NCBI RefSeq assembly: GCF_003318165.1 | Contig: NZ_QOCB01000116.1 | Span: 1-46,977, forward strand | Length of the DNA: 46,977 nucleotides | Direction of reading: 5' to 3' | Source: Psychromonas sp. B3M02 | Lineage (GTDB): Bacteria > Pseudomonadota > Gammaproteobacteria > Enterobacterales > Psychromonadaceae | Shown: in pieces, positions 1 through 46,977 of the stretch | How positions within the stretch are numbered: the stretch's first letter is position 1 | Layout of the letters: every line of letters starts with the position of its first letter | Notes under the pieces: generated by a model | What the model saw: the letters and a program-made list of their open reading frames with translations, nothing else | Database searches by the model: none | What the model was told of the DNA's origin: nothing | Position numbers and translations under genes: made by a program

Positions 1-83
1 ATCACACTAAGTAACAGATCTATTTTACTTGTTAAAAGAACTTATTTCTTTGTTGTAATTTTTGCAAATAGAATAACTATTAA

Positions 84-134
84 AGAATTAACATCTTTTG
101 GTTAATTCTCCGATAGACTATTAACGAAGTTAAT
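84..134. other. Gene-free left edge with two AT-rich inverted repeats
   Basis: Nothing coding is seen from base 1 to 314. Two inverted repeats are visible. A 9-bp stem, AGAATTAAC (84-92) with GTTAATTCT (101-109), has an 8-nt loop, and ATTAAC/GTTAAT (120-125/129-134) has a 3-nt spacer. The first could be a terminator of a gene beyond the left edge. Neither is followed by a strong T-run, so the role is open. Confidence 0.3.
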
Positions 135-314
135 CGTCGAAAGGCTTAAATTACGCCTTGAACTAAGTCATTTTCTTTCGAAAAATTTAGAACACTTATT
201 TAATGCAATCGGTATAACCCTTATCAAAATAACGGAAATAGTACGTTTTGTTATGGTGCAAAATTTATTTTTATGTACTTTTTTAGTGCATGCATTTTTA
301 TTGAGAGAGTCATT

Positions 315-932
315 ATGCAGAGCAAAATAAATCGCTTAGAGATAAATAAAAATATCCTTAATGCGGCGATAACTGAGTTTAGTCAACATGGCTATATTGG
401 CGCATCAACTCAGGCTATAGCCCGTCGTGCGGGGCTTGCTAAGTCACAATTACATTATTATATCGGTAGTAAAGAAGCGCTTTATCAACGAGTGTTAGGG
501 ACTTTATTTGAAGCTTGGGGAGAGATATTTGAGTTTGATAGCCAAAAATCGTCATCGCCTGCAGATATCATTTCTCATTACATTGATTTGAAGCTTAATT
601 TTGCTCTTCAGAATAAAGAATTATCTCGTATTTTTACTGTTGAAATTATTAGTGGTGGTAAAAGTTTGTCGCAATTTTGGCCCGATGCCATGGTTCGTAT
701 GTCGAGTAATATAGAAGTGATTAATGGTTGGATTAAAGAGGAAAAAATTCGCGCTTTAGATGGTCGCCTGTTAATGATGAATATATGGGCATTAACCCAG
801 TACTACGCTGATTATGCGCTACAAGCTGAAGTGATACTAGAGGGATCTTTAGAGGATCCTGTGTTACAAGAAAAAGTAAGAAAAGAGCTTAATGATCTCA
901 TTTTATTAGGCTGCGGTTTAACACCTCCATAA
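315..932 (+). CDS. TetR-family regulator, RutR-like
   Basis: A 205-residue transcription factor. The start is set at the ATG at 315, after a purine-rich GAGAGAG ribosome site, rather than the in-frame ATG at 273. The N-terminal helix-turn-helix (about residues 10-55, ending in S-K-E-A-L-Y) is typical TetR. The C-terminal half resembles E. coli RutR (YcdC C-terminal family): the S-R-I-F...E-I-I-S-G-G segment and the N-I-W-A-L-T-Q-Y-Y-A-D-Y segment match the corresponding RutR blocks. The Trp and Gln of W-A-x-T-Q, which I recall as lining the RutR uracil pocket, are kept. It reads toward the catabolic operon and its likely operator is the palindrome at 1066-1097. By inference it is released by a pyrimidine-like ligand. 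Family confident; ligand uncertain. Confidence 0.85.
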   Translation: MQSKINRLEINKNILNAAITEFSQHGYIGASTQAIARRAGLAKSQLHYYIGSKEALYQRVLGTLFEAWGEIFEFDSQKSSSPADIISHYIDLKLNFALQNKELSRIFTVEIISGGKSLSQFWPDAMVRMSSNIEVINGWIKEEKIRALDGRLLMMNIWALTQYYADYALQAEVILEGSLEDPVLQEKVRKELNDLILLGCGLTPP

Positions 933-1065
933 CATTATTTTTCGATATTAAAATCCCTTTTTATTGGCTTATTTGTTAAGCCAAGACTTGCTGCTGTTTG
1001 TCTGTTTATTTCCTTCATTATTTTATTGTTAATACACTGTTATTCAATTGTTGGCATTAAACATG

Positions 1066-1097
1066 CAATTAATTTGTCCAATCGGACAAATTAATTG
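1066..1097. promoter_or_regulatory. Near-perfect 32-bp palindrome, likely operator of the RutR-like regulator
   Basis: CAATTAATTTGTCC (1066-1079) and GGACAAATTAATTG (1084-1097) are perfect inverted copies around a 4-nt centre. The repeat ends 8 bp before the first operon ATG at 1106. The core TTGTCCAATCGGACAA has the same layout as the RutR consensus TTGACCANNTGGTCAA. It sits just after the RutR-like gene. Binding would cover the promoter or the start of the transcript. Confidence 0.85.
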
Positions 1098-1105
1098 GTT
1101 GGTGT

Positions 1106-2062
1106 ATGACTGAAGATAAAAAGATACAAGTGCGCATATCAGAAGTGGAAGTATTAACAGGCTCAATATGCCGTTATCGCTTTGTGTCACTTCACGGAGA
1201 TGCTTTACCAAGCTTTTCAGCTGGCGCACACATTGAAGTTGTTATAAACGATGATTTCACTCGCGCCTACTCTTTATGCAGTGACCCAAGTGATGCAGCA
1301 GCGTATTACGATATTGCGGTTAAAAGAGAAGATCATGGACGTGGTGGTTCGAAAGCATTTCATCAACTAGCTGAAATTGGCTCTGTTTTTACTATTAGCT
1401 CGCTTAATAATTATTTCCCATTATCAGAAACGGCGGAACACCATCTATTAATCGGAGCTGGTATTGGCTTAACCCCTATGCTCGCGATGGCACATACTTT
1501 AACTGCTCAGCATAAAGCCTTTACCTTGGTTGCTTGTGCCAGTGGAGAAGCTAATTTGCCTTTTTCAGCACAGTTATCGTCTCAACCTTGGTCTGTTCAA
1601 CTGTGCCTATCTGGCCGAGCTGAATTTAATTTTGCTGCTTTGTTAGCTAATTTGCCGAAAAAGGTTGATGTGTATTGTTGTGGTCCAAATGGATTTATTG
1701 AATTAGTAAAAGATCAGTGTGTAGTTTCATCTCATGATCCATTACCACTTGAACAGTGGCATGAAGAGCGATTTACACCGATTAGCACGCCTGCTGATAG
1801 CGATAGTTTTGAATTATATCTACGTCAAAGTGAACAGCGTATTTCTGTTGTTACGGGAGAAAGCATGGTTGATGCATTACATAAAGCTGGAATAAAAGTG
1901 GATACCGTATGTGAGCAGGGTATTTGTGGAAGTTGCTTAGTAGAGTGGAGTGATGGGGAGCCTATTCACCGAGATCAATGCTTAGAAGATACCGAACGAG
2001 ATGAGTATATCGCCTTATGCTGTGGGGGTTGCCACTCTCAAAGCCTAACCTTGGAGCTGTAA
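1106..2062 (+). CDS. VanB/PDR-type flavin and 2Fe-2S oxidoreductase
   Basis: A 318-residue phthalate dioxygenase reductase-like protein that passes electrons from NAD(P)H through flavin to a plant-type ferredoxin domain. The flavin motif R-A-Y-S-L-C-S lies near residue 53, the nucleotide-binding motif G-A-G-I-G-L-T-P near 117, and C-C-G-P-N-G-F follows. The C-terminal ferredoxin domain has the cysteine pattern C-x4-C-x2-C with a fourth cysteine about 30 residues later (C-E-Q-G-I-C-G-S-C...C-C-G-G-C). Relatives serve Rieske oxygenases (VanA/VanB, HpxD/HpxE), but no Rieske oxygenase gene lies anywhere in this window. The gene overlaps the next one by one base at TAATG. The electron acceptor is unknown. 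Confidence 0.88.
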   Translation: MTEDKKIQVRISEVEVLTGSICRYRFVSLHGDALPSFSAGAHIEVVINDDFTRAYSLCSDPSDAAAYYDIAVKREDHGRGGSKAFHQLAEIGSVFTISSLNNYFPLSETAEHHLLIGAGIGLTPMLAMAHTLTAQHKAFTLVACASGEANLPFSAQLSSQPWSVQLCLSGRAEFNFAALLANLPKKVDVYCCGPNGFIELVKDQCVVSSHDPLPLEQWHEERFTPISTPADSDSFELYLRQSEQRISVVTGESMVDALHKAGIKVDTVCEQGICGSCLVEWSDGEPIHRDQCLEDTERDEYIALCCGGCHSQSLTLEL

Positions 2063-3360
2063 TGATGTCTTCTTCTATAACAACGCCTGTGCCTCAATGG
2101 TTAACTAATTTACGTTTACCTGAATGGCTATTACCAACAGATTGGCCATTGTTAAATGGGTTACCGCAGCTCGCTCATGTTGAAGTGAGTGCTGGAGCTG
2201 TTGCTAAACTAACGCCAATACTGCCAAGTGATGTGATTGAGTCTATCAATATTGATGGCGCTTTATGCTTGCCAAGTTTAGTAGAGGCGCATGCTCATCT
2301 CGATAAAACTTTTACCCGTCATCGTATAGGTGATGTCACCCCGGGTTTATTAGGTGCTATTGAAGCAATGCAGCAAGATAAATCTAAATGGAGTCATGAT
2401 GATCTATGGCAACGTGTTGAGCAGGCATTGCAACAAGCCTATGCAAATGGGGTAGCGTACCTGCGCACACATGTTGATTGGGATAATGAGCAAGCACCTG
2501 CGGCTTGGCATGTATTGCAAGCATTAGCGAAAAGTTGGCAACATAAAATTCACCTTGAGCAGGTTGCATTAGTTCCCTTAACACTGCTCGCTGATAGCAA
2601 CAATACTGACACTATACTTCAGCAAGTAAGCGCTACAGGTAATGGCATTATGGGCTGTTTTATACATAGCGTTAACTTTGATGCAGATGCCTTTGAATAT
2701 TTAATTAAACAAGCTGCAAAGTTACATATAGATTTAGATTTACATATTGATGAAGAGCTTGCTGACCAGCCTCAGGGGCTAATTTGCTTATTGGATTGTT
2801 TAGAAACAGTTTCTTTCCGTGGACGTATCGTGTGTGGGCATGTCTGCGCACTGAGTTCATGTGAAACCTCATTAGCAACCTCATTATTAGATCGTATTCA
2901 GCAACAACCTATTACCTTGATCTCTTTACCAACAACCAATCTATTGCTGCAGGACGCAGAAGTTGATCGTACCCCTAAATTACTTGGTTTAACGCTCCTT
3001 AAGGAAGCAAAAAGTCGAGATATTCCAACCATGATAGCCACAGATAATGTACAAGATGCCTTTTGTAGTTTTGGAGAATATGACCCGATTGAAGCATTGC
3101 GTTTAGCAACTTATGGCGCGCAATTAAGCCATGTGTTTGACCGTTGGTCTCAGTCTATTTGTAATGCTAACTACTTATCTAGCGAACTTAACGCCTTTAA
3201 CTTAATAGGTAAAAGTGCTGATTTTGTGGTGTTTGATAATAAAGATGTTTGGAGCTGGCCAAGTGGTGAAGAGCGTTTACTTATTCGCGGTGGTTATGTG
3301 ATCAAACCAAATAAACAAGCTGTGGTTCCACTTTTTAATGACCATAAGGATATCTCATGA
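2062..3360 (+). CDS. CodA-like amidohydrolase / deaminase
   Basis: A 432-residue metal-dependent amidohydrolase of the cytosine deaminase type. I place the start at 2062, where ATG overlaps the upstream TAA and follows GGAG; the open frame runs further up, inside the previous gene. Metal-binding pieces are present in the family order: H-A-H-L-D (residues 77-81), T-H-V-D (137-140), H-I-D-E (228-231), G-H near 260 and T-D-N near 327-329. It is far from the second CodA homologue at 14886-16133, notably after the first motif (K-T-F in place of the cytosine deaminase T-A-G-Q-P-N-W segment). The substrate is probably a heterocycle other than cytosine. It overlaps the next gene by 4 bp. Confidence 0.82.
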   Translation: MMSSSITTPVPQWLTNLRLPEWLLPTDWPLLNGLPQLAHVEVSAGAVAKLTPILPSDVIESINIDGALCLPSLVEAHAHLDKTFTRHRIGDVTPGLLGAIEAMQQDKSKWSHDDLWQRVEQALQQAYANGVAYLRTHVDWDNEQAPAAWHVLQALAKSWQHKIHLEQVALVPLTLLADSNNTDTILQQVSATGNGIMGCFIHSVNFDADAFEYLIKQAAKLHIDLDLHIDEELADQPQGLICLLDCLETVSFRGRIVCGHVCALSSCETSLATSLLDRIQQQPITLISLPTTNLLLQDAEVDRTPKLLGLTLLKEAKSRDIPTMIATDNVQDAFCSFGEYDPIEALRLATYGAQLSHVFDRWSQSICNANYLSSELNAFNLIGKSADFVVFDNKDVWSWPSGEERLLIRGGYVIKPNKQAVVPLFNDHKDIS

Positions 3361-3839
3361 AACAACCTATAGTAGATCAACAAAGCACCGGGAAAGGTGC
3401 GCCATTAGCGCGCTATGCAGCAACTAAACGTGTAGGTGATTTTATCTTTTTCTCTGGAGTGATCGCCGTTGATCCGAAGAAAAGAATAATAGTGCAAGGG
3501 TTTGATGATATTCCAGTGGAAGCAGCCAATGCAATAGGTCGTACTGGGCAGTTCTCAGCTGACTTTAAACAGCAGGCTATCTTGTCTCAAAGCTGGTATG
3601 TGCTAGATAGCATTCGCCAACACATTGAACAACAGGGTGGGCAAATGAGCGATGTATTTAAGCTCGTTCAATATTTTAAAAACCTGGATCATTTTCCACT
3701 TTTTAGTCAGGTCAGAGATCAATTTTTCCCTGATCAGCCACCTATCTCAACCATAGTGGAAGTGAGTGCCATGCTACCAAGTGAAGATATTTTAATTGAA
3801 GTGGAAGCAACTGCTTACTTACCTTTAACATCATTATAG
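3357..3839 (+). CDS. RidA/YjgF/UK114-family protein
   Basis: A 160-residue Rid-superfamily protein, long for the family (about 130), translated from an ATGA overlap. The conserved fold is visible from A-R-Y-A...G-D-F-I-F-F-S-G near the N-terminus to V-E-V-S-A-M-L-P...L-I-E-V-E-A at the C-terminus. The catalytic arginine of true RidA imine deaminases (Arg105, in R-S-C-V-E-V) is replaced: here the run before V-E-V is P-P-I-S-T-I, giving Ser. It is therefore unlikely to be a general 2-aminoacrylate deaminase. A pathway-specific role comparable to RutC in uracil breakdown fits the neighbours. Confidence 0.87.
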   Translation: MKQPIVDQQSTGKGAPLARYAATKRVGDFIFFSGVIAVDPKKRIIVQGFDDIPVEAANAIGRTGQFSADFKQQAILSQSWYVLDSIRQHIEQQGGQMSDVFKLVQYFKNLDHFPLFSQVRDQFFPDQPPISTIVEVSAMLPSEDILIEVEATAYLPLTSL

Positions 3840-3849
3840 AGAGATTATT

Positions 3850-4698
3850 ATGCTACATGCTTATACGCCATCAGAACGTTTTCTTCCTTACCTGACATGG
3901 CCTGAAATTGATCAAATGGAAGACAAAGACAATGTGGTTATCGTATTGCCAGTTGGGGCAATAGAACAACATGGTCCTCACCTTCCTTGCTCGGTTGATG
4001 CCACTGTTTCAGCGGGTGTTGTTGGTCATGCCTTAGCTTTATTGCCCGACGATATTTCTGCTTACGGTATTCCTGCTATTAGTTATGGTAAGTCCGATGA
4101 ACATTTGCACTTTCCTGGCACCCTAACGCTGACCGGAGAGTTGCTGCTACATACGATTCAGGAACTGGGGGAGTCATTATATCGCTCAGGGTTTAGAAAG
4201 TTGTTGATGGTTAATGCTCATGGTGGTCAACCACAGCCCTTAGAGATGGCGGCACGCGAACTACGTTTACGTCATGGAGACTTTATGGTGATTGCGCGTG
4301 ACGTGTGGAGTTTACCGCATAACGATGACTTTATTTCTGAGAAAGAGAAGCAATTATCAATGCATGCCGGACACGGTGAAACATCAATCATGATGGCGCT
4401 ATTACCTGATTCAGTGCATATGGATCGCACTGAAGCACATTACCCTGAACCTTTTCCCTGCCCAACATTAACCAGTGGCCGTCCGGCTGCAGCCTGGGCA
4501 AGTATCGATTTTGGGCCATCTGGTGTCATTGGTGACCCGAGTGCCGCAACTTTAGCACAAGGTGAACAGTTATTAAGTGATCTAGCAACGCAATGGGCGA
4601 CAGCGATAACTGAAATCCATAATGCGCAATGGGTAAAACGAGAGTATCAATCTTGGGGTAAAAGCCAATTCAACGGTTATGTCCATAGTCAAAAATAG
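3850..4698 (+). CDS. Creatininase-family amidohydrolase
   Basis: A 282-residue creatininase-superfamily enzyme, a metal-dependent cyclic-amide or formamide hydrolase. Ligand motifs are L-P-V-G-A-I-E-Q-H-G-P-H (Glu39, His41), Asp50, V-N-A-H-G-G (His124) and A-G-H-G-E-T-S (Glu177). In true creatininase the fourth motif is N-G-H-Y-E-N, where Glu supplies the second metal. Here it is N-A-H-G-G-Q, as in deformylase-like members such as ArfB, so creatinine is not the expected substrate. The ribosome site GAGAG precedes the ATG and the gap to the RidA gene is 10 bp. It probably opens a ring or removes an acyl group after the CodA-like step. Confidence 0.88.
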   Translation: MLHAYTPSERFLPYLTWPEIDQMEDKDNVVIVLPVGAIEQHGPHLPCSVDATVSAGVVGHALALLPDDISAYGIPAISYGKSDEHLHFPGTLTLTGELLLHTIQELGESLYRSGFRKLLMVNAHGGQPQPLEMAARELRLRHGDFMVIARDVWSLPHNDDFISEKEKQLSMHAGHGETSIMMALLPDSVHMDRTEAHYPEPFPCPTLTSGRPAAAWASIDFGPSGVIGDPSAATLAQGEQLLSDLATQWATAITEIHNAQWVKREYQSWGKSQFNGYVHSQK

Positions 4699-4765
4699 CT
4701 TTCATTGAGAACCGGCTATTCAAATATTACTTAAACATTATTTTAGTCAATAAAGAGGGAACGAT

Positions 4766-5770
4766 ATGAACCAAAGTAAGCAACAGTCAGTACGTAATCG
4801 AGTTATTGGACTCACTGCGTTAGCCGCGTCAATGGCTTTATCAACCAATGCAACGGCTGATCAAACTCCATTTAACTTTGTCACCAATTGGTACGCACAG
4901 GCGGAACACGGCGGTTTCTATCAAGCTTTAGGGGCTGATTTATATAAAGATAATGGATTAGATGTCAGCATAAAAATGGGTGGACCACAGGTTAATACCG
5001 TGCAGTTACTGGCCGCAGGGCGAGCTCAATGTGCCTTAGTGGATGATATCGGGGCGATCAACGCAGTGAAAAAAGGTGTACCGATTAAAATAGTAGCGAC
5101 TAGCTTCCAATTTGATCCTACTGTGATCATTACCCATAGCAATATCGAACAACTATCTGATTTAAAAGATAACACCATCTTAATTTCTAGTAGTGCTTAT
5201 GCCAGCTGGTGGCCTTGGGCTAAAAAACAATATGGTTTCACGGATGCCATGACTCGTCCTTATACCTTTAATATTCAACCTTTTGTGTTGGATAACAAGA
5301 TTGCTCAGCAAGGTTTTTTAACCTCTGAACCGTTTGCCATGACGCAAGCAGGTGCTGACCATAAAGTATTTATGATTGGTCAAGATGGTTTTCCGCCATA
5401 TGGTAATTCGATCGCTTGTCGTAATGATGCTATTGCTAATAATGGTGAACAAATCACTGCATTCTTAGCTGCAACGATGGAAGGTTGGAAGCAATACCTA
5501 ACGGATCCAATCGAAGGCAATAAATTAATTGTTAAAAACAACCCTAACATGAGCGCAGAGCAGCTTAGCTATTCAGTGAAAGAGTTAAACAGTTCAGGCA
5601 TCGTGAGTGGTGGAGATGCAAAGACAAAAGGCATCGGTATTATCACTGATGAGAGAATGGGTAAAACATGGCAGATGGGTGTTGATAATGGCTTATTTAA
5701 CGCATCGGAAGTGAGTTTAGAGAGTATTTATACCACGCAATTTATCGATAAGATTAAGGTGACTCTATGA
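4766..5770 (+). CDS. ABC transporter substrate-binding protein, NMT1/THI5-like
   Basis: A 334-residue periplasmic binding protein with a Sec signal peptide ending at A-T-A (about residue 31). The early segment N-W-Y-A-Q-A-E-H-G-G-F-Y-Q-A is the hallmark of NMT1/THI5-like proteins. That family includes binders of hydroxymethylpyrimidine, formylaminopyrimidine, sulfonates, nitrate and riboflavin. Downstream V-D-D-I-G and S-E-P-F-A blocks are also typical. A 67-bp gap separates it from the creatininase gene, and it overlaps the ATPase gene by 4 bp. With the surrounding enzymes, a pyrimidine-like ligand is the simplest guess. Confidence 0.88.
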   Translation: MNQSKQQSVRNRVIGLTALAASMALSTNATADQTPFNFVTNWYAQAEHGGFYQALGADLYKDNGLDVSIKMGGPQVNTVQLLAAGRAQCALVDDIGAINAVKKGVPIKIVATSFQFDPTVIITHSNIEQLSDLKDNTILISSSAYASWWPWAKKQYGFTDAMTRPYTFNIQPFVLDNKIAQQGFLTSEPFAMTQAGADHKVFMIGQDGFPPYGNSIACRNDAIANNGEQITAFLAATMEGWKQYLTDPIEGNKLIVKNNPNMSAEQLSYSVKELNSSGIVSGGDAKTKGIGIITDERMGKTWQMGVDNGLFNASEVSLESIYTTQFIDKIKVTL

Positions 5771-6600
5771 GCCAATCGAACCTAAAAGTGGTTGATACTG
5801 AGCCTGTATCAACCCTTGATGCACCGACGGCAGTTGAATTACTGTCCACGGAGAAAACTTATCCCAATGGTACTCAAGCTCTATTGCCTGTTGATTTAAA
5901 AATTAAACAGGGAGAGTTTGTAACCTTATTGGGACCATCGGGTTGCGGTAAAAGTACCTTATTAAAAATGGTTGCTGGGTTGGAATCCCCGTCCGATGGT
6001 CGTTTATTGTTATGGCGAAAACCAGTAGATAAACTGCAGGACGGTAAGCGAACTTTATCTTTTGTATTCCAAGAAGCTTCTTTAATGGTTTGGCATTCAG
6101 TGCGTAAAAATATCAGCTTAGCCTTGGAGCTAGAGGGCATTAAAGGTAAAGAAGCGCAGCAACGAGTTGACCAAGTGTTAAAGTTAGTGGGACTTGAAAA
6201 GTTTGCCGATTCACTACCGAAAGAGTTATCAGGTGGCATGCAAATGCGCGTTTCTATTGCACGTGGATTGGTCATTAAACCTGACCTGTTACTCATGGAT
6301 GAACCCTTTGGCGCATTGGATGAAATCACTCGCTTTAAGCTGGATAGTGATTTGTTACAACTTTGGCAGGAAAACGGTTTAACGGTTATTTTTGTTACGC
6401 ATTCCATCCATGAAGCAGTATTCCTATCCCAAAGAGTGATAGTGATGGCCGCACGTCCAGGAAGGGTGATTGCCAATATTGAAATTGATGAACCTTTCCC
6501 CCGTACTCAACAGTTCCGTTTACAACCTAAGTTTTCTCAATACGCGATGGAATTACATCAGTATTTAGAAAATGCATCTGTTGAGGAGATTAGCTCATGA
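5767..6600 (+). CDS. ABC transporter ATPase, SsuB/TauB type
   Basis: A 277-residue nucleotide-binding subunit with all motifs intact: Walker A G-P-S-G-C-G-K-S-T (56-64), signature L-S-G-G-M-Q, Walker B L-L-L-M-D-E-P-F-G-A-L-D, and the switch histidine in V-T-H-S. The length and the D-E-P-F-G-A-L-D-E-I-T-R block are typical of sulfonate/taurine/nitrate/thiamine-precursor importers. It shares 4-bp overlaps with both the binding-protein and permease genes, so the three are translationally coupled. Confidence 0.93.
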   Translation: MSQSNLKVVDTEPVSTLDAPTAVELLSTEKTYPNGTQALLPVDLKIKQGEFVTLLGPSGCGKSTLLKMVAGLESPSDGRLLLWRKPVDKLQDGKRTLSFVFQEASLMVWHSVRKNISLALELEGIKGKEAQQRVDQVLKLVGLEKFADSLPKELSGGMQMRVSIARGLVIKPDLLLMDEPFGALDEITRFKLDSDLLQLWQENGLTVIFVTHSIHEAVFLSQRVIVMAARPGRVIANIEIDEPFPRTQQFRLQPKFSQYAMELHQYLENASVEEISS

Positions 6601-7403
6601 ATAGTAAAACAGAAAAGCAGCCTTTATTAGCGAACCCAAAATATAAAAAGGTCATTATTCCTAGCTTGATTGCTATGTTAATTCTCTTTATTTGGCAATT
6701 TATTGTGGTCACTGCGGATATACCTGAGTATATTTTTCCTTCTCCTTTTGTCACGGCTAAAACCTTATATGCCGATTGGGGGTTATTAGGGCCTGCATTA
6801 CTTTATACTTTAAAAGTCACCTTGTTCTCTTTTTTATTGGCGATTGTTGTTGGTGTGTGTGTGGCTTTTGTATTTGTTCAGAATAGAAGCATTGAAACCG
6901 CCTTATTTCCTTATGCTGTGCTTTTACAAGTTACACCTATTGTTGCGATTGCACCGTTAATTATTATTTGGATTCAAAATACAACGTTAGCTTTAGTGGT
7001 GTGCTCTACATTGGTTGCATTGTTTCCAATTATCTCTAATACCACGCTTGGTTTACGTAGTGTTTCTCCTAATTTATTGGCTTATTTTAAGTTACGCCGT
7101 GCAAGTCGTTTGCAAATCCTTTTTCGCTTACGTGTTCCCTCTGCAATGCCTTATTTCTTTGCTGCATTACAAATCGCCAGCGGTTTGTCATTAGTGGGTG
7201 CCGTTGTGGCTGAGTTTGTGGCAGGTACTGGTGGCGCAAACACAGGTTTAGCATATCAAATTTTGCAATCAGGTTATCAGTTGAATATTCCTCGTATGTT
7301 TGCCGCACTTACCTTGATATCTCTAACCGGTGTGGTGCTGTTTGCCGCGATGTCCATGATATCTAAGTTAGTGATAGGGCATTGGCATGAAAGCGAAGTG
7401 TAG
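6597..7403 (+). CDS. ABC transporter permease, SsuC/TauC type
   Basis: A 268-residue inner-membrane permease with about six hydrophobic segments, starting near residue 18. The cytoplasmic EAA-like loop is visible as F-K-L-R-R-A-S-R...L-R-V-P-S-A-M-P-Y-F-F. It belongs to the BPD_transp_1 family and completes the importer. The start ATG overlaps the ATPase stop and is preceded by GAGGAG. The next gene follows after 31 bp with its own AAGGA site. Confidence 0.92.
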   Translation: MNSKTEKQPLLANPKYKKVIIPSLIAMLILFIWQFIVVTADIPEYIFPSPFVTAKTLYADWGLLGPALLYTLKVTLFSFLLAIVVGVCVAFVFVQNRSIETALFPYAVLLQVTPIVAIAPLIIIWIQNTTLALVVCSTLVALFPIISNTTLGLRSVSPNLLAYFKLRRASRLQILFRLRVPSAMPYFFAALQIASGLSLVGAVVAEFVAGTGGANTGLAYQILQSGYQLNIPRMFAALTLISLTGVVLFAAMSMISKLVIGHWHESEV

Positions 7404-7434
7404 TGAAAAATTTAGTCAGTAGTAAGGAAAAATT

Positions 7435-8784
7435 ATGGCAGTAAGTGAAGCAACTCAAACATTACAAACAAGGTTACCTTTATTAGATTGGGTAACATCG
7501 CCGATTCAAGTAAAGCGGTTATCAAAGGATTTTCATTGGTTTAGCCCTATCTTGTTTGCACAATTAAGCACCAAAAAATCCGATATAGTGGTTCGTCCTA
7601 AAAATGAGAAAGAATTAAAAGAGGTTGTTGCTCAATGTGCCGCACTGAAATTACCTATGACGGTAAGAGGTGGTGGGACAGGGAATTATGGTCAGTCAGT
7701 GCCTTTACAGGGGGGAGTGACGATTGATACTTCTCATTATAACCAGATAAATTGGTTATCGCCGGATGATGGCATTATTTCTGTACAATCTGGTATCAAG
7801 TTAGGGGTAATAGAAGAAGCTGCAAGAGAACAAGGCTGGGAGCTTCGTTGTATGCCTTCTACCTATAAAATGGCGTCGATAGGTGGGCTATTCTCTGGCG
7901 GTTTTGGAGGCGTTGGTTCGATAAACTATGGGCCGGTTGCTACTGAAGGAACTATTTTATCTGTCAGAGTGATGACCATTTCTGAAACGCCGGAAGTGTT
8001 TGAGGTGAGCGGAGATGATTTAGTGAGTTTCCATCACACTTATGGCACCAATGGTGTGATTTTAGATATCGAATTAGCGTTAGCGCCTGCAAGAGTATGG
8101 GATGAGTATTTACTCTCTTTCAAACAGCTTAATCAGGCGATTCAGTTTTCAAAGCAAGTTGCTAATAGTACGGGGATAGATAAACGTAATATTGCTGTTT
8201 TTGATGCATATAGTGCGAGTCATTTTGAGCAAACACCACAAGATTTAGCGGCCTCTGACTATGTTGTTATAGCGGTGATTGCATCGAATGCAAAACAACC
8301 TATGCTGAAATTAATGGAAAGGGCACAGGGTAAGATCGAATGGAGCCAAACCTTTGCTGAAGCACAGCAAAGTAAGACAACATTAGTAGAGTGCTGCTGG
8401 AATCATTCAACTTTACATGCATTAAAAAATAATAAAGCCCTCACTTACCTACAAACTAATTATGATGTTGATAATGTTATTGAACAATTAATGCAAATTG
8501 AAAAAAACAGTCATGGTCAAGTTCAGGTACATCTCGAAGTGATCAGAATGGCTGAAAGTGAATTGGCCATTGTTGGGTTACCGCTTATTCATTTCAAGAG
8601 TGCAGAGCAATTACAAAACATTGTGGATATACATACACAATTTGGGGTGAGCATTAATGACCCGCATGTCTATACACTTGAAGATGGTAAGCATAAAGGT
8701 TGTTTTAGCCATTCTATTTTAGATAGTAAGCGTAAGAATGACCCATTAAATCTGCTTAATGTAGGTAAGTTAAGAAGTCTTTAA
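7435..8784 (+). CDS. FAD-linked oxidase (FAD_binding_4 / GlcD-like)
   Basis: A 449-residue flavoprotein of the vanillyl-alcohol-oxidase fold. The FAD-binding part occupies roughly the first half: V-V-R-P-K-N-E-K-E-L-K-E, then V-R-G-G-G-T-G-N-Y-G-Q-S, and S-I-G-G-L-F-S-G-G-F-G-G-V-G-S with Y-G-P. No signal peptide or iron-sulfur cysteines are present. The C-terminal half shows no substrate signature I can name. As the last gene of the tight array it probably oxidises an alcohol or reduced-ring intermediate. The spacing suggests cotranscription with the importer. Confidence 0.85.
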   Translation: MAVSEATQTLQTRLPLLDWVTSPIQVKRLSKDFHWFSPILFAQLSTKKSDIVVRPKNEKELKEVVAQCAALKLPMTVRGGGTGNYGQSVPLQGGVTIDTSHYNQINWLSPDDGIISVQSGIKLGVIEEAAREQGWELRCMPSTYKMASIGGLFSGGFGGVGSINYGPVATEGTILSVRVMTISETPEVFEVSGDDLVSFHHTYGTNGVILDIELALAPARVWDEYLLSFKQLNQAIQFSKQVANSTGIDKRNIAVFDAYSASHFEQTPQDLAASDYVVIAVIASNAKQPMLKLMERAQGKIEWSQTFAEAQQSKTTLVECCWNHSTLHALKNNKALTYLQTNYDVDNVIEQLMQIEKNSHGQVQVHLEVIRMAESELAIVGLPLIHFKSAEQLQNIVDIHTQFGVSINDPHVYTLEDGKHKGCFSHSILDSKRKNDPLNLLNVGKLRSL

Positions 8785-9035
8785 TAGGTTGTTAGTGCAT
8801 AAAGCCAATCTATTTATAGGCTGTTTTGGTTGGGGGGCCATATCGAAGCGCTGAGCGAAATAGGTTTATTGTTGGCGAATATTCTGACTATTTAGACACT
8901 GTATCCAATATGCTAAGTGAAGGATTGTCTATTTAAAATTGATAATCTTTCAATAAAGCGTGTGTTTATCTTTTATTTATTGACGATTACTATTACTGCA
9001 TTAAATAATTTACCCTCTCTTATTAGGAAGATACC
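8785..9035. other. Gap between the operon and the ABM gene
   Basis: This 251-bp gap may end the operon: a weak AAGCC/GGCTG hairpin around 8802-8823 is followed by TTTT. On the + strand, about 36 codons are open up to a TAA near 8935, in a frame with no start codon or ribosome site. I do not recognise the product and regard it as chance or an old gene remnant. The ABM gene probably has its own promoter here. Confidence 0.3.
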
Positions 9036-9329
9036 ATGTCTGAATTAACTATTATTGCGAATATTGTTGTAAAACCTGAGCACCTAGCATTTGTTACGTC
9101 TGAGCTATTAAAGTTAGTTGAAATCACCAAAAAAGAAGCGGGGTGTATTAACTACGATTTACATCAAGATAAAGAAAAACCTACCCATTTCATGATGTTT
9201 GAAAAGTGGGCAAGTCGAGAGTTATGGTCGCAACATGGTGCTGCTGCTCACCTCTCTGATTATGTGCAGGCAACGGAAGGTAAAGTTGAGCGTTTTTCGG
9301 TTAGTGAAATGAATTTTTTAACTGCTTAA
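9036..9329 (+). CDS. ABM-domain (YgiN/LsrG-like) small monooxygenase-fold protein
   Basis: A 97-residue dimeric alpha-beta barrel of the antibiotic biosynthesis monooxygenase family. Typical blocks are I-I-A-N-I-V-V-K-P-E-H, K-E-A-G-C-I-N-Y-D-L-H, and F-E-K-W-A-S-R-E-L-W-S-Q-H. Members act as cofactor-free quinol monooxygenases or isomerases. The ribosome site is AGGAAG. It is separated from the operon by 251 bp, so it may be independent. Its closeness to an oxidative catabolic cluster that lacks an oxygenase makes participation possible but unproven. Confidence 0.85.
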   Translation: MSELTIIANIVVKPEHLAFVTSELLKLVEITKKEAGCINYDLHQDKEKPTHFMMFEKWASRELWSQHGAAAHLSDYVQATEGKVERFSVSEMNFLTA

Positions 9330-9353
9330 TTTTATTAGTAATTATCAAACTAT

Positions 9354-9378
9354 TAAAGCCTCATATTATGAGGCTTTA
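9354..9378. terminator. Bidirectional terminator between convergent genes
   Basis: TAAAGCCTCATA (9354-9365) pairs perfectly with TATGAGGCTTTA (9367-9378). A-rich and T-rich flanks lie on the two sides, between the + strand ABM gene and the - strand hydrolase gene. Confidence 0.8.
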
Positions 9379-9388
9379 TATTACACAT

Positions 9389-10393
9389 TTAATGTGTTTT
9401 GATTATTTTATATATCCACGGACCAATCTGTTCGGCAGCTTCTAAAATAATCGAAAAGTGATTTGCTTGTTGCATTATTTCGATTGTATTTTGTTGTGAC
9501 TGCTTAGCATATAGCTTTGCAAACTCGGTGACTTTTATTGGGTCAAATGCTTCATCTTGGCTGCCTATCCATAAACCAAAGGGGCTGGCGTGAATTAATT
9601 GCTTATTGGGCTGAGAAGGGGTGATTGCTTTAGACATGTTGACAGTATTGAAAGGGACTATTTTCGGATTATCAGTTAACACTGTATTTGGGTAATTAAA
9701 CGTGACTGCCTTTGAGTGACCAAATAATAAACCTCCACTGACACTATTCGCTATAAACTTACTAACTTTTACCTGTGCAAATTGAAAAGCCTGTTGATCT
9801 TCTTGGTAATTAGTATCAGATCGATATCCAAAGTAGGGCGCGATAAAAGTATAGCCGGCTATTGCTAAAGGGGCTGTTTGTTGGGTAGCCCATTCTGCAT
9901 AATTAAGTAATAAACCCGCACCGGCAGAATGCCCACCTAAAAAAATAGGGCTGTTAGGAAATTGCTGTTGGGCTAGACTGATCAAAGTATTAATGTCTTG
10001 CCATACTTGCTGTTCATTAGGTGTATCTCCACGGGTTCCTTGTGAATAACCGTGACCTCTTAAATCTGGTGTATAAACAGCAATATTAAACTTATCACGT
10101 AGTGTGACGCCTATGTGAGAGTAACTTAAGCCACTGTGCGCGCCCGCCCCATGGTAAAAGATAAGCACCGCATGTGGGCTCATAGGAAGGTAGGCGCGGT
10201 AAGCGAGTAGGGTTTGATCACTGGCTGCTATATATTGTAAATCCGCGGTAGCTTGTTTATCGGCGGCTTGAAGTTCAGTGAGTGAGAAGAAAGCTTGCTC
10301 TTTATGATGTGGTAGGCCATGAGAAGATTGTTGAGCATGAGAAAAGAGAACAGATGTGCTAAACAGTGTGAGCAATACTTTTATCAGTTTCAT
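9389..10393 (-). CDS. Secreted alpha/beta hydrolase, lysophospholipase-like
   Basis: A 334-residue hydrolase with an N-terminal Sec signal peptide (cleavage near A-Q-Q, residues 20-22). The oxyanion motif F-Y-H-G-A-G is near residue 80 and D-L-R-G-H-G-Y-S near 110, typical of monoacylglycerol lipase-like proteins. The nucleophile elbow is G-H-S-A-G (Ser156), the acid lies in G-S-Q-D-E, and the histidine in A-N-H-F. It is predicted periplasmic or extracellular and acts on lipid or other esters; the substrate is not predictable. It is a single gene with its own promoter in the 217-bp gap before the TonB receptor. Confidence 0.83.
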   Translation of the reverse strand: MKLIKVLLTLFSTSVLFSHAQQSSHGLPHHKEQAFFSLTELQAADKQATADLQYIAASDQTLLAYRAYLPMSPHAVLIFYHGAGAHSGLSYSHIGVTLRDKFNIAVYTPDLRGHGYSQGTRGDTPNEQQVWQDINTLISLAQQQFPNSPIFLGGHSAGAGLLLNYAEWATQQTAPLAIAGYTFIAPYFGYRSDTNYQEDQQAFQFAQVKVSKFIANSVSGGLLFGHSKAVTFNYPNTVLTDNPKIVPFNTVNMSKAITPSQPNKQLIHASPFGLWIGSQDEAFDPIKVTEFAKLYAKQSQQNTIEIMQQANHFSIILEAAEQIGPWIYKIIKTH

Positions 10394-10565
10394 TTTTCAT
10401 CCTTACAGCCAGTATATATGCCCTGAGGTGGTATGTTTACTGCCAAAAAAAGTGCGTTGTGACTCTTGAACCAAGCCATGCTAATTCATCCAATGACTTG
10501 TTCCATTTTACTAATCACAAGCACTTACTTCTGTGTGGTAAGTTTCATTAAAGAAATAAATATAC

Positions 10566-10600
10566 TTCCACACTGATATATTCTGTATGTCAGTGTGGAA
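10566..10600 (-). terminator. Terminator of the TonB receptor gene
   Basis: TTCCACACTGA (10566-10576) pairs with TCAGTGTGGAA (10590-10600), an 11-bp stem with a 13-nt loop. It lies just after the - strand receptor stop codon and is followed on that strand by a T-rich stretch. Confidence 0.65.
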
Positions 10601-10610
10601 AGGCGTTAAC

Positions 10611-12545
10611 TTACAGTGCCCAAGCAAGACCAATCCTCATGTCTCGACCAGGTGCCATATCGCCAGATGCACCATAGATGGTCGGACCAAAAGTTGATTG
10701 ATCTCGGTATTGCTTATCAAATAGGTTACTAACCGTTAATGTTAGCTTTAATGAGTCGTTTTTCAGTGGTTGCCACTGCCCATAAAGATCGTGAACACCG
10801 TAACCTGCTTTTTCTAATACATCGTCATGTGTATCAGTAAGGCGTGCAACAAACTGTCCTGACCAACCAAACTCTAACGAATCTGAAAATTGGTAACTGA
10901 TGCTAGTGTTGACATGATCACCAGTGGAGATACCAAGGTCAGTATCATAATAACCGCCTATGGGTTCACCGTTTAACTCTGAGACACTGTGGTTGTACGC
11001 CACACTAGCCTGTAATGCAGACCAATTATAACTTACACCCAGTGTAACCCCTTTATTGACTAATTCTCCGTCATTATTAAATTCTGTATAGTTAGTTTCT
11101 CCCCATTCGCCGTAGGTAATAACATCATCAATGGTGGCGTAATAGACATTAGCAGATAGCGCTACCCCTGCGAGATTATAATCAATGGAGAAACTTAGGT
11201 TTTCAGCCCTCTCTTCTTTCAAATCAGCGGCATTAGTATAACCACCTGTATAGATGAGGTAACTTTCTCTCACTTCAACACCACGCATCGCCTGTGCAAA
11301 GCCAAGCTCTAATTGCAGGTCATCATTTGGAGAAAACAATACACTGACATTAGGGCTAAAACCTTTGCTTTCAAACTTTTGTTGGTCTGCATCGGTTGTT
11401 TTATAAATATCGTAGCGACTTCCTAAGTTTAACAATAATGCTTGTGCTAGCTGAAACTCTGCTTGCAAGTAGATACCATAAACATCGCCTTTTTCGTCAC
11501 GTGCATCTTCGCTGGTGGATTGATAAGATGATTTATCACGACGGTAATCTAATCCATAAGTAATTGAACCGTCTGAGAAGTGATTGGAGTTACGTATATC
11601 AACACCATAAGTGCTAATTTTACCCTCTGCGTCATCGTCTACACGAGTAATATTGTTTTCTGTATAATAAGCATTTGTGTCTAACGCTAGCCATTGATTG
11701 TTTTCAGGAGCGATTGAGTACTCTAGCTTACTCGTTGTACGGTGAGCTTCCATTTCTACACTAGGGTTGTTACCTGCTAAAGCCCAGTTCGGTCTAAGCA
11801 ATTTTTCACCATCATCAATGCGATGATCGAAGCTGATACCCACCCGTTGATTATTGTCAAATCGACCAACAACCTTCACTAACCCATTTTGTTGTTCATA
11901 TTCTGTATATGCAATTTCGTTTCCATTGCCATCTTCATAATTATCAGATTCAGTTTGAACCACAGTGGCCATTGCACTCCAATGATTATTTATTTTTCCA
12001 TATAAACTAAGGCTGGTTTTATATGCACTAGCATTGGTGTTATAACTGCCTTTGATTAACGCACCAAAACGCTCATCTTCTTTTAATAAGTCTTCAGGAT
12101 CTTTTGTTGTAAAGTTAATTGCACCGCCTAGTGCACCAGCACCACTTAGCGCATCACCAGCTCCTGCTTGTACTTCAACTTGTTTAAGTAATTCGGGTTC
12201 AATAGAGATACTGCCTTGGTGGTGAAATGTACTGGCAGATTGTTTCGCACCATCTATGGTGACGTTGAGCATATTACTCTCTAGATCACGTACATATACT
12301 TTTTGCGATACTGTTGAGGTACCACCTACCGAAATATCAGCCTCATTTTTCAAGACATCTTTAAGGTCAGAGGCTTGAGACTTTTCTAAATGTTCTTGGT
12401 TGATATTGGTTTCAGATAAGGAGATGCGTTCACCTGTTACTGTGATCGTGTCAAACTGTTGGTCTGCGCTTAATTTTGGACTAATAAGCGCAGATGTAAC
12501 AGCTAGTGCTAGAACACTATGTTTTAGCTTTATATTCTTATTCAT
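10611..12545 (-). CDS. TonB-dependent outer-membrane receptor, iron/heme type
   Basis: A 644-residue TonB-dependent receptor. It has a signal peptide (cleaved near S-A, about residue 27), then a TonB-box-like D-T-I-T-V-T-G, a plug domain to about residue 150 (V-Y-V-R-D-L...G-A-G-D-A-L-S-G-A-G-A-L-G-G-A-I-N-F) and a beta-barrel to the C-terminus. The M-L-N-V-T-I-D-G-A-K-Q...H-H-Q-G block resembles heme/hemoglobin and related iron receptors. The start is supported by GGAG 8 nt upstream. A strong Fur box lies in the promoter, so it is iron-repressed. No TonB, heme chaperone or ABC importer gene is adjacent, so the ligand is inferred only as an iron source. Confidence 0.88.
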   Translation of the reverse strand: MNKNIKLKHSVLALAVTSALISPKLSADQQFDTITVTGERISLSETNINQEHLEKSQASDLKDVLKNEADISVGGTSTVSQKVYVRDLESNMLNVTIDGAKQSASTFHHQGSISIEPELLKQVEVQAGAGDALSGAGALGGAINFTTKDPEDLLKEDERFGALIKGSYNTNASAYKTSLSLYGKINNHWSAMATVVQTESDNYEDGNGNEIAYTEYEQQNGLVKVVGRFDNNQRVGISFDHRIDDGEKLLRPNWALAGNNPSVEMEAHRTTSKLEYSIAPENNQWLALDTNAYYTENNITRVDDDAEGKISTYGVDIRNSNHFSDGSITYGLDYRRDKSSYQSTSEDARDEKGDVYGIYLQAEFQLAQALLLNLGSRYDIYKTTDADQQKFESKGFSPNVSVLFSPNDDLQLELGFAQAMRGVEVRESYLIYTGGYTNAADLKEERAENLSFSIDYNLAGVALSANVYYATIDDVITYGEWGETNYTEFNNDGELVNKGVTLGVSYNWSALQASVAYNHSVSELNGEPIGGYYDTDLGISTGDHVNTSISYQFSDSLEFGWSGQFVARLTDTHDDVLEKAGYGVHDLYGQWQPLKNDSLKLTLTVSNLFDKQYRDQSTFGPTIYGASGDMAPGRDMRIGLAWAL

Positions 12546-12560
12546 TTAAAAACTCCATTT

Positions 12561-12579
12561 AATAATGATAATTATTACT
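12561..12579. promoter_or_regulatory. Fur box of the TonB receptor
   Basis: AATAATGATAATTATTACT matches the Fur consensus GATAATGATAATCATTATC at 15 of 19 positions. It lies 16 bp upstream of the receptor start codon. Confidence 0.88.
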
Positions 12580-12648
12580 AAATGAAATTATAAAGATTTA
12601 GACTCGTTTAAAAAGCATTGTTACAAATATTACAAATGATATTTAATA

Positions 12649-13986
12649 TCAACTAAGTGGAATGTCTATTTGCATTTGTAGTCCAGGGTACAAGTTTTGT
12701 GCATTTAATTTTCCTGAATTAGCCTCAATATGACGTCTTGCTAATGCTAATCCTAAACCAACCCCATCAGTATTTTTATCTCGAGACTGATCCACTCGAA
12801 AGAAGGGCTGAAATATACTTTCTATAAGGTGATCTGGTACGCCATTTCCTTGGTCACTAATCGAGATGGCAACATTTTTATGGTGCTCTGTGACAGTAAC
12901 TACCACTGCTTTATTGTTTGGGCTGTATTTTAAGGCGTTGCGAATCAAGTTTTCCAGTGCTTGGCTAAGTGAACGTTGACTGCATTTAATAAGTTGTAAA
13001 CACTGCGGAGATGTTAATGTTATCTTTGCATTAGGAAATTCAAATTTAGCATCTTCAACAATGACCTCCAATAATTCAATTAGGTCGAAAGGTTCCCCTG
13101 TTAAAATGGGTTTTTCATTTTCAAGCCAAGCGAGTGTTAAGGTATCCTCTATTAAAGAGCGAATTTCTGATGTTTCTTTTTCTAATCGAGGTAATAGGTC
13201 TAATTGTGATATACCTTGTTTAGCACTACCTATCACTAGTTCCATGCGCGTGATAGGTGTCCTTAATTCATGTGATAAATCAGCGATGAGCTGTCTTTGT
13301 TGAATAATAAGCGCACCGGTATTTTCTGCCATTTGATCAAAAGCATCGGCCAAGTCTGTCAGTTCATCATTACGCTTGCCTAAGTTAGGTCTGACTCGAA
13401 CATTAAAGTTGCCTTTACTAAATTTTTTGGTCGCGACTCTTAAGCGTTGCAATGGCGACATTAGGTACCGATAGAGTAATGACGTCAGTAATAATAAAGG
13501 CAATAAAGGCAGCGCGACTTGTTGAAATAGGTGTATTTGTTTTAGGTAAGTACCTGGCCTCATTCGCTCTGGTAGGCGTATTAAAAAATGTGTTCGCTTA
13601 TCTAAGAATGGTAATTCGATTACTGGGTTTTGATCAAAATAAAGGTGCACTTTCCAGTCAACACCACGACCTAATCTAAATTCTTCATTAAACTTTTTAT
13701 CTACATAACTGCCGAATTCAGGTGTCAATTGTGAGGTTATAATAGCAACCCATGTTTTTTCTGTTTGTTGTAGAGAGGTTATCCAATCTTGTAAAGCCTG
13801 TTGATCACCTTGTAAATATAGTTTTTCTGCTTGTTTGGCATAGTTTATTAATTGTTGTTGGTCTTCTGTTTTAATAAAACTCATTTCTAGCTGTGTTTTG
13901 TCTGTAAGGTAATTAATAAATGCAAACAGCCCCACAGTAACAAAAAATATAGAAGCTAATAAACGCCAAAATAGAGTATTCTTCAT
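12649..13986 (-). CDS. Sensor histidine kinase, EnvZ/RstB class
   Basis: A 445-residue inner-membrane kinase. TM1 is at residues 7-26, a periplasmic sensor stretch follows (27-155), TM2 is at about 156-175, then HAMP (about 176-228). The HisKA box L-S-H-E-L-R-T-P has the phospho-acceptor His239. The ATPase domain has the N-box E-N-L-I-R-N-A-L, D-Q-G-N-G-V, and G-V-G-L-G-L-A-L-A. It overlaps the response-regulator gene by 4 bp (ATGA). The periplasmic domain is not recognisable, so the signal is unknown. Gene order and a Fur-like site upstream of the pair suggest a link to metal or envelope status. Confidence 0.9.
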   Translation of the reverse strand: MKNTLFWRLLASIFFVTVGLFAFINYLTDKTQLEMSFIKTEDQQQLINYAKQAEKLYLQGDQQALQDWITSLQQTEKTWVAIITSQLTPEFGSYVDKKFNEEFRLGRGVDWKVHLYFDQNPVIELPFLDKRTHFLIRLPERMRPGTYLKQIHLFQQVALPLLPLLLLTSLLYRYLMSPLQRLRVATKKFSKGNFNVRVRPNLGKRNDELTDLADAFDQMAENTGALIIQQRQLIADLSHELRTPITRMELVIGSAKQGISQLDLLPRLEKETSEIRSLIEDTLTLAWLENEKPILTGEPFDLIELLEVIVEDAKFEFPNAKITLTSPQCLQLIKCSQRSLSQALENLIRNALKYSPNNKAVVVTVTEHHKNVAISISDQGNGVPDHLIESIFQPFFRVDQSRDKNTDGVGLGLALARRHIEANSGKLNAQNLYPGLQMQIDIPLS

Positions 13987-14675
13987 GATAAGCGATAGCC
14001 TTTTCCGTGTACGGTTTTTAGACCATCAGAGAACATACCTGTGCCTATTAATTTTCGACGAATACGGCTTATATGCATATCGAGACTACGATCATAAGCA
14101 CTAAATTCACGCTCTAATACGATTTGATAAAGGTAAGGTTTACTAAGTATTTCATTTTTATTTTCTAATAAAACCCAAAGTAAATTAAATTCAATATTAG
14201 TCAATGTGAGCGGTTTCTTGTTATAACTGGCTTGTAATAAATGTTTATTCAAAGAAAATAAACCAATATTTAATTCTGCTCTGTTAATGCTATTTTTCTT
14301 GTTATTCATCGTACGCCTTAATAAGGCATTAATACGTAACATTAACTCTTCAATATTAAATGGTTTTGGCAGGTAATCATCTGCACCACGACTGAAGCCT
14401 TTAATACGCTCTTCTTCCGCACCGCAAGCAGTTATCATTATGACAGGAGTATCACGACACGAGCGTAAACGCTTTAAGACAGAAAAACCATCAAGTTTGG
14501 GTAATAAAACATCGAGTAAGATGAGGTCGTATTTGTTGTTAATTGCTTTTTCTAGTCCTGCTTCTCCATCAAAACATTGTTCCACTAAAAAGTTATTATT
14601 GATTAGTATTTCGCTAACCTGATCATTTAATAACTGGTCATCTTCAATGATGAGTACGTTAGCTGTTTTAAACAA
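13983..14675 (-). CDS. OmpR-family response regulator (TTG start)
   Basis: A 230-residue regulator. The receiver domain has the acidic pocket E-D-D (11-13), phospho-acceptor Asp55 in L-L-D-V-L-L-P and the K-P-F lysine. A winged-helix DNA-binding domain follows, ending in K-T-V-H-G-K-G-Y-R-L-S. The start is a TTG at 14675: an in-frame TGA lies two codons upstream, no upstream ATG is in frame, and GGAG is well placed. The ATG a few bases upstream is out of frame and opens only M-N-L-V-stop. The weak start and overlapping mini-ORF suggest low translation. A Fur-like site lies at 14694-14708. Confidence 0.9.
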   Translation of the reverse strand: MFKTANVLIIEDDQLLNDQVSEILINNNFLVEQCFDGEAGLEKAINNKYDLILLDVLLPKLDGFSVLKRLRSCRDTPVIMITACGAEEERIKGFSRGADDYLPKPFNIEELMLRINALLRRTMNNKKNSINRAELNIGLFSLNKHLLQASYNKKPLTLTNIEFNLLWVLLENKNEILSKPYLYQIVLEREFSAYDRSLDMHISRIRRKLIGTGMFSDGLKTVHGKGYRLS

Positions 14676-14693
14676 GGTTCATCACTCCATCGA

Positions 14694-14708
14694 TGATAAT
14701 TAATCTCA
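14694..14708. promoter_or_regulatory. Probable Fur box of the two-component operon
   Basis: TGATAATTAATCTCA matches the 7-1-7 Fur site TGATAATnATTATCA at 12 of 14 defined positions. It lies 19 bp upstream of the response-regulator start. A second ATCATTATCATT-rich stretch at 14792-14804 could extend Fur control. Confidence 0.5.
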
Positions 14709-14849
14709 TTTAGAATGATACTGTTTTTCGTCATGAATAACAAATCACGGCTTGAGAGTGTTGCTGTGAGGGCATATTTAATTGAAAACGACATCATTAT
14801 CATTGATGGTGGCAGGTAACTTTATTGAAGGGAAACCCAAATAAAGGTA

Positions 14850-14877
14850 ATGGAGTATGCACTGATATATACTCCAT
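14850..14877 (-). terminator. Probable terminator of the codB-pucR-codA operon
   Basis: ATGGAGTAT (14850-14858) pairs with ATACTCCAT (14869-14877), just past the codA stop on the - strand. The downstream T-run is weak. Confidence 0.5.
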
Positions 14878-14885
14878 GAAATAAG

Positions 14886-16133
14886 TTAGTCACTGAACGT
14901 GACTTGTTGAGTGAGAATACTTGGTTGACGGCAAGTCAATACCTTACCTTCACGAATCGACCACAGCACTTCACCTTGGCGTTGTATTACATTGGCGTCA
15001 TCGTAACCTTCAAGAATGATAAAGTTAGCCGGTTTATCTACTTCAATACCATAGCGATCGGTGATATTAAGTGTCTTGGCGCCATTATCGGTAATAAGGT
15101 CTAAGGCAGTTGATAAGTCTTCATAACCCATCATATGACAAGCATGAATCCCTGCATCTAATACGCGTAATAGTTTACCGTTACCTAATGTGTACCAAGG
15201 ATCTTGTATTGAATCTTCGGCAAAACAAATATTCATGCCGGCATCGCGAATTTCCTTAACACGGGTAATGCCACGAATTTTGGGATAAGAATCAAACCTT
15301 CCATTAAGGTGTAGGCTTTCAGTAGGGCATGAGACAAAGTTTATTTTGGACTTTTTAAGTAACCGGAACAGCTTACTACAGTAAGCATTATTATAAGAGT
15401 GCATTGCTGTAGTATGACTCGCAGTCACTCGTGAACCAATATCCTTCTCTAGAGCTTCTGTTGCTAATACTTCTAAAAACCTTGATGCGCCGTCATCAAT
15501 TTCATCACAGTGAACATCGACTAATTTATTATGTTTTTCTGCAAGTTCGATAACCCATTTCATCGATTCTACACCATATTCTCGGGTATATTCGAAGTGA
15601 GGGATTCCACCAATAACATCAGCGTATTGCATAGATTTTTCCATTAATGCTTTTCCATTTGGAAAAGACATTATCCCTTCTTGCGGGAAAGCGACAATTT
15701 GGAGTTCGAGGTAAGGTGATAATTTTTCGCGTAAATCATGGATAGCTTTTAAAGCCACTAAATCTGGGTCGGTTACATCGACATGAGTACGAATATATTG
15801 CACGCCATTAGCCAGTAATAATTCGACTGCTTTTAAAACACGAGTTTGAACATCTTCATGGCTCAACATAGATTTACGCTCACCCCAACGTTCAATGCCT
15901 TCGAATAATGTACCACTCATATTCCAATTGGGTTGACCAGCAGTTAATACGGCATCTAGGTGAATATGAGGCTCAACGAAGGGTGCACATAACAGGTTAC
16001 CTTGGGCATTAATATCTGCATTATCTGTATCTAGTGTCTGATCTTGGGCTTTAATTTCTGAAAAAAAACCATTTTCACAAATAATGGTATGAAGTGCCGG
16101 TTGTCCTCTTAAACGCGCGTTAATTATTTTCAT
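14886..16133 (-). CDS. codA: Cytosine deaminase family amidohydrolase
   Basis: A 415-residue homologue of E. coli CodA (cytosine to uracil plus ammonia, cytoplasmic). Matching blocks include P-F-V-E-P-H-I-H-L-D (His56, His58), T-A-G-Q-P-N-W, the H-C-D-E-I-D-D motif (His208, Glu211), V-T-A-S-H-T-T-A-M-H-S-Y (His240) and D-P-W-Y. The metal Asp is Asp307 in A-E-D-S. The residue after it is Ser308, where E. coli has Asp314, a known specificity position; the preceding residue is Glu instead of His. The loop C-P-T-E-S also differs from the E. coli N-P-L-V-N. Cytosine is likely, but isoguanine, creatinine or another ring could be preferred. AGGAAA precedes the ATG. Third gene of the codB operon. Confidence 0.88.
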   Translation of the reverse strand: MKIINARLRGQPALHTIICENGFFSEIKAQDQTLDTDNADINAQGNLLCAPFVEPHIHLDAVLTAGQPNWNMSGTLFEGIERWGERKSMLSHEDVQTRVLKAVELLLANGVQYIRTHVDVTDPDLVALKAIHDLREKLSPYLELQIVAFPQEGIMSFPNGKALMEKSMQYADVIGGIPHFEYTREYGVESMKWVIELAEKHNKLVDVHCDEIDDGASRFLEVLATEALEKDIGSRVTASHTTAMHSYNNAYCSKLFRLLKKSKINFVSCPTESLHLNGRFDSYPKIRGITRVKEIRDAGMNICFAEDSIQDPWYTLGNGKLLRVLDAGIHACHMMGYEDLSTALDLITDNGAKTLNITDRYGIEVDKPANFIILEGYDDANVIQRQGEVLWSIREGKVLTCRQPSILTQQVTFSD

Positions 16134-16160
16134 ATTGTTTCCTAATCTCTTTTATTTAGG

Positions 16161-17324
16161 TTAGTTAGGCTTGATCAAAATCAGCCGTTCCATTGCTAAG
16201 GCATTTTGTAAGCATAGACGTTGTTGTGAGTCACTTAAGTTGTTCTTGGTGAGCAACTCAATACGTTTTAATCTGTGAGTTAACGTGTTGCGGTGAATAT
16301 TGAGTGCAGAGGCTGTTTGTCTTGCGGATCCTAAGTGTTTAAAGTAGCAACTGAGTGTACTTTTTAAGAGTTCTGATTGTTTATCAAAACGATTATAGAG
16401 TTCGCCTAAATTATTTCGGCAAAAAAGGTTTAATTGGGCATAGTCTTCTATCCCTGAAAAGAGTTGAAGAATGCCTAGATATTGATAATGAAAAACATGA
16501 TTAGTTTCTTGGTAGCGAGCAAAATCCACTGTTTGTATTGCTTGTTGTGTTGCTCTGCGTAATTGCTGTATCCCTTGGCCTTCACTTACTCCTATATTAC
16601 AACTGACCCCGTGTTGATTAAGCGTTTTGTATAATGTGTTCCACTTCGAGAGGCTTTGCTCTTGCTGGTCTAGCTGTAACGGAAATGATAATAACCAACC
16701 TTGATGGTATTCTAATAATGGAAATTCACTTTGGTGGTCGGATAAAAATTGATTTAATAAAAACTGACAGTGGCTGAGATCTCCTTTTTCAAGGCGTTTA
16801 GGCACCACCATTGCAATAGAGAAAGCACCAGTAGTATTAATACCAAACTCACCGGCTTTTATGAGCGTCATTTCAGCAGGGCTAGAGCTAGTTAATAGGT
16901 GCTCCATTAAAGCGCGGGTAGATTGATGTGCTAAATCTGACTTAATGATTGAGTTTGATAGCAATTCAGTTACTTTAACCATAGGTAATGAGTACGGTTG
17001 CTCAAAGATAGGAAAACCTATTTCTTCTGCGACTGTTAATACTTGTGCTGGTATATTTTTTATATAAGGTGAATTGGTTAAAATGACTAATCCACTAGCT
17101 TGTTTTTGTTTACCAAGGTGAATTAACTTAATAAAGTCTTCAGTTTGCCATTGCCAGTTTAAACCGGTTACAAAAATCAGTTCACCACCACTTATCCAGT
17201 CTCCGATATCGTTATTTTCAGCAACGTAAGGCCAACGAATGACATTCTCAGCGCCTTGCTGTCCTGCTCGTAACGTTATCTCTTCAAGTCCTGGTATAAG
17301 TGAAAGTGACTGAACTTTGATCAT
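16161..17324 (-). CDS. PucR-family transcriptional regulator
   Basis: A 387-residue regulator. The N-terminal PucR ligand domain (about residues 5-125) contains L-S-L-I-P-G-L-E and G-E-L-I-F-V-T-G. A middle GGDEF-like/CdaR region follows, and the C-terminal PucR helix-turn-helix ends the protein, seen as L-N-I-H-R-N-T-L-T-H-R-L-K-R-I-E. Family members switch on purine, allantoin or related nitrogen-compound genes in response to ligand. It lies between codB (3 bp away) and codA (27 bp away) on the same strand, so it probably controls its own operon. Binding may involve the GTGCA-rich region upstream of codB. Confidence 0.9.
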   Translation of the reverse strand: MIKVQSLSLIPGLEEITLRAGQQGAENVIRWPYVAENNDIGDWISGGELIFVTGLNWQWQTEDFIKLIHLGKQKQASGLVILTNSPYIKNIPAQVLTVAEEIGFPIFEQPYSLPMVKVTELLSNSIIKSDLAHQSTRALMEHLLTSSSPAEMTLIKAGEFGINTTGAFSIAMVVPKRLEKGDLSHCQFLLNQFLSDHQSEFPLLEYHQGWLLSFPLQLDQQEQSLSKWNTLYKTLNQHGVSCNIGVSEGQGIQQLRRATQQAIQTVDFARYQETNHVFHYQYLGILQLFSGIEDYAQLNLFCRNNLGELYNRFDKQSELLKSTLSCYFKHLGSARQTASALNIHRNTLTHRLKRIELLTKNNLSDSQQRLCLQNALAMERLILIKPN

Positions 17325-17327
17325 CTA

Positions 17328-18584
17328 TTAGGCGCCTTGTACTGTTTTTGATTTTGTAGAGTTTATATACAATAAAATACAGTAGGCTAATGAAGCAACA
17401 ACGATACCGACTAATGGTGCAATCCATGGAGAGAAATAAGCTGCAGCTGAACCAATAATATAGGCAAAGATACCTTGCATATTATATTGCGGTAAGTCGA
17501 TTTCTGAGAGGGCTGGCATATTTCCACGAAAGCGAACCCAAAAGTCGGTCATGATGATAGCGCCGATAGGTGGAATAAAGGTGCCTAATAAGATAAGGAA
17601 TGGGATCAGCATATTATACATTCCCATAATCGCCATCACTGTACCTATAGCCGCACCAACAATGGTAATTAGTTTACGCTTCTCTGTTCGTAATAAATTA
17701 CAACCAGCCGCTGCAAAGTTATAAATAGTGTTATCTTGAGTAGTCCATATATTAGTAAATAACATAATAACTGCGGCTATCATGAAACCTTGTGAGACAA
17801 GCACATCTACGATATCTGATTGTTGGTAAACTAATGCGCCAAATGCACCAACAAATACCATTAAACCATTACCAATGAAGAAAGCGGCTAATGTAGCAGT
17901 GATGGCAATCTTTCCTGATTTAGCAAAACGACTCCAGTTTGTGGCTTGTGTCCCACCACTAACAAAGGTACCAAATACAACAGTGATTGCAGCGCCTATT
18001 GACATACTTTCTGTGGGTTGTTTGGCCACTAACTCTCCAATCCCACCTACGTCAATTAAACCTTTGTAGAAGCATAAGCCAATTAGAAATAGCATCAGAG
18101 GAACTGAAATTTTAGATAGTATTTCAAGTGCCTTATAGCCAATTGATGCACTAATGCAGAAACCAAAACCAAATAGAATCATTAAAGGTGTTGACCATGC
18201 ACTAGGTAAATCCAGTAGTTTAACTAAAATAATAGCGATGGTTGCTGTACCCCATGCATACCAACCAATTTGTGTAAATCCGAGTACAAAATCAGATAAT
18301 TTACTGCCCTGAAGCCCAAAGCTATATCGTCCTAACAAAACGGTATTTAAACCCGTTTTAAAGGCTACATATGCCAAACCAGCAGCGTAACTGCCTAATA
18401 AAAGATTACCAATGAAAACAATGCCTAAAATTTCATTAAAATTAAATGCCGTACCTAGGCTACCTCCCGCCCACATTGTTGCGGTAAAAAAAGTGAAACC
18501 AAGTAATACTGACATCATTGACCATAATCCTTTGCGTTGGTCAGCTGGCACAGCACTGAGTGGGAAGTCGTTTTTACTATCCAT
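17328..18584 (-). CDS. codB: Cytosine permease, NCS1 family
   Basis: A 418-residue inner-membrane transporter with about 12 hydrophobic segments. It has NCS1 hallmarks such as W-A-G-G-S-L-G-T-A, the G-R-Y-S-F-G-L-Q-G stretch, and T-Q-I-G-W-Y-A-W-G-T-A. Length and sequence match CodB, the proton- or sodium-coupled cytosine importer. The ribosome site AGGAACAAG is well placed. It is the first gene of codB-pucR-codA, so it brings in the base that CodA deaminates. Confidence 0.92.
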   Translation of the reverse strand: MDSKNDFPLSAVPADQRKGLWSMMSVLLGFTFFTATMWAGGSLGTAFNFNEILGIVFIGNLLLGSYAAGLAYVAFKTGLNTVLLGRYSFGLQGSKLSDFVLGFTQIGWYAWGTATIAIILVKLLDLPSAWSTPLMILFGFGFCISASIGYKALEILSKISVPLMLFLIGLCFYKGLIDVGGIGELVAKQPTESMSIGAAITVVFGTFVSGGTQATNWSRFAKSGKIAITATLAAFFIGNGLMVFVGAFGALVYQQSDIVDVLVSQGFMIAAVIMLFTNIWTTQDNTIYNFAAAGCNLLRTEKRKLITIVGAAIGTVMAIMGMYNMLIPFLILLGTFIPPIGAIIMTDFWVRFRGNMPALSEIDLPQYNMQGIFAYIIGSAAAYFSPWIAPLVGIVVASLAYCILLYINSTKSKTVQGA

Positions 18585-18630
18585 AGTCTTGTTCCTTTCG
18601 TTGAAGTAGATTAATTCAGATGTTTACAAC

Positions 18631-18815
18631 ATTTGTGCCAATCTAAAAAAGGAATTGTTGGAATAAATTAACTGTGCGGAAAGTGCACAAATTAACCTTT
18701 TAATTGTACCAGGTGCACTTTTTTGATTTCTGTGATGTTATTGATAAAAAGGTGCAACAACTGCAATTGCACCAAGCAAGCGCTTAATGCAATGTTATTG
18801 TGCATTATTGGAAGT
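18631..18815. promoter_or_regulatory. codB upstream region rich in GTGCA/TGCAC elements
   Basis: The 264-bp gap upstream of codB repeats one short element: TTGTGC near 18634 and again near 18799, GTGCGGAAAGTGCAC at about 18674-18688, GGTGCAC at 18712, GGTGCAA at 18751 and TTGCACC at 18767. The last two form an inverted repeat centred at 18762 with a 9-nt spacer. This looks like a binding array for PucR or a general nitrogen regulator. The half-site GGTGCA resembles NtrC half-sites, but no copy has exact NtrC spacing. Confidence 0.5.
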
Positions 18816-18848
18816 ACTAAAGATGGATTGTAGTTGTTTTTTATGGCG

Positions 18849-19853
18849 TTAATCCACAAGCATATTCGCACCAACTGTGTCGCAAATGGTTGTAAAGTTT
18901 TCGCGATTATTATTAATGGTTTCTCTTACTATATTTTGTTCTTGTTCAGATAAATTAGTGCGCCATTTATCGGCTGAAGATTTATTTAACTGCTCTGGTA
19001 AGCTCTCTAATCCTGGGGCATCGTACCCCGCAAAGGTTAGCATCTTACTCACCACCCCTTTGGTGTCATCAACTAAGTGATTATAAGCGATGGTCATCCA
19101 ACGAGAATTATCTAACTCTTTAAGCTGGTTGATTGCATTAATGTTTAGGGTTATCCAAGATTCAGGTAATCTCTTAAAACCTTCACCTGGGTAATACCGT
19201 GTTTTATCGGGGTGAGAATGATAAAAATCACTGAGTTTTTGATGAGGTAGCGCTTTGCCTGGTTCATTAAATGATCTATTTTTTAAATTAACCATCACTC
19301 GTTTAATCATTGCCTTGATGGTAACTAGAAGGCTTGGTTTGGCAGCTGGCTCTTGTTGATTATCACATTGTACATAACTCCAACAAGGTAACTTAGTATC
19401 TGGCCAGTAGTGTACATATGGAGGAGAGTCTTCATCTCCTTTATAGGCATCATTAAAGCCTACTTTTTCACTGGCAATAACGCCCATAATGTCACGTACA
19501 ATTAAGATAAATTTTGCATCAGGTAACACATTGGCGACATAACTAATTTTATTTAATAGATGCGGGTTTTTAGTGATTATTCCGCCTTTCGCGTGGCGAG
19601 AAGAAACATAGTTATTAATAGCTTCTTTTGAAGCAGGGTCAATATTCTCTTTAGTGGCACACTCACATAAAGTTCCCGTTCTTCGTGAACCTATGGTTAA
19701 ACCGAAAGCCTGCCAAAACTTACGACATTCAAAATCATCATCTGAGGTTAAATCTACCGCTTCAGGGCATGCTTTCATCACCATGTCATGTGATATTGTG
19801 GTCCCTGAGCGAGTAATGCCGATAATAAATAATGGTGACTTTTTACTTTCCAT
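18849..19853 (-). CDS. Sulfotransferase-family protein
   Basis: A 334-residue protein of the PAPS-dependent sulfotransferase family. The 5'-phosphosulfate loop is I-I-G-I-T-R-S-G-T-T (residues 10-19). The 3'-phosphate motif is seen as L-I-V-R-D-I-M-G-V-I-A-S-E-K near residue 140. No signal peptide or membrane segment, so it is probably cytoplasmic. Relatives sulfate glycans, lipids or small molecules. No PAPS-synthesis, glycosyltransferase or polysaccharide gene is adjacent; it stands alone between the cod operon and the beta-glucoside island. Acceptor unknown. Confidence 0.75.
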   Translation of the reverse strand: MESKKSPLFIIGITRSGTTISHDMVMKACPEAVDLTSDDDFECRKFWQAFGLTIGSRRTGTLCECATKENIDPASKEAINNYVSSRHAKGGIITKNPHLLNKISYVANVLPDAKFILIVRDIMGVIASEKVGFNDAYKGDEDSPPYVHYWPDTKLPCWSYVQCDNQQEPAAKPSLLVTIKAMIKRVMVNLKNRSFNEPGKALPHQKLSDFYHSHPDKTRYYPGEGFKRLPESWITLNINAINQLKELDNSRWMTIAYNHLVDDTKGVVSKMLTFAGYDAPGLESLPEQLNKSSADKWRTNLSEQEQNIVRETINNNRENFTTICDTVGANMLVD

Positions 19854-20103
19854 ATAAAGATGAAACCTCTTTTTTAGTGAAGTGATTACACTAGAGTAAA
19901 CCTTGAATTGTCTGGATTATAAACTTGCGTTTCTTTGAATGATACCCGATTAAAAATGCATAATTAAATAATAATAAAAAATCAAAATTTATGTTTGTCC
20001 TAGGCATCTGATTTATGACGTTCATCACCAATAACAGGTAAGCCATTATTAATCGCAGTTAGGTGTTTAAAAAAATAAGGGAGTGAGCGAGCTCAGTGAG
20101 TTT

Positions 20104-20196
20104 CAAGCTTTATGGTTTCATTACCTTAATGATCGGTCATGTTAGAGGCCTTAGTTGTTTAGCTTGATTTGTGGTGGTATGGCACTCGCTTTTTAG
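20104..20196 (-). pseudogene. Decayed 3' end of a second poxB
   Basis: On the - strand this stretch still reads A-I-P-P-Q-I-K-L, then stop codons and frame shifts, then G-N-E-T-I-K-L. Intact poxB at 26887-28611 reads A-M-P-P-Q-I-K-L...G-N-E-I-I-E-L. At the DNA level two collinear blocks match: a 17-base identity, AGCTTGATTTGTGGTGG (20161-20177 versus 26987-27003), and about 20 of 22 bases at 20106-20127 versus 26912-26933. About 20 bp between the blocks are lost. The fragment has the same orientation as intact poxB, about 6.8 kb away, and the PTS island lies between them. It is non-functional. Confidence 0.75.
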
Positions 20197-20445
20197 GGGC
20201 CCATCCTCTCAATGCTAGTGGAACTTACACGCGATCACTTCTGTTATCGCTTGCTAGTTGCATTTTATGACCTTGCTGCTGATTACCTGTGATAGCGTAT
20301 TTTATTATGGTTATGTTTTGTATTAAAAGAAGCATACTTGACCCAGTCTTATCTGTGACACACCTCGAAAAACGTTTGAAAATCACACAAAAATAGTCCT
20401 AATTAGCAATAAAAAGAACTTAATCACAAAAATGTAACCGCTTTC

Positions 20446-20459
20446 TGTAACCGGTTACA
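20446..20459. promoter_or_regulatory. LacI-type operator of the beta-glucoside operon
   Basis: TGTAACCGGTTACA is a perfect 14-bp palindrome centred on CG, as LacI-family sites are. Its 12-bp core recurs in the promoter of the LacI gene at 26634-26645. A partial second copy, TGTAACCGCTTTC, begins at 20433, so two dimers may bind side by side. Confidence 0.88.
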
Positions 20460-20536
20460 CAAAGGTATTACATTAAGATATGAACACAAGGATCCAATGG
20501 ATTTTTAATTGATCAACCCAATAAGAGGTAAATGTT

Positions 20537-20842
20537 ATGACTAAAATTCTACTTTGCTGTGCTGCTGGTATGTCAACCAGCATGGTTGTTAAAAAGATGC
20601 GTGAATCTTCTATCAATAAAGGTATTCAAGTACAGATTGATGCTGTCGGACTGGAAGAGTTTGATTCACATCTTGCGGAATACGATTGTTTTTTACTGGG
20701 TCCTCAAATCAAATATAAATTAAATGATTTTAAGGTTAAGGCTGATCAAGCAGGTAAGCCGATCGCGGTCATCAATCAAATGGATTACGGCATGATGAAA
20801 GGCGAGAAAATCTTAGCTGACGCATTGGCGATGATTAATTAA
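20537..20842 (+). CDS. PTS cellobiose/beta-glucoside IIB component
   Basis: A 101-residue cytoplasmic phosphocarrier of the lactose/N,N'-diacetylchitobiose family (CelA/ChbB). The phosphorylated cysteine is Cys8 in L-C-C-A-A-G-M-S-T-S, and L-L-G-P-Q-I-K-Y is also typical. The ribosome site AAGAGGT precedes the ATG. It is the first gene of a five-gene operon (IIB, IIC, IIA and two 6-phospho-glucosidases), downstream of a LacI operator. Confidence 0.94.
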   Translation: MTKILLCCAAGMSTSMVVKKMRESSINKGIQVQIDAVGLEEFDSHLAEYDCFLLGPQIKYKLNDFKVKADQAGKPIAVINQMDYGMMKGEKILADALAMIN

Positions 20843-20855
20843 AGAGGGCTATACA

Positions 20856-22148
20856 ATGTCTAACAAATTTTTTGAATTTTTAGAAAATACGTTAACGCCG
20901 ATTGCCGGTAAGTTCGCTGCTCAAAGGCATATTTGTGCTATCCGTGACGGGTTTATTGGTGCGATGCCTTTTATGATTGTAGGTTCATTTCTCCTTGTAT
21001 TTGCTTTTCCGCCATTTTCTCCGGAAACCACTTTTAGCTTTGGCCAATGGTGGTTAGGGATATCAAAGCAATACTTCGGCGAGATCATGACGCCTTTCCA
21101 TATGACGATGGGTATTATGTCTTGTTATATCTGTACCTGTATCGCCTATAACTTAGCAAAAACATACAAATTAGATGGGTTATCCATAGGTATGTTAGCG
21201 TTAATGACGTTTTTATTAATTTCTGCACCGATGGAAGAAGGGGCACTACCAGCCTCATATCTAGGAGGAACAGGGATATTTACAGCGATTATCATCTCTA
21301 TTTTAGTGACCGAATTAGCTTACTTTCTTAACCGAAAAAATATTGGTTTTAAAATGCCAGAACAGGTGCCGGATAAGATTCGTGAATCATTTAATTTATT
21401 GATTCCTGCACTCGTTATTATTTTAACTATCTACCCAATTAATTTATTAGTGCAGCATGAATTCAACTTGATTATCCCAGGCGCAATCATGGCATTATTC
21501 CAGCCTTTAATATCAGCGTCTGACACACTTCCTGCTATTTTATTAGCGGTATTAGTCGCACACGTGCTTTGGTTTGCTGGTATTCACGGTGCCGCGATTG
21601 TTGGCGGTATTATGGCGCCTTTCTTCCTATCTAACCTAGGGGTGAATCAAGAAGCATTAGCTGCTGGCGTAGAGTTGCCGCATATCTTTATTGAATCATT
21701 TTGGTCTTTCTTTGTGACATTGGGAGGGTCTGGTGCAACATTTGCTTTGGTATTAATGTATTTACGCAGTAAATCTGCTCATCTCAAAGCAATTGGTAAA
21801 TTAAGCTTAGTGCCTTCTATATTCAACATTAATGAGCCGATTATATTTGGTACGCCTTTTGTCATGAATCCAACCATGTTTATTCCCTTTGTATGTATTC
21901 CTATGGTGAATGCGACTATCGCTTATTGCGCAGCAAGTTGGGATTTAATTGGTAAATCAATTTCATTAGTGCCTTGGACGGCCCCTGCGCCAATTGGTGC
22001 AGCATGGGGAGCAGGTTGGCAAATCAATAATGCGATACTGGTGTTCATTCTTATCGGTATCAATATGGTCCTTTACTACCCATTCTTCAAAATTTACGAG
22101 AAACAGCTTGTGGCTGAAGAAATCAAAGAAAGTGAAGTCAACGCATAA
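20856..22148 (+). CDS. PTS cellobiose/beta-glucoside IIC permease
   Basis: A 430-residue membrane channel of the CelB/ChbC type with about ten hydrophobic segments. Typical blocks are I-R-D-G-F-I-G-A-M-P-F-M-I-V-G-S near the N-terminus, W-F-A-G-I-H-G-A in the middle, and I-F-N-I-N-E-P-I-I-F-G-T-P, the conserved sugar-site loop. It moves and phosphorylates beta-linked disaccharides using IIB and IIA. It starts 13 bp after the IIB gene. Confidence 0.94.
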   Translation: MSNKFFEFLENTLTPIAGKFAAQRHICAIRDGFIGAMPFMIVGSFLLVFAFPPFSPETTFSFGQWWLGISKQYFGEIMTPFHMTMGIMSCYICTCIAYNLAKTYKLDGLSIGMLALMTFLLISAPMEEGALPASYLGGTGIFTAIIISILVTELAYFLNRKNIGFKMPEQVPDKIRESFNLLIPALVIILTIYPINLLVQHEFNLIIPGAIMALFQPLISASDTLPAILLAVLVAHVLWFAGIHGAAIVGGIMAPFFLSNLGVNQEALAAGVELPHIFIESFWSFFVTLGGSGATFALVLMYLRSKSAHLKAIGKLSLVPSIFNINEPIIFGTPFVMNPTMFIPFVCIPMVNATIAYCAASWDLIGKSISLVPWTAPAPIGAAWGAGWQINNAILVFILIGINMVLYYPFFKIYEKQLVAEEIKESEVNA

Positions 22149-22182
22149 GTATTAATCGTACATCTCAATTTTACATTTATTA

Positions 22183-22202
22183 GGCGCTTTTGCTGTAGCG
22201 CC
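22183..22202. other. Small GC-rich hairpin between IIC and IIA
   Basis: GGCGCT (22183-22188) pairs with AGCGCC (22197-22202) around an 8-nt loop in the 76-bp gap between IIC and IIA. No T-run follows, so it is more likely an mRNA stability or processing element than a terminator. Confidence 0.3.
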
Positions 22203-22224
22203 CAATAAGTCGCGGGGTTTTATT

Positions 22225-22530
22225 ATGGATTTAGAAATGACGGTGATGGAGTTAATCATCAATGCTGGCGAAGCAAAAAGTTTGGCAATGCAGGCGCTGA
22301 GCTCAGCGAAAAAAGGCGAATGGGCTGAAGTTGATAGTTTACTAGCGGAATCAACAGAAGCATCAAAGCGCGCACATAAAGTACAAACAGAGCTGATTGG
22401 TTTGGATGAAGGGGAAGGTAAAGTACCGGTTAATTTAATCATGGTACATGCTCAAGACCATATTATGACAGCGATGTTAGCACGAGAGTTAATTGAAGAA
22501 ATTATAGATATTCATCGAAAATTAAAATGA
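22225..22530 (+). CDS. PTS lactose/cellobiose IIA component
   Basis: A 101-residue cytoplasmic phosphocarrier that takes phosphate from HPr and hands it to IIB. It is all-helical, as LacA/ChbA proteins are. The motif V-H-A-Q-D-H (residues 74-79) holds the active-site histidine and the metal-binding aspartate of the trimer. It lies 76 bp after IIC and 54 bp before the first glucosidase gene. Confidence 0.93.
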   Translation: MDLEMTVMELIINAGEAKSLAMQALSSAKKGEWAEVDSLLAESTEASKRAHKVQTELIGLDEGEGKVPVNLIMVHAQDHIMTAMLARELIEEIIDIHRKLK

Positions 22531-22575
22531 TTACCAATGTTGGCCTTAGCAGCATTGTAATGCATTAAATAATGA

Positions 22576-23988
<1,413 letters not shown>

Positions 23989-24071
23989 ATAAAAACGATA
24001 ATTAAGCAGAGGCGTGCCTTTCATATACATAGCCTCTGAACATTTACTGAATAGTTAACTAGGAATACTCT

Positions 24072-25481
24072 ATGAAATTTGCGCATGATTTTTTGTTTGG
24101 TGCAGCCACCGCCTCTTATCAGATTGAGGGAGCGTGGGATCAAGATGGTAAAGGCCCAACTAATTGGGACGAGTTTACTAAAATACCAGGTAAAACGTTT
24201 GAAGGCACGAATGGCGATGTCGCTATTGATCATTATAACCGCTATCAAGAAGATATCGCTTTAATGGCTGAAATGGGATTGGAATCATATCGATTTTCTA
24301 TCTCTTGGGCACGTATTTTACCTACGGGTACTGGTGAGGTAAATCAAAAGGGCATTGATTTTTATAACAATATTATTGATGAATGTTTAAAATATGGAAT
24401 CGTTCCTTTTGTGACGCTTTATCACTGGGACTTACCGTTGCCGCTAGAGAAAAAGGGCGCATGGTTAAACAGAGAGACCGGAGAAGCCTACCTTAATTTT
24501 GCTAACATTTGCTTTGACGCTTTTGGAGACCGTGTAAAACACTTTATTACTTTTAATGAAACCTTCGTATTTTGTAATTTAGGTTATTTAGCGGGGGCAC
24601 ACCCCCCTGGTATTCAGAATGATCCTAAAAAGTATTTTCAAGCTATACATAATGTATTTTATACCCATGCACAGACGGTGATTGCCTATAAAAATCTGAA
24701 TCAGTTTGGTGAAATAGGGTTAAGTCATGTTTTCAGCCCTGCTTTTAGTGTGGATGATAGTGAAGAAAATCAATTTGCTACAGAGCATGCTAATCAATTT
24801 AATTTAAATTGGTTTTATGATCCGATTTTATTAGGTAAGTACCCTGAATATGTTGTTAAGCAACTGAAAGCGGAAGGTAATGAGCCTGATTGGACTGAAG
24901 CTGAATTGGCTGTAATAGCCGAAGCAGCACCACTCAATGATTTTATGGGACTAAATTATTATCAGCCAATGCGCGTTGAAAAAATCCAAGGTGAAGTTAA
25001 AAATCATGTAATGACGCGTGAGAACTCAACGGGATCGCCGGGGAACCCAAGTTATGATGGTGTGTATCGCACGGTAAAAATGGCAGACAAAAAATACACT
25101 AAATGGAATTGGGAAATCTCATCTCAGGGGTTCATTGATGGTTTAGTGACACTGAAAGCGCTTTATGGCGATGTTAAATTGTATATCACTGAAAATGGTT
25201 TAGGGGATGATGACCCGATTATTGAAGGTGAAGTCTGTGATATCGCACGTATTCACTACATCGAAGAGCATTTAAGTGCTGTGAAAGAAGCGATAAATCA
25301 AGGTATTCATATTAAAGGTTATTATGCCTGGTCAGCGATTGATTTATTAAGCTGGTTAAATGGATATAAAAAACAATATGGCTTTATTTATGTGGACCAT
25401 AAAAATGATTTGAAACGTGAGAAAAAAGCGTCATTTCATTGGTATAAGAGCGTAATTGCTCATCGTGGTGAAAATCTATAA
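24072..25481 (+). CDS. 6-phospho-beta-glucosidase, GH1 (second copy)
   Basis: A 469-residue GH1 enzyme. The acid/base is Glu163 in T-F-N-E-T, the nucleophile Glu374 in I-T-E-N-G, and the phosphate pattern Ser427/Lys434/Tyr436 in L-S-W-L-N-G-Y-K-K-Q-Y-G-F. It is cytoplasmic, with no signal peptide. It is the last gene of the operon, 83 bp after the first glucosidase, and is followed by a strong terminator. Two non-identical enzymes behind one PTS suggest a range of beta-linked sugars such as cellobiose, laminaribiose or aryl glucosides. Confidence 0.92.
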   Translation: MKFAHDFLFGAATASYQIEGAWDQDGKGPTNWDEFTKIPGKTFEGTNGDVAIDHYNRYQEDIALMAEMGLESYRFSISWARILPTGTGEVNQKGIDFYNNIIDECLKYGIVPFVTLYHWDLPLPLEKKGAWLNRETGEAYLNFANICFDAFGDRVKHFITFNETFVFCNLGYLAGAHPPGIQNDPKKYFQAIHNVFYTHAQTVIAYKNLNQFGEIGLSHVFSPAFSVDDSEENQFATEHANQFNLNWFYDPILLGKYPEYVVKQLKAEGNEPDWTEAELAVIAEAAPLNDFMGLNYYQPMRVEKIQGEVKNHVMTRENSTGSPGNPSYDGVYRTVKMADKKYTKWNWEISSQGFIDGLVTLKALYGDVKLYITENGLGDDDPIIEGEVCDIARIHYIEEHLSAVKEAINQGIHIKGYYAWSAIDLLSWLNGYKKQYGFIYVDHKNDLKREKKASFHWYKSVIAHRGENL

Positions 25482-25505
25482 AAAATCAGTTTAATGTTAT
25501 TTAAC

Positions 25506-25538
25506 AGCCTATTCTCAAGAATGAGAGTAGGCTTTTTT
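25506..25538 (+). terminator. Terminator of the beta-glucoside operon
   Basis: AGCCTATTCTC (25506-25516) and GAGAGTAGGCT (25523-25533) form an 11-bp stem with one T-G pair and a 6-nt loop, followed by a run of T. Confidence 0.88.
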
Positions 25539-25540
25539 GT

Positions 25541-26554
25541 TTAATCTCTTGTCGTAACATTCACAGGCATCACCGACTCTCTTTCAATGAGTAGGCCTTT
25601 ATATTGGTAAGAATGCGTTGCTTTGGTTTCTTCACACAGCGTAATAGCGAGTTCGACAGCTTGTTTAGTCATATCTACAATCGGTAATTCAACCGTGGTT
25701 AACCTTGGCGTGAAAAACTCTGAGACGGGATCGTTGTCTATGCCAATAATAGAGACTTGTTCGGGTACTTTGATGCCTGATTCAGTTAAGGCTCGTAATG
25801 ACCCTAGGGCCATACAATCATTAAAAGCAACAATGGCAGTGAATTTGATACCGTCACTGAGCAACTCTTTACAGGCTTGATAGCCGCTTTTCATATCATA
25901 AGCGCCGTGTTTAATTAATTTCTCATCCACGTTGATATCGAGTTGTTGCAATGAATGTTTGTAACCATTGAGCCGAGCTACCCCTGTTGGATTCATCATG
26001 TGGCCAGTAATACAGGCAATCTTGCGATGGCCATTGTCTAATAAGTGACTCATCATAAGCTTAACGGCATCTTCCTGTTGGAAGGAAACAGAATGAAATA
26101 GCTGTTCTGGTAAGTCTCGATTAATGACGACAATAGGGATGGTCAGTTGTTGATGTAAATGCTGAATATGGTCATCTGTTAAGGTTCGACTATAAAGTAT
26201 GACCGCATCGCATTGCGCTTCTAGCTGCATAATCACTTCATATTCATAATCTGGATCATTATGGCCATCAGTAACTATTAATTGCTTATTAGCAAATTCA
26301 GCGCTTGCAGCAGCTTGCTTTAGTAACAAACCGAAATGAATACCGTCAAAATCAGACACAACGAGTCCAATGGTGTGGGTTTTATTAGTTGCTAAGGCTT
26401 GTGCTAAACGGTTAGGTCTATAGCCTAAAGATTGCATGGCAGAAAACACTTTTTCTCGAGTCGATTCTTTAACTTGTCCAGTGCCGTTAATCACTCTCGA
26501 GACTGTTGCTTTAGACACATTTGCTAATTTACATACGTCCAGAATAGTACTCAT
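25541..26554 (-). CDS. LacI-family repressor of the beta-glucoside operon
   Basis: A 337-residue LacI/GalR repressor. The N-terminal helix-turn-helix reads T-I-L-D-V-C-K-L-A-N-V-S-K-A-T-V-S-R-V-I-N-G, followed by the hinge (R-P-N-R-L-A-Q-A-L) and a periplasmic-binding-protein-like sugar domain with L-V-V-S-D-F near residue 65 and G-I-D-N-D-P near 277. It is convergent with the PTS operon. Its own promoter carries the same GTAACCGGTTAC core as the PTS promoter, so it should repress both. The inducer is probably a phosphorylated or free beta-glucoside. Confidence 0.92.
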   Translation of the reverse strand: MSTILDVCKLANVSKATVSRVINGTGQVKESTREKVFSAMQSLGYRPNRLAQALATNKTHTIGLVVSDFDGIHFGLLLKQAAASAEFANKQLIVTDGHNDPDYEYEVIMQLEAQCDAVILYSRTLTDDHIQHLHQQLTIPIVVINRDLPEQLFHSVSFQQEDAVKLMMSHLLDNGHRKIACITGHMMNPTGVARLNGYKHSLQQLDINVDEKLIKHGAYDMKSGYQACKELLSDGIKFTAIVAFNDCMALGSLRALTESGIKVPEQVSIIGIDNDPVSEFFTPRLTTVELPIVDMTKQAVELAITLCEETKATHSYQYKGLLIERESVMPVNVTTRD

Positions 26555-26633
26555 TCATTTTCCTACTTAAAGCCGTTAACAATAGTTATTTCCTAGGTTT
26601 CAATGAGAATAATACAGTATAAGTATTACCAAT

Positions 26634-26645
26634 GTAACCGGTTAC
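26634..26645. promoter_or_regulatory. LacI-type operator in front of the repressor gene
   Basis: GTAACCGGTTAC is identical to the core of the operator at 20446-20459 and lies about 80 bp upstream of the repressor start, consistent with autoregulation. The rest of the 332-bp gap (26555-26886) holds only the poxB terminator and a purine-rich stretch. Confidence 0.85.
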
Positions 26646-26824
26646 TTTTTTGTGATTGAAATATGATTTAATGTCACAAAGATACAAAAAAGAGGGGGGA
26701 AGGGGAGATAAAAGTAAACGTATGGAACCTATATTTACGGTTAGGCTAACGAGACTATAATTGACATAGTGTCATGTATTCTTAGCGTAAGAATTGACCG
26801 GTATCGTTTTGTATTAAATGAAAT

Positions 26825-26844
26825 AAGCCCCATGATTGAGGCTT
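26825..26844 (-). terminator. Probable poxB terminator
   Basis: AAGCCCCA (26825-26832) pairs with TGAGGCTT (26837-26844) with one mismatch and a 4-nt loop. It lies downstream of poxB on the - strand. Confidence 0.6.
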
Positions 26845-26886
26845 TATATTATGTTATCACTGAACGACAGATAAATTGAATGAGGG

Positions 26887-28611
26887 CTAGCGTAACCAAT
26901 TGGTTTTACTGAGCTCTATGATTTCATTACCTTTACCATTAATTAAGGCTTTCATCATATATAAACTAAAGCCTTTGGCTTGCTCTAGCTTGATTTGTGG
27001 TGGCATAGCGAGCTCTTGTTTTGCGGTTTCTACTTCCAATACCACCGGGCCTTTGCATGCCATCATGTCTGCCATCGCTTGTGGTAGTTTTTCTGGATCG
27101 CTCACGTTAATACCTTTTAAGCCACAGGCTTCAGCTATATTTGCAAAGCTTGGGTTATCTAAATCCGTATCATCTGATAGGTAGCCACTGGCTTTCATTT
27201 CCATTGCAACAAAGCCTAATGAGCGGTTGTTATAAACAATGATTTTGATTGGTAAGTTGAGTTGTTTCAGTGAGAGTAAATCACCCATTAACATAGAGAA
27301 ACCACCATCCCCACACATCGCAATGATTTGACGTTCTCGATCTAAGGATTGTGCGCCCATTGCTTGTGATAAAGCGTTAGCCATTGAGCCATGGTTAAAC
27401 GACCCAATGATACGGCGCTTGCCATTCATGGTGAGATAACGAGCAGCCCAGACGGTAGGCGTACCAACATCACAGGTAAAGATTGTATCATCACTGGCTT
27501 GCTCATCGAGCAGGCGGGTTAAGTACTGTGGATGAATCAAACCGTGAGAGGTTTTGCCATTAGCGAGCAAGTCTAAGTCCGCACGGGATGTTTTATAATG
27601 TTTGACGCATTTTTCGAGATGCTGGCTACTTCGGCCACCTTTTAATTGTGTTAACAGAGCACTCATCGTATGTTTAGCATCGCCTAAAACACTATGGTCA
27701 ACTTGCACATGCCTACCTAATGAAGCAGGCTGATTATCGATTTGTAAAATGGTACTGTTTTTAGGGTAAAAAGCTTTATAGGGAAAGCTGGTCCCAATCA
27801 TTAATAATGTATCCGCTTCTTCCATGGCATGATAACCAGAGGAGAAACCGATTAAACCAGTCATGCCAACATCATAAGGGTTGTTGTACTCAAGAAATTC
27901 TTTACCGCGCATGGCATGCACTATTGGAGCTTGTAGTTTTTCAGCGAGTGCGACCACCTCATCATGCGCTCCTTTACAACCAGCGCCACATAATAATGTG
28001 ATGTTTTTACTCTTATTTAGTTGGTCTGCCATCGTATCAATATCTGACTTTTCTGGCATATAAGTCGCAGGCTTTGGATGACTCCATTTAGCCGAGATGC
28101 CTTCAGGCATCGCTTTTAGGGCGACGTCACCAGGAAGCACTAATACGCTGACATCGTTATGTAAAATAGCTTGGCGCATGGCGGTTTCTAATAGATAGGG
28201 CATTTGCTCTGGATTAGAAACCATCTCACAAAATACACTACATTCTTTAAACAGTTCTTGCGGGTGTGTTTCTTGGAAGTATTGGCTGCCTATTTCTGAA
28301 GAGGGGATATGCGCGGCAATGGCTAATACTGGGACTTTGTTGCGATGACAGTCAAATAAGCCATTGATTAAATGAAGGTTTCCTGGGCCACAAGAACCTG
28401 CGCAAACGGCTAATTGTCCTGATATATGGGCTTCAGCGCCTGCTGCAAAAGCAGCGGCTTCTTCATGGCGAGTTCCTAACCATTCAATTTTACCCATTTT
28501 TCGTAAACTATCACTTATTCCATTGAGTGAATCGCCAGTTACTCCCCATATCCGTTCTATTCCTGCTTGGTCTAGGGTTTGAGTTATAAAACTTGCGATA
28601 CTTTGGCTCAT
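26887..28611 (-). CDS. poxB: Pyruvate oxidase (pyruvate:ubiquinone oxidoreductase)
   Basis: A 574-residue thiamine-diphosphate flavoenzyme that turns pyruvate into acetate and CO2 while reducing membrane ubiquinone. It aligns with E. coli PoxB along its length: [15 protein letters not shown] (catalytic Glu), [20 protein letters not shown], the ThDP motif [11 protein letters not shown], and the lipid-binding C-terminus ending in N-W-L-R. GAGGAG precedes the ATG. It is a single gene. A decayed fragment of another copy lies at 20104-20196. Confidence 0.96.
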
Positions 28612-29056
28612 ATTAAGATACTCCTCAGTATTAGATGTGAAGGTGTAAAACCTTTATTGATAGCCGTATCGTTTTTATAAAAAATGATACGTAAAATTAT
28701 CATCCTCTTGATACATTGATTTTTCAAGACATAGATCACATTTTTATTTTTGTATCAGTTGCTTGTTTGATGAATCCATTGAGCTTTTTGATTAACGCTA
28801 GCGAGTTTGGTAGGTAGGGGGTTAAGAAGAAAATGATCACCATATTTTACTATGTTGCTTGGTCGAACAATGCTTTTGCATTTTATTTTAATTAATCGTA
28901 CTACATGATGTAACGTTTACCTTTTTTATAATGGGCTTTTCCTTTATATTCAACCTTTCGCTTATTAAATACTGAATAGGCATTATGTATTACCCATCCT
29001 TGATGAGCTCTCTTTGTTTATTTAGGTTTTAACTACAACAGATAGAGAGTGGCTCT
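28612..29056. other. Divergent promoter region between poxB and the MFS gene
   Basis: A 445-bp region with no gene. It repeats GATAC/GTATC words. GTATCGTTTTT and AAAAATGATAC (28666-28690) form a near-inverted repeat about 55 bp upstream of poxB, and CTTGATAC follows near 28713. No known regulator site was recognised. Confidence 0.4.
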
Positions 29057-31207
29057 GTGATAACGACTATTAAACCTCTTTTTTTACTGCTAATGAGCTG
29101 TTTTTTATTAATGACAGGTTATGGGTTAAGTAATATTTTATTGCCTGTTCGTATGCAAAATGACGGCATTAGTATTGATAATATCGGTATGGTCTTGTCG
29201 ATGTTATCTGTTGGTTTTTTGGTGGGGTCTTATTACAGCCGTAAACTACTTCAGCGCGTTGGCCATATTCGTATCTTTGCTATGTGTGGTAGTTTAACCT
29301 CTGTGGCTATCCTCCTATCGGGCCTTTTTCCTGACCCTATTTTATTAGCGATTATGCGAGTAGTGACTGGGTTCTGTATGGCTTGTACTAATGCGACTTT
29401 AGATAGCTGGTTGAGTTTTAGTGCCACCGAAAAAAATCGAGGAAGAATACTCTCCATCAATCAAATGGTGATCATGAGTGCACAATTTTTAGGCCAATTT
29501 TTATTAAATGTAGCGCCCATTGAAACCATGACGTTATTCGTCATTTCTGGCATTTTACTGAGCTTAGCTATAACGCCGATTGTCGTCAGTAAACAAAAAG
29601 GGCCTATTATCGAAGACAGTGAATCCATGTCGTTAATGATGATTATTAAATTGTCACCTCTTGGTGTTGTCAGTTGTTTTTACTGTGGTGTGTTTTATTC
29701 TGCGTTATTAAACATGCTACCTATTGTTGCCAATGATAATGGTATTAAAGGGTTTAACCTGTCTATCTTCATGGGCTCTGCGATTATTGGCGCGATTTTA
29801 TTGCAATTTCCTGTTGCGTATTTATCTGATAATTTTGACCGCCGAAAAATCATGTTAGGTATGGTATTAACCATCATTACAGCAGCCGTCTTAATTCCTA
29901 TTTTAATTTCGCTTAATCTGTTTTATTTAAGCTTGTTATCGATAGCCTTAATCACTGGGGTTGTCGCTTGCCTGTATCCAATGAGTATGTCTGAAACATT
30001 TGATAAAGTGGTAAAAGAACAAATTTTATCGGCAATGGCGTCGTTGTTATTTATCTATGCGTTAGGCAGTATTACAGGTCCTTTTTTAGCCTCCAAGGCG
30101 ATGAAATGGTTTGGTAATGATGCCTTATTTAGCTTTATTGTTGTCTTTGCGATCAGTTTGTTAGCCTTTATTTTATTACGTATGAAACAACGCCCCGCAC
30201 TGCCGCAAGAAGATCAAGACCATTTCGTCATGCAAACCCCTTCTGGTGTTATATCTGAACTTGATCCTCGAACGGATTACGTTGAACCTGCTTTTGAGCA
30301 AAGTGCAGAAGTGGATGTGGCTGTTAGCTTAGCGACTAAAAATCCTGGTATTGCGGTTAATATGGCAAAAGCAATTGCAGCGAAAGACCCACAAAATGCC
30401 ACCCATTTGGCAGCAGCATTAAGTACCATTGAAGAGATTAATATTGCTAAGCTATATGCTGCTATTACCACTGCTGCCCCTGAAATGTCTGTACATATCG
30501 CGGAAGCGTTGACTACGGCATCTCCCGAGCAAGCTGAAGAGCTGGTGGATTGGATAACCAATGACCATCCCGATCAACTTGCAAATATCATTGTTGCTAT
30601 CGCCAATGCAATGCCTGATAACGGTATTAGTGTGATGGAGCATGCTGCTGAAAATATGTTTGATGAAGACCCATCGGTGTTGTTAGAAATGACTGAACAA
30701 TACATGACAGAGTTTTCTGACTCTTTAGATGAAATGCGCCCGGTTGATAGAAGTGCGGCTGCATCAGAACAAACGGCTGCGGATCTTTACACGCGTTTAA
30801 GTGATATCTCCCCGGAACATTCTGCTGAGCTTGCCCTAACAGTCTCAGAAGCATTACCTGAATCTTCGAATGCAGTGGCAGAAGCTTACATCAATAACTT
30901 GGTAGAATCTGATAATGAACAAGAAGTAGATGCAGAAGCGACTGAAAATATTGAGGAAGCCGTCAGTGACTACCTAACTCATGTTGTAGAGAATATGCCT
31001 GAATATGCGGTTGATGTAGCGAGTACTATTATTGACTCTGTACCTGATGTTGCCTCTGAGATGGTAGAACTACTGCAAGAGTCGGATGCGCTTGATAGCG
31101 ATGAATTAACCGCCTCTATTGATGATAAACCAGAAGAAAATACCATCGAAGAACAGTTGTTCGATGCCGTTCAAACACAAACGACAGAGTCTACCAGTAA
31201 TAAATAA
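29057..31207 (+). CDS. MFS transporter with C-terminal acidic repeat domain
   Basis: A 716-residue protein starting at GTG, with a purine-rich AGAGAGTGG site just upstream. Residues 7-375 form a 12-segment major facilitator; the loop D-N-F-D-R-R-K (259-264) is the usual cytoplasmic motif. The rest, about 335 residues, is very acidic and built from 15-residue helical units of the pattern x-P-x-x-A-x-x-L-A-x-A-I-x-x-A. Seven units follow without gaps from Asn429 to about residue 533, and pairs recur near 585-614 and 648-677. An ordinary MFS protein ends near residue 400. The tail is predicted cytoplasmic. Substrate and tail function are unknown. It is a single gene with a strong terminator. Confidence 0.85.
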   Translation: MITTIKPLFLLLMSCFLLMTGYGLSNILLPVRMQNDGISIDNIGMVLSMLSVGFLVGSYYSRKLLQRVGHIRIFAMCGSLTSVAILLSGLFPDPILLAIMRVVTGFCMACTNATLDSWLSFSATEKNRGRILSINQMVIMSAQFLGQFLLNVAPIETMTLFVISGILLSLAITPIVVSKQKGPIIEDSESMSLMMIIKLSPLGVVSCFYCGVFYSALLNMLPIVANDNGIKGFNLSIFMGSAIIGAILLQFPVAYLSDNFDRRKIMLGMVLTIITAAVLIPILISLNLFYLSLLSIALITGVVACLYPMSMSETFDKVVKEQILSAMASLLFIYALGSITGPFLASKAMKWFGNDALFSFIVVFAISLLAFILLRMKQRPALPQEDQDHFVMQTPSGVISELDPRTDYVEPAFEQSAEVDVAVSLATKNPGIAVNMAKAIAAKDPQNATHLAAALSTIEEINIAKLYAAITTAAPEMSVHIAEALTTASPEQAEELVDWITNDHPDQLANIIVAIANAMPDNGISVMEHAAENMFDEDPSVLLEMTEQYMTEFSDSLDEMRPVDRSAAASEQTAADLYTRLSDISPEHSAELALTVSEALPESSNAVAEAYINNLVESDNEQEVDAEATENIEEAVSDYLTHVVENMPEYAVDVASTIIDSVPDVASEMVELLQESDALDSDELTASIDDKPEENTIEEQLFDAVQTQTTESTSNK

Positions 31208-31253
31208 TCGTCTATTGTTGAAAGCTAAGTCGAGCAGGGCAAACTGATACAAA

Positions 31254-31279
31254 AAAGCCAACTTAATTAAGTTGGCTTT
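31254..31279. terminator. Bidirectional terminator between MFS and alginate lyase genes
   Basis: AAAGCCAACTTAA (31254-31266) and TTAAGTTGGCTTT (31267-31279) form a perfect 26-bp palindrome, with A-run and T-run flanks, between two convergent genes. Confidence 0.88.
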
Positions 31280-31332
31280 GCGTTAAAGGTATTAATGATC
31301 TGTTAACGTTTAAGCATCATTAATGCATGTTT

Positions 31333-32379
31333 TTATTGACCATTTAATTTAAGTGCAGAGAAGGTCACGCTATTGTAGTCACCATTCTTTTTATCGACAG
31401 CAAAGTCTCCTGTGCCCGCACAACCTGGACCCCAAACAGGGTGTGTATCATTCACGCTACATTGTCCGTATGCGCCTGCTTTAAAGTAGAAAGCATCTTG
31501 TGCATAACCCATTGGTGAATCCTTATCGTCGATACCTTTACTCAGGTCGATATCATAAGTCACTTCTTTATGGCGTGCTGTTGTAAAGGTCAGGTGCATA
31601 ATGTCGCCCTTAACATCAACAACATAGCTGAATTCTTCACCCATTTTGATACCGGCTTCACCTGGCTCTTCTAAATTCTCCCATGTGTTACCCCATACTG
31701 GATAAGCAATATCAGCACGATTTGGATCTTTTTTAGCTAGATTACGTTCATAGTTCCAAAATACTGAACCGTACTCATGCCCAGGAAACTTTTTAAAGAA
31801 TATTTTTAATGGTTCGTTACCATGTCCAAAGCCAGTTTTTGCTTTGATTTGATCGTCGTACTTTTTAGCATGAATTTGGCCAACCACCACTGAGTGTGCT
31901 GCTGGTCTTTCAGGAAATTTAGCATGTTCAGAAACATGATTTACTTTTAACGTTGCTTCTAGAGTCCCGCCTACCTTACTGTAATCTGCTGCATTTTTAT
32001 TACTTTCAAGCGCGAAATTATTTAATGGTGCAGCAGTATCAATATGGAACATTGCTCCACGTGGCATTTGGCGTAATTCAGAACGCGCATTTTTAGAGTT
32101 CTTGGTGGTGACGGCTTTGTTTTGCACTTCAAACACCAAGTTGCCATCTTTATCTAAGAAGAAAAAATCTTCATGGGAGTAGCTCATCATAGCTACTCCT
32201 TCAATCTCATCAACTCGACCATCTTTATTGATATCGGCTGGAATGGTTATTTTCCAGTTTGTCATATCAAATTTATCAGCAGGAACTGGGTACGATACGC
32301 CATTACCAGCGACATCAGCGAGAGCTAACGTAGGTAAAGATAGTAACAGTGAGCCAGCAATCATTAGGTTGGTTTTCAT
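31333..32379 (-). CDS. Alginate lyase, polysaccharide lyase family 7
   Basis: A 348-residue secreted lyase. The start is placed at 32379 (GAGGTGATAAAA before the ATG, then a clean 21-residue signal peptide), not at the longer open frame to 32478. The three PL7 signatures are present: R-S-E-L-R (99-103), Q-I-H (168-170) and Y-F-K-A-G-A-Y-G-Q (298-306). Q-I-H is usually linked to activity on guluronate-containing blocks. Residues 49-60 (D-I-N-K-D-G-R-V-D-E-I-E) form a full EF-hand-like calcium loop near the N-terminus. It is a single gene; no alginate importer or other lyase is nearby, so the products must be handled elsewhere. Confidence 0.92.
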   Translation of the reverse strand: MKTNLMIAGSLLLSLPTLALADVAGNGVSYPVPADKFDMTNWKITIPADINKDGRVDEIEGVAMMSYSHEDFFFLDKDGNLVFEVQNKAVTTKNSKNARSELRQMPRGAMFHIDTAAPLNNFALESNKNAADYSKVGGTLEATLKVNHVSEHAKFPERPAAHSVVVGQIHAKKYDDQIKAKTGFGHGNEPLKIFFKKFPGHEYGSVFWNYERNLAKKDPNRADIAYPVWGNTWENLEEPGEAGIKMGEEFSYVVDVKGDIMHLTFTTARHKEVTYDIDLSKGIDDKDSPMGYAQDAFYFKAGAYGQCSVNDTHPVWGPGCAGTGDFAVDKKNGDYNSVTFSALKLNGQ

Positions 32380-32582
32380 TTTTATCACCTCATTATGTAA
32401 TATTGTCACACATAATAGCGGGGTAAAAAGTGAACAAAAGCTCATTGCCTTGGATGTGTTTAGTTGATCACATAGCAATAAGCAGATCTTATGATGGGAT
32501 CAAATATTTTAACCTAGACGGTCAATATTGTGAGAGTTTGATCTCATTCTAATGTTATACCAATCATGCTAATTAATAGATG

Positions 32583-33956
32583 TTAGTCATACATTAATTT
32601 CTGTGCTTTTTCTTGGTCGAACTCTTTTAGAGATTTTCTAGCGAGTTGTCTAAAAGGCAATGCTTTTACGATTTCTTCAAAAGGTTGTATTGCAAAGGCC
32701 CAAAATATAGAAGCATCTAATCCTAAAATAAGAAAAGCACACAAAGGGATTGATATAACCCATTGACCTGTAAAGTTTATTTTAAAAACAGCCGTGGTTT
32801 GTCCTACTGCACGTAGAATGTTGCCATGTACCGTATTGTAACCTCGTACTATCGGTAAAAAGATATAAAGCGGTGCAATAATCGTGAGAGCTTGGTAGGT
32901 TGCCTGGTCTAACTCTGGATAAATTTGATCTATAAATAAACTTAATATCGCAAACAACACGGCACATAATACTGAAATCACTACAGCGATATCGATACTG
33001 GTATCCACATTCTTGACTAAATCATCCATCTTTTTCGAACCAATTGCTTGGCTAACTGTGATTGCTGAAGAGTGTGACCAAGCTGCGATAAACTGAGTAC
33101 CAGCACGGATCCATGGCATTACCAAGGTGATCGCTACATAGGCATTAATTGCCAATTGCGAGTACAGTAATTGATAGATCGTGGCGCCAATAAGCAGGAT
33201 CGTCACATTGGCAGCAACAGGGAATATTTCGATAAAATGCGCACGTATATTTGCTAGCATATTGCTATCATTTGATGGGGGAGTAAAGGTGAAATCAGAG
33301 TCAAGGTGTATATATAAACCCAAATATATCATACGCACAGTGATAGCAATGACACTACCTATTGCAGCACCCTGAACTCCTAAACCCACGCTGTTTATTT
33401 CAGCTGATAGGTGATAACCATGTATTAATAAGTAAGAGAGAATGGCATTAATCGGTAGCTCAATGAGGTAACCTTTAAAGGGAACTTTGGTTTTACCTAA
33501 GCCATTAAACAGTGCAATCATCACCTGCGTAATTGCCGTGAACAGGATGATATATTTAGAGATATTAAGGTACTCTGCAATCTCTCGATGCAAGTTCATA
33601 TCATCGGTTAACAAAGCAATTAAAGGGCGGTCAAACAGGGTTAATATTGCCCAAAAAATGACTGCGATAGCGCCATTAATGAAAAATCCAGAGCATAATC
33701 CTTTATTGAGCGATACTTGATTATTAGCACCCACAGCTCGACTTAATACTAACTGTGTACCATTTGCTAAGGCCATTTGAATCCCTAAAACAGCCGCTAC
33801 AATGGTGGTGGCAATACCGATTGCAGCCAGTGGTATTTCACCTAAAGGCGATACAAGTAAGGTATCTATCATTAACATAGATTGCATTAATAGACCGTTT
33901 AGCGCGAGAGGCCAAGCAAGTGAAAAGTTCTTTTTTACATAGGATTGGGAAGACAC
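32583..33956 (-). CDS. MATE-family efflux transporter
   Basis: A 457-residue inner-membrane protein with about 12 hydrophobic segments and two related halves, typical of MATE (NorM/DinF) antiporters that export drugs or metabolites using sodium or protons. The start is a GTG preceded by AAGG; no in-frame ATG fits the conserved beginning better. It is divergent from the FrnE-like gene; the 318 bp between them (33957-34274) hold the palindromic promoter described separately. Substrate not predictable. Confidence 0.88.
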   Translation of the reverse strand: MSSQSYVKKNFSLAWPLALNGLLMQSMLMIDTLLVSPLGEIPLAAIGIATTIVAAVLGIQMALANGTQLVLSRAVGANNQVSLNKGLCSGFFINGAIAVIFWAILTLFDRPLIALLTDDMNLHREIAEYLNISKYIILFTAITQVMIALFNGLGKTKVPFKGYLIELPINAILSYLLIHGYHLSAEINSVGLGVQGAAIGSVIAITVRMIYLGLYIHLDSDFTFTPPSNDSNMLANIRAHFIEIFPVAANVTILLIGATIYQLLYSQLAINAYVAITLVMPWIRAGTQFIAAWSHSSAITVSQAIGSKKMDDLVKNVDTSIDIAVVISVLCAVLFAILSLFIDQIYPELDQATYQALTIIAPLYIFLPIVRGYNTVHGNILRAVGQTTAVFKINFTGQWVISIPLCAFLILGLDASIFWAFAIQPFEEIVKALPFRQLARKSLKEFDQEKAQKLMYD

Positions 33957-34185
33957 TGATAAACCTTAACTTAACTCTTACATTGCTGACATGAGTTAAT
34001 GTAATCGATGAAAATAGACGGTGAATGGCATATATTTCAATTATTACGGGTATGATTTTATGTTGATAAAGAAAGTGAGACAATCAAAATAGATGCTAAT
34101 TAAGTAGTATTGTACTATTTTATATCTGGATCGATCAATTTCATTATCTGGAGATTGTGAAGCAAATGCTTATTTATCGATTAAT

Positions 34186-34214
34186 TTGAACGATCGTTCT
34201 TAACTAGTTATAGT
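34186..34214 (+). promoter_or_regulatory. Sigma-70 promoter with two embedded palindromes
   Basis: TTGAAC (34186-34191) and TATAGT (34209-34214) are separated by exactly 17 bp. Two perfect palindromes fill this core: GAACGATCGTTC (34188-34199), overlapping the -35 box, and TAACTAGTTA (34201-34210), running into the -10 box. This is the geometry of a repressor-controlled promoter. It faces the FrnE-like gene. Confidence 0.7.
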
Positions 34215-34277
34215 GTGTTAGTATAAACCATATACAGTCGTTGTATGTTCAGTTTATTGACTGCAAAAGAGGTAATG

Positions 34278-34925
34278 ATGAGTAAGAAAATTCAATTAGA
34301 TATCGTATCAGATGTTGTTTGTCCGTGGTGCATTATTGGCTACAAAAATTTACAAAAAGCAATTGATGAATTAGGTGTTGAAGAGCAAATTGAGTTGCAA
34401 TGGCAACCTTTTGAATTAAACCCTAACATGCCAGCGGAAGGACAAAATTTACGAGAGCATGTTGCTGAAAAATACGGCTCGTCATTAGAAGAAAGTAATC
34501 AAGCTCGAATTAATATCGGTCAACGTGGTGCAGAAGTTGGTTTTAATTTTAACTTTTTTGAAGAGATGAAAATTGTTAATACCCGTGATGCGCATATTTT
34601 ATTAGAGTATGCCTATGAAAAAGGTAAACAAACGGAATTGAAATTGGCGCTATTTAGTGCCGCGTTTACTGACCAAAAAGATGTCTCTAACAGAGAAACA
34701 CTATTAGCTGAAGTCGTGAACATAGGTTTAGATGGTGAGGAAGCATCTGCTCGTTTAACAACACAAGCTTACCTGGATCAAGTCGTTGACAATGAAAGAT
34801 ATTGGCAAGGGTTAGGTATTTCAGCCGTGCCTACAGTTGTATTCAACCGTCAAAGTGCGTTATCTGGTGCACAACCTGTAGAAGCTTATAAACAGGTGAT
34901 CACTGAGTTATTGGCGGAAGCTTAA
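34278..34925 (+). CDS. DsbA-family oxidoreductase, FrnE-like
   Basis: A 215-residue thioredoxin-fold protein without a signal peptide, hence cytoplasmic. The active site is C-P-W-C (Cys15-Cys18) after the first strand, and the cis-proline is in S-A-V-P-T-V. The Q-P-F-E-L-N-P-N-M segment is typical of the FrnE/2-hydroxychromene-isomerase-like branch, linked to oxidative-stress protection in some bacteria. The ATG at 34278 is chosen because AGAGG lies 5 nt upstream; an ATG directly before it and one at 34245 are also in frame. Expression is probably controlled by the palindromes at 34188-34210. Confidence 0.9.
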   Translation: MSKKIQLDIVSDVVCPWCIIGYKNLQKAIDELGVEEQIELQWQPFELNPNMPAEGQNLREHVAEKYGSSLEESNQARINIGQRGAEVGFNFNFFEEMKIVNTRDAHILLEYAYEKGKQTELKLALFSAAFTDQKDVSNRETLLAEVVNIGLDGEEASARLTTQAYLDQVVDNERYWQGLGISAVPTVVFNRQSALSGAQPVEAYKQVITELLAEA

Positions 34926-34934
34926 ATTGACTAG

Positions 34935-34967
34935 GTTAGGTTAAGTATTATCATCGCTTAACCTAAC
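34935..34967 (+). terminator. Terminator of the FrnE-like gene
   Basis: GTTAGGTTAAG (34935-34945) pairs with CTTAACCTAAC (34957-34967), an 11-bp stem followed by TTTT, between convergent genes. Confidence 0.8.
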
Positions 34968-34969
34968 TT

Positions 34970-37300
34970 TTAGTCGTTTATTAAGGCTTGTAATGCAGTT
35001 TGGTTTTTTAATAAAGCTTCAAATTGTGCAGCCGGTAAGGGTTTACTGAACAAGTAACCTTGGGCAAACTCACAATCTATACTTTTAAGAAATTGCATTT
35101 GCTCCTTGTCTTCAACCCCTTCACCTACTACTTTCAAATTCAACGCTTTTGCCATTGCAACAATCGCCATTACCAGTGATTTATCTGATTCGTTTTCAGC
35201 TAAATTCATGATAAAACCACGATCTATTTTTAATTTAGAAAAGGCATATTTTTGTAGGTAACTTAAGGCAGAATAACCGGTACCAAAGTCATCAATACTG
35301 AGTTCGACTCCCATGTTACGTAATGTTTGCAACATTTCAAATAACTCTCCTTCTTGATTAATAATGAGGCTTTCAGTGACTTCGACATCTAAGCGTTCAG
35401 GTGGTAAATCAGCGGTTTTCAGTACATTTTTGATATCAGAAAGTAGTTGTTTGCAGTTTCTAAATTGCACACTAGAAAAGTTAACGGCAATTTGTAACGG
35501 TGTAATACTTTGCCATTGTGCCGCTTGGTTGACTGCTGTCTGTAAAGCAAAGTTGCCTAACTGATCTATTAAGTTATTTTTTTCTGCGACGGCAATAAAT
35601 TCATCAGGTGGTACAAAGCCGAGTTCACTATCGGTCCAACGCATTAAGGCTTCAGCGCCTATTATCTTGTTGGTTGTAAGGTCAATCAGCGGCTGATAAT
35701 ACATTTCAAGGTTATTTTCCTTGAGCGCTGCGTGCAAGCGTAAGTTGATGGCTACTTTGCGGTTCACCTCGTCATTCATCTTAGGTTCAAAGAAATTAAA
35801 GTTATTACGGCCATTGCCTTTTACTTTATACAAAGCCATATCCGCACATTTTAATAGTGTTTCGGCATCGTCTGCGTCATCAGGGTAAATTGCTAATCCT
35901 ATACTACTGGATGTATGGAAGAGATGTTTTTCTATTTGAAAAGGTTGTTCAAAAAGGTGGTGCATTTTAACCGCTATTTGAGTCGCTTCCTCGAGTCCTT
36001 CTAGGTCATTAATCACTACCATGAATTCATCGCCACTTAATCGCGCAACGGTATCTGTTTTGCGTAACGCTCCACGTAAACGTAGGCTGGTTTCTATTAA
36101 TATTTTATCGCCGGCCGCATGTCCTAAGGTATCGTTAACTTGTTTAAAGTTATCGAGATCTATATACATGAGTAATACTTTTTTATGATTACGTTGTGAA
36201 CGAGCGATAGCATAATTGAGTTTTTCTAAGCTGTAACTTCTATTTGGAATGCCCGTTAGCGAATCATGAGTGGCTTGATAGGCTAATTTTTTCTCAGAAA
36301 GCTCACGCTTTTTAATTTCATTTTCAAGCTCAGAGTTATGCTTTGATAGTTGTTGACGACGCTTTTTTGAGTCACTAATTTGATGGTGAAGTTGGGCATT
36401 TTTGTGCTCAATATAAAATAGGTAATATAAAGTTAAAAATACTGGGAAGCCTAATAAAGAGATCACCACCACAAACCATTTCGAAGTAAATAGGTCATTG
36501 TGACTAATATCTTCAAACCAGGCTTCAATAATAAAAGGTGCACCTATTATCTGTTCTTTTAAATGAAAGCTATGAATTAAGTCATTGTGATGATGTAGGT
36601 CTGTGTCTTCGGCATGTGAAGTGGCGGCTAAGGAATCCCATATAAAGAGATCGCCTTTAGTGCTTCGTAGTGTGATATGGCTGCCACTGCCTTCATATTC
36701 TAAGGTCGTAAGCAGGGATGTCATTTGCGCTTTATTAAATTCAGCCACTAGTAAAGCAATGGGATGATTATGAAAGTAAACAGTCGTTGATAAACGGATT
36801 ATTAAGGTATCGTTGATTTCATTAACCAGTAATGTTTGTTTTGATTTCTGTAATTCAGAAATATTGAGGTCTTGATAGTTAAATGGGAGCGTACTGTTAC
36901 TATCAGCGATGATATTTTTATTTAATTCAACTAGAGTCACGCGAGAGAACACTGGGGTGAGTTTGTCTTGTGGGGAAATTAATTGTCTTTCGATCATTTC
37001 TCGCAAGTTAAATAGGCTTGCACCTAATCCATAGGTCATCGACATACCCGCGCTTTTATTCGCGAAGAAAGTGATTACTACTTTATCTTCAGATGCAATT
37101 AATAGATTATGCTTGGCAAGTTTAAAATAATTACTTAGTAACTCCCCGTAATGACTGATTCGTAAGTGAAGCTCATTGTCTCTTGATTCTTCAAGTTTAT
37201 TTTGACCTAGGTTGGTTACTGTTAAAATAAGTAATAGATATCCGGCAAGGGTTACACTTGCAATCACGAGAGTCTTTTTTTGAGTAAACCAACGAGGCAT
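34970..37300 (-). CDS. Membrane GGDEF-EAL cyclic-di-GMP enzyme
   Basis: A 776-residue inner-membrane protein. TM1 is about residues 10-30, a periplasmic sensor region follows (about 35-270), TM2 about 275-297, then a short coiled coil (300-340), GGDEF and EAL domains. The cyclase motif is S-G-D-E-F (422-426) with an inhibitory R-x-x-D site (413-416). The phosphodiesterase motifs are complete: E-A-L (550-552), D-D-F-G-T-G (670-675) and E-G-V-E. It is likely a phosphodiesterase or a dual enzyme. It lies 8 bp after a periplasmic binding-protein gene and probably senses that protein, as MbaA does with NspS in Vibrio cholerae. Confidence 0.92.
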   Translation of the reverse strand: MPRWFTQKKTLVIASVTLAGYLLLILTVTNLGQNKLEESRDNELHLRISHYGELLSNYFKLAKHNLLIASEDKVVITFFANKSAGMSMTYGLGASLFNLREMIERQLISPQDKLTPVFSRVTLVELNKNIIADSNSTLPFNYQDLNISELQKSKQTLLVNEINDTLIIRLSTTVYFHNHPIALLVAEFNKAQMTSLLTTLEYEGSGSHITLRSTKGDLFIWDSLAATSHAEDTDLHHHNDLIHSFHLKEQIIGAPFIIEAWFEDISHNDLFTSKWFVVVISLLGFPVFLTLYYLFYIEHKNAQLHHQISDSKKRRQQLSKHNSELENEIKKRELSEKKLAYQATHDSLTGIPNRSYSLEKLNYAIARSQRNHKKVLLMYIDLDNFKQVNDTLGHAAGDKILIETSLRLRGALRKTDTVARLSGDEFMVVINDLEGLEEATQIAVKMHHLFEQPFQIEKHLFHTSSSIGLAIYPDDADDAETLLKCADMALYKVKGNGRNNFNFFEPKMNDEVNRKVAINLRLHAALKENNLEMYYQPLIDLTTNKIIGAEALMRWTDSELGFVPPDEFIAVAEKNNLIDQLGNFALQTAVNQAAQWQSITPLQIAVNFSSVQFRNCKQLLSDIKNVLKTADLPPERLDVEVTESLIINQEGELFEMLQTLRNMGVELSIDDFGTGYSALSYLQKYAFSKLKIDRGFIMNLAENESDKSLVMAIVAMAKALNLKVVGEGVEDKEQMQFLKSIDCEFAQGYLFSKPLPAAQFEALLKNQTALQALIND

Positions 37301-37308
37301 AGATGTCC

Positions 37309-38229
37309 TTACTGTGATTTTGTGTTAAAAAAATCAGGATAAAAATAGAACACAGAAGGGTAATATTTCTTAACTAATAAATTATATTCACCACTGTTTT
37401 GAATCTCTTTAAGATATAGATTAAATGCATTTCGTAGATTTGGCGAGTCTTTACGGAAGACAACGCCCATCTCTTGGTTTTCTGAAATCGGGCCAATCAC
37501 CTTAGTTTTACCCGGCCACTTCTCTAATGCGATTAAAATGTCAGGCACATCCAGTAAGGTTAGTTCAGCATCATTGTTTAAGATAGCAGGGATCATCTCA
37601 CTTAATTTTCGTTCTGTTACCGGCAGGATAATTTTAGCGTCTGTATTGTATAAGTTATATAGATCAGGGTCTAAACAGGTTTGTTTCATTGCTAAGACTT
37701 CACGGCCTTTTAATAAGCCTTTTACCGTTTTGATGTCTTGTTTAATTGAATCTGATGGCGTAATAGGCTTAAGTGTTGAGTCTGCTCTTGCCATTAACCA
37801 AACGGCAGAAGGGAAATAAGGGGTAGAAAAATCAACGACTTCTTTTCTCCAAGGCAATATAGTTGCCCCTGTGGCCAGTATATCTCCTTTTATCTCATGC
37901 TGAATGTGTCCTTTGACGACGACATCATTGACATAGCTTGCATTACGTCCGGTGAGTAGCGTGATTGAGTTATGCCAAGTTGCTTCAACAAATTGGTATC
38001 GTAAACCTAAATGTTCAGCAAATCTTTGCATTAATTCAACATCCAAACCACTTACTAGCGTCTTGTCACTCTCTTTATAAATATTAATGAAGTTTGCATA
38101 GGGAATGCCAATATGTCGTAACACACCGTCTGCTTTGATTTCTGCTAAGTCGCGAGCATGACTCACTTGACTATAAAAGCCTAAAGTGAGCAGAAACATT
38201 GCCAGCCACTTAAATTTAGTATTTACCAT
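37309..38229 (-). CDS. Periplasmic solute-binding protein (SBP_bac_3)
   Basis: A 306-residue periplasmic protein with a signal peptide ending at S-H-A (about residue 25). The fold is that of amino-acid binding proteins: L-R-H-I-G-I-P-Y-A-N, S-G-L-D-V-E-L-M-Q-R-F-A, and V-D-F-S-T-P-Y-F near residue 133. No ABC permease or ATPase gene is nearby. It is the first gene of a two-gene operon with the GGDEF-EAL gene, so it probably acts as a ligand-sensing partner rather than a transport component. Ligand unknown. Confidence 0.88.
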   Translation of the reverse strand: MVNTKFKWLAMFLLTLGFYSQVSHARDLAEIKADGVLRHIGIPYANFINIYKESDKTLVSGLDVELMQRFAEHLGLRYQFVEATWHNSITLLTGRNASYVNDVVVKGHIQHEIKGDILATGATILPWRKEVVDFSTPYFPSAVWLMARADSTLKPITPSDSIKQDIKTVKGLLKGREVLAMKQTCLDPDLYNLYNTDAKIILPVTERKLSEMIPAILNNDAELTLLDVPDILIALEKWPGKTKVIGPISENQEMGVVFRKDSPNLRNAFNLYLKEIQNSGEYNLLVKKYYPSVFYFYPDFFNTKSQ

Positions 38230-38299
38230 AAAAAGGACCTTGGAAGAGAGAGAATTATTTTACGTTTTCTTTATTATACCTCTTAAGGGTAGGTTGTAA

Positions 38300-38322
38300 A
38301 AGCCACGATTGTGAAGTGGCTT
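38300..38322 (-). terminator. Terminator of the class V aminotransferase gene
   Basis: AAGCCAC (38300-38306) pairs with GTGGCTT (38316-38322), a 7-bp stem with a 9-nt loop followed on the - strand by TTTT, right after the stop codon. Confidence 0.7.
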
Positions 38323-38328
38323 AATGAT

Positions 38329-39723
38329 TTAGACCATGCTGTTAAATACATTTTTCATGGCTGTTATTAAGTTATCTACATCATCTTCGTCATGGAAAAG
38401 GTGAGTGGATATCCTTAAGGCATGAGTATCCAAGGTATCACTCTGTTGCACCTTAAAATCAGTGGTGCGGATAATAAAACCAGTTTGTTCACGCAATGCA
38501 TCTCTAAATGCAGTGAGCGTATCTGAATCATTCACATCTGCAAATGGATTAAAGCTGGTGATGGCACTAGCTAGTTCATCAATATCTGGAGAGTAGATGA
38601 CAGCATCCGGAAAAGCAGACTTAATCTGTTGTTTACAACGTTTACTAAGCGCAAGTACACGCTCTTCAATTACATCTCGCCCAATCTCATCCCACATTGC
38701 ACAAGCATCAGCCAATGCTTGTTTAGCTGGATAGTTATCATTACCTATATATTGTAATTGTAATTGCGCACCAAGGTAGTCTGCATGGCCTAAGGAGGAG
38801 TTAATAAACCATAATGAGGTATCACGGTCAGACCAATATTGATCTAGGCGTTGTGCACCGTTTAAGACAAATAAAATGCCTGTTGCGCCTGGTCCACATT
38901 GCCATTTATGTCCTGAACCAGCATAAAAATCACAGCCAATATCATGCAGATCAAGGTCCAACATACCAATTGCATGCGCACCATCAATTAAGGTGGGGAT
39001 TTCGTTCGGTATGGCGACTTCTTGGCAAATTCGCTTAGCAGGTAAACGAGTCCCAGTTTTGTAAGTAATATGTGAGAAAGTAATTAAGCGGACTCGACCT
39101 GAATACTCGCTTACGGCATGGGTAAAGAGATCAACAAATTCTTGCTCAGTAATGTTTTCATCTCCAGTATCTACTGGAATATCTAAATAGATAACCTCTA
39201 CACCATAGCGTTCGGAAACAACATGTAATGGCGATTCTGCAGCAACATGCTCATGGTGAGTTGTTAATATTATATCGCCTGATTCAAATTGCAGACCGTT
39301 TAAAATAGAACACATGCCATCCGTTGTATTGCGACTAAGAATGATTTCATCTGCATTTGCACCTAAACCAGCCGCGATACTCGTACTCATTTCTGTGGTA
39401 TAAGGCCACTCTCCAAATTTGTCTTGCATATCCCATGGATTTTCAGCCACACTGAGGTTATTGGCATAATAATTCTTTAACACACTACTTGGCATCGAGC
39501 CGGTGGTACCCACATTCATGTAGGTGGTGTTTTTGTCCAATACAAACTGTTTTTTTACTTTATTCCAGATCGATTTATTGTGGCGAGCGTTGTAAGACTG
39601 GTGGTTATTTTTGGCGTTTGCTGTGCTGGGTAATAAGCCTGCAGTGATACCTGCTGCGGCGATGCCTGAGGTTACTTTTAAGAAATGTCGTCGTTCGTTA
39701 GACACTGCTTTATCTTCAATCAT
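38329..39723 (-). CDS. Tat-exported class V aminotransferase-fold PLP enzyme
   Basis: A 464-residue pyridoxal-phosphate enzyme of the isopenicillin-N-epimerase/cysteine desulfurase fold. The PLP lysine is Lys273 in S-G-H-K-W-Q-C-G-P, the ring-stacking region has T-T-H-H-E-H and the Asp is in I-D-G-A-H (247). The N-terminus is a twin-arginine signal, N-E-R-R-H-F-L-K (9-16), with a hydrophobic stretch and T-A-N-A near 38, so the cofactor-loaded enzyme is exported folded. No partner genes are adjacent. Reaction unknown; epimerase, lyase or desulfurase activities occur in the family. Confidence 0.88.
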   Translation of the reverse strand: MIEDKAVSNERRHFLKVTSGIAAAGITAGLLPSTANAKNNHQSYNARHNKSIWNKVKKQFVLDKNTTYMNVGTTGSMPSSVLKNYYANNLSVAENPWDMQDKFGEWPYTTEMSTSIAAGLGANADEIILSRNTTDGMCSILNGLQFESGDIILTTHHEHVAAESPLHVVSERYGVEVIYLDIPVDTGDENITEQEFVDLFTHAVSEYSGRVRLITFSHITYKTGTRLPAKRICQEVAIPNEIPTLIDGAHAIGMLDLDLHDIGCDFYAGSGHKWQCGPGATGILFVLNGAQRLDQYWSDRDTSLWFINSSLGHADYLGAQLQLQYIGNDNYPAKQALADACAMWDEIGRDVIEERVLALSKRCKQQIKSAFPDAVIYSPDIDELASAITSFNPFADVNDSDTLTAFRDALREQTGFIIRTTDFKVQQSDTLDTHALRISTHLFHDEDDVDNLITAMKNVFNSMV

Positions 39724-39901
39724 ATAAAATCCCTTCAGTTAGATGAAAATATAAGCATAAAGGAATTAATAAGAAAAGCGATGATGCTTTTATGAATTTG
39801 ACTGTAACATACTGAAAGTTATGGTTAGACCTCAGCTCTTTACCTTGGTCATCATTAACGGACAACTGCTGATTTAGTGGCTTCTGTTTGCGAGATTTAA
39901 T

Positions 39902-40375
39902 TTAAATGATTTGTAAAATATCGAAATCATGAACTTTATTATTTATGGTCATGCTGACTTCTGCATCAATTTTTTGACCGAGTAACATTGCCCCAATCGG
40001 TGATTCTGGTGTGACGACTAACACAGTATGTTGTTGCCATTTGAGTTTTACACCGCCTGCTACAGGACAAATAAACAAGTACTTAGCTTGAGCATCTTGA
40101 TCAACTAAAACCACTAAGGAGCCTAATGCTCCTTTTAATGAACTTCCTAATGGCAAGCTAATACAAGCATCGATATCTGCTTGGCATTTTAACGCTCTTT
40201 GAGATTGTCCATGGGCGAGATAAGCTGCTTCAAGGGCTAATGTATCATATTGGTTTTCAGCAATATTTTCTTCATTAGTGGCCGTTTCATGTGCGCTTTT
40301 TGCTGCAGCTTGTGCGTTATTTAGTTGCTGCTGCAAATGGGTCATGAGTTGCTGGTGTAGCTGAATTTTGTTCAT
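39902..40375 (-). CDS. GreA/GreB-family transcription factor paralogue
   Basis: A 157-residue protein of GreA length. The N-terminal coiled coil (about residues 1-75) is followed by the FKBP-like C-terminal domain (about 80-157), with S-P-I-G-A-M-L-L-G-Q-K-I-D-A-E-V as in GreA. At the tip of the coiled coil, GreA has D-L-K-E-N, with Asp41 and Glu44 reaching into the RNA polymerase channel. Here the segment is N-I-A-E-N, so the Asp is Asn and the Glu is kept. It may bind polymerase without normal cleavage stimulation. No clear ribosome site was seen. Confidence 0.78.
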   Translation of the reverse strand: MNKIQLHQQLMTHLQQQLNNAQAAAKSAHETATNEENIAENQYDTLALEAAYLAHGQSQRALKCQADIDACISLPLGSSLKGALGSLVVLVDQDAQAKYLFICPVAGGVKLKWQQHTVLVVTPESPIGAMLLGQKIDAEVSMTINNKVHDFDILQII

Positions 40376-40469
40376 TTTAAAATCATTAAATAGGGCTAGG
40401 TTTACAATGCTCGGATTATACCTAGCCTATTTAAGAATTGATTGTGAAAATCTTATTTTCCAGCTTTAT

Positions 40470-42797
40470 TTAGTCTTTATCTTTCAAGTATTGCTCAATA
40501 TTGACGCTATCGATTTGCGATGCATGCAAATATTGTTGAGCATATTGTAAGTAGGTACCGCTGCTTAAGAATAACCTAAATATCGCTAAATTGAGATGTT
40601 TATCCATGGTGATTTGATATAACACATCGATAGCTTGGCTTAATGATAAGGTCGCTTTAACGGGTGACTTAATGGTTGTTAAAGCGATAAAAATATCACT
40701 GAGAAACATAATATGCTCAGCTATACTCAAATCAACCTGTGTAGAACTTTTAGGGTAAGCAATGGCCGTCAATCGACTATGATACATAGATAAGTCAATA
40801 ACAGTGCTTTGACTTTCTGCATTAGACAGTGCATTCAGCATGTTTTTAATTGAGCTAAGTTGTTGTTTTGCTTCCTGAGCTTGCTCTACTGTTGCAGTGC
40901 CTTGTTGAATCGATAGTTGATAAAATTCATTACCATGAGTTAGTGCGTTGTTAGTCGTGCTAGGTTGCTCTAGTTGACTGGTTAATTCATGGTTTATTAA
41001 ATACTCGGTCGCCGGTAACTTCTGCTTTTTCATGGCAAGGTTAATGGCTTCAACCGCTGATAGTCCGAGACTGTTATCAAAGTAACGTAACCATGTTTTT
41101 TCGCTCATCTGTTGTAAACGTTGGTGATCTTGGGGACTTAATGAGGTGTGTCCTTGGTTTAGTTTAGCCACAAACTCAAAGTCTCTCATCAGTTGCAGTT
41201 GTTGCTTAATGAGTTTTTCTTTTAGCGGTTTATTCTGCTCTGGATTCGCTCTACTTTCCTGATAATAATGTATTTCTGCATCTCTCCAAAGCACCTCAAA
41301 ACGCATGCGGATCTCATGTATACGATTATAAGGAGTATCTAACTTCGTCCCTTTATTAACTAAGTCATCGGCATTTAAGTGTTGATATAAATGTGTCCAA
41401 GCCATTGCTTGAAAATGATTAAAAGCTGTTTCATTAGATAAAGTGAATGTTGAAAATTCAGGAGAGTGTGATTTACTCGCGGCGATTCCTAACAGGCCAG
41501 TTAATGTAGGATAACGATTAATTTGGTTATTGTTATTAAGTGCTTTGTTATCAATAATTTTAGCATTGAGCGAAGCAAATAATGACGCTCTTTCTTGGTG
41601 TTTTATATTTTGCTCTGCAATTATCTCACTCATCTCTGCGATTGTTATATTTAACGAATTTAACTCACGGAAACGGCTTGTTTTAGGCGTAAATTTCTTG
41701 TAATTATTTGACTTAGCAGCCTCTAACGAATGTATTAAACGCGTTAATGCTTTACTGATAGGTACAGTAAATAACCAGGATAAAAGGATTGATAAGGCTA
41801 AACAGGCTAACAATATCTCAAGAGATGTTTTTATACTAGGTAATAATAAAGCTTGTTTAGGTGTCAAAAATGCTAGGTAACTAGGGGCGTTTGTTTCTCC
41901 CTCTAGAGGCGTTAAATAAGCATAATAGTGCTGCTTCTCGATTTCGATTTGAGTTAATTGGTCAGTTGTTTTTGAATCAATTAAATCCATTAATAATGGG
42001 TAAGGGGAGTACAGTGGACTTTGCCATTTTTCTGCGTTTGAGGTGGCTAAGAGATGCCCTTTATTAGTGAATAGGTAAAGTTCATTATGTAAGTCAGGTG
42101 AGCTTATATCTTTTAACGCTTCACTGTAGTCAGCTAGTTTAGTTTCAATAGCAATAACCGCATTTATCTTGTTGACTTTTTTAGAGTAGGTTAGGGTTTT
42201 TTCTGTCTGCGAGGTAATTGCTAGTGGCACTTGCTGCGCAGCCTTGTACCATTCACTGGTCGTGATGTCGCCGGTAGTTATCTCTTGAAACTTGCTGAGG
42301 AAATGGAACTTGTTATCGAAATACAGCTCTTCACGAATCGTTTCTGTTGCGTTTTTCTGAATCGAGACAAGCAACCACTTTGCCTGTTTTACTTGATGAA
42401 TATATTGTGCACTTTGTGGTTTGTCTAAAGCCACCAGTTTTTGCAAATTGCCGTTTTTAAAGCCTACAGAAAGTGATTGATAACGTGTTTGTTGGTTCAG
42501 TATTTGTGCAAAACGGGTAATGGCACTAGGTGTGAGTCGATTATTAACACTGATCATCTGTGAATTAGATAAAGCGGTGAGTTGCTCATCCATTTGCAGT
42601 TTATTTTGTTCTGTACGCTGAGCTATTTGAGCCGCGGTATATTGATAACTTCGTAAACTGCTGTCTTTAGCTAACTTTTGACTATGATAAAAGTGTAAAC
42701 CCACTGCAACGACGCTAATTAATAAACAGGAAAATAAAAAGGCACTAAATAACCGAACACCGATCGACAGAGTTGCTTTTGTAGCAGATTTAGACAT
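40470..42797 (-). CDS. Membrane sensor with degenerate HD-GYP domain
   Basis: A 775-residue protein; the start is at ATG 42797 after AGGAAAAGT, not the upstream in-frame ATG. TM1 is about residues 13-35, a large periplasmic Cache-like region follows (about 40-320), TM2 about 325-350, then a HAMP-like linker. The C-terminal part follows the order of marine HD-GYP phosphodiesterases: L-D-T-P-Y-N-R-I-H-E-I-R, R-Y-F-D-N-S-L-G-L-S, then S-D-I-F-I-A-L-T and F-L-S-S-G-T-Y-L-Q-Y-A. The catalytic H-H-E-x-x-D-G-x-G-Y-P is replaced by Y-H-S-R-L-T-A-I-A-Y-P. It is therefore probably an inactive ligand-binding or signalling protein. Confidence 0.78.
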   Translation of the reverse strand: MSKSATKATLSIGVRLFSAFLFSCLLISVVAVGLHFYHSQKLAKDSSLRSYQYTAAQIAQRTEQNKLQMDEQLTALSNSQMISVNNRLTPSAITRFAQILNQQTRYQSLSVGFKNGNLQKLVALDKPQSAQYIHQVKQAKWLLVSIQKNATETIREELYFDNKFHFLSKFQEITTGDITTSEWYKAAQQVPLAITSQTEKTLTYSKKVNKINAVIAIETKLADYSEALKDISSPDLHNELYLFTNKGHLLATSNAEKWQSPLYSPYPLLMDLIDSKTTDQLTQIEIEKQHYYAYLTPLEGETNAPSYLAFLTPKQALLLPSIKTSLEILLACLALSILLSWLFTVPISKALTRLIHSLEAAKSNNYKKFTPKTSRFRELNSLNITIAEMSEIIAEQNIKHQERASLFASLNAKIIDNKALNNNNQINRYPTLTGLLGIAASKSHSPEFSTFTLSNETAFNHFQAMAWTHLYQHLNADDLVNKGTKLDTPYNRIHEIRMRFEVLWRDAEIHYYQESRANPEQNKPLKEKLIKQQLQLMRDFEFVAKLNQGHTSLSPQDHQRLQQMSEKTWLRYFDNSLGLSAVEAINLAMKKQKLPATEYLINHELTSQLEQPSTTNNALTHGNEFYQLSIQQGTATVEQAQEAKQQLSSIKNMLNALSNAESQSTVIDLSMYHSRLTAIAYPKSSTQVDLSIAEHIMFLSDIFIALTTIKSPVKATLSLSQAIDVLYQITMDKHLNLAIFRLFLSSGTYLQYAQQYLHASQIDSVNIEQYLKDKD

Positions 42798-43074
42798 GAC
42801 TTTTCCTGATATTAATACGATTATTCCTAACAAAAGTTCAAGGTGCTAGGTACTGGTTAATAGGTGAAATACACCCAAATAAGGTGGTTCGATTTAACTC
42901 TGTATCAGACCATTAATATCTATTTTTGTTCGCATTGTTTTTACTAATTTTTGCTATTAGTAATCACCTTAGGAACGGGGGAATATAAGGGAGGAGAAGT
43001 GTATGGAAGTTGGCAAATAAAGAAAACACTATTACCCAGTAGCAGATGGATAATAGTGCTTATAGATCAGTTAT
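42798..43074. terminator. Gap containing the antiporter terminator
   Basis: CACTATTA (43027-43034) pairs with TAATAGTG (43051-43058). On the - strand the stem is followed by TTTTCTTT, a good terminator for the antiporter gene. Nothing else is seen in this 277-bp gap except the upstream region of the HD-GYP-like gene. Confidence 0.65.
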
Positions 43075-44355
43075 TTATTCTTGTTTACTTTGCCACTCTT
43101 TGGCTTTGTTAATCAGTGGCACGATACTAGAGCCTTGAATTAAGATTGAAAACAGTACAACACCGTAAGTCATTACTAGGATAATCTCACGAACATCGAT
43201 ATTCTTTTCAGGGATCACCCAAATACCAGCAGGCACAGCCATTGCCATAGCTAGGGCTAAACCACCACGTAACCCACCCCAAGTTAAAATACGCACAGAG
43301 TAGGGGTTATAATGACGGAAACGGTTAAAGCCAACATAAGATAAGCGAATACTCAGATAGCGTGCCAACAATACAACCGGAATAGCGATTAACATGATGA
43401 TCCAGTCTTCTTGATAGAAGCTGAATTGCAGCATGCTTAAACCGATTAACAGGAAGAGTAGACCATTTAAAAATTCATCCACCAGTTCCCAGAAATGATC
43501 TAGTTGCGCCTTGCTCTCCTCTGAGAATCCGGTTTTTCTGGTCCAGTTACCAATCATGATACCTGCTACAACCATTGCTAAAGGAGCTGAAACGCCAATT
43601 AATTCACCGAATACATAACCAGCTGTTGGTACGCCAATAGTAAATAATAGTTCCATTGCATGGTCGTTGGTTGCACTTATTAAGTAGTGGAACAATAGCC
43701 CTAATGCAAAGCCATATACAATACCGCCAATCGCTTCATGCAAGAACAACATAGAGACATTGCCTACCGTCAATGGCTCACCAGAGAAAGCGATATTGAA
43801 TATAGTGACAAAAATGACCAGACCAAAACCATCATTAAACAGTGACTCGCCCTCTATTTGAGTAGAAATACGTTTAGGAGCATTTAACTTTTTAACAATA
43901 GCAAGTACGGCGATGGGATCTGTAGGTGAAATCAGGGCGCCAAACAATAAACAGTATATAAGGTCAAGAGGTAGTCCAATTAACTGGCAAATATAGTAGA
44001 GCACAAAACCTACAAAGAAAGTGGAGAATAGTGTAGCGCCTAAAGCGAGCACAGTAATCTCCCATTTTTGATCTTTTAAGCTTTCTAATTTAATGCCTAA
44101 ACCGCCAGCAAATAATAGAAAACCTAATAAACCATTTAATAGAAAGTGTTCAAAATCTATCTCTGTTAATTGAGTAACGGCAACTTCTCTTAATTGAGTA
44201 AAACCATTTTTACCCGCGATGATAATAATCAGAGATAACAACAAGGATCCTGCTGTAATGGCAATGGTACTTTGCCATTTTCCTAACTTACTATTAATTA
44301 GAGTGATCAGCATTGCAGCTGCAGCGAGGAAGCATAAAGTGGCGTAAACGGACAT
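43075..44355 (-). CDS. Na+(K+)/H+ antiporter, CPA1 (NhaP-type)
   Basis: A 426-residue inner-membrane antiporter with about 12 hydrophobic segments. The CPA1 signatures are present: L-I-S-P-T-D-P-I-A-V-L (about 141-151) and E-G-E-S-L-F-N-D-G (ion-binding Asp near 174), plus L-T-W-G-G-L-R-G-G-L-A-L-A-M-A near the end. There is no long cytoplasmic C-terminal domain. The role is pH and sodium or potassium balance, fitting a marine cell. AGGT precedes the ATG. It is a single gene, divergent from csrB. Confidence 0.92.
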   Translation of the reverse strand: MSVYATLCFLAAAAMLITLINSKLGKWQSTIAITAGSLLLSLIIIIAGKNGFTQLREVAVTQLTEIDFEHFLLNGLLGFLLFAGGLGIKLESLKDQKWEITVLALGATLFSTFFVGFVLYYICQLIGLPLDLIYCLLFGALISPTDPIAVLAIVKKLNAPKRISTQIEGESLFNDGFGLVIFVTIFNIAFSGEPLTVGNVSMLFLHEAIGGIVYGFALGLLFHYLISATNDHAMELLFTIGVPTAGYVFGELIGVSAPLAMVVAGIMIGNWTRKTGFSEESKAQLDHFWELVDEFLNGLLFLLIGLSMLQFSFYQEDWIIMLIAIPVVLLARYLSIRLSYVGFNRFRHYNPYSVRILTWGGLRGGLALAMAMAVPAGIWVIPEKNIDVREIILVMTYGVVLFSILIQGSSIVPLINKAKEWQSKQE

Positions 44356-44519
44356 AGTGATAACCTGAGGTGTAAAGGAAATGTAAATATAATGCTAATT
44401 AGTCGTAAATACTATGGCTTGTTGATTATTACACTGCTTGTTTGACTGTTTTTTAAACAAAAAGAGTGTGAATAATGAATATAAATCATTTCATTATTAA
44501 TTGTAGATAGAGAGTTAAA

Positions 44520-44535
44520 TGTGATCATGGTCACT
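44520..44535. promoter_or_regulatory. CRP-type site between the antiporter gene and csrB
   Basis: TGTGATCATGGTCACT matches the CRP half-sites TGTGA-N6-TCACA at 9 of 10 positions. It lies 165 bp upstream of the antiporter start and about 240 bp upstream of csrB, so it could serve either. Confidence 0.65.
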
Positions 44536-44583
44536 AAATATATTGAACTTATCTTGAAACGATCCTATGTGCCGTTTTTTGCT

Positions 44584-44594
44584 TGTGAGAGATC
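44584..44594. promoter_or_regulatory. UvrY/GacA-like half site upstream of csrB
   Basis: TGTGAGAGATC is identical to the left part of the UvrY-binding repeat I recall upstream of E. coli csrB, and follows the GacA box pattern TGTRAG. The right half is not conserved here. It lies about 185 bp upstream of the likely csrB start, a plausible activator distance. Confidence 0.45.
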
Positions 44595-44769
44595 GACCAT
44601 TGCCTACGTGCTAGATCCTTACTTTAAATAAAGATTTTTAGGTGTTACATAAATGTAATTTAAGTATAACTGATTGAAAATAAAGTATTAGTTTTTTTTC
44701 GTTCAATGAGTTATGTATTTATTTTATTTCGGATTGGTCTTATTCACTCAATGCATCGTACTATTTCTC

Positions 44770-45221
44770 CCGCAAACAAGGACGTAGACGATTAACAGGA
44801 TGTTAATCAGCAACGGAAAGCAGGAAACAACAGGATGTTGTTACTTAGGTAAATAAGGATTATTTATCTAGTCAGGATGACCAAAGGACACTTCAGGATG
44901 AAGTTAGATAAGCAGGAAGTTTATCGTTAAGGAAAAGCAAGGACGAATTACAGGATGTAAAAGGACACCTTCCAAGGATAGGGAGCAGTTAATAAGCAGG
45001 ATGTTTATTAAATAAGGATGTGTCACGGAAGAAACCAGCAGGATGTTGGCTTGATAAGCAGGATGTTTATCGTATAAGGATGTAAACAGGGAAGACGCCC
45101 AAAGGATTTGGGAAGAGGATGCCTAGTATGGCAATAGTCAAAAGGATGTTTTGCATGGAGCAACTTCTATCACGGACTTGATAGTGAGACTAAATTAGGG
45201 CAGCTTCGGCTGCCCTTTCCT
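44770..45221 (+). ncRNA. csrB: CsrB-family CsrA-sequestering small RNA
   Basis: About 450 nt of non-coding DNA carry some 22 AGGA motifs. Eight of these are full CAGGATG, and many sit between short inverted repeats so that GGA falls in hairpin loops (for example GTTAA-CAGGATG-TTAAT near 44795 and ATAAG-CAGGATG-TTTAT near 45055). This is the design of CsrB/CsrC/RsmZ RNAs, which bind many CsrA dimers and free target mRNAs. A likely -10 box TACTAT is at 44759-44764, with TTGGTC upstream at 19-bp spacing, so transcription should begin near 44771. It ends at a strong terminator with a UUCG loop. The number and layout of motifs make the family assignment firm; the exact 5' end is estimated. Confidence 0.93.
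45197..45218 (+). terminator. csrB terminator
   Basis: AGGGCAGC (45197-45204), loop TTCG, and GCTGCCCT (45209-45216) form a perfect GC-rich hairpin followed by TTCCTGTTT. Confidence 0.92.
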
Positions 45222-45339
45222 GTTTCTGGGCTTAAATATTTTAAATACCTACCATTTCAATAATACCAATTGCTACTTTCAACATTGATTATTGTTCAGT
45301 CAAAACGTACCCTAAACTCTTTTTTATAGGTGTATCAAT

Positions 45340-45993
45340 ATGGCTACTTTCTATGCAGTCGAAATTCCTTTCAATTATCGTAGCACCTGTTGGTTTTGTG
45401 GTGAACCTAGTGATAAGAAAATAAAATTTCCTCAGTATGATTACGAAATCAATATTTTAGATCATTTACCCCTCACTATACCTAGCTGTAAAGAGTGCTC
45501 AAGTATTGTTAACCGCTCAGCGTTTACGTCTATTTATCATTACCGTGATGCGATTAAAAAAGCATTAACCAAAAAGCATCAAAAAGTATTAAGTATCGGA
45601 TCTAATTGGACTAAAAAAGAGTTAGAAGAGTCTGAGTTAGAGGGAAGTGCTTTTGAAGGATTTAAACGCAGTGCTTGGCCTATGTTCGAAATGATGCAAG
45701 GTCGTATCAATTATCAAGGGTGGCCTTTAGTGGTTAACAATCAGTTATTGGTTGTTGATAGTGATAATGATAGTTTTGAGTTTGATGGTGTTATCTATGT
45801 TTCATTGGATGATGCTGTTACGCATGCGGTAAAAACCTTTTTCCTAGATGAAGCCTTATTTACTAGGGTGTTGAGTGTGTTAGGTAAAAATAAATTTAGC
45901 CAGGCGATACGTTTATGTCGTTTATACCCTAACTTAACAGCAAGCAACCGAGAAGATGTGTTTTTAGAGATTCTAGATAGTATTGGATTGTAA
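45340..45993 (+). CDS. Conserved-looking protein with four-cysteine zinc-ribbon motif
   Basis: I do not recognise this 217-residue protein. Near the N-terminus it has C-W-F-C-G-E (17-22) and C-K-E-C (about 50-53), the four cysteines of a probable zinc ribbon. A lysine-rich, charged stretch and a mixed alpha-beta region follow. No signal peptide or membrane segment is seen. The ATG is 116 bp beyond the csrB terminator. A nucleic-acid or protein-binding role is possible, but no function can be assigned. Confidence 0.75.
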   Translation: MATFYAVEIPFNYRSTCWFCGEPSDKKIKFPQYDYEINILDHLPLTIPSCKECSSIVNRSAFTSIYHYRDAIKKALTKKHQKVLSIGSNWTKKELEESELEGSAFEGFKRSAWPMFEMMQGRINYQGWPLVVNNQLLVVDSDNDSFEFDGVIYVSLDDAVTHAVKTFFLDEALFTRVLSVLGKNKFSQAIRLCRLYPNLTASNREDVFLEILDSIGL

Positions 45994-46092
45994 TCTCAAT
46001 TATTCTTATTAAGAGCTCTATTTTTACGAAAAGTCGGATCCGTTATTTAATATACTTGGCATAAGCTGGTTGGTAGATATTAAGGAAATTAC

Positions 46093-46275
46093 ATGAGTAC
46101 AACTAAAGATAAACAAGATCCAACGAAAAAAGAGTCCGAAGAAGAGTTACAGGCTTGGTTAGATGCTGTGCATTTTGGTAGTTGTTGTAGTGACCCTTTA
46201 CCAAGTAATGAAGAGTCTAAGCAAACTAAGACCTGTTCTACAAATGCTAAGAAAAATGAACAAGATAATGATTAA
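46093..46275 (+). CDS. Small hydrophilic protein with Cys pair
   Basis: This 60-residue protein is unrecognised. It starts at an ATG with a good TAAGGAA ribosome site and ends just before a perfect terminator, which supports it being real. It is very polar (many Lys, Glu, Asp, Ser), with a central L-Q-A-W-L-D-A-V-H-F-G-S-C-C-S-D segment, where the Cys pair and nearby His and Asp could bind metal, and one more Cys near residue 49. Confidence 0.65.
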   Translation: MSTTKDKQDPTKKESEEELQAWLDAVHFGSCCSDPLPSNEESKQTKTCSTNAKKNEQDND

Positions 46276-46290
46276 ATTTTATTGTATTAA

Positions 46291-46322
46291 AAAGCCTAAT
46301 AATGCGGTGATTATTAGGCTTT
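46291..46322. terminator. Bidirectional terminator
   Basis: AAAGCCTAATAAT (46291-46303) and ATTATTAGGCTTT (46310-46322) are perfect inverted copies with a 6-nt loop, between the small protein gene and the convergent PEP-CTERM gene. Confidence 0.88.
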
Positions 46323-46344
46323 AACTGACTTTTTAATCGAATTA

Positions 46345-46902
46345 TTATTTAACTTGCTTATTACGACGAGCCAACCCAAAACCTAACAGACATAAGCCTA
46401 ATAACGCGGCTCCTGCTGGTGCTGGAACTGATGATAATGCTGTTGAAGAGAACGAAACATATGTCTCTGATCCATTTGCAGTGATTATCCATTCAGCAGC
46501 TGTATCATCAAACCCTACTGCACTAATAATACCCGTTCCCATCAATGTTACATCGATGAATGTACCAGCAAGGTCTACAGTATTGAGTAGAACACTTGTA
46601 ATTTCAAAGGTAAAGTCACCAACTGTCCATAAAACTGTAGGCAAAGCATCAGAAATGTCGAAGTCTGTAAATGCTGCTGTTGTGCCATCTAAACCAGAAA
46701 AATCTCCGGTTTGAAGGAACGAATCGTCGCTAACTGTAATCGTATTAAACGTCACGGTTTCAACTGCTAGACCAGAACTGTCTACAGTAACAACACCTCC
46801 ACCAGTAAAGTTAATTGTACCGTCGATTGATATCGCTGATGCAGTGCTTGTCGCTAATAAAAGTAAAAACAAGCTAGTTATTCGTATTATTATTTTCTTC
46901 AT
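46345..46902 (-). CDS. PEP-CTERM-type exported protein
   Basis: A 185-residue secreted protein. The signal peptide ends at A-S-A (about residue 23). The body is Thr/Ser/Asp/Gly-rich, beta-strand-like and acidic. The C-terminus is a sorting tag: V-P-A-P (159-162), a hydrophobic helix L-L-G-L-C-L-L-G-F-G-L, then A-R-R-N-K. This is the PEP-CTERM layout handled by exosortase (EpsH), which links such proteins to the surface or exopolysaccharide. No exosortase gene is in the window. GGGAG precedes the ATG. The body resembles nothing I can name. Confidence 0.85.
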   Translation of the reverse strand: MKKIIIRITSLFLLLLATSTASAISIDGTINFTGGGVVTVDSSGLAVETVTFNTITVSDDSFLQTGDFSGLDGTTAAFTDFDISDALPTVLWTVGDFTFEITSVLLNTVDLAGTFIDVTLMGTGIISAVGFDDTAAEWIITANGSETYVSFSSTALSSVPAPAGAALLGLCLLGFGLARRNKQVK

Positions 46903-46977
46903 GTCTCCCTTCCTTATTTAATGGATTATTCCATGTATACAAATAAAGCATAATTAGTACCAAAAAGATCAAATTTA

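Follow-up and report, generated by a model that had tools for sequence, protein, structure and literature searches.

A Gene Cluster of Psychromonas sp. B3M02, Most Likely One Branch of a Widespread Set for Pterin Uptake and Breakdown

Results

The stretch of DNA that was analysed (the window) comprises 46,977 nucleotides of Psychromonas sp. B3M02. Reading of its open reading frames gives ten intact frames, all on the plus strand, from the gene of a TetR-family regulator through to that of an ABM-domain protein. The regulator (315–932) matches TetR_C_3 (YcdC-like; 2e-26) and TetR_N (5e-12) in Pfam, and position 315 is the preferred start, from a GAGAGAG sequence upstream of it. The gap that follows holds a palindrome with 14-bp arms and a 4-bp spacer (1066–1097), the proposed operator. 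Beyond it lie eight genes, encoding a VanB-type reductase with FAD/FMN- and NAD-binding domains and a 2Fe-2S domain (1106–2062; Fer2, 7e-11; FAD_binding_6, 7e-6), a cytosine deaminase-like amidohydrolase (2065–3360) that is a candidate pterin deaminase, a Rid-family protein (3357–3839; Ribonuc_L-PSP, 2.5e-16; PDB 3lyb, 1e-58), a creatininase-family protein (3850–4698; PF02633, 7e-68) proposed to be a ring-amide hydrolase, an importer consisting of an NMT1/THI5-type substrate-binding protein (4766–5770; PF09084, 1e-22), an ABC transporter ATPase (5767–6600; PF00005, 4.5e-34) and a permease (6597–7403; PF00528, 1.9e-23), and an FAD-binding oxidoreductase (7435–8784; PF01565, 7e-29). The spacings are, in order, 2, −4, 10, 67, −4, −4, and 31 bp. 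The eight packed genes behind a RutR-like gene that the original prediction described are intact, and Pfam concurs with the family names that it gave them. The operon does not stand out by its base composition.

Relatives of the cluster were compared in 84 loci. Besides the window, these comprise three loci on plasmids (L005, L006, and L008) and the 80 best among at least 561 flavoprotein relatives that were confirmed; they are therefore close kin of the query and of each other rather than a random sample. Genes were counted from a tblastn listing, which found genes that a listing based on open reading frames had missed. A core of six genes is complete in 66 of the 84 loci, including those of Klebsiella, Pantoea, Pseudomonas, Marinomonas, and Acidovorax, and many more genera hold most parts of the eight-gene set. 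Records from Rahnella and Klebsiella contain the identical eight genes in identical order, and the gene set is therefore not a product of chance; a search of gene neighbourhoods, which had been suggested as a check, thus finds the set again. The block had been delimited as 1066–9329, a span that opens with the palindrome and takes in the ABM-domain gene (9036–9329; PF03992, 1.5e-15) that begins 251 bp past the FAD oxidoreductase gene. The eight-gene block is real, but the ABM gene at its end was seen in only two of the 84 loci, the window and its sister L011, and was therefore rejected as a conserved member; it probably lies outside the conserved operon. Its PHROGs matches are to families of unknown function.

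In trees constructed by a quick method, which took in 32 of 71 amidohydrolase rows and 37 of 93 flavoprotein rows, the window branch forms a clade of its own (23 amidohydrolase and 28 flavoprotein rows; SH-aLRT 100 in both), and the window cluster is therefore regarded as a related branch, not an ortholog, of the characterised pterin cluster. Group II is not a single well-supported clade in these trees. We know of no characterised member of the window's branch. Variovorax boronicumulans carries both versions of the cluster, and their substrates may therefore differ.

The regulator scores 125.7 bits against the curated equivalog cut-off of 368 for RutR (TIGR03613), and the Rid protein 37.3 against 169.1 for RutC. 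The link to RutR and RutC that had been drawn from the sequence therefore stands as family kinship, but the two proteins are relatives and not RutR or RutC themselves. The palindrome between the regulator and the first operon gene is perfect, and its 18-bp core has a single mismatch-free occurrence in the genome. Palindromes of like form occur in the gap between the TetR gene and the operon in 13 of 51 loci, as against one in 1.03 Mb elsewhere, although the pattern was formulated after several of its sites had been viewed. Genome sites with up to two mismatches number 10, fewer than the 26 found for a reversed control pattern; this speaks against a regulon, and therefore the exact site alone counts. 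Promoter-like sites (28) are not in excess of those in shuffled sequences (23.3, S.D. 5.8). The palindrome was also considered as a terminator, which a scan places on the minus strand, yet the tail reads CATGTTTAAT.

The amidohydrolase has His76, His78, His227, Glu230, His259, and Asp327, the metal and acid residues, and all of them are invariant across 10 aligned relatives. It falls below the cut-offs of both CodA models (PRK09230, 91.9 of 483 bits; PRK07583, 266.5 of 403 bits), and it is 34% identical (8e-65) to a V. boronicumulans protein of the L100 locus, a near relative of the Variovorax pterin deaminase that lies in the second version of the cluster. The gene of the latter bears the primer site of the pterin deaminase of Variovorax sp. 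F1 with 3 mismatches in 21, and the start of the Rid gene that follows it is an exact match to the complement of the published downstream primer. This amidohydrolase-Rid pair faces a TetR-VanB-NQO-SBP-FAD-permease-ATPase-creatininase set. The Variovorax sp. F1 enzyme is active on folic and pteroic acids (You et al., 2022; PMC9513972).

A second deaminase is present beside or inside the clusters of group I in 19 of the 84 loci, being placed within the operon in L088, L089, and L090; the window operon contains no deaminase of this type. Its match to PDB entry 2paj, reportedly the isoxanthopterin deaminase of Hall et al. (2010), is 2e-199. Five loci have the 2paj-type enzyme and no core amidohydrolase, and four of these five genomes lack any amidohydrolase of more than 30% identity. 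In Variovorax, loci without the amidohydrolase are accompanied by a pterin deaminase elsewhere in all nine genomes (68–79% identity), and seven of the nine also hold an amidohydrolase of 38–40% identity; however, 13 of 26 other genomes searched have a deaminase at 62% identity or more, and the Variovorax pattern is therefore weak evidence of borrowing. A deaminase of the cytidine deaminase fold is present instead in 10 of the 84 loci, and a RutB-like hydrolase is present in four.

The sole strong relative of known structure for the window flavoprotein is PDB 6v42, the title of which describes a flavin oxygenase of folate catabolism; the two agree in fold and length (TM score 0.91), with 35% sequence identity (7e-85). 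The genes proposed to supply electrons were counted in 76 of the 84 loci, after six in which no creatininase gene could be seen and two that are too short (L042 and L089) had been set aside: VanB is present in 24 and a flavodoxin-fold oxidoreductase in 48, and the two occur together in none.

In the alignment with Escherichia coli RidA, Ile130 of the Rid protein occupies the position of Arg105, and eight Rid proteins from the clusters have Ile, Val, or Ala there. This catalytic arginine is needed for imine hydrolysis by Rid proteins (RidA and Rid1–3), and the function of the arginine-less kind is unknown (PMC4433059). The creatininase-family protein is below the cut-offs for creatininase (108.3 of 235 bits) and MftE (146.7 of 172 bits). 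The predicted model of the binding protein (pLDDT 87.5) is closest in fold to 4nmy (thiamin-bound) and 3ix1 (formylaminopyrimidine), at 19–20% identity. In eight of the 84 loci, ureD starts 92–320 bp past the flavoprotein gene.

Discussion

Folates and pterins are present in nearly all cells; the pterin unit is the ring moiety of folate (vitamin B9). The mechanisms of their breakdown are not fully understood (You et al., 2022; PMC9513972). The set of genes in the window is most likely one branch of a widespread cluster for pterin uptake and breakdown, the steps of which are largely unworked, and as such its compact gene set, present in bacteria that can be cultured, lends itself to study of the missing steps of pterin ring opening. 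It also gives direction to genes that are annotated as cytosine deaminase, creatininase, or RidA. Pfam and curated models support the original prediction that the operon serves the catabolism of a nitrogen heterocycle, has a RutR-like protein as its regulator, and contains no gene for RutA, RutB, or dihydropyrimidinase. The view that a pyrimidine or a simple purine is the likeliest substrate is not supported, as the flavoprotein, the amidohydrolase, and the partner deaminase of the relatives point to pterins. The statement that the exact set matches no pathway holds for the window branch, which has no assigned substrate, but the set itself is common and its sister version contains a proven type of pterin deaminase.

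The Variovorax pterin deaminase locus (PMC9513972), with its gene neighbourhood taken from V. boronicumulans (L100), resembles the window in having the amidohydrolase, Rid, creatininase, NMT1 importer, 6v42-type flavoprotein, RutR-like TetR, and VanB, but differs in gene order, in being divided into two facing operons, and in having VanB and a flavodoxin-fold gene together; its flavoprotein is 37% identical to that of the window. The Rhizobium sp. AB2/73 cluster (L104), which stands for 6v42, shares the creatininase, importer, amidohydrolase, and 6v42-type flavoprotein but has a LysR-type gene and a flavodoxin-fold gene where the window has TetR and VanB. Thus the window has the 6v42-type flavoprotein, an amidohydrolase with its catalytic residues, and, clustered with them, genes for a creatininase-family protein and an NMT1 ABC importer, as in folate/pterin clusters, but lies outside the clade of the characterised members, and its flavoprotein is in a clade separate from that of 6v42/6v43. 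Arad3529 of Agrobacterium radiobacter K84 is reportedly a pterin deaminase, said to have been placed by Fan et al. in 2013 at the start of a proposed, then undescribed pathway of pterin degradation, and it presumably belongs to one broad group with the window amidohydrolase. PMC5788505 bears on Arad3529 only through its reference to Fan et al. Among the papers listed for the gene set, 6V42/6V43, folate catabolism flavin enzymes, and pterin catabolism, only PMC9513972 bears on the enzymes; PMC5270733 and PMC4433059 are background.

From its sequence, the operon probably functions in the uptake and breakdown of a compound of the pterin type. This would be a 2-amino-4-oxopteridine of the kind freed from folates, for instance pterin, pterin-6-carboxylate, or isoxanthopterin. 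The NMT1-type ABC importer would bring the compound into the cell, where the amidohydrolase would remove the 2-amino group to give a lumazine and ammonia. The 6v42-type flavoprotein would oxidise the pteridine ring with VanB reductase as its electron donor, a part that may be taken in relatives by the flavodoxin-fold oxidoreductase, either alone or together with a ferredoxin. The creatininase-family enzyme may then hydrolyse a ring amide, and the Rid protein may act on a late intermediate by a chemistry other than standard imine hydrolysis, the end products being presumably urea and small acids. TetR bound to the palindrome at 1066–1097 would repress the operon until a pathway compound binds to the regulator. 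It should be noted that observations fall on both sides of the pterin reading: the 6v42 match, the kinship with the Variovorax deaminase, the 2paj-type partner deaminase, ureD, and the recurrent palindrome favour it; against it, the window proteins share no more than 34–37% identity with their characterised counterparts and group in a separate clade, the cytidine deaminase-fold and RutB-like genes would suit purines or pyrimidines too, and the closest folds of the binding protein bind thiamin or pyrimidine.

It is conceivable, if doubtful, that the window branch is a separate route of pterin ring opening in which a VAO-fold flavin oxygenase is fed by VanB with no Rieske protein and an arginine-less Rid performs a novel type of late step toward urea. 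To about the same tentative degree, VanB may instead serve a Rieske oxygenase that has escaped recognition, is encoded outside the operon, and is needed for an early hydroxylation, as suggested by the VanA-type Rieske genes that accompany the cluster in 10 of the 84 loci. However, those Rieske-bearing relatives with a reductase in view have the flavodoxin-fold gene instead of VanB, and the operon has no Rieske oxygenase gene; nor did the window genome give a match in a family search, the control being positive in 10 of 14 genomes though not in E. coli, or with the L043 relative as query, a search that had no positive control.

Degradation of a purine of the guanine type (guanine itself, 8-oxoguanine, or some modified form), with deamination and oxidation followed by hydrolysis of the ring to urea, is an unlikely role for the window branch, although several features of the relatives would fit it. 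The 2paj-type deaminases have an 8-oxoguanine deaminase model as their next best (376.7 bits) and also match 3hpa (labelled amidohydrolase; 9e-71) and 7ww2 (labelled 8-oxoguanine deaminase; 3e-67), and the cytidine deaminase-fold gene, the urease genes after the cluster, and the VanA-type Rieske genes are found in 10, 8, and 10 of the 84 loci, respectively. However, PRK12393 scores 804 bits with the same deaminases, the match to 2paj is far above those to 3hpa and 7ww2, and the title of 6v42 refers to folate catabolism.

The route for a pyrimidine (cytosine, uracil, or the pyrimidine of thiamine) that was first envisaged is quite improbable and was rejected as the main reading: the cytosine deaminase-like amidohydrolase, the RutR-like TetR, the nearest folds of the binding protein, and the RutB-like gene of four loci favour it, but the cut-offs for cytosine deaminase, RutR, and RutC are all missed, a true codA-codB pair (CodA, 14886–16133; 593.8 bits against a cut-off of 483) lies 6 kb from the operon within the window, and a folate catabolism-type flavoprotein would be left with no explanation. 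The window shares with the Rut uracil pathway a RutR-like TetR, a Rid protein, and a palindrome that resembles the RutR box, but its operon has neither RutA nor RutB, and its regulator and Rid are far under the curated cut-offs. The Rid protein had itself been taken as a sign of uracil chemistry, an argument that fails because the key arginine is absent; the arginine-less Rid group is instead tied to one likely pathway, that of pterin breakdown.

Organization and Proposed Regulation of the Operon

The operon in the window is real, conserved, and catabolic, and it most likely represents a new branch of pterin/folate breakdown. The original prediction of a packed eight-gene set behind a TetR gene is borne out: the TetR gene (315-932) is followed, after a 173-bp gap, by a block at 1106-8784 that encodes, in order, a VanB reductase, an amidohydrolase, a Rid protein, a creatininase-family protein, an NMT1 binding protein, an ATPase, a permease, and an FAD oxidoreductase, and all of these reading frames are intact. 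An ABM-domain gene (9036-9329, + strand) lies downstream of the FAD oxidoreductase gene across a 251-bp gap; within a set of 84 loci it is found only in two Psychromonas loci. A Psychromonas locus (L011) is also the closest relative of the window locus.

The palindrome at 1066-1097 is exact, with 14-bp arms and a 4-bp spacer, and its 18-bp core has one mismatch-free copy in the 3.86-Mb genome; in form it resembles the Escherichia coli RutR box. Of 51 loci with a forward TetR gene, 13 have palindromes of the form TTG[AT][CT]C-N4-G[AG][AT]CAA in the gap that separates this gene from the one after it (17.9 kb); elsewhere in those loci the form occurs once in 1.03 Mb. Some of the counted sites had served to define the pattern, the loci are related to one another, and the other 38 have no site of this form, so that the recurrence of palindromes upstream of the cluster constitutes support rather than a probability.

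Distribution of the Cluster

The predicted gene set recurs elsewhere, identical in content and order: a plasmid search with the amidohydrolase as query found it in records of Rahnella victoriana and Klebsiella pneumoniae, where it stands behind a LysR gene. A scan of species genomes with the flavoprotein alignment confirmed at least 561 relatives; the set of 84 consists of the best 80 of these, three plasmid loci, and the window locus. The six-gene core (amidohydrolase, creatininase, binding protein, ATPase, permease, and flavoprotein) is complete in 66 of the 84 loci; the creatininase is present in 78, Rid in 50, and a TetR of the window's kind in 49. A sample of 295 genomes from the window's order contained 3 with the flavoprotein (1e-60), and one of 274 genomes from its class contained 2 with the amidohydrolase (1e-40), the window's own genome being included in each count; the distribution of the cluster there is therefore patchy.

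Evidence for Probable Pterin Breakdown

The pterin reading rests on three links, which involve the flavoprotein, the amidohydrolase, and a partner deaminase. The sole strong match of the window flavoprotein (7435-8784) among solved sequences is PDB entry 6v42 (7e-85; runner-up, 2e-9), whose title is "Crystal structure of the flavin oxygenase with cofactor bound involved in folate catabolism." The modeled flavoprotein (pLDDT 83) superimposes on 6v42 with a TM-score of 0.91 at 35% identity. A homologue on a Rhizobium plasmid matches 6v42 at 3e-212, and its cluster includes a creatininase, an importer, and an amidohydrolase.

For the amidohydrolase (2065-3360), the link is to the cloned pterin deaminase of Variovorax sp. 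F1, which has 399 residues, acts on folic and pteroic acid, and is encoded upstream of conserved "endoribonuclease" genes (You et al. 2022, PMC9513972). The forward primer given there differs at 3 of 21 positions from the opening codons of an amidohydrolase of 398 residues in Variovorax boronicumulans (L100). Since the downstream primer in its printed orientation matches nowhere in the L100 locus, while its complement is identical to the beginning of the Rid gene that follows, it was presumably printed as its complement. In a second Variovorax locus (L101) the forward and downstream sites have 3 and 2 mismatches, respectively, and the remaining cluster genes are not nearby. The L100 amidohydrolase-Rid pair faces a TetR-VanB-NQO-SBP-FAD-permease-ATPase-creatininase set (NQO, flavodoxin-fold oxidoreductase; SBP, binding protein). 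This is the window's cluster in a second version, with the same kinds of genes, but it is divided into two facing sets and also has the NQO.

In an amidohydrolase tree (32 sequences) and a flavoprotein tree (37 sequences), the window and Marinomonas proteins fall in one clade (group I, support 100 in both). Apart from it lie the relative of the Variovorax pterin deaminase, the Rhizobium relative of 6v42, and the clusters of other Alphaproteobacteria (group II), which do not resolve as a single clade. The two branches are separate, share 34-37% identity, and are both represented in V. boronicumulans; their general chemistry is therefore likely to be common, and group I may differ in its exact substrate. 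The amidohydrolase of the atrazine plasmid pADP-1 (L007, 8956-10287) belongs to group I, with 43% identity to that of the window; its neighbors are a BMP-type importer and cyanuric-acid genes, and the remaining cluster genes are absent. In a Polaromonas bin (L072, 10001-12804), group I and group II flavoprotein genes stand in tandem, and Ruegeria sp. TM1040 (L106, 7287-11444) has a glutamine-amidotransferase-like gene, a creatininase, an amidohydrolase, a flavoprotein, and a TauD-type dioxygenase in a row.

The partner deaminase, a further amidohydrolase present in 19 of the 84 loci, matches PDB entry 2paj at 2e-199 and scores 804 bits against PRK12393 (cut-off, 543); we take 2paj to be the isoxanthopterin deaminase of Hall et al. 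2010. According to PMC5270733, isoxanthopterin and pterin-6-carboxylate are substrates that enzymes from that study deaminate. The 2paj-type gene lies within the operon in L088, L089, and L090, and in these loci, L046, and L051 it occurs with no core amidohydrolase in view, four of the five being metagenome bins and L046 a 5.6-kb contig. Four of these five genomes have no amidohydrolase with more than 30% identity to the pterin deaminase; that of L088 has one at 43%. In L043, L051, L054, L056, and L058, an extension behind the core comprises a second binding protein, two tandem VanA-type Rieske genes, and a 2paj-type deaminase, whereas the Enterobacterales extension instead has a second binding protein, a 2paj-type deaminase, and a 2OG-Fe(II) oxygenase.

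In 8 of the 84 loci ureD starts 92-320 bp downstream of the flavoprotein gene on the same strand, a position that would make sense if urea is the end product of the ring, and this adjacency is supporting evidence for such a form of pterin breakdown; the urease of the window's genome is on another contig. The fold of the window's binding protein resembles thiamin- and aminopyrimidine-binding proteins, which would fit an aromatic nitrogen ring in general and does not discriminate which. A search of the open-licence literature found no description of the group I cluster.

Proposed Electron Supply and the Rid Protein

Among the 76 group I loci with sufficient sequence in view, 24 have a full VanB and 48 a flavodoxin-fold oxidoreductase, which in 9 cases comes with a separate 2Fe-2S protein; 4 have neither, and none has both. 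Within group I the two look like alternatives for one task; they occur together in the group II locus L100. We infer that VanB serves the flavoprotein. A family search whose control matched 10 of 14 genomes but missed E. coli detected no Rieske oxygenase in the window's genome, nor did a search, run without a positive control, that used the L043 relative as query; this negative result is therefore of limited weight. Ten of the 84 relatives have VanA-type Rieske genes along with the cluster, and 8 of these ten also have a 2paj-type deaminase.

Niehaus et al. 2015 (PMC4433059) report that imine hydrolysis requires the arginine of the P-A-R motif and that the Rid subfamilies without it have no known function. 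In alignments to RidA-type structures, this position is Ile130 in the window Rid and Ile, Val, or Ala in eight cluster Rids, so that the window protein gives no evidence for imine chemistry.

Other Features of the Window

On the other strand, 6 kb downstream of the operon, a separate cluster (14886-18584, - strand) encodes a true cytosine deaminase (PRK09230, 593.8 bits; cut-off, 483), a CdaR/PucR-like regulator, and a cytosine permease (564.4 bits; cut-off, 326). A TonB-dependent receptor (10611-12545, - strand) is closest to models of heme/hemoglobin receptors but does not reach their cut-offs (263.7 bits; cut-off, 316.85). The 716-residue major-facilitator-like frame at 29057-31207 (+ strand) has a long, acidic, repeat-like C-terminal extension.
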